From Branchiostoma floridae (Eukaryota; Chordata; Leptocardii; Amphioxiformes; Branchiostomatidae), in contig NC_049986.1 in NCBI RefSeq assembly GCF_000003815.2, forward strand, positions 15,021,811-15,085,810: a stretch of 64,000 nucleotides of DNA. The letters run 5' to 3'. Every line of letters starts with the position of its first letter. Position 1 is the stretch's first letter. Shown here piece after piece: positions 1-64,000 of this stretch. A model generated the notes under the pieces. It was given only the letters and a program-made list of their open reading frames with translations, had not been told where the DNA came from and searched no databases. A program made the position numbers and the translations under genes.

Positions 1-2250
1 GAGAGAAGGCTGTGGAGCCTTTTATAACAGCTTTGCTGAAACAAAAGCTTTTTTGGCTGAAAATACAACTGCTTTTTTTAAAAAAAGGAAGAAATTCCTT
101 ATGTAGAATCTGAGTGCCTCAGAAATGCTTAGCAGAGTGCCTTCTCAACTTTACACTGATTGACATGATGCTTGAGCTTTCAAAAGTACAAGAGTGGAAT
201 CTCAGTGACCCTCAGTGTAAAACTTCTCGGCATTTTGCCTAGAACCCACCAACATTCTTTTGCCTAGAACCCACCAACAATTTGAGCCACAATTCTTTTA
301 CGACTTTTTAATAGACCACTTCCAGTGTTGTATAGAAAAGGTGTCACATCACTCAACAAGATGGCATGTAAGGGGCATTCCTCTTTCTATTGTTGGAGAT
401 GGATAGTAGAAAAAAACTGAGGGACTTTGACTTAAAATAAAGGAGAAAGATTTGGAATCTTGGGATGATCCTAATATAAGAAAGAACATTTTTAAAGATA
501 CAGGATGTATACAGGCTCTTCTCAGACATCTCACTGTTTGTGTGAATGACAAACTGCATTGTAGAATTCCAGCTGATGACGAAACATTTGCTGTGAAAAA
601 ATTTTGAATAGGACAAAAGATACCAAATTGTGTGTCAGCAAAAACATTTGCTGTCACAGCATATTGTCATCTGTAAAACCTGATCTCAACTTAGGAAAGT
701 GATGCTAAAAAGGAAAGAAAAAAAAAACTCAGGATGATGGAAAAAAACCTTCTTCATTTTCACAAACTTGGAATGATTTTTTGGTATGTATACATTATAT
801 ACATATCCACAAAATACTTAGTACACACAAAGTTGCAGCCATTATGTTACACAGCAAGGCTCCGCCTTCGAGGCGGTGCCAAAATATAGTACCTCTGCAC
901 TTCTCCAGTTGATCCAATTGTAAGATTGCTGCTAGAACACTTGAAGAGTGATGGGCCAAGGGTCCATACAAAATGGATTTGAAGCTGTAGTGTTATTATA
1001 GCTTATACTGGCTATCTAAAACTGTACATATTACGAGCACTAAAGGAATATTTTGAAAGAAGTCCTTGATTTTAAGACTGTAAATTTTCTGGTGATCAGA
1101 TAGAGACTACAGAAATGAGTGAAATATTATTGTATGTATATCTTGAACTGTGACTTAATAATTTAAGATTTCCTACTTGAAATGTAACAAGATGAGTGTT
1201 TAGATAGAAACTGTCTCTCTGTGTGCAATTATACACTATTGGATACTGCATGTATCTGTAATTGTTTTAGTTTATTTTGGGTGTATTTTTTTGTTTTGAG
1301 GAGGGTAAATACATATTGATAGCTTCCGTAGTGAGCTGTTTTGGTCTTCAGTAGAATATGTTGTGTGGAACTTCATTCTGCTTGTGTGACTTTCATCGTG
1401 ATGAACATTCTCTTGTGTCTGTGTTTTCAGCACAATTTGACACCCACAAGCTTTATCCCAACAGTGTTGATTACTTCAGTCTGCCTGCAAACGTTGTTTC
1501 TTTAATTGGGAAAAATGTCAAACAGCATTTCTTATATAATGAAGCATAATTGGCACCTCATTACAATGTATGTAGCTTTGGTATATGGTAAGCAACTTTT
1601 TGAGTATGGGGTAGTTTTGGAATTTTTCTAATTCCAAGGGAAGATATACAATGTACCAATGTGACTAGAAATTGTGTCTATCTAGTCAACAGTCTGTACA
1701 CAATGTCACTAAGCAGAGATGGGGTACATGTGTGTACATGTATGGGGTACAAATACCACAGCTGTGTAGCTATAATGGCATCACACAAAGCCTCAGCTCA
1801 CAGCATATTGCGTACAGAACTAGGTCATACCATTAGGTGTAAATGAAACATTCAGTTTGTTGTCATTTTATGTCACTTGCCAGGTCACATAAGTCTTACC
1901 TGTAATGTACTTTTTTGCTGTACAGGCCAGTGATGTAACAAATTCACTCTAGTACATTCATATAAAATCTGAGTGTTTTATGTAAGGACATTCATTTTGT
2001 TAAGTAGACAATTGCAAGACATAAATGTTGCAAGAAACCACTTTTGTCACATAAACTGGCAAGTTGATACAAGTAGGATTTTATTTTCTGTGTGCTGCCT
2101 CGTTTTGTCCACCATATAGCGTCCTTTAGGAAGTCTTGGAGTCACAAGTTTGTTTTTGGCTGTGAAACGTGTTGATGTATTTGGTAATGATGTGTGTACA
2201 GCGCTTTGCAATATGTGTGAAGTACCCGCAGGTGTGGGTACAATAAAGCT
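1..2250 (+). other. Probable 3' UTR of an upstream plus-strand gene
   Basis: This AT-rich stretch has no convincing coding frame on either strand; the open frames present are short and lack family motifs. It ends at an AATAAA signal (about 2242-2247) followed within 40 bases by a GT/T-rich run, as expected downstream of a polyadenylation site. I infer a long 3' UTR of a plus-strand gene whose coding part lies left of the window. A short 23-base direct duplication sits at about 234-281. Without transcript data this could equally be plain intergenic DNA. Confidence 0.4.
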
Positions 2251-2911
2251 TGGAAATTGATTTTAGTGGGATGTGTCTTTTTACTGATGTTCCCTATTTT
2301 ATTTTTAAAGGCTGGGCCAATAGCCCAATGTTTGCCTTGCATTGGGCTTCACTCTCATGAGAAAGAGTTACTATCTTGTGCTTCCGTAGCATCTGCTTGG
2401 AGATTACCATGCTCACACAATATAAATCCTACCAAAGTGAAACTGATTTCTATAAGATGTGTTACCTATAAAAGACCTTGTATATTCTGGTGTACATGAC
2501 CAAATCATTGAGAAATTGAATCAAGTTTTCATTGAACTTTATTCAAGTGACCTCATAAATTTTTCTCCACAGCTCACAGACTGCTCCAGAGTGATTCTAC
2601 AGTTAAGTTGTGAATATTACAGTTTCGTTCTGTCAACATTGCTACATGTAACTGGTGAAGATTTTACAACAAATTGGAGTGGAAAAAAATTTTCATCTTC
2701 TCGCCTTTATCACTGTAACCAATGGAAGAAAGGCAAACCTACCCCCTCTTACACAAATTTGACCCTTCTATTACATTTTGTATTTTCTAGTCTAACAGGA
2801 TGTTGTAATTGGATTTCCTTCTAATACGTAATCTTTCACAAAGACATGGAGACAACAGGTTTGTCTGATGTACATTAACATATCATCTTTCCTCCTACAC
2901 AGAGTATGAGT
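2251..2911. other. Intergenic region between the left 3' end and the PSMB7 stop codon
   Basis: No gene is seen. At about 2389-2405 there is a copy of a 17-base motif (ATCTGCTTGGAGATTA core) that recurs as the terminal inverted repeat of a short transposable element at 27728-27856 and alone at about 30485 and 33790. The right part holds the PSMB7 3' UTR (minus strand). Confidence 0.4.
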
Positions 2912-5900
2912 TTACGACGTGTCCATTGCTTCTCCAGTAACAGTTGTTTCAATATCGATGGGTAGACTGCGTACACTCTTAGTCAGCACTGCTGTGGTGC
3001 CACGCTTATACTTGTACGACCCTTGCCTGGAAAATGTAAAAAAAAAAACAATCGTCAGCATCATTGTACTGACATAAGACATTTTTCCTAACTTAAAATT
3101 CAGAAATAATTACACAGCTTCATGCAATGCCTCTCAGAGAGTCAACAGATAAAAGTAATTTTTGGAATGGTCCTGAACTTTGATGTGAACCACACGATAC
3201 AAAATTTTACTGGTTTTGTTTGTTTTAACTTTTTGTTATGTGTAATACTAGGACAGTTAGTCAACACGCTACTATACTAGTTGACCTGCCATGGACCCAG
3301 GAGCCAAAAATTAATTTGACATCCAACAGATATATTGGTGTCACTAAATATTGGTATCACTAAAAGTGAAAAGAAACAGACCTGACGCCCTTCTGGTTGG
3401 CGACATCATGAGGCCGGATGTAGTCCACCTTGCCCTTGGTGATGACACAGAGGTCAACGTTTGACCCTGACCCAAGGTCGTTGAAGATGCCGGCAGCGAT
3501 GGCGTCACGGACAAGTTTCTTAGCTTCCTCCAGCTGGGTACAAAGGAGATACATGGTGAGAAACATATTGGGAAACTTTTTCATCAGACATAAGGGTACA
3601 TGTACCATGTTAATTAGATTGTTCTAAGTGTTCATCTTGTGTGAAGTTATTAGAACAGTAATGTACAGTAGGACCAGTTACAAATACCTGTCTGTAACTC
3701 TTACATCCTTGATGTTCATAAACTGCTGCCAAAATTTAGAGTACATGTATGATATGTATTACATGTAAGGCCATGCTGGTTTGACTATATGGATGATACT
3801 GTAAAAGAAATCAGTAAAAACTGGTATCTCACCTCCATGTTAGGCTTGAACCTGTCTTCAAACGTTGCCATGGCAGCCAGGGAGCCAGAACCTGCAGAAT
3901 GGTACAACAGTCAGGCAAGGGTGGGGCTAAAGCATGAATCAAACTTTTCCAATTGTCCTACAGGTCAGTTGACGGCACATGTCCATGCACATTAACAGTA
4001 TAGACCCTTCATTGCAGTAAGATGCCAATGTTATAACAGATAGCCATAGTCATGATTATTTGTGACAAAACATTTACGTGTGCATGTGCACATCTCATAA
4101 AGGCAAATAATATATGGCTGTAACTCACCCATACTGACAAAGGGTAGCTTGTCAGTAGACCCATGTGGGTGTGCAAATGAAACTCAACTCACCCATGCTG
4201 ACATAGGGCAGCTTGTCAGTAGACCCATGTGGGTATGCAAATGAAACAACTCACCCATGCTGACATAGGGCAGCTTGTCAGTAGACCCATGTGGGTATAC
4301 AAATGAAACTCAACTCACCCATGCGGACATAGGGCAGCTTGTCAGTAGACCCATGTGGGTGTACAAATGAAGCTCAACTCACCCATGCTGACATAGGGCA
4401 GCTTGTCAGTAGACCCATGTGGGTGTACAGTGTACAGATGAGGGCCTGTGTAGTCCACCCCTCCCAGCACCAAGGCAGCACTGATATATCCTTGGTACCT
4501 GTGCAACACATAATATAACAGTCAGTAACATGTGTTATACCTGTACATGTAGCTCATAATGAACCATATATTTCATGAACTTAGAAACTAAGATATCATG
4601 TAGTATCTTGATTCAGCTCAACCTTCCTATAAACCAGTTGCCACAACTTGTGGTATAAACACAGATGTTAGGCATAGAAAATACAGGTTCATTGTGTGGT
4701 CAAAATTCCAATAATTCCTTTCAAAAAGAGGAATGAATTTTGGACCGTGCTGAAATATTTTTCCTTTGGACGGGAACCTTAAATTCAAGTAACATGCAAA
4801 CATAGGTTTGTAAAATCTACTGCTATGTCAGTATTAAGTATGCCTTCTCCCATTGTCATGCATATCAAGTACATATATTGATAAGCCTACTTGTAACATG
4901 TTCATTTGAACCCAAGGTTATTTCCACATGGTATAGAACATTATGAGAAAACTTCCCATGTCATAATTGATTTGAAGTTTAAACAGCTCACAGTTACCCA
5001 ATTAGTTACATGTACTGAAAAGGGAAGTGATTTTTTTTCCTTGAGAACAAGTCGACAGGTCAGGTTACCTCCACTCACCTGCACACACCTGTACACAAAG
5101 CCCTTTGTGTCTCACCTGAGGTCAACAGTCATGAGTCATACCTCACCACTTCCACTATACCTGTTCCTCTTTCACTTTCTAGCTAAACAATTGGGTATGC
5201 ACTCAAGCACAACTTATCAGTTAAAATATTAGAGCAGTTTATAGCCCAGCCAAGTAACTTGTACCATACAGTCATTAAGTTAACGTATTGTTCCCAAGTG
5301 TTTGACTTCTGCCACATAGACTAGAGAAACCAGCGAAACAGTTTAAGAGAGGACTTGTATATCCAGGTAAGAACATTTTTTGTTGGACAGACTATTCAAA
5401 CCTATAGAAAGCAGAACTGCTCTACTCAAGGCAGACTTTCTATATTGTGTCTTTTAACTGAACCTGAACATTAAAGTAAACTGTACCCATGCATGAAGGT
5501 ACAATAGTGTGTTTTTATTACTGACAGTAGACATTGTATTGTCTGGTGTGTATATGTATTCTATATGTATCAAATTTTTAACCCTTGGTTTGAGTGGTTT
5601 CACTACAAAGAAAATCATATTAATGTATATTTTTCCATATACAGCTAAGTTCAAGTTATACTCAGAAGATGACAACAGCTGAATTGGATAGTACGACAGA
5701 ACTACACAATAACATAAATTAAGTTTATAAAAACCAAATGTAAATGGAAAAGTGGAAGTGCCTGGTAACTACAGTACATGTACTGTACAATGTTATGTAC
5801 ATGTATGTGCCATATTCCATGTTAATGAGCAACTCCTGTGCTCTTTCAGATTCATCTCAATCATAAGAAAGGAAACAACTCATACAACAAGCCAAAATGG

Positions 5901-8900
5901 AAAACCCACAGAAGATGCACAGTATGTACAATTTACTGTGTCTCTGCATGTTTCTACTGTCAGTCAAGGGGGACCAAGTACAATTAGCAAACCCCTATGG
6001 CTGTGAAGAGTGGACCACCCTGGACATACCTGTACCAAACTACAACTGAGCAAAGTGCCAGCTGGCATTCCCTCATCTACTCTTCATTTGGACCTACATG
6101 ACAACAGTATCACACAGCTACAACATCAAGACTTTAGAGCATTGATCAACCTTCAGTCCCTAGATTTAAGGTGGAACGACATAGACCATATCCAAAATGC
6201 AACTTTTGCTCCACTAGCCAACTTGAAGACCCTAAATGTGTCAGGAAACAAAATCCATGTTTCTCTGCTACCTCAGGTAGTGGATTTTCTGCCTTCTCTC
6301 CAACACCTTGAGATATCCCTCAACTGGAAATGGGACGATCCAGTCATGCTGGGGAATAGGACCAGTTTTAAAGGCCTTCGAAATCTGGTTTCTCTAAACC
6401 TGGGTGGGAATGACATTGTTGATGTAAAAGAGAACTCCTTTGATGGACTAGACAAGCTACAGCGTCTCAATCTTAGGAACAATCTCATCTCACATATCAG
6501 CGAAGCAGCCTTCCACCCCCTCAAAGAGTTAGTACACCTGGATCTCTCAAACAACTACCTTTCAGACAACATCCTACAACTGGACAAGCTTTGGACATCA
6601 GTGTTGAATCTGACATATCTTGACTTGTCTGAAAACCTGCTGTCTTTCACACACTTCCCGTTAGCTTTCCAAAACTTGTCCCTCCTGCACACCCTGGACC
6701 TCTCCAGGAATGAGCTGACAAACCTGACGACAGATGACTTTGCACCGCTGTTCTCCACTCCACTACATACCCTTCAGATGGAGCGGAACTCTATCAGTCA
6801 CATCGACCAGGGGCTTCTGACGTCTTTCACAAACCTCAAGTCTCTAAAACTACAGTCGAATCCCATCTTGTTTTCCCAGCTGAAAGAAAAACTTGAGGGG
6901 CTACAGATAGAAGAGTTGACACTGGGAGGAAGCCCTGATTTGGACATCATCACAAGTGAAACATTTCCCTCACTTCCTTCCCTGAAGCACCTGACAGTGA
7001 GTCTGCTTTATGAATGGAGCCCTTCAATCAAATCAAGCAGACTGATGGAGGCAAGCTTCCTCAACCTGCCAAATCTGACACAACTTTCCTTCGAGGACTA
7101 TTCTCTTGTCACAATTGAACCCTACACCTTTACTGGCCTGGAATATTTACAAAGGCTTGAGTTGGGAGAAAACAAGCTCACAGACTTCCTAGCACATGTG
7201 TTTGATGGTTTGTCGTCCCTCACACATCTAGGCCTGGGCAATAATGGCCTCACAGCAGTCAGGGCACACTACTTTCACGGTCTGAAGAATCTGTTTTGGC
7301 TGAATCTTCAGAACAATGAAATCATGTCCATCAAAGAAACAGCCTTCAAAGGCATTGAAAGCCTTCAATATCTTGTTCTGACTTCAAACGATCTCAGCAC
7401 AGTGGCAGGCTTACAGGGCCTTCCTAATCTACGTCATCTTTACTTGGACAGCAATAACTTCACCTTTCTTCAAGCAGGTTCCTTCAGCGGACTGGAGAAG
7501 CTAACACACCTGACTCTCGCTCATAACTGGATCAACAAGATACAGAAGGAAGCTTTTTCTGGCCTTGCAATGCTAAAGTGGCTGAGCTTGGCAGATAACA
7601 GACTTACTAATCTGACGTCCTGGGCATTCGATGGGCTGTCAGCATTAGAGGAAATACAGCTACAGCACAATGTGATTATGGCTGTTGAACCGTACGCTTT
7701 TCATGGCTTAGAACAAATGACAAAACTCAACCTGAAAGGGCACAGCATTGCAACGATCCCTGACAATGCCTTCATGGGTTTACACAACTTAACTGAGCTG
7801 GACCTAAGCGGAAACCAAATCAAGACATTTGGGAAGAAAGCTTTCCATGGTTTAGGTAACCTAAGAGTTTTACAGCTGCAGCAAAATGAGATTACTGTCT
7901 TGGATGAAAATGTCTTCAAACAGGTCTTAGAGCATGTAAGGAAAATTGATATACAGGACAATCCTTTCTTCTGTGATTGCAACCTGTTATGGTTTGTTTT
8001 CAAAGCAAACAGTCAACCACTGAAGGTTGTTGGATGGAATACAAACTCCTTTAAATGTGCTGCACCTCCCAAGGACCAAGGAAAGTCTCTACAAATCCTC
8101 CCTTCTGAGTGTGAACTTGTGTTCATGCCAAACTTATGGCTGGCCAGCTTACTTTCTTCCTTAGGGATCTTCCTGTTTGTGATGACCACCTTCTGTGTGA
8201 ACTACTACAGCTGGAGGTTCCGTGACCTGTGGTTCAGGATGAGACACAGGGACAGGGTGGTGGGAGTCCGGGACGGCGATCACAGGTTCGTCTTTGACGC
8301 CTTCATAGCGCATCACAACGAGGACAGACGGTGGGTTGAGCGAGACCTGTGCCGAAATCTAGAACGTTCTGATAACAGTCCAAACTACCGTCTGTGTCTC
8401 CACCAGCGAGACTTCCAGGCAGGCATTCCCATCATCACCAACATCCGCACGGCTGTGGACGGCAGCAGGAAGATCGTGTGTGTCGTCACCAGGAGCTTCC
8501 TGCGCAGCCGCTGGTGTCAGTTTGAGTTCCAGCTGGCCCAGCACACCATGATCGAGGAGGGAGGGGGGATACGGCTCGTCCTGGTGTTCCTGGAGGACAT
8601 CCCCCGCCCCCTGGTGCAGCAGTACCGCCACCTGCAGGCTGTGGTGGACAGGGACACGTACCTGGAGTGGCCTGACGATCCGAGGGAGCGGCCCCTGTTC
8701 TGGAGGAGGCTGCGAGCTGCGTTAGGACAGCCGTTAGAACAGGAGCCTAACGATCATGACTCTGAGCCAGACCAACAGGGCTTTATGGCATTAATGGAGG
8801 TGTGACAGGCAATGTGCAATAAAAACATCTAATTCTCTAAACTGAGAGTAGGTAAAGACACTAGTTTTAGTAGAGCAGTACTACGAACCTTTGAGAAGAG

Positions 8901-11067
8901 TGAAATCGCTTGGTGATGGTGAATCTGTACATGATTTATGATCTACATTATATGATAAACATTTTCCAAGTAAAAGAGTCAAATGGTGAACTCAGAGATT
9001 TGTTGTTTATATATGTAGGCATTGCTATGCAACTATGCAAAGGTGTATAAATAGGCTTCTTTACAAATCAGTTTTTTCAAAAGTTTTCAAAAGTGAATGA
9101 TATCCCTTAATTTGTGATGAGGCAATATAGAACTAACATTTGAGTAATGCTGTATCCTACAGCACTTTCATCAAAATCTAAGGCACAGACCTGTTTAAAC
9201 TAATTAAAGGCACAACGAATCTTCTTCTTGGTAGTCTTTCCTGATGAACAAGTTAGACACAAATAAAGTTTTAACTTGAGTGTGTTTTACCTGAAGAGGA
9301 ACTGTTTGAGCATCCTGTTGGCCGTGCAGACGCGAGCCTCGCGCCCGGTGGACAGTCGGTGCAGCTCCAGGTTAGAGGAGATCATCTGTGTGGTCATCTC
9401 TGTATCAGCAGCTGTACCAGCACCACAGCAGCTGTGAACAGTTAGTAATAACAGTTGTTAGAATCGGGTTTGCAGACATAAAAAAAGCAAGACTTTACGT
9501 ATGTTGTCTGCAATATACATAGCTTGTATTTCTTAAGCAGGCCAAATTACAAGTCGTTTAATATTTTCTGTAATTTTGATACATTTTCTACAAAATGGAT
9601 TGTAACAAATATACTACTTATATGAGAAAAATGTACCTCTTGCACATGTACCTTCACTCTCATAGAGGAAACAGATATTCACTACTTACAAGTACATGCA
9701 AGCCATATTATAAGTGACATGTTGTTGAGGTTGACAAATAAACCCCAGAAGGACATATATTAAATTCTATTTCTAAAGCAACTGTTACTCGAGTCGTCCA
9801 GTGCTCTGTGTATACTTACTATATGTTAGGAGCGATGAAGTGGATTTTGGAACAGTTCTTGTCTGCCACGATGGTGTCTTCTGTGGCTCTGGTGTCCGCA
9901 CCCAGAATTACACCGTCCTGCAATCAGCAATGGGATGCTTTAGTATTATTGTTTAATTCAATGTTCATTGTTTGATTCAAGTTTAATAGAATGATGTAAT
10001 CCATTGACATTATTTCACATGTAACAGCTAGTTTCTTTCCTTTAATACTCAAACGATTGTTCAGAAGTTAATCTATCACAAGTTAAGTAGCACCTTGCTT
10101 CAGAGGAAAACTAAACAGAAACATCTTGAGACTACAATAAATACCTTAAAGATGATGCCTGCAATTGTAGTTCCAGTCTTTCTGGCTGTGGGCATCTTGA
10201 CACCCTTAGTCTCCAGGTAGGCATTTCTAGATTGGAAAAAGATCATTATACATTTGTAGCTGTAATCAGTAAATCATTACAATGATTTTGTGTACATGTA
10301 AGTTTGTAACTGCAACACATATAAACAGGTAGACACATCATTTAAAATGACGTGCTTGGTAAAATAGAATCTCAACTAAACACAACGTCTTGCTGTCATA
10401 ATCTAGAGGGCACACAACATTTGTGAACTCTCATGAGTCTCTCATGTGCACGAAAATATAATTTCTGTCAATAGAATTTGGCAATATGCAACAGGTCTGA
10501 TATCTTTGGGCTATGGACATTTCTGCCCACCAATTGTGTCAAGGATCTTATTGCTGAACGAAGATGTACGTTGCAAAGCGGACACTTTTTGTGTCTCATG
10601 CAAGGCATGCTTTTTCTAAGACCGACGTTTATATCCTAACAAAAATTTTGTTATTAATAATATTATACACTATTTGCTGTCAAAATTTTGACAACAGATT
10701 TAATTTGTCCTCAAATTTTGCATTCTAATGGCCAAATCAACGATACCCCTTAATATCTTATGGCCAGGGCGTTAACATGTTAACTAATGTTGTTAAGAAA
10801 AAATTGAAATGAAAGCGAACAAAAAATACGTATGGGGGAGGGGGGCACATGACAAAAGTGCTTGCTCATGTGCGATGAAAGAGCACCCTATTCGAATGTC
10901 ATCTAGACCATTATCGTTATGGATAAGAGTTACTATATTTTGCTAGCATCAAGATTAAATTGTTCAGCATTATTTGCTAAAGTCAAAACGTTTCCTTACC
11001 TCTTGCAGTTCTCGAAACTAAAGCCGCCAAGAGAAGGTTCGGCGTACGCAGAGTTTACCGTCGCCAT
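2912..11067 (-). CDS. PSMB7: Proteasome subunit beta type-7 (beta2 catalytic subunit)
   Basis: Eight exons on the minus strand, in coding order: 11067-11000, 10226-10145, 9917-9820, 9431-9291, 4498-4383, 3891-3833, 3533-3382, 3026-2912. They join in phase to 831 nt, giving 276 aa (human PSMB7 is 277). The product is the trypsin-like active subunit of the 20S core. The N-terminal propeptide (GGFSFENC) is followed by the processing site KTG|TTIAG, whose Thr42 would be the catalytic nucleophile. Downstream blocks [65 protein letters not shown] and [11 protein letters not shown] are close to the human protein, and both end in MDTS. Intron 4 (4499-9290) contains a TLR gene on the other strand. The start of intron 5 carries four extra copies of the exon-5 end. 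The start codon lies 280 bp from the divergent GPN1 start, implying a shared promoter. Confidence 0.96.
4123..4440 (-). repeat. Tandem copies of the PSMB7 exon-5 end plus splice donor
   Basis: A 62-64 bp unit is repeated with starts at 4123, 4187, 4249, 4313 and 4377. The last unit is the real 3' end of exon 5 (exon boundary at 4383) with its GTGAG donor. The other four lie inside the following intron in coding order, and each keeps the coding end of the exon and a good donor. The units differ by only a few bases, so the array is young or homogenised. Confidence 0.93.
5897..8805 (+). CDS. Toll-like receptor (LRR ectodomain, TM, TIR), single coding exon with a broken N-terminal frame
   Basis: The main frame runs from 6010 to the stop at 8805 (931 codons). 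It contains an LRRNT cysteine ([16 protein letters not shown]), roughly two dozen leucine-rich repeats, one LRRCT (CDCNLLWF at about residue 655 to Cys701), a transmembrane helix (about 707-732) and a TIR domain (about 755-905) with [16 protein letters not shown] and a C-terminal FW box. A single cysteine cluster next to the membrane is the vertebrate-type layout. The frame has no ATG near its start. An ATG at 5897 in another frame encodes a hydrophobic signal peptide and the first LRRNT cysteine (GCEEW), so the frame changes between about 5992 and 6028. This is either a sequence error, an allele or a young pseudogene. The gene lies wholly in a PSMB7 intron on the opposite strand; poly(A) signals lie at 8818 and 9262. 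A pattern-recognition receptor role follows from the family. Confidence 0.88.
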
Positions 11068-11347
11068 GTTGGAGCGTTTTGTGGGAAGATGGAATAGTTC
11101 ATTGTTACGCTGGGGGTGATAGCCTTTCAACTACATATCAGTAGACCATATTTCTGCATTATCCACGTCTCTAGAACATATCATTCTATAAGATAAAGAT
11201 TTGAAACATTTTCTTTTTATAACTTCATACCAGAAACTGATTAGTAGGGAAATTTGGATGTTACTTTAGACATTTTACTATTTCGTTACTCCCTTGTAAG
11301 TGATAGAATGATCTGACTAGAGGGTTGTGGGTAGAGTATTTTTGAGG
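11068..11347. promoter_or_regulatory. Bidirectional promoter between PSMB7 and GPN1
   Basis: The two start codons face away from each other across 280 bp, so both promoters must lie here or inside the first exons. No TATA box is placed convincingly. Both start codons sit in an ATGGCG context (AACATGGCGAC on the PSMB7 side, GAGGATGGCGG on the GPN1 side), resembling YY1 sites found at housekeeping-gene starts. The function is inferred from arrangement. Confidence 0.6.
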
Positions 11348-14133
11348 ATGGCGGAAGCGCGGGTAGAAGATGGAGCATGTGCGGCCGAACCAAACATTTC
11401 TGCTCAACAAACCTCCGATCCAGGCGGTTCCACACAGACTGGGGGCACCAAACCCACCTGTATCCTGGTGCTGGGCATGGCAGGGTCCGGGAAGACCACG
11501 TTCGTGCAGAGACTGAACGCACACATGCACGCACAGAAAACCCCGCCGTATGTCATCAACCTGGACCCTGCTGTGTATGAGGTGAGACATGACTTGAGAG
11601 GTGTTGTTGAAATTATGAAGGATATCTGTGTGAACTTGTACTGTATCTGTCATCTTCAGATAGAAAGTTGTTATTTTGATATTGAAGCCTAGAAATGTAA
11701 AGAAAATGTTCAAAACGCGAATACTCTGATTTTTCATTTTTTTGAATCAGAAGTTTCATCAAAGTATAAAACTAAAACTTAGTAAAAGAAAATGTCTCCA
11801 TAAGTCCATTAGAAGTTGACTGACAAAATGTACAAAAACTGACAGTTCGATATTCCAGTGACCTTGCATTGTTGTTTAATAGTACTGCATCTCCCCAGTG
11901 TATTATTTGATAGGCCATGAAAAGCATTCTACTATTGCTCCCAGGTTCCATATCCAGCCAACATTGACATCAGAGACACAGTGAAGTATAAGGAAGTGAT
12001 GAAGCAGTACGGCCTGGGTCCTAACGGTGGCATCATCACATCTCTCAACCTGTTTGCTACACGCTTCGACCAGGTCATGAAGTATGTGGAGAAGAGAGCG
12101 AACGAGTTCAAACATGTCATCCTGGATACCCCAGGGCAAATTGAGGCAAGTTACTTTCTATTAGTTATTAAGAGGGGTATTGCGTATATGGCATCCTTCG
12201 ATCAGTATTGACCATAATAAAATAGTCATGGATATCAGTCTTACAGCTTCAGCTATGGCTAAACTGTAAACAATCCTATTCAAGAATGATAGTCTCTGCC
12301 ACATATGGCACGTCTGTAATCTGATTCGTGTCTGTTGCAATTTTCTTTTCTCTGCATCTGCTTTTTTCTCTGCATCTTCTTTTCTTCTGCCATGCACATC
12401 AGTCTGGCTTCTTAGGCTTTTAGCTGCATGGATGCTATTGGACAGTGTGCATATGAGTATTGAATGCCACCTGAAATCCTTTATAGGACTTTATAGGAGT
12501 GAACTTCAATACCCTTAATCATAATGATGTAAATGATAAGTTGTGACCTGTGTTATTCATTGTTTTATTACCCCTCTGCAGGTGTTCACCTGGTCTGCGT
12601 CTGGTTCCATCATCACAGAGTCTCTCGCCTCTGGTTTCCCCACGGTGGTTGTGTACGTCATGGACATCGCTCGAAGCGTCAACCCTGTCACATTCATGTC
12701 TAACATGCTGTACGCCTGCAGCATCCTGTACAAGACCAAACTCCCTTTCATTGTCGTCATGAACAAGATCGACATTGTCAATCACTCTTTTGCTGTCGAG
12801 TGGCTGACAGATTTTGAGGCATTCCAGGATGCTCTAGCGCAGGAGGAATCGTACGCGAGCAACCTGACGCGATCCCTGAGCCTTGTGTTGGACGAGTTTT
12901 ACGCTAATTTGAGAACAGTGGGTGTGTCGGCGGTGACAGGTCAGGGGATGGCAGAGTTCCTACAGGCAGTGGACAGTGCAGCTCAGGAGTATGAGACTCA
13001 GTACAAGCCAGAGTATGAGAGGTGCTGAAGGATAGCTTACTTTGCCCAATACATGTATTAACATGATGATGTATTAGCATGCACCAAAATGCAACGTGTG
13101 TGTTTTTCATGTTTTCTGTAGTCTTACTCATTTCTGATGACTATCAAACTCATCACCCTTTATCTGACACAAAACACACCATACACATGACTTTCAGACC
13201 AGTCATTCAGCCTTATTCAAGAAAAATAACCCAGTCACTCATGACTTGTAACCTTCAAAGAAGTCATTTCAGTTGTGTGTCAACGATGGAGGTACAGATA
13301 TTCCGAATTCTTTTATCCATTGTTCATCCAAGTTCTTTTCCTGTAGTGTAAGGTGAAGTGTCTGATGGTGTCAGAATTATTCTAATAATATATATGAATA
13401 TAGAATTATTATTAAATATATGTTGTGTAGGAACTAAAGTTTCTGTTCTGTTGTTGCCCCAGGTTAAAGAAGGAGAAGGAGTCAGCTGAGCAGCAGGAGA
13501 AGCTGAAACAGCTGGACAGACTCAAGAGGGACATGGGAGAGGGCGAGGCTGTTCCCATGGAAACGGCCACGCCTGTCAGACCGGATGCTGCACCCAGCCA
13601 CTCCAAGGCCCCTGAGGTCATGCTGACAAAAGGTGATTTAATTAGATAGCCTTGTTGTATCAGTATGTAATTGAAGGTTACATATTATATCCACATTCAT
13701 GATATCCAGGTTTTGATAGTCTACACATAGATCTATGTACATAGAATCAAAACTGACCAAGAACACAACTCAGGAAAGCCATAGAATCTGGTCTATTTGC
13801 GACAGGCGGCTACTATAGACAGGATTCATTTAATGCTTGTGCCAATGGGAAAAATTATTTAAGAGACCATGAAAAAAGTGTCACATTGACCAGGTGGTCC
13901 TTATGTGGTAACACCATGCACAGGTTTGACTACAACAGTAACAGTGAAAGTAATGTATTTGTATTGTAATGATTGACAGCTGCCCATCTGCATTGACAGG
14001 TCCTGATGAGGATGATGAGCTGGACAGTGATGACCTGGATGAGGAGATGACAGAGAGGAGAGAGGAGGCAGCCTTTAAGGCATTCCTAGAGAGTCAAAAG
14101 GCTCACCCACAGAGCAAACAGGACAAGTCATGA
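11348..14133 (+). CDS. GPN1: GPN-loop GTPase 1 (XPA-binding protein 1 family)
   Basis: Five exons: 11348-11581, 11945-12145, 12582-13021, 13463-13632, 14000-14133. Together they give 1179 nt, 392 aa (human 374). GPN1 is a small GTPase needed for assembly and nuclear import of RNA polymerase II. Visible motifs are the P-loop GMAGSGKTT (residues 43-51), the GPN loop (GLGPNGG), the DTPGQIE switch, [14 protein letters not shown] and [10 protein letters not shown]. The C-terminal acidic tail resembles the human tail in composition. Intron 2 starts with GC instead of GT (GAG|GCAAGT at 12146), an otherwise perfect donor; intron 3 has a weak donor (AG|GTGCTG). The gene is divergently paired with PSMB7. 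An ATTAAA signal lies at about 14137. Confidence 0.96.
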
Positions 14134-14143
14134 ACATTAAAAC

Positions 14144-14680
14144 TGAACAGCTGTTTATACATGGATGTTCCTCGGTGTTTGTTGTCTGGGTTAGTTAAGT
14201 TCAGTTTGTTCAAATATTGGTTTTAATCGGAAGTAAAACAAACTATTTTACACTCCAGATCATTTAATTGTTTCCTGGTGATCCTTGAGTTATGACAGAG
14301 TTAAAAATATTAATAGTGTTTCACAGTTGATATGACATAATATAAGTAATGACAGTGAAGATTAAGTATATTTATCCCAAACAATACAATAAGCTGTCTT
14401 CTTTGAACGAATTTAAGTTCATGTCATACAAAAGGTAGGCAAAATAGATAAGCTAATTTTTACAGTACTTACAAAGCATTCAAAATGGTAGGTCCACAAA
14501 AAAGGTAGCAACACCAGAGCTTACGAGCTTTGATATTAATTGCATTCGCATATTATGTAAAAAAGAATTCAAACAATATATTCCTTGAACAGAATAAACA
14601 TACATTTGTATTCTTTTTGTAAGTTTCTGTAAAATGTGGAAAAATTTCAGCCAGAGGAGGTTTCTCGTCTGGACTAACTG
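14144..14680. other. Convergent 3' region between GPN1 and the SLC28 gene
   Basis: About 540 bp between two convergent genes. It is AT-rich with no coding frame of note, and holds the 3' UTRs of GPN1 (plus) and the transporter (minus). Confidence 0.5.
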
Positions 14681-17600
14681 TTAACACATGCAGTCCAGAA
14701 GAGTCCCTGTGTATTGACATGACTGTGTGCTGTTCAGTAGTGCTGTGCCGTTCAGTGTGCTGACTGTGGACAGCACAGGGTCCTGGTACAGTAGACCTGG
14801 GAGGGAGGGGAGATCATGTAAGTGGTCACAAACCTTGTACATAGCACCTGCTATGGATGAAAATTTGAATGAAAACAGTCAAATTGTATCTTTGATAGAA
14901 TGTTATCACAGAAAAAAATGGTATAACGATAGATGTTATGTATTTAAGAAAGCATACTTCTGAAAATAATTTCATCAGGTTGGTAGAATATGTATAGGAT
15001 ACATACCGGAATGAGAGGTCTTTTATGCAACCAGTGAAACTGACTTTGCTTACGTACGAGTTACTATAAGACATTAGCTAGGTTTCCCTAGTAGTATCTA
15101 GTGTCTGTGGAAATTCAAAGTGAGTAACGTCAAGTACTATCATAAGAACTGGTAAAATCTCACCGGCCATGCAGGCGTTGAGGAGCCCGACCATGGCCCC
15201 CGTGAGCATGGAGCGCAGGGCGACGTCGGCCAGGTCGCCCCGCCTGCCGGGCGCCATGGTCCCCATCCCGCCCAGCTGGATCCCCACACTGCCGAAGTTC
15301 GCGAAGCCGCACAGGGCGAAGGTGGCGATGGCGACGGACCGGGGATGCTGCAGGACGATCATAATGGTTCGTGCGTAAGTGATGATAGCACGAAATGTCG
15401 TTTTGGAAAAAGACTGGGTGAATGCGTTGCTTACTAAATTTATTTATCACAAGTAATACTTACCCACGGAATTCTCATTCTGCCTACACCAAACGCAGCC
15501 ATATTTCCAAAGGCATGATCACTACCTACCTTTAGTGTCTTCCCCGGTACGTGTCCCTTAACGATGTTACTCATGTCCACGTACGCCACAAACTCGTTCA
15601 GGAAGGTCTTGGTCCCAAACAGCTCGGCTACGACACTGCAGTCCTCCCACGGCACACCGGCAAGGAACGCGAGAGGCATGAACACGTACGAACAAATAGT
15701 CTGTGGCAGGGACAAAAAATGCATGAGACTCAGCCTGGTCCATCCACGGTATGTTAATCTGTGAATGTCAGCGATAAGCACATATCCAACACACAGTTTA
15801 CTCTCAATCTGTTACATCTCATGGTCAAATAGCTTGAAAGATATACATACAGGGAAACCTGTATAACTATAAGCGATATCACCTCTGCGTCATAAGACCC
15901 CCTTATTGATGCGAACACTTCTTACTATTCGGAGTGGTCCCTTTGATAATTTTTCCTTTTGACAAAAACATCAAGAATCTTGTCTAAAACCAGTGTCCAC
16001 ATAGACCAGATTTTGTCGGTCAGGAGTGATCTTTTTAGGGATTTATGGCTGTGACAGCAAAAACAACTATAGAGGACCGTCCTCGTATTGTTCTTGCTGT
16101 CGTGAATCTGTAATAATGCCTGTAACGTTACCTGGAAGGTGAGGTCCTGTATGTTGACCATCCCGCCCAGCCAGGTCAGGACAGTGTTGATGAAGGCCAG
16201 CAGGGACAGGAAGGCGATCAGGTTCCCCACGATGTGCGCCACGATGCTCACCCCCATGCTGGCTCCTGCTGACGCCGCCTCCAGGAGGTTTCTGTCTTTC
16301 CTAAACATGAACGAATCAGTCACAGGTATCAACTTGGATACCAACATTTATATACAAGTTATGATCAGAGAGTGCCGTTTCTGGAGCGCAAAACGGATAG
16401 CAGATTCTGTCTCAAACGTCCGAGAATATATAAGTTGTAATTTTATTCAGTTGCAATGACTTATCAGTATGATAAATCTAGACAATGTACTTAATCTGAC
16501 TGTTTTTCTACATTTTCCTTTCCTCTGAAAGGTGACTCACGGTATCTCAATATCGAGTCTGTCGTCCTTTTGGTTGCCATGGCGACGAGTGTCTGTCTCC
16601 GGGTAGACCAACTTGGACAGGGCCAGGGACGTGGGTGCCGCCATCACGTTAGCTGTCAGGAGGAAGGACGCGCTGCAACGGAACATTTCAGGATGTCCCA
16701 TTGATTCATAAACATATACTTCACTTGCTTTATGATACTTTATACAATGAATGTGACAAACTATCGTGGGTGTATGGTATCGACTTCTAACCACATTTGG
16801 CGATTGGCACGCTTCCGTAAGGTCAGTCATTCTGGGTACTAAAATTGGTCGGTCAATGATACACTTGTACATGTGTTGGAAAGTAGTTGAAGGGTTTGTC
16901 TGTTATGTTATTTGACCAGTATGCGTTAATTGGTCCGCCCGTTATAGTGCTTTAGAACACGAACTCTCTTCACCTGATTCCCATGGACGTGAATGCAGCC
17001 AGGACGGACCCCGCGATACTAGCGAACCCGGAAGTCATCACGGTGAACAGCTCCGAGTTCGTCATGACAGGCAGGAAGGGGCGAACCAACATGGCACAGT
17101 CAGTCTAACGGTGCAGGATGGAACAGCCCGAAAATATGGATAAGCCATTTTGCTGAGTTATTCATCATGACGTAGACTAAGTAGTCTATTTCGTCTCGTT
17201 GGTTTGTGTTAAAAGTAGTATTTCAAATCTAAGAAAAGTTGATCATCACGACTGCATGTGAGCGTATCTTGTCATCAGAAATGTATCTGTACACTGGATA
17301 AACTCCAGAATGTTTCAATACAATTGGGTACACTTTGGCATTTATCTATCGACCTACAATTTTTCGTATAAATATTATCTAACGTTAGTTACAATGATTC
17401 ATTCTTTGACAAATTTTGTTTACGCGGATGTTTGGTAGCCACTGATGTTACGGATTCTAGAACTGAAAGGTGTAGCTAGAATATCAGAAGTTCAAATCAA
17501 GGTCGACCGGGAAGCATAACAACTGTAGTATGCCCAAAACAAAAATTCAAATCAAGGACCGTCAACGGTCAACGGCAAACCGACCAGTCCGAGGAAGATG

Positions 17601-19500
17601 CTGCCTGCTGCTGAGACAGCCTCCGGTCCCGAGATGCCTAGCGTGAGCTGCATGAGCCAGGCCAGCTTGTGGATGACGAACTGCATCCAGCCCAGGTGGT
17701 ACAGCAGTGACGTCACTGTGGCGAAGAACACCACCGTGGGCATCACCTTGGAGGAGGTACGTCTTAAGTTATCCATGTTCCTTAGTGGTTCGTTCCTTAG
17801 ATTCAGATTCAGATAGAACTAGTGCTGTATGACTGTTCTGCATGCTGCAACAAGTATATTCCATCGCCACCCAGATTTCTCCCATGTTTGTCTTGTCTAC
17901 TTCACGCTACTTCCGTTTTATGTCTATTTTTTGTTTTCTTCACTTCCTCCTACACCTATGACATTGATAAATCGAGACAATTGCTGCCCTGACAAGATGT
18001 GTAGTAAACTGCTCTGCAGCCAGCTTGTGATAGATGTACTGCTCCTTGAGATGACGGAAGGCCATAAAGCAGTGACATTCATGTTCACATCAACATTGCT
18101 GCATTCGCTTATAGATTTGGGTAATAATTGATATATACTGAACTCACCTGGAAGGCAACATTGTGGACCAAGTACGCCTTTGTCAGTGTCAGGTCAGTCA
18201 GGTTGCCAGAAGGACTGGTCACCACGGGAAGGTCACCGAACACGAACGCCGAACCTTCGTCGGCAAACTTGATGAAACCTTCGAACTTCTCACCCAGAAA
18301 GTTGAAGGTCTCGAACCCGACAGAAGTTCTCAGGACGAAGAGACCGAGACAGAACTGCAGTGCGAGACCCCACAGCACAGGTCTCCATCTCACCTGAGGT
18401 TGCAAAGATAAATTCCACCATTAAACGCCATGAGAAAATACATCGTATCCGTCAAATAACAACTTTGTTCATAAATTCATGAAACAATGATATTTCATTT
18501 CTTGACGAAGCCCCGACACCTCCTTTTGGCGACGTCTCGTCTCAGTGGCAGAGCCGATAGTAGATAATCATTATCATCCCTGTGGTGTTTTGTTCAGCCC
18601 TTACCTGCCCAGGATGCTTGGAACACAGGAAACAGATGAGGAGGATGGTGACGTAGCCTCCTATGGAGACGAGCTGGTCCGGATATTTGGCAGTCTCTAA
18701 ACCCAGAAACAGACCGATACATAGCAGAGCTCCCAAGAGCACCAACCTACAGACGATCAGATATACAAAATAGATATCGGCAAGTTGCCAGGTTTGACAG
18801 ATAAAGAGTCCAAAAGATACATGGTGTTGATGCTTGAGGGTCATGATATGATTTGCTGCATACCGATAAAGAATTTCTAATTTTCTAACGAACTGAAGGC
18901 GCACAGGAAAAGACCGGATCCACAAAGTTTCTATTACTAAACTGGAAAGTAAAATTGAATATTTCATTGGCCTTCAAAATCAAATCGCGGACCATAAAGT
19001 ACAAATTTTGGAGACTATTACTACTAGGATTCAACAAGCAAAATTAAAGCTTACCATTTCATGTATCTCCATGACGGTTTTACTGTCCTTACACAAGGCT
19101 TCAAATAGTTCTCTGCGATTTTAGGGCCCCATCTGTCCCGCGCATGCGCGTACATGAGGTAAACCAGCACCACCAAGGTCATTACCAGAAGTGCGAAGGA
19201 CTGACAGAAGTTCAACACCAGAGCGGAGATCAGGAATGCCACGTACAGGAGAATCAACAGCGCTACAAAAACCCGTTTGATCGTTCTCTTGTGAGTGAAT
19301 AAGAAGGTTTTGTATGCGGCGCTCCAATCTGAGAGAGTTTTCGTAACTACGTTGCCGTGCACATGCGGTGGTTTCGTCGTTTCATTGGTCACTTCCTTTT
19401 CTGTTTCTTCAAGGTCAACGTCTTTTACAGGTGTCAGGTTCGACAATTCTGTGACGTCAACTCCCACCTGCGTGTCGTCCGGCTGTGGGTTCATCGACAT
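14681..19500 (-). CDS. Concentrative nucleoside transporter (SLC28/CNT family)
   Basis: Ten exons in coding order: 19500-19055, 18746-18605, 18393-18148, 17746-17585, 17104-16974, 16672-16541, 16300-16132, 15700-15530, 15347-15164, 14796-14681. They sum to 1899 nt, 632 aa (human CNTs 649-691). The family couples Na+ (or H+) to nucleoside uptake at the plasma membrane. The order of family blocks matches human CNT3: VMPTVVFF, LYHLGWMQ, AWLMQLTLG, GFASIAGSVLAAF, LTANVMAAPTSLALSKL, NEFVAY, FALCGFANFGS. The N-terminus is a hydrophilic cytoplasmic tail; the C-terminus is short with NGT and NST sequons. One oddity is that the usual G-Q-T-E-[AS]-P block reads G-L-T-D-C-A across the exon 4/5 junction, whose donor (GTCGGT) is weak. 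Which CNT subtype it corresponds to is not decided. Confidence 0.93.
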
Positions 19501-21352
19501 GATTGTGTTTTGATGACGTCAGTCCGGAAGAACGAAAAGTGCTTGTTCACTTGCCGAGACAGTTAATACTCCTGCAATGAAATATCAACAACCTTTTCCG
19601 TATTTGTTGTTAAGCGTAATTTCTTTAAAGAGTGATAATGGCAGAGAAGAGTTAAGGAAGGGGAAGCATGGAAACTAAGCCGAAAAGAAGAGACATTCCC
19701 TTTACATCATACTTTTTGCTCCCAAAAGCTGCCCGGTCGGGCCTCGGTTTGGAAATGTGACGTAGGCCTTATTGGGCCACGGTGCGGGCCGGGCGACCTA
19801 GTACCTCTCAACCAGAACCCAAATATTTACTGAGTACACGATGTAACTAGCTATCTCCTGCATCGCATTGTTTTGAATCAATGCCTTGCTCAAAGTGAAA
19901 TGATACCATAGCATAGCATAGAATGCGACCTGTTACTAGACCCCCTCCTGAACTAGCGGTAGATCCCGATGCGGCTCAGACCATTTAAGGTCAAGGCGGC
20001 GACACATGTGCATGTCGCAGAGGGTGTTGCTAGCTAGCCTACTAGGCTAGTATATACTTATAAAAATCCACAGACTGTAACTGGCTGTGTTTGATATGTG
20101 ACAATTAATGGGCCTTTAAAATCAATGTAGTTTTATCGGTAAGCATATGCAATCTTTGTTAATCGTACATTAATCGACACTTCTACCTTTTCCCTACCTT
20201 TTAGTCCCCAACAAGCCCCATTAGGACCACTTGATCACGTTTGTTGACATTCGGGCGTTTAGTCGTTCTCACTGCGATAGCAATGGTGGCTATAGCCTTG
20301 TCTGTTATGTTGACCCAAAGTGAACGTACCTGTCCAAACCCCTGGAGTCAACCTGAGTGTGCCTTTAGTACGGTAGATAACTTTACCAACAATCCTCGCT
20401 CTCCAGACTTGCATTTGCTGCCGAGGCACTGCCCTCCCCAAACAAATGTGATTTGACCTTTCAACCGTGTTACGACTTTGGACCGCAGACCGCCGCTGTG
20501 TGGTTGCCACAAAGCTACATAAGCACCAGGCCTGACAGGTTTGTCAGCTGGTTCAGGACAGTCTGAGTCTGAGTCGATCAGCCGTTATAACTGCACGACG
20601 CACCAGCTTCTGAAATGGGGTGAAGGTTAGCTATGCGTACCGACATCGAGCGAGACAATGTTTATTTGGAGCCATGAAAATTCGCCCTTAAATGGTTTTC
20701 AGCCCGGGTGCGCATACTTTGGCCACGTAAAAAAGCTTATCTCGTTGGCCGTATGAATACAACTAACCAAACACATCAGGTATACGTATCCGCTAGAAGT
20801 TGGTCGAAAATTCTTTAAACTTTGAAACTATATTCAATATTTGCAGTATATTTGATACTAAGTTAAGTACTTTAGGAATAAATAATACTGCACGACTATT
20901 GCTTTTATAAAGATGATAAGACCACATTTATTAGAGACGTCATAATATTTGTTCAGGGTCGAATATTTACCAGTATCTTCCCAAAGACGCTTTAAGATAC
21001 GCACGAAGACTGGTTAGAAAATAGCCCGAATATAGCAGTGTTCTAATCAAAGATATTGGTTCTATCGTAAAAATAATAGACCTGATATTGCTGACTGTGT
21101 CATATTCGATCCATGTAATTTTGAAATCATGCCCTTGGACAATTTTACCGGAAAAAAAGGTTACTGAGAATTAACTTAAGTAAGAACAATCAGAAAACAA
21201 ACAGAAATATGGTCTTTTAAACCGAATGCTTTTGTTGTTCATCATTCTACCATTATCTGATATTGAGCTTTTTATGCCCTTGATCACACTTTAATGTGCT
21301 GTCCTGCTTGGCTGGTGACGTCACTTATCCTCGAGTTCTTCATCTGCCTACG
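19501..21352. other. Intergenic region upstream of the SLC28 gene
   Basis: About 1.85 kb between the SLC28 start and the end of the next minus-strand gene. I see no exon with splice sites or family similarity. An open frame near 20241-20456 has a hydrophobic start but no ATG and no supporting motif. Confidence 0.4.
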
Positions 21353-22336
21353 TCACCAACTGACGCGGAAGGATCCGTTGCTGAGCCTCTCTATGCTGAA
21401 ACCGTGCAGGTCCAACAGCCGCGCCATCCACTCTGTGATGTCCTCCTTCACTACCACGTTACTCTTCGGGATACTGGCGGCTTGGACCATCTGTGCCTGA
21501 GAAGTTGAAACAAAAGATAAAACAATGATAGCCATAAACTTACCCTTATAGATTGATCAAGGGACGGCAAAACCATGATAGGATCAAGGGACGGACGATA
21601 AACGGAGGTAATGCCTCATGTATTAAGTCCTTGACTTATCAAAAGCAAAAAATACTGATAAAGATATGTTAACAACTCCCATTCCACCCACCTTGTCAAG
21701 CAATACATTGTCTTGTCATACAAATTATGTCTCATACAAACGTCCTTACAAGTTTACATACGGCGAGGGATATTTGGGTAATAAGATATAACACAGTATT
21801 TTCATCCCTCTAACAGTCACAAAGCTAGATAATATAGCGGAGAGGCACCTTTATTTTCTGTAGTCTCATCTGTTCCCCAATCCGGCGGAGCTCGTGAGAA
21901 GTGGGGAAGCTGTAGCTAGCCAGGAGTGACGAGTCGGGTGTTGTCAGGGACATCTGTGCTAGTGGTCTATGTAGGAGGGACAGTTGGTTACAGTTTACTC
22001 GTATACACACTCAGTCACGATGCCATCACTACCCGTGTACGAGTCACCGTAGAGTAGAGTATCGTGAGTGGCTTGAAGTTAACGTTACATCACATTAGAA
22101 CAGAACGAAAACGGGGGGAGTAAGACGAATAACAACAACCTGACTTCCAAACATATCTATGTATTAAGACGTTAAAAACGTACTAACCTATCTAGCGACA
22201 ACTCTTCCTCTTGTATCACTTTCTCTGCCTTTTCCATGTTTTCTGTTGTTGTTTTTTCTGACCTTCTGTTTGGGCGATCGTCCCGGGGACGGTTGCGGTT
22301 GGGACGATCGCGTTTGCTCTGTGACGTGCCGGGCAT
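21353..22336 (-). CDS. Small protein with a BH3-like motif (candidate BH3-only protein)
   Basis: Three exons in coding order, 22336-22188, 21966-21849 and 21496-21353, join in phase to 411 nt, 136 aa. The first 50 residues are rich in Arg, Asn and Asp. Exon 2 encodes PTSHELRRIGEQMRLQ (about residues 71-86), which fits the core of a BH3 helix (L-x-x-x-G-[DE]). It is very close to the LRRIGD core of mammalian Bim and Noxa, although the first hydrophobic position is Thr. The last exon encodes an amphipathic DITEWMARLLDLHG and ends in FRVSW. No other Bcl-2 homology region or signal peptide is seen, and no clear membrane anchor. The coding status is supported by three clean GT-AG junctions and phase continuity. 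The BH3 assignment rests on one short motif and could be chance. Confidence 0.6.
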
Positions 22337-23362
22337 GTTCTATAGAACAGCGCCGTCGAGCGGCTGTTCTTTGAATGACGCTCTTGTGCGATAGACCGTT
22401 ACTAAGGAGATGTTCTGTTCCGTAAGCAACACATCATACTGTAAACACATAACTGTGATACCGATACATATAAGCTCGTTTTCCACATTATAAAGTGTTT
22501 CTCACACAAGGATGTCGTTGTTGGACAGCTGTATAACGTCTGTAGTGAACATGTTTCATTATCTACTGTACCTCAGCAAACCTGGTTCACATTGTCCAGC
22601 CACCAGCAAGCCTGCGATCTAAGTGACTAACAGTATTTCTCTAGCCTGGGTACCATCCGGAAAGTAGTTCGCTCCGGCGTTCATTATATACTATATACAG
22701 TCGCTTCTAGCTCTGACATTCATTATACACTATATACAGTCGCTTCTCTGTGTTTCCAGCATGGATAGCAGAAGCGAACATAGGAGCGAACTACTATCCG
22801 GATGGTACCCAGGCTAGTATTTCTCAACATTTGTTCGCAAAAATAATGAGTGAACAATGCAAAAGCTTCACCACAACTAAGAAAGGACTTTATTTCTGTA
22901 GTGAAACGTTGCGATTTTGAAAATATCACGATGTTAAAACTGTATCAGCGTCTACATTTACGTTGGTAACATTTACAACTTGTTCAGCTAAGTAATAATA
23001 ATATAGCTCCTATGTGGTCCTATTCTAACAGAAAGTTTTGGTTCACTAGCACGGTTTACGTCTGCAAATCTCACTTATAATATTATTATAACGTTACCAT
23101 ATGTATAAAACAATGGGATAACCTATTACACGAATTTGAAGTACAGCCTATTGCATGAAGTTTAAGCATGGAAAACGAAACAATTATATCAACACTTATA
23201 ACGTTATAATTATTTGCATAAATAGATTAAGATATACAAAGCTGTAAATGTGAATAACCAAGCTAAGACGCGACCATCCCGCAATATCTAAATAATGGTT
23301 CACTTTCATTTACTTTCAATATCCATTAGGAGGAAAATCCAATCTTATCACCAGCGAGTTCC
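22337..23362. other. Intergenic region with a short inverted-repeat element
   Basis: This holds the upstream region of the BH3-like gene (to the left) and the 3' flank of the SLC7 gene (to the right). No exon is recognised. A 175-bp miniature transposable element (22642-22816) is described separately. Confidence 0.45.
22642..22816. mobile_element. MITE with 35-bp terminal inverted repeats
   Basis: The ends are near-perfect inverted repeats starting TAGCCTGGGTACCATCCGG and running about 35 bp (22642-22676 against 22783-22816). Identical 9-bp flanks GTATTTCTC (22633-22641 and 22817-22825) are a target-site duplication. Internally a 27-bp stretch is directly duplicated (about 22681 and 22720). 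There is no coding capacity. The TSD length suggests a Mutator-like or hAT-type DNA transposon origin. Intact flanks and ends suggest a recent insertion. Confidence 0.9.
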
Positions 23363-25523
23363 TCACAGCGCCGTCGTAGCGTACTTTTGTCCCTTCTTGT
23401 ATCGCCGTTTTTCCTTAGGGATGAGGGAGTGGTCGATAGCCTTCGCCATCTCGGTTTTGTTGGCGTCCTCATCATCGAACTGCTCCTCTAGACACTGCAG
23501 CAGGAGCTGGAGTTTCACCGTCATCTTATCTGTCAGGAAATACAGGGTGGGAATTTTGGTTTAATAGCAGTTTATCAATGGTGAAAAATAATGTGTTTTT
23601 GCAATTATCAGAGATAGTCTGCTTTCCGTTGCTGTTAGTATCATCTGAGGCGTTTCTTATTTTCGATAACTTCGTGAATTCTATACGATATACATGGTCT
23701 GCAGGCTAAGCCAAAGATGGGCAAACTTTTCTATGTACACATCAAACCCTATCATATTTGTGATAATATGAAATGATTATAACAGGTCTTATTTGCATAG
23801 CCTTATTTGTAACTAACGTTGCCTTTTTGTAATTACGTTTGTTTCACAATGCAATAGTCTTTATAGCAAGTCTTTTAGTGAGCGCTACGATTTCATGGAC
23901 ACTATGTTCCTTAGACACCACGCTGGTGGCGCTGCTGCTGATGGAGTCCTTTTAGAAAGCGAACTTCGAATTCAAGCATACAAACAACCTACGAGCGGCA
24001 TGAAGCAAAGCCCCACCTTACCTATACAGTTCTGTAGCCATGCGGGTTTCTTGACGCGCACCAGCCAGTAGACCGGAAGTCCCGTGGCAGTGATACCGAG
24101 GCCCGTTGCCATGGCAACGGGCGAAGAGTAGCCAGACATGGTAACCATGGCAGCGCAGCAGGTGGCGAACACGACAGGGATCCACACAGGGTACTGTGGA
24201 AATATAGATTTAACGATTCAGTCACGATGATTTCCAGAAAGTTTACATAACTTTACATGGCAACGTGGCTGGAGGTAGGCAGCCGCTGTCCATGGTGCTG
24301 AAATCATTTCAACTTATTTCATCAACAATGGGACTTTCCTACAAAGCTGTTCAGCAAGAAATCTATCCGTGCCTTTACTAAAAGCAATGTTAAGAGTATT
24401 TCTTCTCCAGTTCAGTAAATATCCTGTCTTTTTAATGCCATGCAAATATGCCACAATTCTAGAATTAACCGTTGTGTTTTTTGTAGTATGTAGGAGGTTA
24501 ACCGTTGCGGCCGATCTTGCTTCTCAATCATTTCTTGATACTGAACATGTGGCGGGAAAATTGCGTTAAAAAGATACCTACCCGTATGGGCCTGTGTCGG
24601 TGGGGCTGCTTGTACCGGAGCCAGGGGATGGCGAGGGTTGACATCCCGATAAACAACCACCGCACGGAGCTCAGGAACGTGATCAGCTGGGATACATCCT
24701 TTATCGCTAGCATACCCAGGGAGATAGGACACTGGGATAGACAAACAACACGTCAATAACAAGTCTTATAGATGTTTTAAACACCGTACCCGGGCAGATA
24801 GAACACTGGCATATAGACACATGTATACAACATGTGACGCACACGTCATGACGCGTCAATAACAAGTCACTAAACACCCGTACGGTACCCCGGGAGATAG
24901 GACACTGGGATGGGCACACCACACGTCATTAACACGTCACTGACATGTCACGCACGACAACATACTCAGAGAGACGGTATAATGAAATAGATACATAAAA
25001 TATTACTAACACGCCATACGCTTCGCTATCATGTCATTTACGACCAATATGTCGATGGAGATAGGACACTGGGATAGACTTACAACACATCACTAACATG
25101 TCAAGGCGCGTAAATAACGACCAAGGTGCCCAGAGACATGGAATGAATATTGAGATAGTCAGACATACAACAGATATCAATATTAAAGGCCTGTTCACTA
25201 GACGGCGACCGGTTAGTGACCGAAATTGGATTTGTGTGATTACGGATATTATGCAACAATCGCAGCCGACAAATACGCAGCAGTCACAGCCTGCAGTGGC
25301 AAGATTGCTTTGTTACATTGGCTCATTGTGTTAACCGCATGCCCACGACACTGAGAAGTTGATAAATTGACCACCATAACTGACCAGTAGAAGGATAGCA
25401 GGCATTGGTGTACACTTGGTCACGTGAAGCGTCTTCAGGATGGTGGGCAGGGTGCCGTCTCGTGCGCCTGCGTACATCACTCTATGGCAGGACAGGTTTA
25501 GCTGAATAAGTCATAGAATAACG

Positions 25524-25596
<73 letters not shown>

Positions 25597-28500
25597 ACAA
25601 ACACAGAGAGAGAGAGAGAGAGAGAAACACACACACACACAGACACAGGCACTGACACACACAAACACACGCACACACACCGCTGCATAAAGACGTGTGG
25701 GACAGACCAGAGTCATACAAACAAATACTGTTTAACCAATACTTCTATTCTTAGCATACCAACTAGGGTGTCCCCAGCCTTACCGTGATGTAGCCAGGAA
25801 GATCCCGTTCGCGACCCCGACACAGGAGATCAGCACGGCGATGGGAACCGTCCAGCCCAGGGAACCCATGGCGCTTTTCGCAAAGGTCTGTAACGGTCAA
25901 ATTCAAGAGAAGATATCAAGACTACAACATGATACATTTTTATGCATTCTAAGACATTGTTGTGTGTGCAAGTGAGACGAAATTTCCTCATCTACCACTC
26001 ATGTAAAAGTTTAGACTGTTTTGAAAATATCAATGTTTATCTCGATTATCTACTCAGTACTCTTCGGCTGTACAAATTAATAACGTCACATAAAGAACTC
26101 ATCCTTCAGCTAGTATGGCTAGAAGGCCTTTCTGTGACATCACTATTACACGGGTATTTGCCCCACCGGAAAGCACTAAGGCGTACTCAAAATACAATTT
26201 TTTTACGTGAATGATCTAGAAACCTTCATCTCACTGACATTTTGTTATGAAGCATTCTCTTAACCTCACTGCTGTCTAGTCGAAGTCTTTGGTATAATCT
26301 GCTCCAGCGATACGTTACAGTCTCGACTGTATGAAAGATAAAAAAAAACATACCACAGCCACTGCAGACGACTCGATGACGTCATGTGCTGACATGACGA
26401 TGTGATAGGCGAAGATGGTCAGCAGATACATGGCAATTATGACTACTTCTCCCACAATCATGGCACGTGGCATCGTCCTGGGGACCGAAAGGAAGAGGAT
26501 GAAAAATAGAAGGAGAAAAGGAAACAGAAGAAGAAACTCTATGACACAAAAACACTGTCAGATACAATATGAGCCAATTCATAAGAAAGTATTACAGTTC
26601 AGGAAGATTGTAAGTTAGCCAAGCTTCAATTCTATACGTTTTGCTTAGCGTAACACCGCTAACAAAACAATATATTATGTATACGCGTACGCAAATCAGC
26701 AAACTCTGCATGTAATCATTTCCTTGGCAGGCAAATTAGTAAATTATGCGGTAGATGTGTGAGAACTCACTTCTCCGGCCTATGGATCTCCTCTGTAACG
26801 GTGTTGAGGTAAAACCTGGAGGCAAAGGTAAAATATATCATGATTCATGATATGGAACGTAGCTCTTGATATGTTCCTTTATGAAAGGCTTAAACTTTTT
26901 ATACTTAACTGTTCACCGCTGGTCATGCAAGAGCTATCTACTGATAAGCACGACTATAGCATTTTCAGAGCACAACATATCAAACCCGGATGTTCCGCTG
27001 CAGTACCATACAAAGCCATTAGGGTGCCTATCATCGAACTTAGTTTTTCCGACGACAACCCACATACTAAATGCCATGACAACTTATCGAGTTATGCTGC
27101 CCACAGACAGACAGACAGACACAAACAAATAAACAAACAAACAAAAGAAGATAATAAAACAAGGCAGTGGGAAATGACTGAGATGAATAAGTCCCTTACC
27201 ATCCTGCATAGGCGAACATCCCGCTATAGAACGCCTGCGAGAGTTTGCCTGGATCCAGCGCTGGACCATCGAACGTGAAGTACTCTAGCTTGCCGTTTCC
27301 TGAGAAGATGTTAAAGATGGTACTATGATATCGTTTATCAAACCTTGGATAGTGACTGGAGTTTTTTTATTATCTTTTAATGTGGATTCCTCTTTAATGT
27401 ACGTTTCCATGATAAGTACATAACCAGCTGAAACCTGTGGGAACATTCAGTGCTGGTATCCGTAGTTTTTAATACTAAACATTGGAGAATTATTCCACAA
27501 GTGTCAAACCCAAAACATTTATGATCACACTTCTATGTCACTATCGTATACATCTTTACTCACCGAACCAAATTTCAAGTATCCCTGCAAAGATAATCAG
27601 GAACAGTCCCGCCACTTTGCCCACGGCGCAGAAGTCCTGCACTTTGGTGGCCCAGCTCAGCCGGAAACAGTTCACAAACGTCAGGAGAACTGAGGAGGGA
27701 CGGTCCGGCGGAATTAGTCTCTTTATCTAATCTCCAACCAGATCCACGTTGCGTAATGTATAGTATCAAACTTCCCGTTTGACTCCCTTAGCCGGCTATA
27801 CTCCCTGGTCAGCTTTGATACTATCTTATGACATCATAGGATCTGCTTGGAGATTACTCTTTATCATTCTAGGTTTAGGACCGCATTGTCAACAGCGACA
27901 CCTAGCTGCAGTGTTGGGTATAACCGGTAAGTATTACCCTGAGGAACGTGACAGACGGTCACCAAAACGTACCTGGCAGTCGTATTTTATATATCATTGT
28001 TGTGAATATAAGACCTTGTTATCCATCGTTTTCATTGTTTAGCAAATATATACATGTGTATATTTGGGATGATGGAGGTCTGTTCCCTGCCACCGCTAGG
28101 ATTGACGTAGATGATGCACAGGGGGTGATTTTAATTGCTGTTATTTCGTAAACAAAGACTGCTGGCGAGTTCCTAGAAGCCTATTACATATAAGTAGCAA
28201 ATCACAACTCAATTAGACACGCGATTACTCAGGAATTAGCACTTAATTATTGGTACTTTAACACAAAACACATTCTGAAAACATCACGAGTGATTCCAAC
28301 AGTGTGAAAGAAATCCCCACGAGTGGTATAAACATAGGCCCCTTTCTCCACTAATGACCTCCAACCTATCATTCAATGCTGACTCTCAACCTATAATTGT
28401 ATAATTGGCGTAAACAAGTCTACATGTCGCTGGGTACATAGCGTTGCCATCTGTTGTCTGTGTATGTGATTTACTACTATGTGGTCGTAAATCAAACCTG

Positions 28501-30114
28501 TTTCAACCAAAGACCAAAAAGAACACTTGGTGGATATCTTCATTGTATCTGAGTCTTTGTGTCACTAATGGCGTGCAGATAGTGCCAAGGTAGTTCTAGC
28601 CTCGGGCTGAGGGCGTTGTTGCGGTCAGGTAGATAAAAAGGGTCACCAAGGGTGCTCACGGCTTCTATGCTGTGCACTCTCTCAAACATGCCATTACCAA
28701 GTTAAACACACTCGGTGATAGGGGGAGGATCACCAAGAATGTACCCTGTAATGTCAGAAACAATGTGGCCCAGGGGATCTTCGATGTGCTCGAAGGGGTG
28801 TCATCCAAAACGTCCGGGAGGACAGTCTGATAGCTATACTGCAGTCCCCGTCAGTAATGTGCAAGCGGGGATTCGGACATGCTTAATTAGTCAAGGACGT
28901 TATATTCCTATATGATATCCTTGCTTTAGGGTATATATTATCAACTATATTCCTTTGTTTTGTAACCTTTGTATGTATGGAATTTGAATGGCTTATAGAT
29001 TACATGATGCTTACATGTACAGAATGTTGTTGTTTCTACGTTGGAATTTTTGGCCCAATGTCCGCTTTCTTGGCCTTAATTGCTACCTTGGTGTGCTAAT
29101 CTTGTACACTGTTTTCATAGCTTAGCTATGTATAGTCATGCCAATCTTAGTTAAGTATTACACCATGTTATGTTGACCTACCTGGGGTTTTGCCTCAATG
29201 AGGTAGGCGTCGGGTTTCCTATTGTCCTGTAACTCTGGCTTTGTTTTTAAATTCCGACAGCTAACGTTATAATTAGTATATGCACATTTCACACATACCA
29301 ATGATGTATTGCTTTTACTTGTATTCATGTTTGTGTGTGTATGTGTTTGGGTGAGAAGGTGTGTATATTTGTGTGTGTGTGTTTGTGTGTGTGCGTTCCT
29401 TTCTTACTCTCTCTTACGTCGTATAATCAGATGTATGGGTCTTAAAAACCTATAAGCAGCATTTCCGTGTCAATAATGTATCATTTGCAGCAAATATATA
29501 AATGAAAATTTGCGTGGTTTGGATTGGATTGTCTAAATCATCTCCTTTGATGATTGATCATCTTTACCTTCAGTTGCACATAGTCGCATAGTATGAAACT
29601 ACCACCACCCATACCTACCTATAATGGCTGCAGCCAGCAGATTGACCGGTAATGCCGGCGGGTCGCAGTACTCGAAGAACGGTTTGACGCAGTAGGTAGC
29701 GGCTGTTCTAGAGAGGACGGCTATCACTCCAGGCCGGATGATGATCATCTGTGTCCACAGTCGCAGGAAGGCAAGGATCGGTCCGAACGCTTCCTTTATG
29801 TAGGCGTAGTCGCCGCCGCACCTCTGTAAGGTGGTGCCGAGCTCGATGTAACTCAGCGCCCCCAGCATGGTGATCACGCCGCAGATACTCCACACAATCA
29901 TGGCCATGCCGACAGACCCAGAGTTGATGAGGATACCCTTGGGGGATATGAAGATACCGCCGCCGATGGTGCAGCCGACCACGATGTTCATGGCTTTGAA
30001 GACCCCGATGTTGCGCCTCAAGGCGACGGGCTTCTCGAGCTCAACGAACTGCCGGTTGACTCCCGTCCCCTTCACGGGCAGACGGTGCTTCCGACGTGCG
30101 CCGACCGACAGCAT
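23363..30114 (-). CDS. SLC7 light-chain amino-acid transporter (b0,+AT/LAT type)
   Basis: Ten exons in coding order: 30114-29619, 27689-27564, 27299-27200, 26815-26771, 26477-26354, 25887-25784, 25481-25385, 24731-24582, 24193-24022, 23529-23363. They sum to 1581 nt, 526 aa (human b0,+AT 487). The family are 12-helix amino-acid exchangers that pair with SLC3 heavy chains by a disulphide. Supporting features are the TM1 motif TIGGGIFISPKG, ELGTTLQRCGGDYAYI, and the Cys in FFEYCDPP before TM4 at the place of the heavy-chain disulphide. FAYAGW and EEIHRPEKTMPRAMIVG follow, then FAKSAMGSLGW and YAGARDGTLPTIL. The C-terminal tail is long, acidic then basic. Intron 6 contains a long CA repeat, intron 1 a MITE and a decayed coding remnant, and intron 7 degenerate tandem copies of the exon-8 acceptor region. 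The closest human subtype is not settled. Confidence 0.94.
24719..25110 (-). repeat. Degenerate tandem repeats copying the exon-8 acceptor of the SLC7 gene
   Basis: The real exon-8 start (exon edge at 24731, motif GGGAGATAGGACACTGGGAT on the plus strand) is echoed by three variants with the equivalent edge at about 24805, 24904 and 25068. All lie in intron 7, upstream of the exon in the gene's direction. Between them are variants of AACACGTCAATAACAAGTC. Spacing is irregular (74, 99 and 164 bp) and divergence is higher than in the PSMB7 array. Confidence 0.75.
25529..25680. repeat. (CA)n and (GA)n microsatellite
   Basis: A long pure CA run (about 25529-25593) is followed by a GA run (about 25603-25624) and further interrupted CA. 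It lies in intron 6 of the SLC7 gene. The apparent Cys/Val-rich open frames on the minus strand come only from this repeat. Confidence 0.97.
27728..27856. mobile_element. 129-bp MITE with 9-bp target-site duplication
   Basis: The terminal inverted repeats are TAATCTCCAACCAGATCC at the left and its near complement GGATCTGCTTGGAGATTA at the right. An inner inverted pair (TAGTATCAAAC / GCTTTGATACTA) extends the symmetry. The flanks are identical, CTCTTTATC at 27719-27727 and 27857-27865. It has no coding capacity. The same terminal motif occurs alone near 2389, 30485 and 33790, so the family is spread through the window. It lies in intron 1 of the SLC7 gene. Confidence 0.9.
28540..28860 (-). pseudogene. 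Decayed protein-coding remnant of unknown family
   Basis: One minus-strand frame stays largely readable over about 300 bases and looks protein-like (for example DPLGHIVSDITGYILGDPPP and NNALSPRLELPWHYLHAISD). It is interrupted and has no splice sites or start. It lies in the long first intron of the SLC7 gene and is not part of that transporter. I do not recognise the family; a fossil mobile-element fragment or a gene fragment are both possible. Confidence 0.35.
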
Positions 30115-31178
30115 AGCTGGTGCAGAGAGCTGCGCTTGTCAACGTTCCAAAATCTCACCCCAAGTCACCAAAATACCCTTCGGGTAGGACAAAAGACTGG
30201 AGACAGATTTCGCCGTGTCTTTGCTAGACTCTGTGACAGAAGACGGATACTGCAGTGTTGGGAAAAGGAGGGACCGGGCTTGAGTCCTTGTCCTACCTTG
30301 GTTTCTTGACGTTTTCAGACAAGGACACTTAAGGACGCCTTCTCACAGTAGCTTGTCCCTGGCTGCACTGGCTGTAACACCTGGGGGCACAGAAAAACTA
30401 GTCCTGCGGGTTGCGCTGACGTCACACTGCCTTGAACAGGTGTGCTGAACCGTGACAGCCTATGAGCACTTTTGTAAATACCACATACATGTATCTGTTA
30501 TATAATCTCCAAGCAGATGTGTGCGTCAGACTTATTTTGCACGGCGTTTTGTGTCATTTTCTATGTTTCACAGTGCTGTGTTTGTGTGTTTGTGTTTGTG
30601 TGTGTTTGAATATGTGTGTGTGTGTGTCCGCGTCCGTGTGTGTGTGTGTTGGATTCTTTAACATGCATGTGTCTGATGACCCAACAACATTCCATTCAAC
30701 TCACAAGTCAGCTTGGCTGTCTTTTTAATGGTCTCATTGCCAATTCTGTACCAAAATCTCATACCATACACATTCCTGAGAGTCTACAGAACTGTGAAAA
30801 GGTAAGGAACTACTGTAAAAAAATTACTTTTGTGCTTGCCATCAACACCGTCAATATTTTCAGTTTTTAAGAGTTCGTTGATGGGGCTATTCATATTGTG
30901 TGATCAACATCTAAACAAGTAGAAAGGCAATGTTTGAAAGCAAAACTAGACAAACAAACTACTGCTCTGTCTATTCGTACTCAAACACATTAATATCTAC
31001 GATGACCAGCTTCTCCAGCTCTGTCCTACCACTTGCTACATAATGTAATAGAGCAACACAGAGTGTCTGCTACTCTCCATTAATCATATAAGAAAAATGA
31101 GAAGAAACGGAGCAAAATGTTTGCAAGTTAAGTGATTCTTGCGAATGACTGTGTCGTCGCCATTAATTCAAACGGACA
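30115..31178. other. Intergenic region between the SLC7 gene and the factor B-like gene
   Basis: About 1.06 kb holding the upstream region of the SLC7 gene and the 3' flank of the factor B-like gene, both minus strand. GT-rich simple sequence lies at about 30575-30650. One copy of the short MITE-end motif (TAATCTCCAAGCAGATG) lies near 30485. No exon is recognised. Confidence 0.45.
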
Positions 31179-34100
31179 TCAGTTGATGACGCTGTGGATC
31201 CAGTCCAGATATTTGGCCACCATGGTGTACAGTCCGAGCTGACCGGGTCGGCCGCAGCCCTGGTCAGTTCCCGTACTGACCACCCCGGCCAGGTACCACC
31301 GGGTCCTCCCGTCGTTCCCGCGGGACACCATGAAGGGTCCGCCCGAGTCGCCAGGGCAGGCGTCCCGCCCTCCCGCGAGGTCTCCCGCGCAGAACATCCG
31401 GGAGGTGTAGTGTGCGGTGGGCCGGCCCGCGGCCTCCATGGCACGCTCACACGTGCCGTGGGACTGGACGGGCAGGGCGATCTGCTGCAGGATCTGGGCG
31501 GTGGGCGTGTCCCCGTCGCCGAGACGACCCCACCCAACGACGGTACCGGTCGTGCCAACCTCACTCATCCTCAGTCCTGAAAAAAATCAAAACAGTTTTC
31601 TTTAACTTTACATCGTAGAGTGACGGACTAATTACTCGGCTAACCGACATCTATCGCACCGCAGTCACCCCTCAGTAAGGCTGTAGCTGCATAGTTCCAT
31701 TTTATAACTTTTATTCAGCCTTTTATTCAGTTTAGAACTTTTATTGGTAGGCTGAATAAAAGTTCTTAGAACATGGCCACTACAACTCAGGAACCCCCGA
31801 GTGGGCGAGCGACCGTATCTACCCATAACTATGCGGCTCCAGATGTCTCACTGAAGGATGACTGTGGTGAGATAAATGTCGGTTAGCTGAGGACTCTACT
31901 ATATAGCTTTCATTTCGCATAAAAATGAATTTTGCGCAGCCAAGTCATTGCTTGATCTTGAGTTGATGATTACCTTGCCGCACGTTTGTGGGTAGGCACA
32001 CGGGTCTGATCCATGGTCCCAGCACGACTGCGTCCCGGAGCTCTAACAGCGCTATATCGTAATCAAAGGCGTCACTGTAACGGTCATAGTCCTCATGAAT
32101 GTACGCCTTCTTCACAGGTACATACTGGGCATGCGCGGTCTTTGAAGTGCCAGGCAGGGACCTTTCAGTTAGACCTGCATGGAATTGGAAAATGATTTCG
32201 TATGACGTTAACCTAACAAGTTGATATTCTAGTTGATACATTGAAGAGAACAAGATAATTCGAAAATCATTAAATAAACAGATATAGTGGTATCTATACG
32301 TTAAGTAATAGTAGAAATAAACTCCAGAACAACTTTTCTTGAAACAAACGTACCTAAACCTACAACAATGTCGGTGTCAATGTTGCCATGGCGATATACT
32401 TCTCCCGTGATGCAGTGCGCGGCGGTGACGACCCATCTTGATCTCAGTAGAGAAGCGCCACAGAAATATTTGTTGTTCCCCTGCAAATAGAAGGTAGGAA
32501 TGGCGACAGTAATCTTGCATGTAGCAAACGCTGTAGATGATCGAAGGCCCACCTTTTGTCATTAGCGGCCGGACTGGACCAAACTGGGCTGTTTAACGTA
32601 GTGACGCCAGCGATGACGTATTTCACAAGTATGTTTTGTCTGTTACATGCTTTACTTTGTCATCAACAACTGGGCATTGCATGTTGGCCATATACAGGGA
32701 TACTGACTGAGCCCATACCTGTTCTGTCTTTAGAAACAGCGCTGTTTGCCACGGCCATGCCCCTTTTTTCGAGTCGGTGCCTCCATCGATGCGCGACCGG
32801 GGCCTGTCCCTCCCGCCCACAGGGACAAGTCCCACAGGGAAGTGCAGATGACGGATGCGGCTATGACGGGTACGAACCAACCTCGTTGGTACGATGCCAC
32901 AATCCGTGACATCAGATTGCCTCTTCCTGTCCCGGGGCTGTTCTGCCGGTTGAGGGGTGACAGGTGGACTTGTTCTTGCCACATCTTCTTTGGGTGTTGA
33001 CAATTCGACTGATGTAGAAGAAGCTGTTGTCGATTCTAGGGAACAAATGGAAACACTCATGCTCCGAAATGCCAAACTGCTTCTGTACTACATCCTACAT
33101 GTTTCTGAAGTCACGCTCTATATTCAAAGTTGCATTTCTAAATGTCTCTGTTGCTCCTATTGTTAGAAGATGCGGAAAGTTACCTCACCTGTTGGAACAG
33201 TTTGGAGTGTTGACGACTCCATTGGTGCTGGACCCACTGTTGTCAATTCTGTTGAACAGATAAAACAAGAAATATTTTCAAAAAGCTGCACATTGCAGCG
33301 AGGTTAGTGAACGTTATGGCACCTAATGCCATCGCTTTTGATTTTCACTGGCATCTCTTCTTTGGCAACCTAGGCATTTGTAGAGACAATCAAATTAGTA
33401 GCTATAATGGGCGAAGAAACCATCTTAAAGCATCACGTTAAAAGAGATCTAAATGATGGACGAATATTTCATACATAATATTCCAACCCTAGTTTCTTTA
33501 AAGTTATCCCACCTGCTGGAAGAATAGTGCCAGCCCACGCCATGAGGCTGGTGACGTTAGTGTAGAACCCATAGCCCCTGCCGTCACACACCGGAGATAC
33601 GCCCCAACTCACAAGACCGGTCAGAACCCATCTCTGCGACCTTCCAAAAGAGAAACATAAGCAGAACTAGGATTGAACTAGATGACGCTTTTATAAAGAG
33701 CGCAACAAGAACTAGCAAGTATACAATGAAAGACAATTGTTGCATGCCACAGAACTACGGTTTAAATTCTACAGAAAGGCGTATGAGACATCTGCTTGGA
33801 GATTACCTGTCCTCCTTCTTGACGTGCTTGACGACGAAAGGTCCCCCGGAGTCCCCCCGGCAGGCGTCCCGGGGCCCTCCGCTGTCCCGGGCCCGGTGTC
33901 CCGCACAGAACATCCTGTCCGTGTACGACAGGGCCTGTTCAGATTTGCTGGTGCTGATTTCGCGCAGGCACTCGCCGTCGCTGCGTATGGGCAGCTTCAC
34001 CTGCTGAAGGTGCTTGGCGGGCCGCCATGACTTTGATGAGGTCACACCCCAGCCAGTGACGTAACCAGACTTCTCTCGTCTAAATTCGTCAACTTTGGGT

Positions 34101-37100
34101 AAACGGAAATAAGATAATAAGTTAGATAGTGAAGTAAGGAAGGTCTGAGGTCTTAGACATACAATTGTACTTTCTCATTGGTCGAAACCACCCAGTCAAC
34201 CTTGATTTATTTCCAAAGTCGGCACTTTTGACCTCTAAGAGAAAGAACGAAATCCAGACGTACCGAAGCTGACGTAGGTCGAGTAGCCCAAGCCAATCAG
34301 TGATTACGTTACTTTTTTTTATGACGGAAAACACACAGTTCTGATCTAAACCCAGCGATTACTCTTAATGTCGGTACCTTCGATGTCTCCGGGCAGACAC
34401 ACTGTCCTGACGTAAGGTCCGAACGTCACCGGGCGGGACAGACGGATTAAGGCAATGTCGTAGTCGTAATCAAGACGCTCGTGGTCGTACCTGGGGTGTA
34501 CGTGAAGCTCTCGGATTCCAAAGTCGTGTACTTCGTTGCCAAGGTCTTTGTCACTGCGTGCCAACATCCCTGAGATAAACAGCTACAAATTACCTACAAT
34601 CTTACTCCCTTCGTGCTTGCGGTATTAGCAACATTAAGAACCCTATCTTTGTCGTGATATATAGTCACTGTGACTTAATGAACACATGATAAATATTACA
34701 TTTTGACAGTTTTCATTCGTGAGAGTGTTGGATAGCATCTATTTGTTCCAAGGATGAAACGGACATTGAGTGATACAATGATATATCATCTTTTCTATGA
34801 TGAGTGTACTCCATTGCAAAATATTCCTACCACATTACGAAACAAATAGATGAGAACGTAACACCGATTGTGACAAGCTCACCCAAATATATCCTGTACT
34901 CCTCGATGTTTCTGTCAGGCGGAAAGCAGTGTGCCGCTGACATGACCCACTCACCGGTCACCAACACTCCTCCGCAGTGGAAGTTATAATTACTCTGAAA
35001 CAGAGACATCTTGTAACCATGGGGATTGCTATGAATGATGATGACAGCAAAATGACTGAATCAACATTTACTAAAAACATCTTGTGAGCAGGGATAAAGT
35101 AAAATGTTTTGCGCTGTACGGATCGATGATTACAAATGAAGAGATTTAGCCTAGAACAATGGCAATGAATGTTAGAACCATGCATTATCTTAGGCAAACG
35201 GACCCATTTGGGTTTCGAAAGACTCATGTAGTAGTTTTTTGCTGACCTTCCGGACGCTTCTACCTCCGTCCCCAACAAAGATGGCGGCTTGCCAAGGCCA
35301 GGCTCCATGTCTTGCGGTCACCCCGCCTATGATTTTGCCTCTGACCGGAGGAGTTGTCCGCCCTGATACGCCACACAGCGAATAGTCTGTCAAGTAAGCA
35401 ACAGCAAATATCAAAGTCGTGTCATATTACTAGTCTCTACCAGATTCCTGCCTGGCCGAATAGGGGACTTAAGCCAAGCTAGGAATAAAAGCCTGGTAAG
35501 AGTTAATTGGCCTAGGATTGTTGGCCGGCCTGGCAAACTGTACTTCTCGGCCATCCGACTCTTCTGGCGTGTTTTCTGCCAATTTCTACAATTTTTCCAG
35601 AGACCTATGGAGCCTGGTAGAGGTTATCATATTGCATTGAATACATGCAGTGTATTGAAGTGGTTTCTAGTGTAGATGGCAATAATTTGACAAACTTGGT
35701 GGGTTCTATTATCATCAAAGAGTAAAGTTACCGATGCTGTTGCTAGTCACGTTCGATACGAGCCACTCCAAAGTCAAGTAGTCCTTTAAGACGAAGAAAT
35801 GTTCCCTTGGAGGATCAGATGCTATTTTCTGGAGCTGTGACTTGACGATGTTCTTCCCTACGCCGATGCAGAACACTTCGACGTCTTCGTCCTCCCTCAA
35901 CTTCTGCGCCTCTGCCGAAGGGTCGCCACCCATGTTGTGAACCCCTGAAACATCGTAGACATGTTTTCTCTTTTGAAACGATCCCAAAATTTATAAATGT
36001 ATCGACTGTATCATTGAAGGTTATTTGATACATACTGATTTTTCAGTAATGATGATCAAAGTCAGGGAACAAGTTTATAAGTGTTCTCATAAGGGTACGA
36101 AACGAACTCAAATCTCACAACGTTTGGAGCGCTCAAGATGTCCTCAAATCTCAGCCGAAATTTTGAAATATAACACGTTAATCGTACTTACCGTCTGTGA
36201 TAAGTATAACCGCTTGTTTAGCCGCCCGTTCAGGAAAGACCTGTTGGCTGGCGACTATCATGTTCTCCCTGAGAAACTTCAGAGCCTCCCTCGTGTTCGT
36301 GCCGCTGTCTGTCACAAACGATACATAAATTAATCAATACATCAATCAATCAATCAGTAAAATTTACTACTCTACCTTTTCTGCCGTAGTTGCACTTCCT
36401 AGAGGCCCAGTGGAGGTCATTGGACATTTACCACGGTAGGATAGTGAACTGCTCAGTTAGACACACAGGTCACGTCAGTTCCCTAATACCATAATTGAAA
36501 ATAATTGACAACATACTTATTTCCTTGGACAGGTTAGACCAGTCGACATTGTCAAGGCGGCCCAGTGTATCTTGGACGGACAGGACCTCTTGTTTGGAGA
36601 ATAGCACCTTTGTTTTGGACGCGAACGCAATAGCACCAACTCGAGTTCCGCCAGGAAGAGTAGATACTCCAACCTATAAGTATTTGATAGGGGAAAAGTT
36701 ACAATTGCTATTGTAAGTGCAAAGTATGTGTCAAAGACGCGTCACAATCTTGGCTACAGATTTAACATAGCATAAGCACACAAACGACAGCACTGCATAA
36801 AAATAAAGACTGAACGATTCTAAGCTGATTTGGACGGGGGGCGGTATAGGCTTCCAGGCACTTTGACCCATTTCTGTAAGTCACGTGTCAGTTATTCTGT
36901 CTGCGCATGCGACCCACAATTAAGTTTGTCGCACATACATCTTACTTTGTTGTACCCACCGCTCAGCCACACTGAACGTTTGCATTTCACAGCCTTTACT
37001 TCATTGATATTCACTTAAGATAGAAACTCTTCCAACGGTGATAATGGTGGTATGGAAATAAAGCTTACCTTCCCAATAAGAGCCTTTGCGAAATCAACAG

Positions 37101-40100
37101 AAGCATTGAACTGGTGGTCACCGACACTTTCCGAAGCGTCAAAGACAAAGTACAGATCCAGTCCGTTGGGGTTGTTTGTGTCGAGGAACCTGGCTCTGGA
37201 CCCCCTGCATTGGTCTCGGTTGTTTCTATCCACATGGCTGGAACAGGACGCATGCGCGAGGGCGTCCAATCTCATGCCGAAGTTTGCTGCAACATCCGGG
37301 ACACTGTCGAAGTCGTTTGGCCCTAAATGTGGAAATTTCATGCCTACATTACCTTGTGACGTCGTAAGGTACCCCATTTTACCGCTATGTGCCTTTACAT
37401 GTAATCTGTGATGAATTGTTTCAGTAAATGTGCTGGTGTATCAAGAATGGGGAAATTGTACAACTTCACTAAAACAAGTCTAGAACATTGTGGATCTTGA
37501 TTAGTTTTACCGACATTTTTACCAAGAACTGTAAACTTCCAATCGCCACGATCCTTCCTACTCCCAATTTTACTTACCCAAGCACCGCGTGTCCTCTCCC
37601 GACCATTCTCCGGACCGCAGGCACTTCCGTCTCCGGGACCCGAGCATCTCGTACCCAGGGTTGCAGTGGAAGATGATGACGTCGTGACGATTGTAGCTGT
37701 TCCCTGTCTTCCTGCCGTTAACTGGCGTCGGTAGAACTGGGCAATCGGACCCTAAAAGTGCCACAGGAAAAATTAGCAAGAGGCACACAAAAAAACCGGA
37801 CGTTGAACATCAGCTGTTACCGTCTAACAATGTAAACAGTATGCATTCAATCTTATACAGTTCTAGTTCTAGGAGCAAGGATGAGACCCACCAGTAACCC
37901 TTTCAGCTTTTTGTCCGCTATCATACGGGCCATTTCTACACACAGTATTAACACATGTAAAATTATAGCACAAATACAATTCAATTATATTACATTACAT
38001 TTCAGTCACCATCGTGCTTTGATTTGTTTACTTCATTCTTAATCTATTATCCCTTTCATTTTCGGTAAGCAAGAAACCAAGCCATGAATGAAATATCAAC
38101 ATACTTTCATCGTCACAGGTTGTGTCGGTGCCGTTCCATGTGCCGTCCTCTCTGCAGGTTCTCTTCGGGGACCCGTACAGGGTGTACCCGCTGAAGCACG
38201 AGAAGTGCACGGTGGACCCGACGGATGTCCTTGTGCCTACCCGCCTGCCGCTCTCCGGTGATCTTATACTCGGACACTGAAGGGCTGTTGCTGCAATAGT
38301 CCAGAACGACACATTGCAATTACACGTAGCAAGCTCCGGCAACCGACCGACCGAATGCCCTAGTGTCTGTGGCCAAGTGTCTATGGCCGACTGATCGAAT
38401 ACCATTATTATGTATCATATGTATACCATCATTGCATGTAGCTCGCTCATAAATACACTATATGAATACTCAAAACTGTGGCACTAGAATATCGTCATAT
38501 CTAGTTTAATCACAATTTTTGTCACGTTCTGTTGAACACAGCACACTGGGTGCGCCATTTGAAGGAGCTATGAAGCGAAAGTCATAAAACCAAGTTTTGC
38601 CTTAAGTAGGACCAAGTAGCAGTGGCTTTTTTTTTGGGGGGGGGGCTAAGTTTGTTCCCTTTCCCATGTTGGCCGATGTTGAAAATCGCGAATAAGCGTA
38701 AGGCTTTCACAGAAGTGTGGTAGAAAAAAAGTTGGAAGAACAACCATGCAACTTTTTCAGCTCTGTTGCTCTCTGTCGAAGAAGTCTAGTCTAGGGTAGT
38801 ACGCGGGCTTTGATCATTTATCTACACCAGTTTCATTTTTTTAACAACGTTTAACAGTGTATCAGAAACAATACACAGTAAGTGTGCGTCTACTACGGGC
38901 TATGAGGCCACCTCAACTATCTCCCAATGGTTCTCCAAACACGCAGGAGCGTACACAGTACAGCCATAGATTTGATACTAGTCTAGTAGACAGTAGTATG
39001 GTTGACTCGTGTTGCAGGTGGTAAATTACCAATTTGCAATATAAGGGTACCGGGGTAATATAATCTCAATACTTGACAGGACATATAGTACAACACATGT
39101 ACGTCGTCTTCAGGATTTGACAGTATAAAATGTTAGTGTTTATAACGAGATTGGCTTATTTACTAGACTGTTTTATTTTCTACTCGGTGTCTCTTGTTCC
39201 CGAATGGTACCCAGTTTGGGGTCATCTCAGGTCAGGATGAAAGAACGCCCCACCCAACAATGCCCCGTTCCAGAACATCTTTATGCCTCGAAGTCGAACC
39301 TGGCAACCGGTCTAGTAAACAGAGCAGTTCTAGCTTTCCCCGAGAACGCACGTGTTTTTCACCCGTGCCGTTTGAGAAGTATTTTCGCGCGTATAACAGA
39401 TTATTTGGCATTCATAATGCCAAAGTCAGGTAAAGAAAAGAGATTCGGTGTCACCAGGACACAAGGAGCCGCTAAGTCGGCGCAGAGAGACGCTCTCCAC
39501 AGAGAAGAGCGAGAGTCAAGAACGGAGCAGCAGTTTGGTGAGCATCAACAACTTTTAAGTCAAACTGACTTGTACACTTTACTTGTTAACATACATAGTT
39601 GCCTATTCCTTTATCTGTGTACATGTATGACTTAGGTAACTGAAACCTTTGTTATCAATGCCAACAAAGTCCATTTTGTCCACGTTTAGATTTCCTGCTT
39701 CCCTCCGGATTAACCCTCCCGCTGCCACAGCGTGTAGAGGAGGAGACCCGAGCTTTCAGCGCTCGGCCTCACGACAAGGTACGGACACTCAGTTTTAACG
39801 TGTCCTCACCAAAGCACAATGAGGTCTTAGCTGTTATTCAGAAGTCTATGTGTTTCCTTATCTTTCTTGAAGGAAGGAAAATAATAGCTATACAGTATGA
39901 TGTGTTCAGACATCGTCTTCATCTTCCTCTTTCCAAATTCATTATCTTTCCAAATGAATTTGTGCAGAATCTAGGTTCTACGACTTTATCATTGATCAAT
40001 GTTACCATTATAACGCTTTCAGGCGGTTTTAACGAAACGCCCAGTGACGCAAAAGCGCAGGGACGGAAGGAAGAAGCCCTACGGAACGTCATGGCGGGCC

Positions 40101-43100
40101 GGTGACGGAGAGTTCACGGACGACGATCGGAGCCCCAGCCGGGGCAGACAGGGACAGGACAGACACGGTTCAGGACAGCTGAAGACGTGTCAACAAGACA
40201 CATCGTGCACTACGTACAAGGTAACTTAGGACACTTGAACCTTCAACGTATCCTCACCAAAACACCCTGTGATCCTCTGTTGGTATGTAGTAGTGTTTAA
40301 CGGACAGATTTACAAACAGGACGTGTTGTTTCGAATTTTCGATAGTCTTTTTATCCGACAGGCATTATTCTAATTTGTCGTATCGACATCTGACCCTTAC
40401 AATCCCAGCATAATGATAGATACTGAACTGATATTGCCCTAGCTAAACTAGAAAAAAACAGAAATCATAGCCTTTTCCCACGTGCTTAGTAATTCAGCAC
40501 CATGGACGGGTACATTTCGTTGTGCGTGGACGATTTTTTGGTGACAAGGATATGTGTGATCGCTTTCCCGTATTTCTATTCATACTCAAGTAAGTAGTCG
40601 AAAGCCTGTCCTGTTTACCTGTATGTAAATGGCTATTTAAGGTTCCGGGTCGGAGTTCAAATCTTACCTGCGGAAGGGTGCTGTAATAGGCCGGAAGTGC
40701 GCTGTTGTCTCCCTCAATTTTGCTCCCTATTGGCTGGTGTAAACGTTGTTATCACATGGATTTTTTTTCATTATTCACTCATATAGCTTCTCTGCCAGGT
40801 AGGCCATTGTCTTCGGAAATTCGTTTTTTTTTCTAAGCAGCTTCGATAAAAAATGTTACCAAATGATGCTTTTCGTGTCCGAAATCGACATTTCTACATC
40901 TTCTACCCCAAATAAAGAGGCAACAGACGATATCAATACGTTTCTCTGAAAGAAGCAAGTAACGGCTTTTCACAGTAATGATTACTTTTTGCGTCCTACA
41001 TTTCTTAGCTGAACTGTAGCCCTTTGGCTACCTTTGGCTAATTTTGAAGGGCTACCTCCAAAATTGTAAGAGAAACTCCGGTCCAAGACCTTAACACCAG
41101 GGACTCCCCTTGCTTGGCAGACCAAGCTATGTTTGCATTCCACCAAACTAACATAACAGCATAATCATACTTTGTTCAATGGTAACCTTTCAGACCGCTG
41201 TGTCAAAGCGCACGAGTACAACAAAGCGCAGAGACAGAAGGAGCCAGCCATACGACACCTCATGGCTGTCCGGAGACGAGTCAGAACAGGACGACGAAGA
41301 AGATTACAGGAGCTCCAGCCGGGGCAGGCCGCGCCAAGACAAGCGCGCCTCACATCATGATAGGTCTTCACGGATCGCGTCCTCCACTCCAACCACTCCT
41401 CACATCCCCGCTCCCCCGTCCAGAAAGGAGAAGAGACGGCTGTGTCCTACTCCCATCGTGCTGACACTCCGCCGTGTCGCACCGCCTCCTCAATACAAAG
41501 CCGAGGAGGCAGCTGGAGCAACTAAAGAGTACATAGTCGTAAAAAGGAGCGAATCAACCAATTCAAACGTCTGCCATGACGATGCAGGTAGCATAAAGCG
41601 CCCTTGCTCTACCTTGGAGGACTCGGAAGAGTCCCGTCGTCAAGATGGCAAAGGCAGCAAACGTCGGATTTCGTACCAAGAGTACATTAACAGATGCAGG
41701 AGTGGTGACAGAAGAAACGTGACCGCCGGTGCAGCTACAGTGCATGACGGCACCAAAGTCAAAGTCTCGGATGAGACGGAGAAGAGTCCAACTTCCGATC
41801 GCGATCGCCGAGTGATCAAAGCACGGCGGCGGATGAGCCAGCACGAGCTAGCGGAAGTCTCGTCACAAATACGCGCCCGTAAAGAGGCACTGTGCCCTCT
41901 GGCAGCAGAGAAGAAGACGACCGCCCCCATAAGCCGCCCTACCTCGTCCGGCTCAGCTGATGTGAGTGCCGCTGCACCAACCCAGGAAGAAACACCTGCA
42001 GTCAGTACAGACGGCGATACCGCAGGCGTACGTCATGGACGGCGTGACGTCATCAAGCACAAGCCGACGTCATCGAGATCAAACATTGGGAAGACGCTCA
42101 TCGAGTTCATCAAAAGAGAGGAGGAGAAGATCAGAAGAGACCAAAAGCTCCGGGAGCTCTTCCGCAAAAAGGCGGCGGCGCTGGCGGCGAAGATTGGAGG
42201 TAGAGGAGCCAGCCGCAGCAGCGGGCCTCCAGCGGCAGCGGAGTTACAGGAGAAGTTGGTCAGATCGGACTCCCCAAAACGTCGGGACGGACGTCTCCGG
42301 CACAGCCTGGGTCAGTCACAGATTCCTCCTAGCGACCAGGAGACGGATATCAGACCACCGGCCCAGCAGTACCCTGTCCAACAGCTCATCCAACCAAGTA
42401 ACATTTCACAGGTGAGTAGGTATAAACTATATATCAGCAGTTTTCATTAATTGATAAAGACTGTCATGTGAAAAATATCAAACAAAGACGGCAAGTATCC
42501 AAACGTTGTGCGTGGGTTAGCTCTGTATATCTTGGAAATATTATGTTATGGGCGTGATGCCATGAGATCAAGAAAAGTATATTCTTTCAAATGACAACTT
42601 GAAACTAAATTTTACAAGTGAGTAAGATGTCCAGCATAGTGTACTAGTGATTTTAAAGGTATCAGCGATCAGTGTTTAAACATGTCGACATGGACGTGAT
42701 TTTAAGTGCTTCTTGACCTCATGTCCGTTTGGAAACATCCTTGTCTAACAGATGTCACAGAGCGGTGGGAATGCACAACGTCTCCTAGCGGCGACGGCTG
42801 TCGCTGCACCACTCCAAAACGTGCCACATGGTGTCCGGACGGACAACCCGAGAGACAACAGGCTCCGTGACATCGTGCCTGATGGTGTCCGTACGGACAA
42901 CCCGAGAGACAACAGGCTCCGTGACATCGTGCCTGATGGTGTCCGTACGGACAACCCGAGAGACAACAGGCTCCGTGACATCGTACCTGATGGTGTCCGG
43001 ACGGACAACCCGAGAGACAACAGGCTCCGTGACATCGTACCTGATGGTGTCCGGACGAACAGCCAGGCAGGACACAGCAGCGCCCACAGATACATGACGT

Positions 43101-46100
43101 CATCTCGTCCTGACCAGTTCCCTCCAAGTGACGTCAGACAGGTGAGTTCTATCCCGGAGTCCTCATTCATGTGTTGATCTGGATTTTTTCCTTTATCCTT
43201 TCTCTTTGGTGCTTTTTAATGTTCCATCGGAGTGGTGGCATTAGCTGAATCGTCACAGTAACAGCCATTTGGAGTCTTTCCAACATATTTCTTGTGGACA
43301 CCAGTGCGGTATACCCTCCGATATGGCATTTAATGCTTTACTTGCCTAAAAAAACATAAGCCGGAGATAGGATTCTCTTATTCAGATCATTAATTAACAT
43401 AGGCTATTTTAGATGTGCTTCAGGCGCCGTTCAGGGGATAACACACTGCTTGTTACGGTTTTTATTTGAATTTCAAAAATTGTCTCCCTCCACCACCGCA
43501 GTCACGTGTTGAACCGCACCTCACACGGCCGGATGGGCGTCTGCAGGGTTACAAACGGCAGCCAGGGACCACGTCAGACTTGCGTCGTCCTGCTGATGAA
43601 AACGCCCACAGACGACGGCGCGCGCCACGATCTTCAACTCAGACACCCCTGAGGTCCATGCCCATCCAGGCTGTGTATACAGCGAAGGAAATTGAACAGG
43701 TCAGATAACAAACGGAACATCGATGGTTCATACAGTGTACTTTTCTGACAACCATTTTCTTGTTAACCATTTCTTTAAATTAATAAACATGTCACTATAT
43801 TTTTTTAAACTTGTTCCTACACGTAGATCAGCATCCCCTATACTCTTACAAATGTCATCTTTTGTGCAGATGGCATTCGCTTTTTTTACACGGAAATTAA
43901 CTTTTTCTCACAGGGCATTCGCTCCATAAGAAATGCCGATGCTGAAATTCCCTCCTCACACGAGCAGAGGTTGGCGGCAGTCCCTGCACCTCGGCTGTCC
44001 AATCCGGCACTACTGACGTCACTGCCCACCCCTCGGCTGTCCAATCCGCCACTACTGACGTCACTACCCACACCTCGGCTGTCCAATCCGGCACTCCTGA
44101 CGTCACTGCCCACATCTCGGCTGTCCAATCCACCACTCCTGACGTCACTACCCTCACTACGGCTGGCCAATCCGCCACTCCTGACGTCACTGCCCACACC
44201 ACGGCTATCCAATCCGCCACTCCTGACGTCACTGCCCACACCACGGCTGTCCAATCCGCCACTCCTGACGTCACTGCCCACACCTCGGCTGTCCAATCCG
44301 GCACTTCTGACGTCACTGCGCAAACCCTGGCCGTCCAATCCGCCACCCCTGTCGTCATTGCCCACACCTCAGCAGGTTTTACAGGTCAGATTTTACCTGA
44401 TGACAAATGATACTGTAGATCATTGTCTTTCCCTGTGTGATGTTAATATTCAACACTGTGCACTCTTCTGCATTAAATCATACGTTCCGTCTTTGACCAT
44501 GCCTGTGTGGTGATCTTCATGTGACGAGGTCTCTAAGTAAGCGATTAAACGTTGGCACCCATTTTCCCGACAGTTTATGAGGCAGCAAAGAGCCAGTATG
44601 TATGGTGAAGCAGCCGCACGTCAGGAGTCTGGCAACGTACAACAGCAGACGTCACTGCCCATGCCTATGACGTCACCGCTCACAATACAGGGTCTTCAGG
44701 TCAGTTTTTTCGTTATAACACGGCCACTATTCAGTACACTACTTTCTTCTTCAAGCCAGACATTCAATCGGTCACTTAGGCATATCTTTGTATACGTACT
44801 TACGGGGTACCAAAATTGCGTGTAATATACTACCCCTTAAACTGCCAAACCCGGATATATCCGGCACACATATACATACCCTGTGTGCTGTGCCCGGATA
44901 TATCCGGGATAGTGCATTCCCCTGAAGTAGCAGCTTTGCGCGCGTGTAGCGCACGAACCCCGGAAGTTAGGGACTTCGGCATTGTTTGGGGGTTTCTTTT
45001 TAGAGGTCAGCAGTCAACACTGGCACTGATAGCAGTTAATAGGGCTGAAACTCTGGCAGTTTAAGGGCTACAATACCCGAAATATCTTCAAAACTCCTAA
45101 ACAGGACTTACATGAAATAGGTCTTAACCTCCGTATTGCCATGAAGTTAAACTTTGGTGCCTCTTTTTTTCTCAAAAGAGGAACAACAACCAGCTGCAGG
45201 CGGGACTTAACGACAGACCGCCACCATGGGAACCACCTATTGCAGTGGGGTCAGCGACAGCATGGATGCCGATACAGGGCTACCCAAGTATGGGCCGTGA
45301 AGCTGCTGTACGTCAGGAGTCAAGTGACGCACGACAGCAGGCGTCACTGTCCACTCCAAAGGCGTCACCGTTCACAACACGTCAGGTTAGTTTTCTTTTT
45401 TGTTATAACAGATATCATTCAGTTAACGGTACTTTTTTCTTCTAGCAGCCATTCAATCGGTCAAATTAGCACATACATGTATCCTCTAAATTGGTGCCAA
45501 ATTTGCTTGTAATGCTACACTATCCTCTAAATCCTAAAGTGGACTTCCACGCAATAGTCTCGGTACTTCGTCTCGGTATTTCGTCATTAACGTAACTTTT
45601 GGTGCCTCTTTTTTTAGAAGAAGAAGGAGAGCAACAACAACCAGCCGCAGGCGGGTCAAAAAGGCAAACCAAGGAAACCACCCGTTGCAGTGAAAGCCGG
45701 GAAAACCGACAACTTGGGCCCAGCGACAGCATCCACAGGTCGCTCCAGTACCAGAACGGCGATGGCTGTACCATTGATGGCGCCACCGTCAGATATGAAC
45801 AACAACACAATCACGGCACCAGCGACACCAGCTTTGCCGGCAGTGTTGCCAGACAGGATTCCTCTAGAAGACGCCATTAGACTGTTAGTTGGAACTGAAA
45901 GCAAAGATGACCCAAGTCGCCATGTGCATGTGGACAGCCCAATGGCAACAACAGCAGGATCCTCCACAAGCGCTTTTCCCAAGAAGCAAGGTCAGAGCAG
46001 CCCAGCTACCAGTACTGGCAAAATGGGACAAAGCAATGGAAGTAGCTCCTTGAACCTCCTGCCAACCAGCCAGCCGACTCGTTTTGGCGACAAAAGGCCT

Positions 46101-48463
46101 AAGAAGCGTGCGTGCATCGGGACAGATACTAATACAGGCAAACGGTTCAAGCCGCAGAGTAACCTCGCGTCAATGTACAATACGTGTGAGCCTGTCGACA
46201 TTTCCGACACTTCGTACAACGTGAAGGAAGACGACGGCGTCGACGGCTACGAGACGCCGTGGAACTTCGGCGTCACCCCTAACCTATCCCTGAGCCGCTC
46301 AGAGGGCGGGCTGTGGCACTCCTGCAAGCCGGTGAAGAGCTTGAGCAGACCGCCGCCTCTCCCTCCGTTATACCGTCCCCGTCCCCCGGGGCTGGAGCAC
46401 GTCCAGGACAGCCCTCCCCCGACCAGCCCGGGCTCGCCGCGCCACCCTAGCTACCCGCTCCGCTACGGCGCCACGGGGAGACGCAAACCGATGAATCATT
46501 ACCTGACGCCGTACCACAGAGTAGGCGTTCTGGAGCACCCCGGCTCCCCGTTACAGTCCACCTCCACATGTCCCGACCACATGGTGGCCAGGTACCAGAA
46601 CTACCTGTGGATCGAGCCGTACGACTGGACCGACTCCGGGTTGTGCGACATGGTTGACGCGTCAGTCGACTCGGCTGTGCCAAACAAGCAGGAAGAGGGA
46701 CAACATAATGACGATGCGATGGACATTTGCTAAACAGACTATCAAGTAAAAAAGGCCAAAAAAAGATTTTATTAGCGCTATTTATTTTGTATGATTTTCT
46801 TTCGGGGGAGGGGGGGTTTAGAATCATTTCCCGTTGACGATATTATTCGATGGCATTTGTCTCTAAAAATGCCACACCACCAAATGTTAGCCAAACTGTG
46901 GCAAACAACATCGTCAACAAAACTGTTTGGCCGTACTTTCGGGACCTTATCAAAACCTGAGCTACACATTTTGGTTTCATTATGTTATTGTATTGTAGCT
47001 TATAGGAAAGGAACAAATGTTAACACATGTCAACGCGGCTATGTATGTGTCCTAACTAATGAAATGTGAGATTCAACGTATACCACATTTTACGTGTACA
47101 GTATTTGTGACCTGTGATTAAAAAAGGCACTTTTCATTATATTCGAGTCGTTGTCTTACATGTCTAGTTGTCTATGATTTGTAGCAGCTGATATCAAAGA
47201 CGTTCGTTAGCATCATGGACGAGAACAAATAGGTCAAAGACGGTATTAGTCTGATGTACAACATGTAATGCATGTCTTATAATCTACCTGTACATCAAGA
47301 GGCAGCCTATGTGATCGGTGTCGGTCGATGTTGAAAATGGTGAATCAGCGCTGATACCGCCCCCCCCCCACACACACACAGGCACACCCACTAAAGTTAT
47401 AAACGCCGCCGCTCCAGACGCATGAGAAGGAGACTATGCACTCGTTAATTTTCGCCAGATTTCAGAAAAAAAGTTTTCTTCTTTGAAGATGCTCAACATG
47501 ACGAAAATGAGCAAATGTGTTGTGTTGTAGCCTAATAGTTATACTTTTAGAAGTGGCATTACTCTTGTAGCCATGAATGTAGCTGTAGAAGTAAAACTAG
47601 ATGGATAGTTGTTAACGTGGCACCAATGTGGAAGCCATGAATGTAGTTACCAATATTGTAAGTGATATCAATCTACCATGCTAGTGTCACTTTTACTCCT
47701 CTTTTTACAACGCTTATGGTGTCTATTTTGTAGCCATCTTGTTTTTTGTAGCCATCTTGTTTTTTTTCCGCCCTATCTCACTATTTTTGCAGTCTGCAGA
47801 TGGTGTCATCCATAAATTTTACCGTACTTGCTGTGCCTGTGGCCTAACAACGAGTTCTTACGGCATGTCAAAGTATATTTATCCACATTACTAGCAACTT
47901 CCTCGGATGGGGCAACGCCACCTTATTTCCGGTGGTCGGGGTCGTCTGGGGCACACTTCCGCACACTTTCCCCAGCCCATTGCTTTTACTTAAGCATCTA
48001 GTTTTAGCATGCTAGGATACTGAAAAACGCATTTTACACAAATCCACGGACACTACGTATTATGTATTCAAATCAGCTTCACTATAACTGTTATGTTCCA
48101 TTTAGCTTTTTCAGTGCAATGAACAGAGGGCCACGGCTTAACGTCTCGTCCTAAGACTACAACACTTCCCTTTACCTTACAAGTATGGAAGATCAACAAT
48201 AGTTGGTATTATTACCCCCCAACGCCCCAATACCATTTTGATGACAACAGAACCACACAGGTAAGTGGGCCATAGCATTATTAGTTGGATAAGAAATGAA
48301 AGTATCATATTTGATAGCTCTCATGGACTTCCTGTCATTGTGAGGAAGTGACAAAGATCAAAGGTGCATGTATTCCTTGACACTTACCTTCTACAGCATC
48401 TGTGGCCCCAAGCCCACCAAGGAACGCCAACAGGACAGAAAAGACAAGATGAGCGACCAGCAT
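31179..48463 (-). CDS. Complement factor B/C2-like protein with two serine protease domains
   Basis: Seventeen exons in coding order: 48463-48388, 38290-38105, 37751-37578, 37322-37069, 36673-36517, 36308-36192, 35944-35732, 35386-35247, 34994-34883, 34569-34378, 34074-33807, 33631-33513, 33248-33189, 33035-32719, 32480-32354, 32174-31974, 31576-31179. The sum is 3111 nt, 1036 aa. Domains are a signal peptide (1 to about 22), CCP1 (about 31-83), CCP2 (about 91-144) and vWA (about 200-390) with MIDAS D207-x-S-x-S211 and ITDG (Asp321). The next block, VHNMGGDP, is diagnostic of factor B/C2. Protease 1 follows (about 411-667; H461, D514, S616), then a Ser/Thr-rich linker with RDRKRQ, and protease 2 (about 772-1036; H817, D877, S982). 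Both proteases carry Asp six residues before the serine, implying trypsin-like specificity. The family forms C3 convertases in plasma. Vertebrate factor B has three CCPs and one protease, so this layout is unusual. The first exon is assigned by phase and signal-peptide content only; all others are firm. Confidence 0.88.
31615..31899. mobile_element. Fold-back element with about 90-bp inverted arms
   Basis: The left arm (31615 to about 31710) and right arm (about 31815-31899) are imperfect inverted repeats, for example CTCGGCTAACCGACATCTATC against GATAAATGTCGGTTAGCTGAG. Between them is a further hairpin (AACTTTTATTCAGCC / GGCTGAATAAAAGTT). It lies in the last intron of the factor B-like gene. 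There is no coding capacity. Arm divergence suggests some age. Confidence 0.8.
38291..39416. other. Intronic stretch between factor B-like exon 2 and the nested gene
   Basis: No exon is recognised on the minus strand here. I looked for a nearer signal-peptide exon and found none. On the plus strand this region must hold the promoter of the nested gene; no clear TATA box or other element is identified. Confidence 0.4.
39417..46733 (+). CDS. Repeat-rich basic protein of unknown family, nested in the factor B-like intron
   Basis: Ten exons: 39417-39537, 39690-39778, 40023-40220, 41194-42411, 42752-43141, 43502-43699, 43914-44384, 44574-44699, 45179-45385, 45618-46733. They join in phase to 4134 nt, 1377 aa. 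From exon 3 on every internal exon is a multiple of three with phase-0 borders. Exons 3 and 4 start with related sequence (KRRDGRKKPYGTSWRAGD / KRRDRRSQPYDTSWLSGD). Exon 5 holds 4.4 copies of an 18-aa repeat, exon 7 nine copies of a 14-aa repeat, and exons 8, 9 and 10 share segments (EAAxRQES; NNNQxQAG). The protein is rich in Arg, Ser and Pro. A possible bipartite nuclear signal is KRPKKRACIGTDTNTGKRFK. No signal peptide, membrane helix or known domain is seen. The frame is open upstream to an ATG at 39204, so the start is uncertain. An ATTAAA signal lies at about 47117. I do not recognise the gene and give it no function. Confidence 0.75.
42821..43056 (+). repeat. 54-bp coding tandem repeat (18 aa, about 4.4 copies)
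   Basis: Units start at 42821, 42875, 42929 and 42983, with a partial at 43037. Each encodes VPDGVRTDNPRDNRLRDI with almost no change, and the DNA units differ by one to three bases. The repeat stays in the frame of exon 5 of the nested gene. The other five frames are also open across the array, which explains the many overlapping open frames seen there. Confidence 0.96.
43989..44366 (+). repeat. 42-bp coding tandem repeat (14 aa, nine copies) with CRE palindromes
   Basis: Nine contiguous 42-bp units start at 43989 and then every 42 bases to 44325. They encode PRLSNPPLLTSLPT with small variations; the last unit is the most diverged. The first eight each contain the octamer TGACGTCA. The array fills most of exon 7 of the nested gene. 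Confidence 0.96.
44833..45066. mobile_element. 234-bp MITE with CCCTTAAACTGCCA ends
   Basis: Inverted ends CCCTTAAACTGCCA (44833) and TGGCAGTTTAAGGG (to 45066) are flanked by CTAC on both sides, a 4-bp target-site duplication. Inside are two copies of the palindrome CCCGGATATATCCGG. It lies in intron 8 of the nested gene. A relative in reverse orientation, sharing the end and the block AAAAGAAACCCCC, is present at about 59217-59420. Confidence 0.85.
46734..48387. other. Intron 1 remainder of the factor B-like gene, downstream of the nested gene
   Basis: About 1.65 kb with the nested gene's 3' UTR (to the ATTAAA at about 47117) and then non-coding sequence. A short C run followed by CA lies near 47360. 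No additional CCP exon is recognised on the minus strand. Confidence 0.4.
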
Positions 48464-50344
48464 CTTGCTACAGCGCCTCTTCAATATACCGGTCTTTCCT
48501 CAAAACAGCTCAGTCTCAACTGTGGACGACTCATGATAAGGAAGTAAAAGCAGTGCAGACATTTGGCGATGTGCCACGGCCCGGTATCTATTGTTTAGGT
48601 CACAGTAAGTAAATTATATGGATAGCGTCAGCGCTCGCATGATTTCGACTGATTTTCAAACAAGAAATGTGTTCCTCTCTGGTCAACATCACAAGCCACG
48701 TAGTGCACTCTTTGAATTTAGGAATAGAAGACTTGTTGGCTTTGGTGCCATATTTTGTTGCTTCAATCCTTGTTACAACGTTTATAGTCTATTGTTTTTA
48801 TCTTCTTTTCTTCCCGTTCTTGCATTTTTAGTCTGCAAGGGATTGGATTTACCTGTAGTGGCCTTACCATCCAAAGAAAATCGGGCTGACGTGTGCTTAT
48901 GTCCTGACAAACACCGACAAGGAAGTAAGACTAGTGCTGATTCAGTACATGGAGGTGTGCCAAGGAACCGTGACATTGCCCTCTTATACATATCTGTGGG
49001 AGGGCAGCAATGAGGAAGCATTAAAAACTGGCGCATAAAAACACACATGACCATGCGCCACACACTGCCCTTCCCTGTTGAATGTTACCACCAGAAGGAA
49101 TGCAAGGAAAAAGAGATTATGTATCAGTGCCATTCAGCTTAGTTTTAACTTCGGAAAGAAGCCCTTGTTTCGGGTCTGTTTGCCTGCCTGTGTGTCTGTT
49201 AGTAAGTAGCGTTCAACTGAGACGCAAGGAGTCGAGGTTGGAGTTAACAGCTTCTTAATGAATTGTTATGATATTTGGTATAATATGAGTTGGTGTTGGT
49301 CACTGCAGCAAAAGTCATCCGATTCTAAGTTTGGTTGTTGATTTTCGATCTGAGATGTCCTTTGATGTACTAAGGAAGAAGTGATGTACTTTTGGGCCCG
49401 TGACATCTTACTCTGTTAATACAAGGAAATTTTGAATTTAAAAAAAGGAAGAAAAACAGATTTCCATGATACCTTAGAAAAAATATGTCCACGATGAGAT
49501 GAAAATTTGCACAAGGAGCTAAATTACAGGAGCAGTTATATTTGCATAATTAATGAGGGAATGAATCCGTTGAATTCCATGACAAGACTTTCCAACTTGA
49601 CCTATGTAACTGAGAAGAGAACATTGATAGATATCAATCATACAAATTAAGACATCATGTTCATATTCAATGCAAAATAATACAATGCCATGATAATGGT
49701 ATCATGATATTTTTTGCGGTGTTTGAAATTAAACTAAAGCTTATCATCATTAAATATCAACCATGCAACCAGAGGTTCAGTTGCCTAATTTATGAGAAAA
49801 TGTCACAATAGCCTTCCTTGCCAAGATACGACTTCCATGTCTTGACTGTGTACACGCCAACAAATTCAGGCTGTTGCCTACAAAGTGGTGCTATAGTAGA
49901 GTTCAAGATGAAACACTTGTGTTATTTGATAGAGAAGATCGTTGACTGATATGGTTTACGCAAATGAGGACCTTCTGTACACAATTGATGGCAAACTTAA
50001 TGATATGTCAATAATTTGGTTAACATCCTCAACTTGTAGAAGCTTACCCTACGAGGAATGTGAGGCTGATCCCTAACGGTTTTAAGACGAGCACTAGCAG
50101 CATCTTGCCCTTCGTTTATGGCGTATGTTGTGATCGGGCTTGTGGACATAACTAGTTAAAGTGTAACCAAGAACAAACAAAATACTGGCTGTTGCTGCCA
50201 TGCTGCGCTCAGGTTGGCGGAGAGCGTGTTTACCCAAAAAGGTTCATTTGAGGTCACCGCATGACGTAGCTTTCCCCGTGACTCATGATCAGGTTCAGTA
50301 GGTGTTCAGACGGAGACAAACGTACTTTAGTAAAACACACCGCC
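48464..50344. other. Upstream regions of the factor B-like gene and the first CUB gene
   Basis: The left part should hold the factor B-like promoter (minus). From about 49052 the sequence is the left arm of the segmental duplication (paired with 57609 onward). The last 190 bases, conserved between the two CUB genes, are a likely promoter. They include GTGACTCATGATCA at about 50279-50292, a perfect AP-1 core (TGACTCA) in this copy. The open frame at 48618-49013 has no supporting motif. Confidence 0.45.
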
Positions 50345-53300
50345 ATGGGCACCTCGGTGGCATTCCTGTTCTTCACGTTTGCAATCCTGTCGACTGGAGT
50401 GTCGTCACAGTATGTTTACCAAACAAGTAAGTGATCCCAGCAGGTGTAAGTCTAGTATAACGTTACATTGTTATTAAGAATGCTGGAGTAACATACATGG
50501 TGATTTGCAACTTTCACTTCCTGACGGTAACCACGTTTCTGTTGATTTCGGATATGTAATAGGAAATTTCCAAGCCATGTCTATTTCGTCTATCTCCGAA
50601 GAAGACGTATTCAGTTTCGCCTATTTTTCGAACGGACAGTATCCGATGGATGGGACTAGGTAAGGTGAAGTGAGTATCCGTTCGAAAAATAGGACCAGGT
50701 TTTATCCGTTCGAAAAATAGGACCAGGTAGCTAAATTGAGATGGATACCTAGAAATGCTCCAATGTGTTACATGCCTGTTAATAATAACATCACCACTCT
50801 TAAGAACAATTCTGTACATCTTAAAATCACTCACTTGAGAACAAGATGGAAGTTGGTGACGATAGTGTCACTGCTATTTCTCCGCCCCCCACCCCGATAC
50901 GATCTATCTGCCAAATTATGATTTCGCCCTGCCCCCCTCCCCCATACACACACAGCCCTGCGACCTTCCTTCCAAAAAAAGAAGACATCAGAAGTAGGAA
51001 GTTACGTGAGTCAACACTGCGATTTGGTCATATCCTGTGTTGCCATATGATTTATATAACCAGTATTTCTTGCCTGCTCGCTTGTTCTACCTTTGTTTGA
51101 TCACGGCCGCACCAGTCACGGTGCGCCGAAAGCTGTACTATCCCAAATGTGCTCTATCCCAAAAGCGCTTTTAGGATAGGAGCACTTCTGGGATAGGCCT
51201 GCATCCTAAATGTGCTTCTATTCTAAAAGCTCCCGAAGGCAGAGCGCATCCTAGATATCCCAGACGCGCTACTTTGTCGCCGTCAGTCATGGTGATTGAC
51301 AGGACCGCAAGCGGCGATTGTTTCCATATTTGGTTTGACCTCGCGAGACGTCGCGACAGTCTACTTGCGAGAGTTGCGCGAATTCCACCATTTAGAGTCA
51401 TTTATTCAAGACATCTTGTTTCTGAAATAAAAGCATGGATGGACTGAATGTGATGATATATATCTGCAACAGTCCTTTTAGTTAGTGATGAAATTTCTCA
51501 AAGCCCTGTCGTACTGTATAGTAGCTTTTATTTCTCCTTCATGGATATGAAAAGAAAAGATGACAAATCTTCTAATGAAAGTTATATTTATTGCAAGTTA
51601 ATGCACAGAGGTAATTATACACTGCTGAATACAATATGTATACAGTGTACATAGATAATGGAACATTTATCAAACTTAATTCCATGCAGATTAAACACTA
51701 TTTTGTCCTTTTGATTCTCACTATATGGTTTTCATCAATCTAATTGTGCATGGAGGACACAGAAAGCAATTCTCAATAGTGCATCCCAAGATGTACTACA
51801 AAATGTACCACATAAAATGTATTACAAAATGTACCATAATAAAACATGATGACAGTCAGTGAAAACGTCCAGCTGCTTATTGATCCATTCGGTTCCCAGG
51901 TTGTATTCTATCGCAAAAGTGCTTCTGGGATAGAAGCAGATGTTCGTCTAACAAGAATAGTAGATTGTCGTCTATCCTGAAAAGCGCTTCTGGGATAAAA
52001 TGTGCTTCTATCCTAAAAGCGCTTCTGGGATATCCAGAATACGTCGCAAGTGAAGGAGCACATTCTGGATATCCTAGAAGCGCTTTTGGGATAGAAGCAC
52101 ATTTGGGATAGATCTGCATCCAAAATCTGCTTCTATCCTAAAAGCGCTTCTCGGATATCCAGAACACGTCGCAAGCGAAGAAGTGCATTCTGGATATCCC
52201 GAGTGCGCCCCTGTCGAAGGCGGCCAACATCTGTCTTCTCCTGTGCAGGGTGACTATGTTAATGGTTTACTGAATTTCAGCTTCTGGTTTTGTTTCGAAC
52301 TATCGAACCGGAGATAGCGATACTACCTCGGTGTGTGGGGTCCATGCAGTCAACACGTCGCGAGAAAATGGCAGCGGTCGCTTCTGGCAATTGTTTACAC
52401 CAAAGTTTCCATATTTAGTTCGACCTCGCGACACCTGCCGTAATCTACGTGATGGAAATCCGCAGTTTATAAAGCAAGCGCTGGACCTAGAGTTTACGTA
52501 ATTATGTGAGGGTTAGATCGTGCCACGGAGTCCCCATAAATGATTTGGTTTATGCAAACTACGTTGATTTGGTGTAAGTATATGCGATCTTCTATCACAA
52601 TCAAACCCGGAAGTGACCTCGTGGGAGAACAAAGATGGCGGCCTCAGGTTGACTACGAAAAATCACATACAATATAGTCTCCGCCTCCTAAGATATTAAG
52701 CTCCTCCCACAAGTGCACGTTCTGGATAAACACGCCGGCTTATCCTGAATGCGCTCCGACAGAAGCGCTTTCAGGATATCCAGAATGCGCTCCTCGCTTG
52801 CGACGCGTTCTGGATATCCCAGAAGCGCTTTTAGGATAGAAGCACATTTTGGATGCCGGTCTATCCTAAAAGCGCTTCTATCCTAGAAGCGCTTTTAGGA
52901 TAGACGACAATCTAGGACGTGACAAAGCTGAGCTGTAAATGATTAAACAGGTACGCGGTAACAGTTGCAGTTGTTGTCTACAGTTGGTATGTACGGTAAC
53001 GACGGCCGAGTGCTGACCCTCGAAGATGCTGGCTACATCAGTTGGACACAGTATGGCTACCAATACGACGATGACCAAGACTTCCGAGTTCACTTTCAAG
53101 CTCCAGTTGGGAAGAGGATCCTCCTGAAGTTTTACGATATCTACATTGAAAGTCGAGATGACAGCTGTCAGTACGATCGCATGGAGATCTGCGAGGGACA
53201 GGTTGACAGTTGCGTTTTCCCCAGGTAATATGACAAGAATAGCGCAATGGTAGATAACGCTTTTGTACGTGTAGGTGTGGGTTAGCTCTGAAAAGGGAAG

Positions 53301-56300
53301 TGATTGTGTTATAATGCAGAGAGATCGGAGTTTATGAAGGTTACACGGACTGAACATTGTGTCAGCTTTCCCTTCCTCCTGGCACTTAGCGTTAACGAAA
53401 AAGTGACATTTGTTGCTATTACACATGTACTTCCATCCTTTTCCCACTTGGCTCTACACAATGGACGATAAGGTAAAGTTCTGCTATTTACCTGAAACAG
53501 TGTTAACTACTACTTTATGCCTGTTTAGGAGTAGGGTGATCTGTTGAAAGTTAAGTTATTGTTCCTCTTTTTCTCTCCAGAATTGTTTGTGGCACGTCCG
53601 GAGCTGACTTCGTATCTGAGAGCAACGTCATCACCATACGGTTCAAGTCTGACTCCAGCGTTGAGGGGCACTTCAAACTCATGTACACAGTCTTCAGTTA
53701 CGCTTCACTTGGTGAGGTTACAACGCTCTGTGTTAGTGTGATGTGAAACAGCTAACGAAAGTTCGCCTTTATCCGCGGGGTATATATATATATATATTCG
53801 TTATTTCGCTATATCCGTTGTTTAAAAAAAGTGGTATTTAGGGATTTCAAGTCGACGGACTTTGTTTTGAAGTTGTCACATTTTGAAAATCGCAATTGAA
53901 AACCACCGTCCATCGATTTTATATCCTTCAATGCCATGTTCAGCAATATCGGTGTGAGAACAATATGGCAGAAAGAAATAACGAAAGTTTATACGTCGAT
54001 GAAGGTTAGACATCCAGGTAATCAATAAAATACGCCCAAAAGCAGTTACTCAAGCAACTGGATATGATTTTGGAAATGGTCAGACGTTTCAGTCAAACAA
54101 CCGTCCGGATGGTTGTCTGAAACGTCTGCTCCTTTCCAACATCATATACAGTTGCTTGAGTAACTGCCTTTTGCGCTGCGAAAGTTTATGTTCATCTCCA
54201 TCGCTAGCGCTTATCAAGACAAATAACCATATCGTAGTGTATGATTACAAATACTATGCTAATCAACTACGACTAGTGACAAAATGTAACAGAGGAGGAA
54301 ACGTGGGTAATTAAAACACATTTGTTGAACAAAACACACCGAGAGGTTGATCTGGAAAGTCTGTTCTCCTTGATGCTAATGTTCAACGTTTACAATGCAT
54401 TTGAGTTTTCCATGGGCTAGTTTTTCAGGCAGACCACATCGGACTAGTCGACTCGAAGCGAGAACAAGCAGCCAGTACCCCACCGACCCCCCTCCTGTGT
54501 TATCTTCCTGAAAGATACGACAAACCGACAGAGTTAGAATATAATTACTCACTTACTTACTAAGACCTACTGCCCTATCCTTGGGCATAGGCCACGAACT
54601 AGCTACCTCTATCTCCGGCGGTCCTGGGCCATTTCCTCCAGCTGTCCCCATGTGTAGCCAGACGCCCTCACATTCGCCTCCAGGCTGCGTCTCCAGGTGT
54701 TTCAGGTCTTCCCCTCTTGCGCTTTCCTGGGGGGTTCCATGTGAAGGCTTCCGTCACCTAGAATATAATGCGATAGAATATAATGTCTCTTTTTGCTCTT
54801 CACAGCCAGTTACTACTGTAACAGTGATGAGTTCCAGTGTGCCGGACCCCATTTGTGCATGTCCAGTAGTGTACGGTGCGACACCCATGACAACTGTGGG
54901 GACAACAGTGACGAGTACTTGTGTCCATCATACGGTATTTATATTCTTTTTCAACGACAAAATAGACTTGTGTGACCATTACTTTCATTGTTGCAATTTG
55001 ATTAAAAATTTTAAAAAGAATGGCATAAAACAACAAAACCCAACACAACACAACAAGAAATCATTGATTGTCAATGAAATTCGTCGAGCATTCGTCAAAT
55101 CTTTGCTGTCGGTCAGCGGTTGCAGCCTCAAGCGGAGATAGGTTAAGCTTTGTTAGCAACTCATGTAACGTTACTTACAATGGTCACTCGTCTCGAAATG
55201 TTTCATTATGACAACTTGGTGTCGATAGCGTTAAATCAGTAGTGTTAGCTTCTTCTAAACTCTACCGTCATCATCAGACATTGAGTTCTGGGGTGTCAAG
55301 TCATGGTTGTCCTTCATTTATTATTGTAAATAGGAGCAGATTTTGAATGAACTTACATAACCAAGTACAATTGGTAGTGCTAAATTGATAGCCCTCATTA
55401 TTTTGTCGTTTAATTTTTTGTACCGCCTCCTCCAGAGGTGTCATCATCATCTTCCTTCGCAAGCACTGGGGTCATCATAGGCGCCGTTGTGGGGGCGTTA
55501 GCGGTGCTGTTCCTCGTGGCAGCGCTAGTGGGCGTCATCTGTCACTGCAGCAAACGACAGGTAAGTTTTATAATGACATTTCTCCTTCCAACTTGTTGCT
55601 CTGATGATGCAGCTAGAGGTATTTATAGACATGTTCGTTTGGTAAAAAATGGTTCATGAAATTTGATGACGAATTCAAATTATTATTTACAACAATCGCA
55701 TTCTCCGTGACATAAGCCACATCTTGTTTTACTTGGTACGTTTTAAAATCCCATTATTCCTTCCACCTCGTTCCTTTGATGGTGCAACCAGAAGTGACCA
55801 TAGACATGTTCGTTTGACATCAAGGATTTTGGGATGACGTTGATGGAAGCCTTGAGGGTGCTTAATTGTATTTCAACGGTCTTGTTTCTGTCAACTCCTC
55901 CACTTTAGGATCATGTATAATGTTTTATTCTTATCTGGCCTTGCGTGTCCTAGCTCTTACGTGGGGGTGCTTTTTGAAGTTGGAATAAATCTTGAAATTT
56001 GGTTATTGAAGCGTTTTAAAACTATTACATCAACACTAACCTGTACTTATTTTGTTTTTAGGCAAGAGCTCCAGCAGCAGCCAGATCCCCTGGCCCTACC
56101 GGTACCCCACTCTACCCTACCGGCCAGCAGGCTCCCTACCCTACCGGTGCCCCTCCATACCCTAACACTGCCTCTCCTTACCCTGCTGCCGGCGCCCCTC
56201 CCTACCCAACCGCTGCCCCCGGACAAAACTACACATACCCTACAGTCTTCATCAACCCGGGTAACGCAAACACTGCTGGACCTGCGTTTGTGATCCAAGG

Positions 56301-56436
56301 AGTTGCTATCTCAGGATACGAACCCCCTCCCGCTTACTCATACCCCCCTCCCGGGTTCTCGTCTCCCCCAGCAGCAAACGGTCAGAACAACCAGCAAGAG
56401 GCCGTGCAGATGGCAGCAATGGATACTTCTAAATAA
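50345..56436 (+). CDS. Type I membrane protein: CUB, LDLa, TM, Pro/Tyr-rich tail
   Basis: Six exons: 50345-50426, 52984-53224, 53581-53711, 54806-54934, 55436-55560, 56062-56436. They give 1083 nt, 360 aa. Exon 1 encodes a signal peptide (about 24 aa). Exons 2-3 encode one CUB domain, with few cysteines but typical strands (ILLKFYDI, CQYDRMEICEG, IRFKSDSSVEGHFKL). Exon 4 encodes an LDL-receptor class A repeat with six cysteines and the calcium-binding end CGDNSDEYLC. Exon 5 encodes a transmembrane helix (VIIGAVVGALAVLFLVAALV). The cytoplasmic tail has repeated YP dipeptides and a PPPAY (PPxY, WW-ligand) motif, and ends MAAMDTSK. I infer a cell-surface binding or endocytic protein; the ligand is unknown. 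Intron 1 carries a 1.8-kb insertion absent from the paralogue at 60418. Confidence 0.88.
50619..50730. repeat. Short direct and inverted repeats in intron 1
   Basis: ATCCGTTCGAAAAATAGG(A)CCAGGT occurs twice in tandem after an inverted version (CTATTTTTCGAACGGA). The same arrangement is kept in the paralogue at about 60687-60791, so it predates the duplication. Confidence 0.7.
51135..52931. mobile_element. Insertion built of ATCC[CT]AAAAGCGCTT palindromic repeats
   Basis: The paralogous intron (near 61210) lacks this 1.8-kb block, so it is an insertion, or nested insertions, after the duplication. Three clusters (about 51140-51260, 51905-52215, 52710-52915) consist of direct and inverted copies of AAAAGCGCTTCTGGGATATCC-type units. 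Two stretches between them (near 51310 and 52390) are also related to each other (TTTCCATATTTGGTTTGACC / TTTCCATATTTAGTTCGACC), suggesting two related elements side by side or nested. No coding sequence is seen. A non-autonomous DNA element with subterminal repeats is my best reading. Confidence 0.75.
54034..54175. repeat. Large hairpin (inverted arms about 65 bp)
   Basis: The left arm (about 54034-54102, containing GCAGTTACTCAAGCAACTG and CAGACGTTTCAG) pairs with the right arm (about 54109-54175), leaving only a few bases of loop. It lies in intron 3 of the first CUB gene, outside the duplicated segment. It is probably a fold-back transposon relic. Confidence 0.85.
54555..54770 (-). mobile_element. 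LINE 3'-end fragment (C-terminus of reverse transcriptase ORF)
   Basis: On the minus strand, GKRKRGRPET is followed (after a frame change near 54712) by TWRRSLEANVRASGYTWGQL and EEMAQDRRR. This is the characteristic C-terminal tail of many non-LTR retrotransposon ORF2 proteins. It is a short 5'-truncated remnant in intron 3 of the first CUB gene. Confidence 0.7.
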
Positions 56437-57608
56437 GTCCTCTTTTCTGTTGATATTGTAGAGGTCCACAGAGCTTATTACTAACATGGCGATAGTTTGC
56501 CAGTGATAAATTGATTTAAACAGTAATGTTTATATTAATGTTTATAGGACAACTATTGCATGATTCAGATTTACTTTCCATGACACTGTAAATATGTACC
56601 TACGCTAACAAATCTGATACAAAACCATTTGTGATACACAAATGTATGTAGTAAAGCCGAAGGACGAAATCATCGGTATCAAGACCAGGTATCAGTTTTA
56701 ATCAGACTTCCGCTCTGTAAACCGGAATACTTTATGACATGCGTATGAACGCTACATTTGTCATCATTTATTGTTTCAAATGAAACTAATATTGATACAG
56801 ACTTGCTTTGCTCAAATGTGTAAATCCAATTAAAACGTGGCTATGTCAACACTCATTCCTAATAACATCACCACTGTGACATCAACTCAGCCTTCATGCT
56901 CTGACTGTAATGATATGAAGTTGTGTTCTCAATTAAAGAATTACTACCACTACTTTATGTCTGACCAGCATTTTTGCAGCTTAAACCTAAATGTCAACGT
57001 CCACGACTAAAACATTCCCCAACAGAAGTCTCATCATATCAAATCACATCATGTCAAATCATCAGAACAACTCAAGTTTAATGATAACTGGACGAAAACA
57101 CGCAAAGAAAACACAGCCAGAATTGCAGGTGTACATAACTCCGATTTGCAAATCTCCTTATAATGTTTCTCAATATCATTGAAATTCGCTTAATGTATGA
57201 TAAAAATAATATGCATAACCACAATGAAGTTATAGTATTATAGGCATGAAAACAAAAATTATGATGTTTCTTAATTGCTTATGGTTAGTGTATTGCGACT
57301 CCAGCTACAATGTATTTACTCGAGAAGACATGAAAAACGCAATATACAAAACATTATGATACAATACAAATAAGGCTGATCACTCAAATCCGAGCCCAAA
57401 GATATCCTAAAGCTTTTACCTTTCCTGGAACCTCGATATTAAAAAGAAAACGTTCAATATATTCGATTAGAAACGTTTGTTATAATGATTTCTAAAACTG
57501 AACTAGTAATTATGTTTCGTTTACTTGAAACTGGACAAGATCGTTAACCTGCAATCGACCGCGTTACTCAGGCTCAAAGATCAGCCACTGGTACAAACAA
57601 CACAAGGT
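56437..57608. other. 3' flank of the first CUB gene
   Basis: This holds the 3' UTR, with possible ATTAAA signals near 56829 and 56932, then AT-rich intergenic DNA. No coding sequence is recognised. Confidence 0.45.
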
Positions 57609-58296
57609 CATGCGCCACACACGGCCCTTTCTTGTTGAATGTTATCACCAGAAGGAATACAAGGGAAAAGAAAACCTGCATCGGTGTCATTCAACTGAGG
57701 TAACGTTATACCGTTGTATTTTAACGGTTTCTGAAATGAATGTCTTGTTTTCGGGCTTGTTTGCCTGTCTGTGTGCCCGTGAGTAAGCTTGCAAGACGCA
57801 AGGAGTCGAGGTTGGAGTTAAGAGCCTCTTAATCATGAATTGTGATGATATTTGATATATGAGTTGGTGTTGGTTACTGCAGCAAATGTCTCCCGGTTCT
57901 AAGTTGTATATTTTATCCTGGACACGGTGGGTTGTTGATGTTCGGTCACAGATGTCTTTTGAAGGAAGAAGTGATGTAGGTTTGGGCCCATGCCCAAATA
58001 TTATCATCATTAGATAACACACTGCACGAATTTAACCATGCGAACCAGAGGTTCATTTGCCTAATTTTTGAGAAGAAGTTACAATAGCCTTCCTTGCGAA
58101 GATTATAACCTTTAATGTTTACACGCCAACACAATTCAGGCTGTTGCCTGAAGAGTGGTGCTATGATAAAGTTCGAGTTGAGCCACTTGTGTTATTTGGA
58201 TAGAGAAGATCGTTGACTGATATGGTTTACGGAGATAGGTACGTCCCAGAACCTGTACACAATTGATGGTAAACTTGATAACATGTCAATAATTAT

Positions 58297-60132
58297 ATTT
58301 CAGCCATACCATATATGGTATGGTGAAATATATTGTATTCGTAATGTTTCTTTCTTTCTTTCTTTCTTTCTCCTGTCAAATCTTCAAAGCGATTCATCTC
58401 CGTCGTTCCGTGACCGAATGACCTGAAATTTGGCACAAGGGTAGAGTGGGTCAATACCGAGGTGCTATTTTCTCATTTTTTTCATATCTGCCTCTAAAAT
58501 GATTTTATTGAAGTTTAAAGGTCATGTTTTGACCAAAACGGTATATTGTGGCCCCCTGTTCCCTTGAATTACAATGGAATGACCTTAAATTTGGTGTAGA
58601 TAGGCATTAGATAGTTGGTAAAATGATCCAAGTAAAATTTTGGGCATAAACTACTTTAAAATGCTTAATTTCAGCGCTTTTCTGAGGGGAAATTGGTTTT
58701 CTTTCGGCTTCCTGCCGTGAACTCCAGCGACCCCAGAGCCCACACGTGCCAGGTGCCGGCGGTCTGGGGAGAGCGAGAGATAATTACTTTATGGACGCCA
58801 GCTAATCAGCGACGAGAAAGGCGAATGCTAGTTAATATTCATAAGCGGGGCCTTGCAATCCCGTATATACACAAACAGATGCATATTACAGCCTTACAGA
58901 GGCCATATGGTCCCCTTTGCCGGGTTTGAAATTGTAGTTTGCGAGGATTTGGAGTTCAGACAGGGTCATTTGAGTGGTAGCGGACGGTACGCGTGCATTG
59001 AACGTTAGTGTCGATGAATTTACCAACATTCCGCATGGCACTATCAATCATTTTCGGCAGATTTGGACAGGGAAAATTGGACGGCTTGCGTTTAGTTTTG
59101 ATACGTAAGTTTGACAGTGGCGAGAATGCATGTATTTTTTCCCGAACAAATGTAGGTATTTCTAGTGTTGTTGTTGTTCTTTTTTGACGTAAACTTTGTA
59201 CATTCAAATTGTAAGTAACTTTAAACTGCCAGAGTTTGAGCCCAATAAAACACTCTCAGTACCAGAGTATCACCACTGACCTCCGAAAAGAAACCCCCGA
59301 ACAAAGTAGAAACACCTATCCTCCAGGTCTCGCACGCTACGAGCAGGAAATTATAACACTCAGACAAGATTACGTCCGATGGCCGATTGCATACAAAGTA
59401 AAACAATTTAACAGTGGTATGCAGGGGCATATACTTAACAAAGAATTCGAAGGAAAATGAAATATATAGATAAAGCAAAATCAAATTAACTTGTTGGTCC
59501 TGGGATCTTTCAGAAAAGAAATGAAGCGACAGAGTGGTAAAATTCTTGTAAAATTTCGAGACGTCTCCGTTTATGTAATGGCTCATACAAAACAAAAAGA
59601 AGATTGAAGTTTTTAGCTTGAAAAAAAAAAAAAAACAACACTCCTACTACACAGTACCTGCACCTGACAATTATTAAAACGTATGCCCTACTTGCTTAAA
59701 AAAAGTTCATTGCAATAATAAATGTACCCACATCACAAAGAGATTATGACGGTACTTAGACCTAGTTATCGAAGTGGAAATTGTTGAATGGCGTCATGTA
59801 ATTTCATGATGAAAATGTTCTGAATGGAAGATGCGTTTTTTTTTCACTCTCGGAAAAATAGGAGTTGCCGCAATTCTAAAAACCAATCAGTTATGCCTAG
59901 GCGCTCCTGTGGAAGATTATATTCTTCCATATGGGCCCGGGGCATATTAGACAAGCTCTGTTTTGACCTGGAATCAATTCACAATATTATTTCTCTTTTG
60001 GGGATAACTTACAGTTAAAATTTTGCATTTTTGCGCAGGGGTGACTTGGAACAGTCCAATGTTGCGTGCGAATGGGTATGGCTGAAATATGCTGTATTTG
60101 CACCCAAGCAAATGTCGGCCTTTCTAGTTATA
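58297..60132. mobile_element. 1.8-kb insertion in copy 2, type uncertain
   Basis: Copy 1 reads AATAATTTGGTTAACATCC where copy 2 has this block, flanked by TTATAT on both sides (a likely short target-site duplication). It begins with a near-perfect 38-bp palindrome (about 58300-58338) and a (TTTC)n tract (58343-58370). Related sequence GGTATGG(C)TGAAATAT occurs at both ends (about 58316 and 60076). It contains no convincing long open frame. A reverse copy of the CCCTTAAACTGCCA MITE family lies inside at about 59217. Confidence 0.65.
59217..59420. mobile_element. Second, truncated copy of the CCCTTAAACTGCCA MITE family
   Basis: Starting at CTTTAAACTGCCAGAGTTTGAGCCC, the sequence follows the reverse complement of the element at 44833-45066 (shared TGACCTC[CT][GA]AAAAGAAACC, CCCCC[GA]AACAA). 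The far end is not recognisable, so it is truncated or eroded. It sits inside the larger insertion at 58297-60132. Confidence 0.7.
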
Positions 60133-60417
60133 TGGTTAACATCCTCAACTTGCAGCAGAAAGACCCTACTAGGAATGTGGCAAGGCTTTTCCTTCACAAT
60201 TTTTTTAAGACGAACACTAGTAGCATCTTGCATCTAGCATCAGTGTAACCAAGAACAAACAAAATACGTCACGGCGCTGCGCTCAGGTTGGCGGAGAACA
60301 TGTTTACCCAAAAGGTTCATTTGAGGTCACCGTATGACGTAAATTTTCCCGTGACTCGTGATCAGGCTCAGTAGGTGTTCAGACGGAGACTAACGTACTT
60401 CAGTAAAACACACCGCC

Positions 60418-63400
60418 ATGGGCACCTCGGTGGCATTTCTGTTCTTCACGCTTGCAGTCCTGTGGACTGGAGTGTCGTCACAGTATGTCTACCAAACAAG
60501 TAAGTGATCCCAGCAGGTGTAAGTCTAGTATAACGTTACGTTGTTATTAAGACTGGAGCAACATACATGGTGATTTGCAACTTTCACTTCCTGACGTTAA
60601 CCACGTTTTTGTTGATTTCGGATATGTAATCGGAAATTGCCAAGCCATGTCTATTTCCTCCGTAGAAGTCGTATTCAGTTTCGAAATTTTTCGAACGGAC
60701 AGTATCCGATGGATGGGAATAGGTAAGGTGAAGTGAGTATCCGTTCGAAAAATAGGACCAGGTTTTATCCGTTCGAAAAATAGGGCCAGGTAGCTAAATT
60801 GGGATGGATACCAAGCTAGAAATGCTCCACCGTGTTACATACCTGTTAATGATAACATCACCACTCTTAAGAACAATTCTGTACATCTTAAAATCACTCA
60901 CTTGAGAACAAGAAGGAAGTTGGTGACGATAGTGTCACTGCTATTTCTCCGACCCCCCACCACGACCTATCAGCCAATGATTTCGCCCTCCCTCCCCCGT
61001 CCATCCACCATACACACACCTCTAGCCCTGCGACCTTCCTTCCAGAAAATGAAGACATCAGAAACAGAAAGTTACGTGAGTTAACACTACGATTTGTCCA
61101 TATCCTGTGCTGTCATATGATTTATATTACTGTACTCTGTTGTTCAATGCCTGCTCGCTGGTTCTTTTATGCATTTTGTTTGATCACGGCCCCAGCAGTC
61201 ATGCGCCGAAAGAGCTGTAAATGATTAAACCGCTCACAGTTGCACTTGTTGTCTACAGTTGGCATGTACGGTAACGATGACCAGTTGCTGACCCTTGAAG
61301 ATGCTGGCTACATCAGCTGGACACAGTATAACTACCGATACGACGATGACCAAGACTTCCGGGTTCACTTTCAAGCTCCAGTTGGAAAGAAGATCCTCCT
61401 GAAGTTTTACGATATCAACATTGAAAGAGGTGACAATTGTCAGTTCGACCGCTTGGAGATCTGCGAGGGACAGGTTGACAGTTGCGTTTTCCCCAGGTAA
61501 TATGACAAGAATAGTGCAGTGGTAAACGCTTTTGTGCGTGTAGGTGTGGGTTAGCTCTGAAAAAAGGAAGTGATTGAGTTATAATGCAGAGTGTTAATGG
61601 AGGTTGCAGGGACTGTTGTGTCAGCTTTGTTCAGCTGTATTCCCTTCTTTCTGGCACTTAGCGTTAACAAAAAAAGTTACATTTGTTGCTATTACACATG
61701 TAATTCCATCATTTTCCCACTTGGCTCTACACAATGAGCTTAAGCTCTACTACCTACCTGAAACAGTGTTAACTACTACTTCATGCCTGTTTATTGAGTA
61801 GGGTGATCTGTCGAAAGTTAAGTTATTGTTCCTCTTTTTTTTTTCAAGAATTGTTTGTGGCACGTCCGGAGCTGACTTTGTATCTGAGAGCAACGTCATC
61901 ACCATACGATTCAAGTCTGACTCCAGTGTTGAGGGGCACTTCAAACTCATGTATACAGTCTTCAGTTACCCTTCACTTGGTGAGGTTACAACGCTCTGTG
62001 TTAGTGTGATGTGAAATAGCTTACGTAAGTTTGCCTTTATCCGCGAGGTAACCTATATGCGTTGTTTTTAAAAAACATGGTATTTAGGGATTTCAAGTAG
62101 ACGGACTTTGCTTTCAAGTTGTAAAATTCTGAAAATCTTAATTTAAAACCACTGTCCGTCGACTTGAGATCATCACAATGCCATGTATTTGTAAAACAAC
62201 GTAAATAGGTTACCCCGTGGATAAACGTAAACTGGCGTTGCATCTCTTGTTGAGAAAGTTAGCAGCTCTCCAAAAAAATAACAAAATGTATACCCTTTGC
62301 TATAATCAAATATTGCAGTCACTCGTTACAATTACAAATACATGTAGTACAAAGGAACACATAGAAGGACACACAAAGCAATGATTACTAGAATACAACT
62401 TCATTTCATTACGTCACGAATCAAAGTTGTTGAAAAGTTATGAAGTATTCAGACGTCAACTGGTGTTGTTAAACCCTATAGCCTACCTAATGGAAGAGTA
62501 TTTTTATATTGATACAAGACAGTGGTGATGTACTCTAGCAAAGCTAGTTTCATCATCACCACTGGGACATTTAAAAATAGAATAGACTAAGAATAAAACA
62601 ATGTGAGATAAAATGAAATAAAGTACAGCAGTGCGGCGAGGTGATCAAATAAGTATATATATACATACATACATATACAAATACATATACATATATGTAT
62701 ACATATATGAACATAAGAGTATGTTTTATGTACATCACAGGATCCACGTGCTCTACTGGCGAGTGCATGTGCTCCAATGGCCGGTGCATCAACGCGATGT
62801 TGCAGGGGGACGGAGTGAACAACTGCGGCAGCGACCAGGTCAGCGATGCCAGCATTTGTTATGACGCAGGCTACATCTATACCCCGCAGACAACCGTCAT
62901 GCCAATGTTTCCTACAGATTACAGCAACTGTAAGTTTATCTTTGAATACTTTTTGTATGATGGTATACTGCTGATACTCACAGTATTTGTAGTCCATTGC
63001 ATCTCTGGTTGCTAAGGTTTGCTATAACATAATGCCCTAGAAATGCTGCGAAGTTCGGTTTTAAATATATCGAGCGAAGTCAAAAGACGTCTGCTAAAAC
63101 AGCATGGTATTGCTCGCTCACACAATGATGGAGTTTGATCGCTGAACAACAAGATATTACCAAGCAAAGGCTTCAAACTGACTAACGATGTCCACCCTGC
63201 AGTTTACATGTCGGAGCACTGCGGGGACTCTGTGTATTTAGGCTACTCTGGCTACATCCAGTGGGATCGCCATGGGTATAACTGGAACAGTCAGAGCTGC
63301 TGGGCCAACTTCCACCCTCCCCCGGGGTTGAAGGTGTTGCTGCAGTTCGTGGACGTTGACATGGAAGGCAACTATCCATCCTGCTCTTTCGACAGCCTTC

Positions 63401-64000
63401 GTGTTTTCTCCCGGTAAGTGAACGTACGATTTTATCATAGCCCGGCAATAGCTACCTTTGTCGATGATCAACTGTCTTCAGTCATTTATATGTATTCACC
63501 ATTCAGACAGATACTCATAACGAGTCATAGGAATTCAACCAAAAAGAAACACAGAACACAACATTGAGCAAATGTACTTACCGCTTACCGGTCCCTTGAC
63601 CGGGGGTGGTCGTGGGGGCACTTTGCAGCTGAGCACACCTCCCTCCATCTCTCCCTGTCGTGAGCCAGTGCTTGGGTGCTGGCAAGGGGCATTCCTGTCC
63701 AGACTTCTTCCTCTGTCTGCCTCGTCTTCTTTTCCCTTTAACTGTTCCTTGCAGGATGACCTTAGAGAGGCCTTGAGCAAATATGGCAAGTACTTGTAAT
63801 TAGTAAAGACTAGAAATGACATACTTCTGACATACATTTTACAAAGTAGTACCATGATATTGTTTGATCATTATCTCAGCCCACTCGCCTACGGCATCGC
63901 CACGACGGCTAACGCGGACACTAAGATCTGTGATGACGATGACGTCAGCCCCTATATCGGCACGTCGTTCGGACTGATGCTACAGACTGACAGCACTGTA
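60418..64000 (+). CDS. CUB-LDLa-CUB protein, paralogue of the gene at 50345 (partial, continues beyond the window)
   Basis: Exons: 60418-60499, 61259-61496, 61849-61979, 62741-62929, 63203-63413 and 63880-64000 (cut by the window end). Exons 1-3 (signal peptide plus first CUB) are nearly identical to the upstream paralogue, with one codon lost in exon 2. Exon 4 encodes a divergent six-cysteine LDLa-like repeat (CMCSNGRC, NNCGSDQVSDASIC) with weaker calcium-site residues. Exons 5-6 encode a second, unrelated CUB domain (HCGDSVYLGYSGYIQW, CSFDSLRVFSR) not found in the paralogue. Whether a membrane anchor follows cannot be seen. The promoter region (60250-60417) is conserved with the paralogue, but the AP-1 core reads TGACTCG here. 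It is probably a secreted or surface binding protein. Confidence 0.85.
63580..63770 (-). mobile_element. LINE 3'-end fragment in intron 5 of the second CUB gene
   Basis: The minus strand reads GTVKGKRRRGRQRK, then a tryptophan and GMPLAS-like residues and DRERWREV in nearby frames. This pattern is typical of the C-terminus of jockey/CR1-like non-LTR retrotransposon proteins. Frames are not continuous, so it is a decayed fragment. Confidence 0.55.

Follow-up and report, generated by a model that had tools for sequence, protein, structure and literature searches.

A Branchiostoma floridae gene model with factor B/C2-like architecture and two predicted trypsin-like protease domains

Human factor B and C2 consist of three CCP domains, a vWA domain and one protease domain (SP), in that order. 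Among invertebrate factor B proteins, Loxosceles FB, Ruditapes FB and Hasarius FB-3 contain two CCPs, and the FB/C2 of B. belcheri (752 aa) combines three CCPs with an EGF-CA domain (PMC4714745, section 12 and Table 1). For the invertebrate proteins of that table (636-1084 aa) no second protease is named, the extra domains given being EGF-CA and LDL_A only. However, a 2024 survey describes the family as 'CCP1-7-VWA-Tyrp_SPc1-2', i.e. with one or two protease domains (PMC11312191), and two-protease members may therefore already be published; the legend of its Figure 5 gives XP_035685199.1 as the BF of B. floridae. The sequence-only reading of the present DNA, which credits known factor B and C2 with a single protease, thus agrees with the former source but not with the latter. 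Our literature search combining 'complement factor B-like', Branchiostoma and serine protease returned no match. Outside this family, the human polyserases 1-3 carry two or three trypsin-like domains per chain; those of polyserase-1 are released, whereas those of polyserases 2 and 3 are not. The excerpt of PMC1435904 used here mentions neither CCP nor vWA for them.

We describe here a gene model on the minus strand of the window (the whole stretch of 64,000 nucleotides analysed). From 38284 to 31179, 16 exons separated by 15 introns, whose ends were picked by eye at AG and GT, form a single open frame of 1017 aa that closes at a stop. These GT-AG exons have compatible phases and encode, in this order, two CCPs, a vWA domain, a first protease (SP1) and, beyond a linker rich in Ser, Thr and Pro, a second protease (SP2), as detailed below (all on the minus strand).

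48388..48463, minus strand: predicted first coding exon, putative signal peptide MLVAHLVFSVLLAFLGGLGA-TDAVE, phase-1 donor AAG/GTAAGT
38105..38284, minus strand: CCP/Sushi domain 1 exon, phase 1-1 (exon chain, Pfam)
37578..37751, minus strand: CCP/Sushi domain 2 exon, phase 1-1 (exon chain, Pfam)
37069..37322, minus strand: CCP-vWA connector, possible cut site SRAR188/FLD (placed by alignment), vWA start and MIDAS D-A-S-E-S (D205)
35732..36673, minus strand: rest of vWA in 3 exons (36673-36517, 36308-36192, 35944-35732), with SGTNT and ITDGVHNMGGDP
33513..35386, minus strand: SP1 in 5 exons, with Cys395, K408/IIGG, H459, D512, D614 (Asp189 equivalent) and S620 (exon chain, Pfam, alignment)
33189..33248, minus strand: linker mini-exon, 60 bases, 20 aa, phase 1-1 (exon chain)
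32719..33035, minus strand: rest of linker, basic cluster RDRKR735, Cys742, R778/IDGG and SP2 start (exon chain)
31179..32480, minus strand: rest of SP2 in exons 32480-32354, 32174-31974 and 31576-31179, with H824, D884, D983 (Asp189 equivalent) and S989
31181-31179, minus strand: final stop codon (exon chain)
30724..30729, minus strand: ATTAAA, the first AATAAA/ATTAAA past the stop, 450 bases 3' of it

The gene structure and the domains are read from the DNA itself, and the single mRNA and the secretion are what we infer from them: with a probability of about 0.72, one gene encodes a secreted two-protease protein of 1043 aa, which is the likely full length once the predicted signal exon is added. 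With that exon included, 34 and 36 stops interrupt the two alternative reading frames of the spliced coding sequence. The domain search proposed in the sequence-only reading found two Trypsin stretches (Pfam, E 2.7e-106), one VWA (5e-32) and two Sushi stretches (1.1e-19), and the CCP-CCP-vWA-protease unit followed by a linker and a second full protease is borne out by these matches and by the exon phases. Two further Pfam families fall on SP1, DUF1986 (28.1 bits for a cut-off of 25.2) and Trypsin_2 (under its cut-off), and an NCBIfam search gave just a weak VWA match, far under its cut-off. Judged on sequence, the open exon chain with its domain matches is far beyond chance. As for exon ends, the last SP1 exon starts at 33640 in our model; the start at 33631 given earlier is an alternative AG nine bases on, likewise in frame.

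The interval first proposed for the gene (31179..38290) holds both proteases but lacks the 5' end, for which the best signal-exon candidate lies at 48463-48388 and would join the CCP1 exon over an intron of 10,103 bases. This exon had the top hydropathy among minus-strand candidates (3.02 for the best 10 residues) with a donor of 9/10. When the 13.7 kb were resampled 300 times with a first-order Markov model, no candidate reached both a hydropathy of 2.9 and a donor of 9. Three points count against it: its distance of 10 kb, the long plus-strand ORFs that lie in between, and a rival candidate at 45877, found in a looser scan, with higher hydropathy but a poor donor (6). A search for a third CCP further upstream, which covered the three minus-strand frames of 38285-48202, found no Pfam family at E values up to 0.1.

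In this model the signal exon, the last SP1 exon, the linker mini-exon and the SP2 exon all meet at phase 1 (introns 1, 12 and 13, among others) and the mini-exon is itself 1-1, so that the frame survives its skipping. The gene might thus produce alternative forms (two-protease, mini-exon-less and secreted SP2-only), a tentative possibility that is compatible with the two-protease reading and for which phase compatibility is the sole argument, one weakened by the fact that shuffled extracellular domains usually come with phase-1 introns.

The front half of the protein agrees with the factor B/C2 family, in which CCP repeats, vWA and a trypsin-like protease follow one another on one chain. Human factor B aligns colinearly over CCP-vWA-SP (E 1.4e-58), as does C2 (4.5e-48), both being proteins of solved structure; this protein has two CCPs where both human proteins have three, as in several invertebrate factor B proteins (PMC4714745). 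The MIDAS (DxSxS, Thr, Asp) is present in the vWA domain as DASES, SGTNT and ITDG, aligned to factor B, the roles of these residues being those that we assume for a MIDAS. The protein also shares with factor B the HNMGGDP motif after the vWA Asp, which we take to be diagnostic of the factor B/C2 family, the SLCG junction and a basic stretch ahead of vWA, where SRAR188/FLD faces QKRK of factor B and forms a putative factor D/C1s-type site. In the alignment, neither vWA domain of proximal thread matrix protein contains HNMGGDP, and the collagen VI alignment ends before the best domain of collagen VI. With the vWA stretch alone, factor B ranks third by whole-sequence score, behind proximal thread matrix protein and collagen VI alpha 3, whose scores each sum several vWA domains; for single domains in the alignments shown, factor B is best (56.7 bits vs 43.1 and 43.9 for proximal thread matrix protein).

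The catalytic residues and activation motifs are directly legible in the translation. In the alignment both proteases have the His-Asp-Ser triad together with Asp189, and each has an activation site with an I-x-G-G start, canonical in SP1 (K/IIGG), whereas human factor B has Asn at 189 and no IIGG site. Indeed, SP1 scores 145 bits with thrombin and 80 with factor B (the factor B row being without the last 37 residues of the chain). The family assignment, called clear in the sequence-only reading, is therefore upheld by architecture, MIDAS and vWA motif but not by the SP1 sequence, and SP1 is not factor B-like in detail, despite the factor B/C2 architecture. Since neither residue 189 nor the activation site of SP1 matches human factor B, 'convertase' is itself a supposition. 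However, the absence of an I-x-G-G start and of Asp189 may not define the factor B/C2 family, since the comparison was with human factor B alone.

These features of SP1 would also suit a polyserase-like mosaic protease that acts outside complement and uses CCP and vWA for binding alone. The human polyserases provide a precedent in that their chains carry at least two tandem trypsin-like domains (PMC1435904, as excerpted), which this gene model also predicts from genomic sequence. We consider this reading doubtful, as the CCP-vWA-SP order, the MIDAS, HNMGGDP, the SLCG junction and the Arg before vWA all agree with factor B. The protein is best read as one of factor B/C2 architecture that would carry two ordinary trypsin-like zymogens, in place of the single protease of human factor B and C2, if one mRNA encodes both.

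SP2 is complete: the catalytic triad reported earlier as H817, D877 and S982 is real, with a numbering 7 lower than that of the model. SP1 and SP2 are 36-38% identical (162 bits), each is 36-41% identical to thrombin, and SP2 scores 150 bits with thrombin. The three SP2 introns match the phases of three of the four SP1 introns, two at the identical aligned residue and the third at most one residue off, which is compatible both with an old duplication and with a gene layout shared by common descent. A recent tandem duplication of one protease is poorly favoured, the SP1-SP2 identity being about that to thrombin. The linker, earlier called Ser/Thr-rich, is Ser/Thr/Pro-rich. Its coding status is the least secure of the model because third-position GC is low there (0.46 in residues 677-778 vs 0.62-0.75 elsewhere). 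Release of SP2 by linker cleavage, as the sequence-only reading suggested, is possible; RDRKR735 was rejected as a furin site, since the strict R-X-K/R-R pattern had no match anywhere in the protein. By analogy, Cys742 may tether SP2, presumably through a disulfide with Cys904. A linker duplication was also considered and had too little evidence, the only traces being two exon ends that resemble each other over 22 bases (score 29; shuffle maximum 28, none of 200 shuffles attaining 29) and one 17-base pair in a repeat search of 32400-33900.

The separation of SP2 into its own gene, i.e. a factor B-like gene that stops behind SP1 and an adjacent trypsin-like protease gene that starts within the linker region or past it, is unlikely. 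It would fit the SP1-SP2 score, barely above those with thrombin as for side-by-side family members, the low linker GC3, the stop reached after 14 codons if the intron after SP1 is retained, and the ATG at 33060 that reads straight into the SP2 exon in frame. However, no AATAAA or ATTAAA (the two hexamers searched) occurs from 33513 to 32720, and the in-frame ATGs at 33543 (last SP1 exon), 33222 (linker exon) and 33060 are followed by no signal-like sequence. Moreover, reading from the hydrophobic starts at 33745 and 33332 is out of frame and meets stops, no phase-1 signal exon with a hydropathy ≥2.2 and a donor ≥8 lies in the region, and the SP1 exon closes with a usable donor and not with a stop at the domain end. 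A single gene is thus favoured by the lack of these hexamers and of an in-frame signal-like start between the proteases, by the scores of the linker donors (7/10 and 8/10 vs 6-9/10 for the remaining introns) and by the position of the first ATTAAA beyond the final stop. AATAAA hexamers also lie within introns of the model (34211, 31745, 31727 and 31715) and count against it.

For the single two-protease chain, we infer C3b binding, the cleavages and their order as follows. The vWA MIDAS is predicted to bind a C3b-like partner via Mg2+, and a cut after Arg near SRAR188 would shed the CCP part, as factor D does on factor B. SP1 and SP2 would be ordinary zymogens turned on by cuts at K408/IIGG and R778/IDGG, unlike human factor B. 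Asp189 in both predicts cutting after Arg or Lys, and for this reason each could cut the activation site of the other. Unless a further cut falls at the basic cluster at 735, SP2 would probably be kept attached by the linker or by a Cys742-Cys904 disulfide.

Activation of vertebrate factor B requires a second protein, factor D. For invertebrates the question is unsettled, as published accounts disagree: no factor D-like activator was identified in horseshoe crab (PMC3351276, excerpt) and none is characterized in invertebrates according to a sea anemone paper (PMC4840205, excerpt), whereas PMC11312191 records factor D genes for several phyla of invertebrates, among them Cephalochordata. These cephalochordate genes make still less probable what we already regard as very improbable, a self-contained convertase precursor in which SP2 would be an on-board factor D-like activator cutting SRAR188 and K408 on the same or a neighbouring molecule; if it were true, no separate factor D would be needed for C3b-bound copies to switch one another on. 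A factor B-like chain that combines an SP1 still of ordinary zymogen type with a second protease of Arg/Lys type would offer a testable alternative, along with a clue to the way in which the protease of vertebrate factor B turned unusual.

The minus-strand gene was rebuilt as 16 exons and 15 introns (38284 to 31179, exon ends picked by eye at AG and GT) which form a single open frame of 1017 aa. Including a predicted signal exon (48463-48388), the protein reaches 1043 aa with its sole stop at the C-terminal end, and the two alternative frames of the joined coding sequence contain 34 and 36 stops. A profile search of the spliced protein listed five Pfam families.

Pfam families and catalytic residues of the spliced protein (1043-aa numbering)
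Trypsin, two stretches: 354.8 bits (cut-off 20.6)
VWA: 111.9 bits (cut-off 23.8)
Sushi, two stretches: 71 bits (cut-off 20.7)
DUF1986: 28.1 bits (cut-off 25.2)
Trypsin_2: 22.9 bits, under the cut-off of 27.6
SP1 (first protease): H459, D512, S620
SP2 (second protease): H824, D884, S989

The two full proteases announced by the sequence-only reading, each with its own His, Asp and Ser, are thus present, and the domain search agrees (two Trypsin, one VWA and two Sushi stretches above cut-off). Its open exon chain also stands; its residue numbers are 7 too low against the 1043-aa model and its interval (31179..38290) lacks the 5' end.

Since the exon of the first Sushi domain (38284-38105) begins in phase 1, an upstream exon is required. 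The minus strand from 38290 to 52000 was scanned for a start codon, a hydrophobic stretch and a phase-1 donor, giving three candidates, of which the best, MLVAHLVFSVLLAFLGGLGATDAVE at 48463, has a hydropathy of 3.02 and a donor score of 9/10 (hydropathy 2.2 and 2.01 for the others). In 300 first-order Markov resamples, no candidate combined a hydropathy of 2.9 or more with a donor score of 9 or higher. Window-wide, hydropathy of at least 2.2 with donor of at least 8 retained only 48463 and 43095 on the minus strand and four starts on the plus strand, including the near-identical pair 50345 and 60418; a looser scan (38250-49000) gave ten starts, of which 45877 exceeds 48463 in hydropathy with a donor of just 6. 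We consider 48463-48388 likely, but not certain, to be the signal exon, the certainty being limited by long plus-strand ORFs in the predicted first intron of 10,103 bases. These ORFs (432, 228, 159 and 371 aa, 41152-46733) gave no Pfam match up to E 0.01. Other features of the window were recorded as follows.

6007-8805 (+): unbroken 932-aa frame, leucine-rich repeats and TIR domain, Toll-like receptor candidate
8800-18701 (-): pieces resembling exons of a Na+-dependent nucleoside transporter
21202-31101 (-): single exon-like piece matching an amino acid permease family
42820-43061 and 43987-44370: tandem repeats, units of 54 and 42 bases
49036-53939 and 57592-62186 (+): tandem duplication, five matched blocks, identity 72-88%, with near-identical signal exons (MGTSVAFLFFT..., starts 50345 and 60418)
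49000-58901: weak LDL-receptor-A and CUB matches

The two-protease layout is most likely that of a single gene. Neither AATAAA nor ATTAAA, the two hexamers sought, lies between SP1 and SP2; the first beyond the final stop is at 30729, and AATAAA occurs four times within model introns (34211, 31745, 31727 and 31715). No stop codon marks the natural end of SP1 (the following intron, if retained, would add 14 codons before a stop), and the donors of the linker introns score 7/10 and 8/10, the remaining 14 introns scoring 6-9/10. Among ATGs listed for 33800-32720, the in-frame ones (33543, 33222, 33060) precede no signal-like sequence. Those that open a hydrophobic stretch, 33745 and 33332, are out of frame and reach stops (frames read by hand). 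Together, these results favour one gene, although the low GC3 of residues 677-778 (0.46) leaves room for two. Within this probable single gene, SP2 has three internal introns (phases 0, 1, 1); SP1 has the same phases in matching order plus a fourth intron of phase 2, two of the shared introns falling at the identical aligned residue and the third at most one residue off. This arrangement suits a common origin of both cassettes, without dating it.

The sequence-only reading called the Sushi-Sushi-vWA-protease unit clearly factor B/C2, which the domain order, HNMGGDP and the SLCG junction uphold; the SP1 sequence does not. The Sushi-vWA-SP1 portion is colinear with human factor B (E 1.4e-58) and C2 (4.5e-48), and factor B shares HNMGGDP and the SLCG junction in its alignments. 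When the vWA alone is ranked by whole-sequence score, factor B (56-59 bits) comes behind proximal thread matrix protein (86-87) and collagen VI alpha 3 (66-78), whose totals add up several vWA domains. By single domain, factor B reaches 56.7 bits and the two vWA domains of the thread protein, both lacking HNMGGDP, reach 43.1 and 43.9; the highest value for collagen VI alpha 3 among the domains listed is 15.6. SP1 alone (from IIGG) has only thrombin or prothrombin chains among its best 60 of 550 matches; by blastp its score is 162 bits for SP2 and 145 for thrombin. Factor B gives 80 bits, an underestimate since its row ends at residue 702 of a 739-residue chain. In chymotrypsin numbers that we assigned, both proteases have Asp189 and begin with I-x-G-G, a start that factor B lacks, its residue 189 being Asn; in the human protein Asp226 serves P1-Arg, according to a reference title in PMC7914634.

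The gene layout is real and unusual. Table 1 of PMC4714745 gives factor B proteins of 636-1084 aa with 2-7 Sushi domains and EGF-CA or LDL_A as extra domains (752 aa, three Sushi domains and EGF-CA in B. belcheri FB/C2), and lists a second protease for none of them. In PMC11312191, C2s/BFs are written 'CCP1-7-VWA-Tyrp_SPc2' in the results but 'CCP1-7-VWA-Tyrp_SPc1-2' in the discussion, a notation by which two-protease members may already be in print in its Figure 5. No paper devoted to two-protease factor B was found among the titles and abstract openings of the matches listed, where subscription journals are thinly covered.

Arg188 lies close to the place aligned with the human factor B cut region, as a candidate cleavage site. 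Vertebrate factor B binds C3b via its vWA and is cut before it by factor D. Here each protease would require its own activation cut, after K408 in SP1 and after R778 in SP2. By analogy with chymotrypsin-type zymogens, we expect Cys395-Cys532 and Cys742-Cys904 to be the chain-linking disulfides; the latter would keep SP2 attached after a cut at 778 alone, so that its release would require further cleavage close to the basic cluster at 735, which has no match to a strict furin site. The factor D genes reported for Cephalochordata (PMC11312191) weaken the boldest proposal, in which SP2 would serve as a built-in factor D. The description that fits the protein best is a factor B/C2 architecture plus an extra protease, with an ordinary zymogen activation site in each of the two proteases; the protein may plausibly act as a single-chain convertase with an accessory protease.
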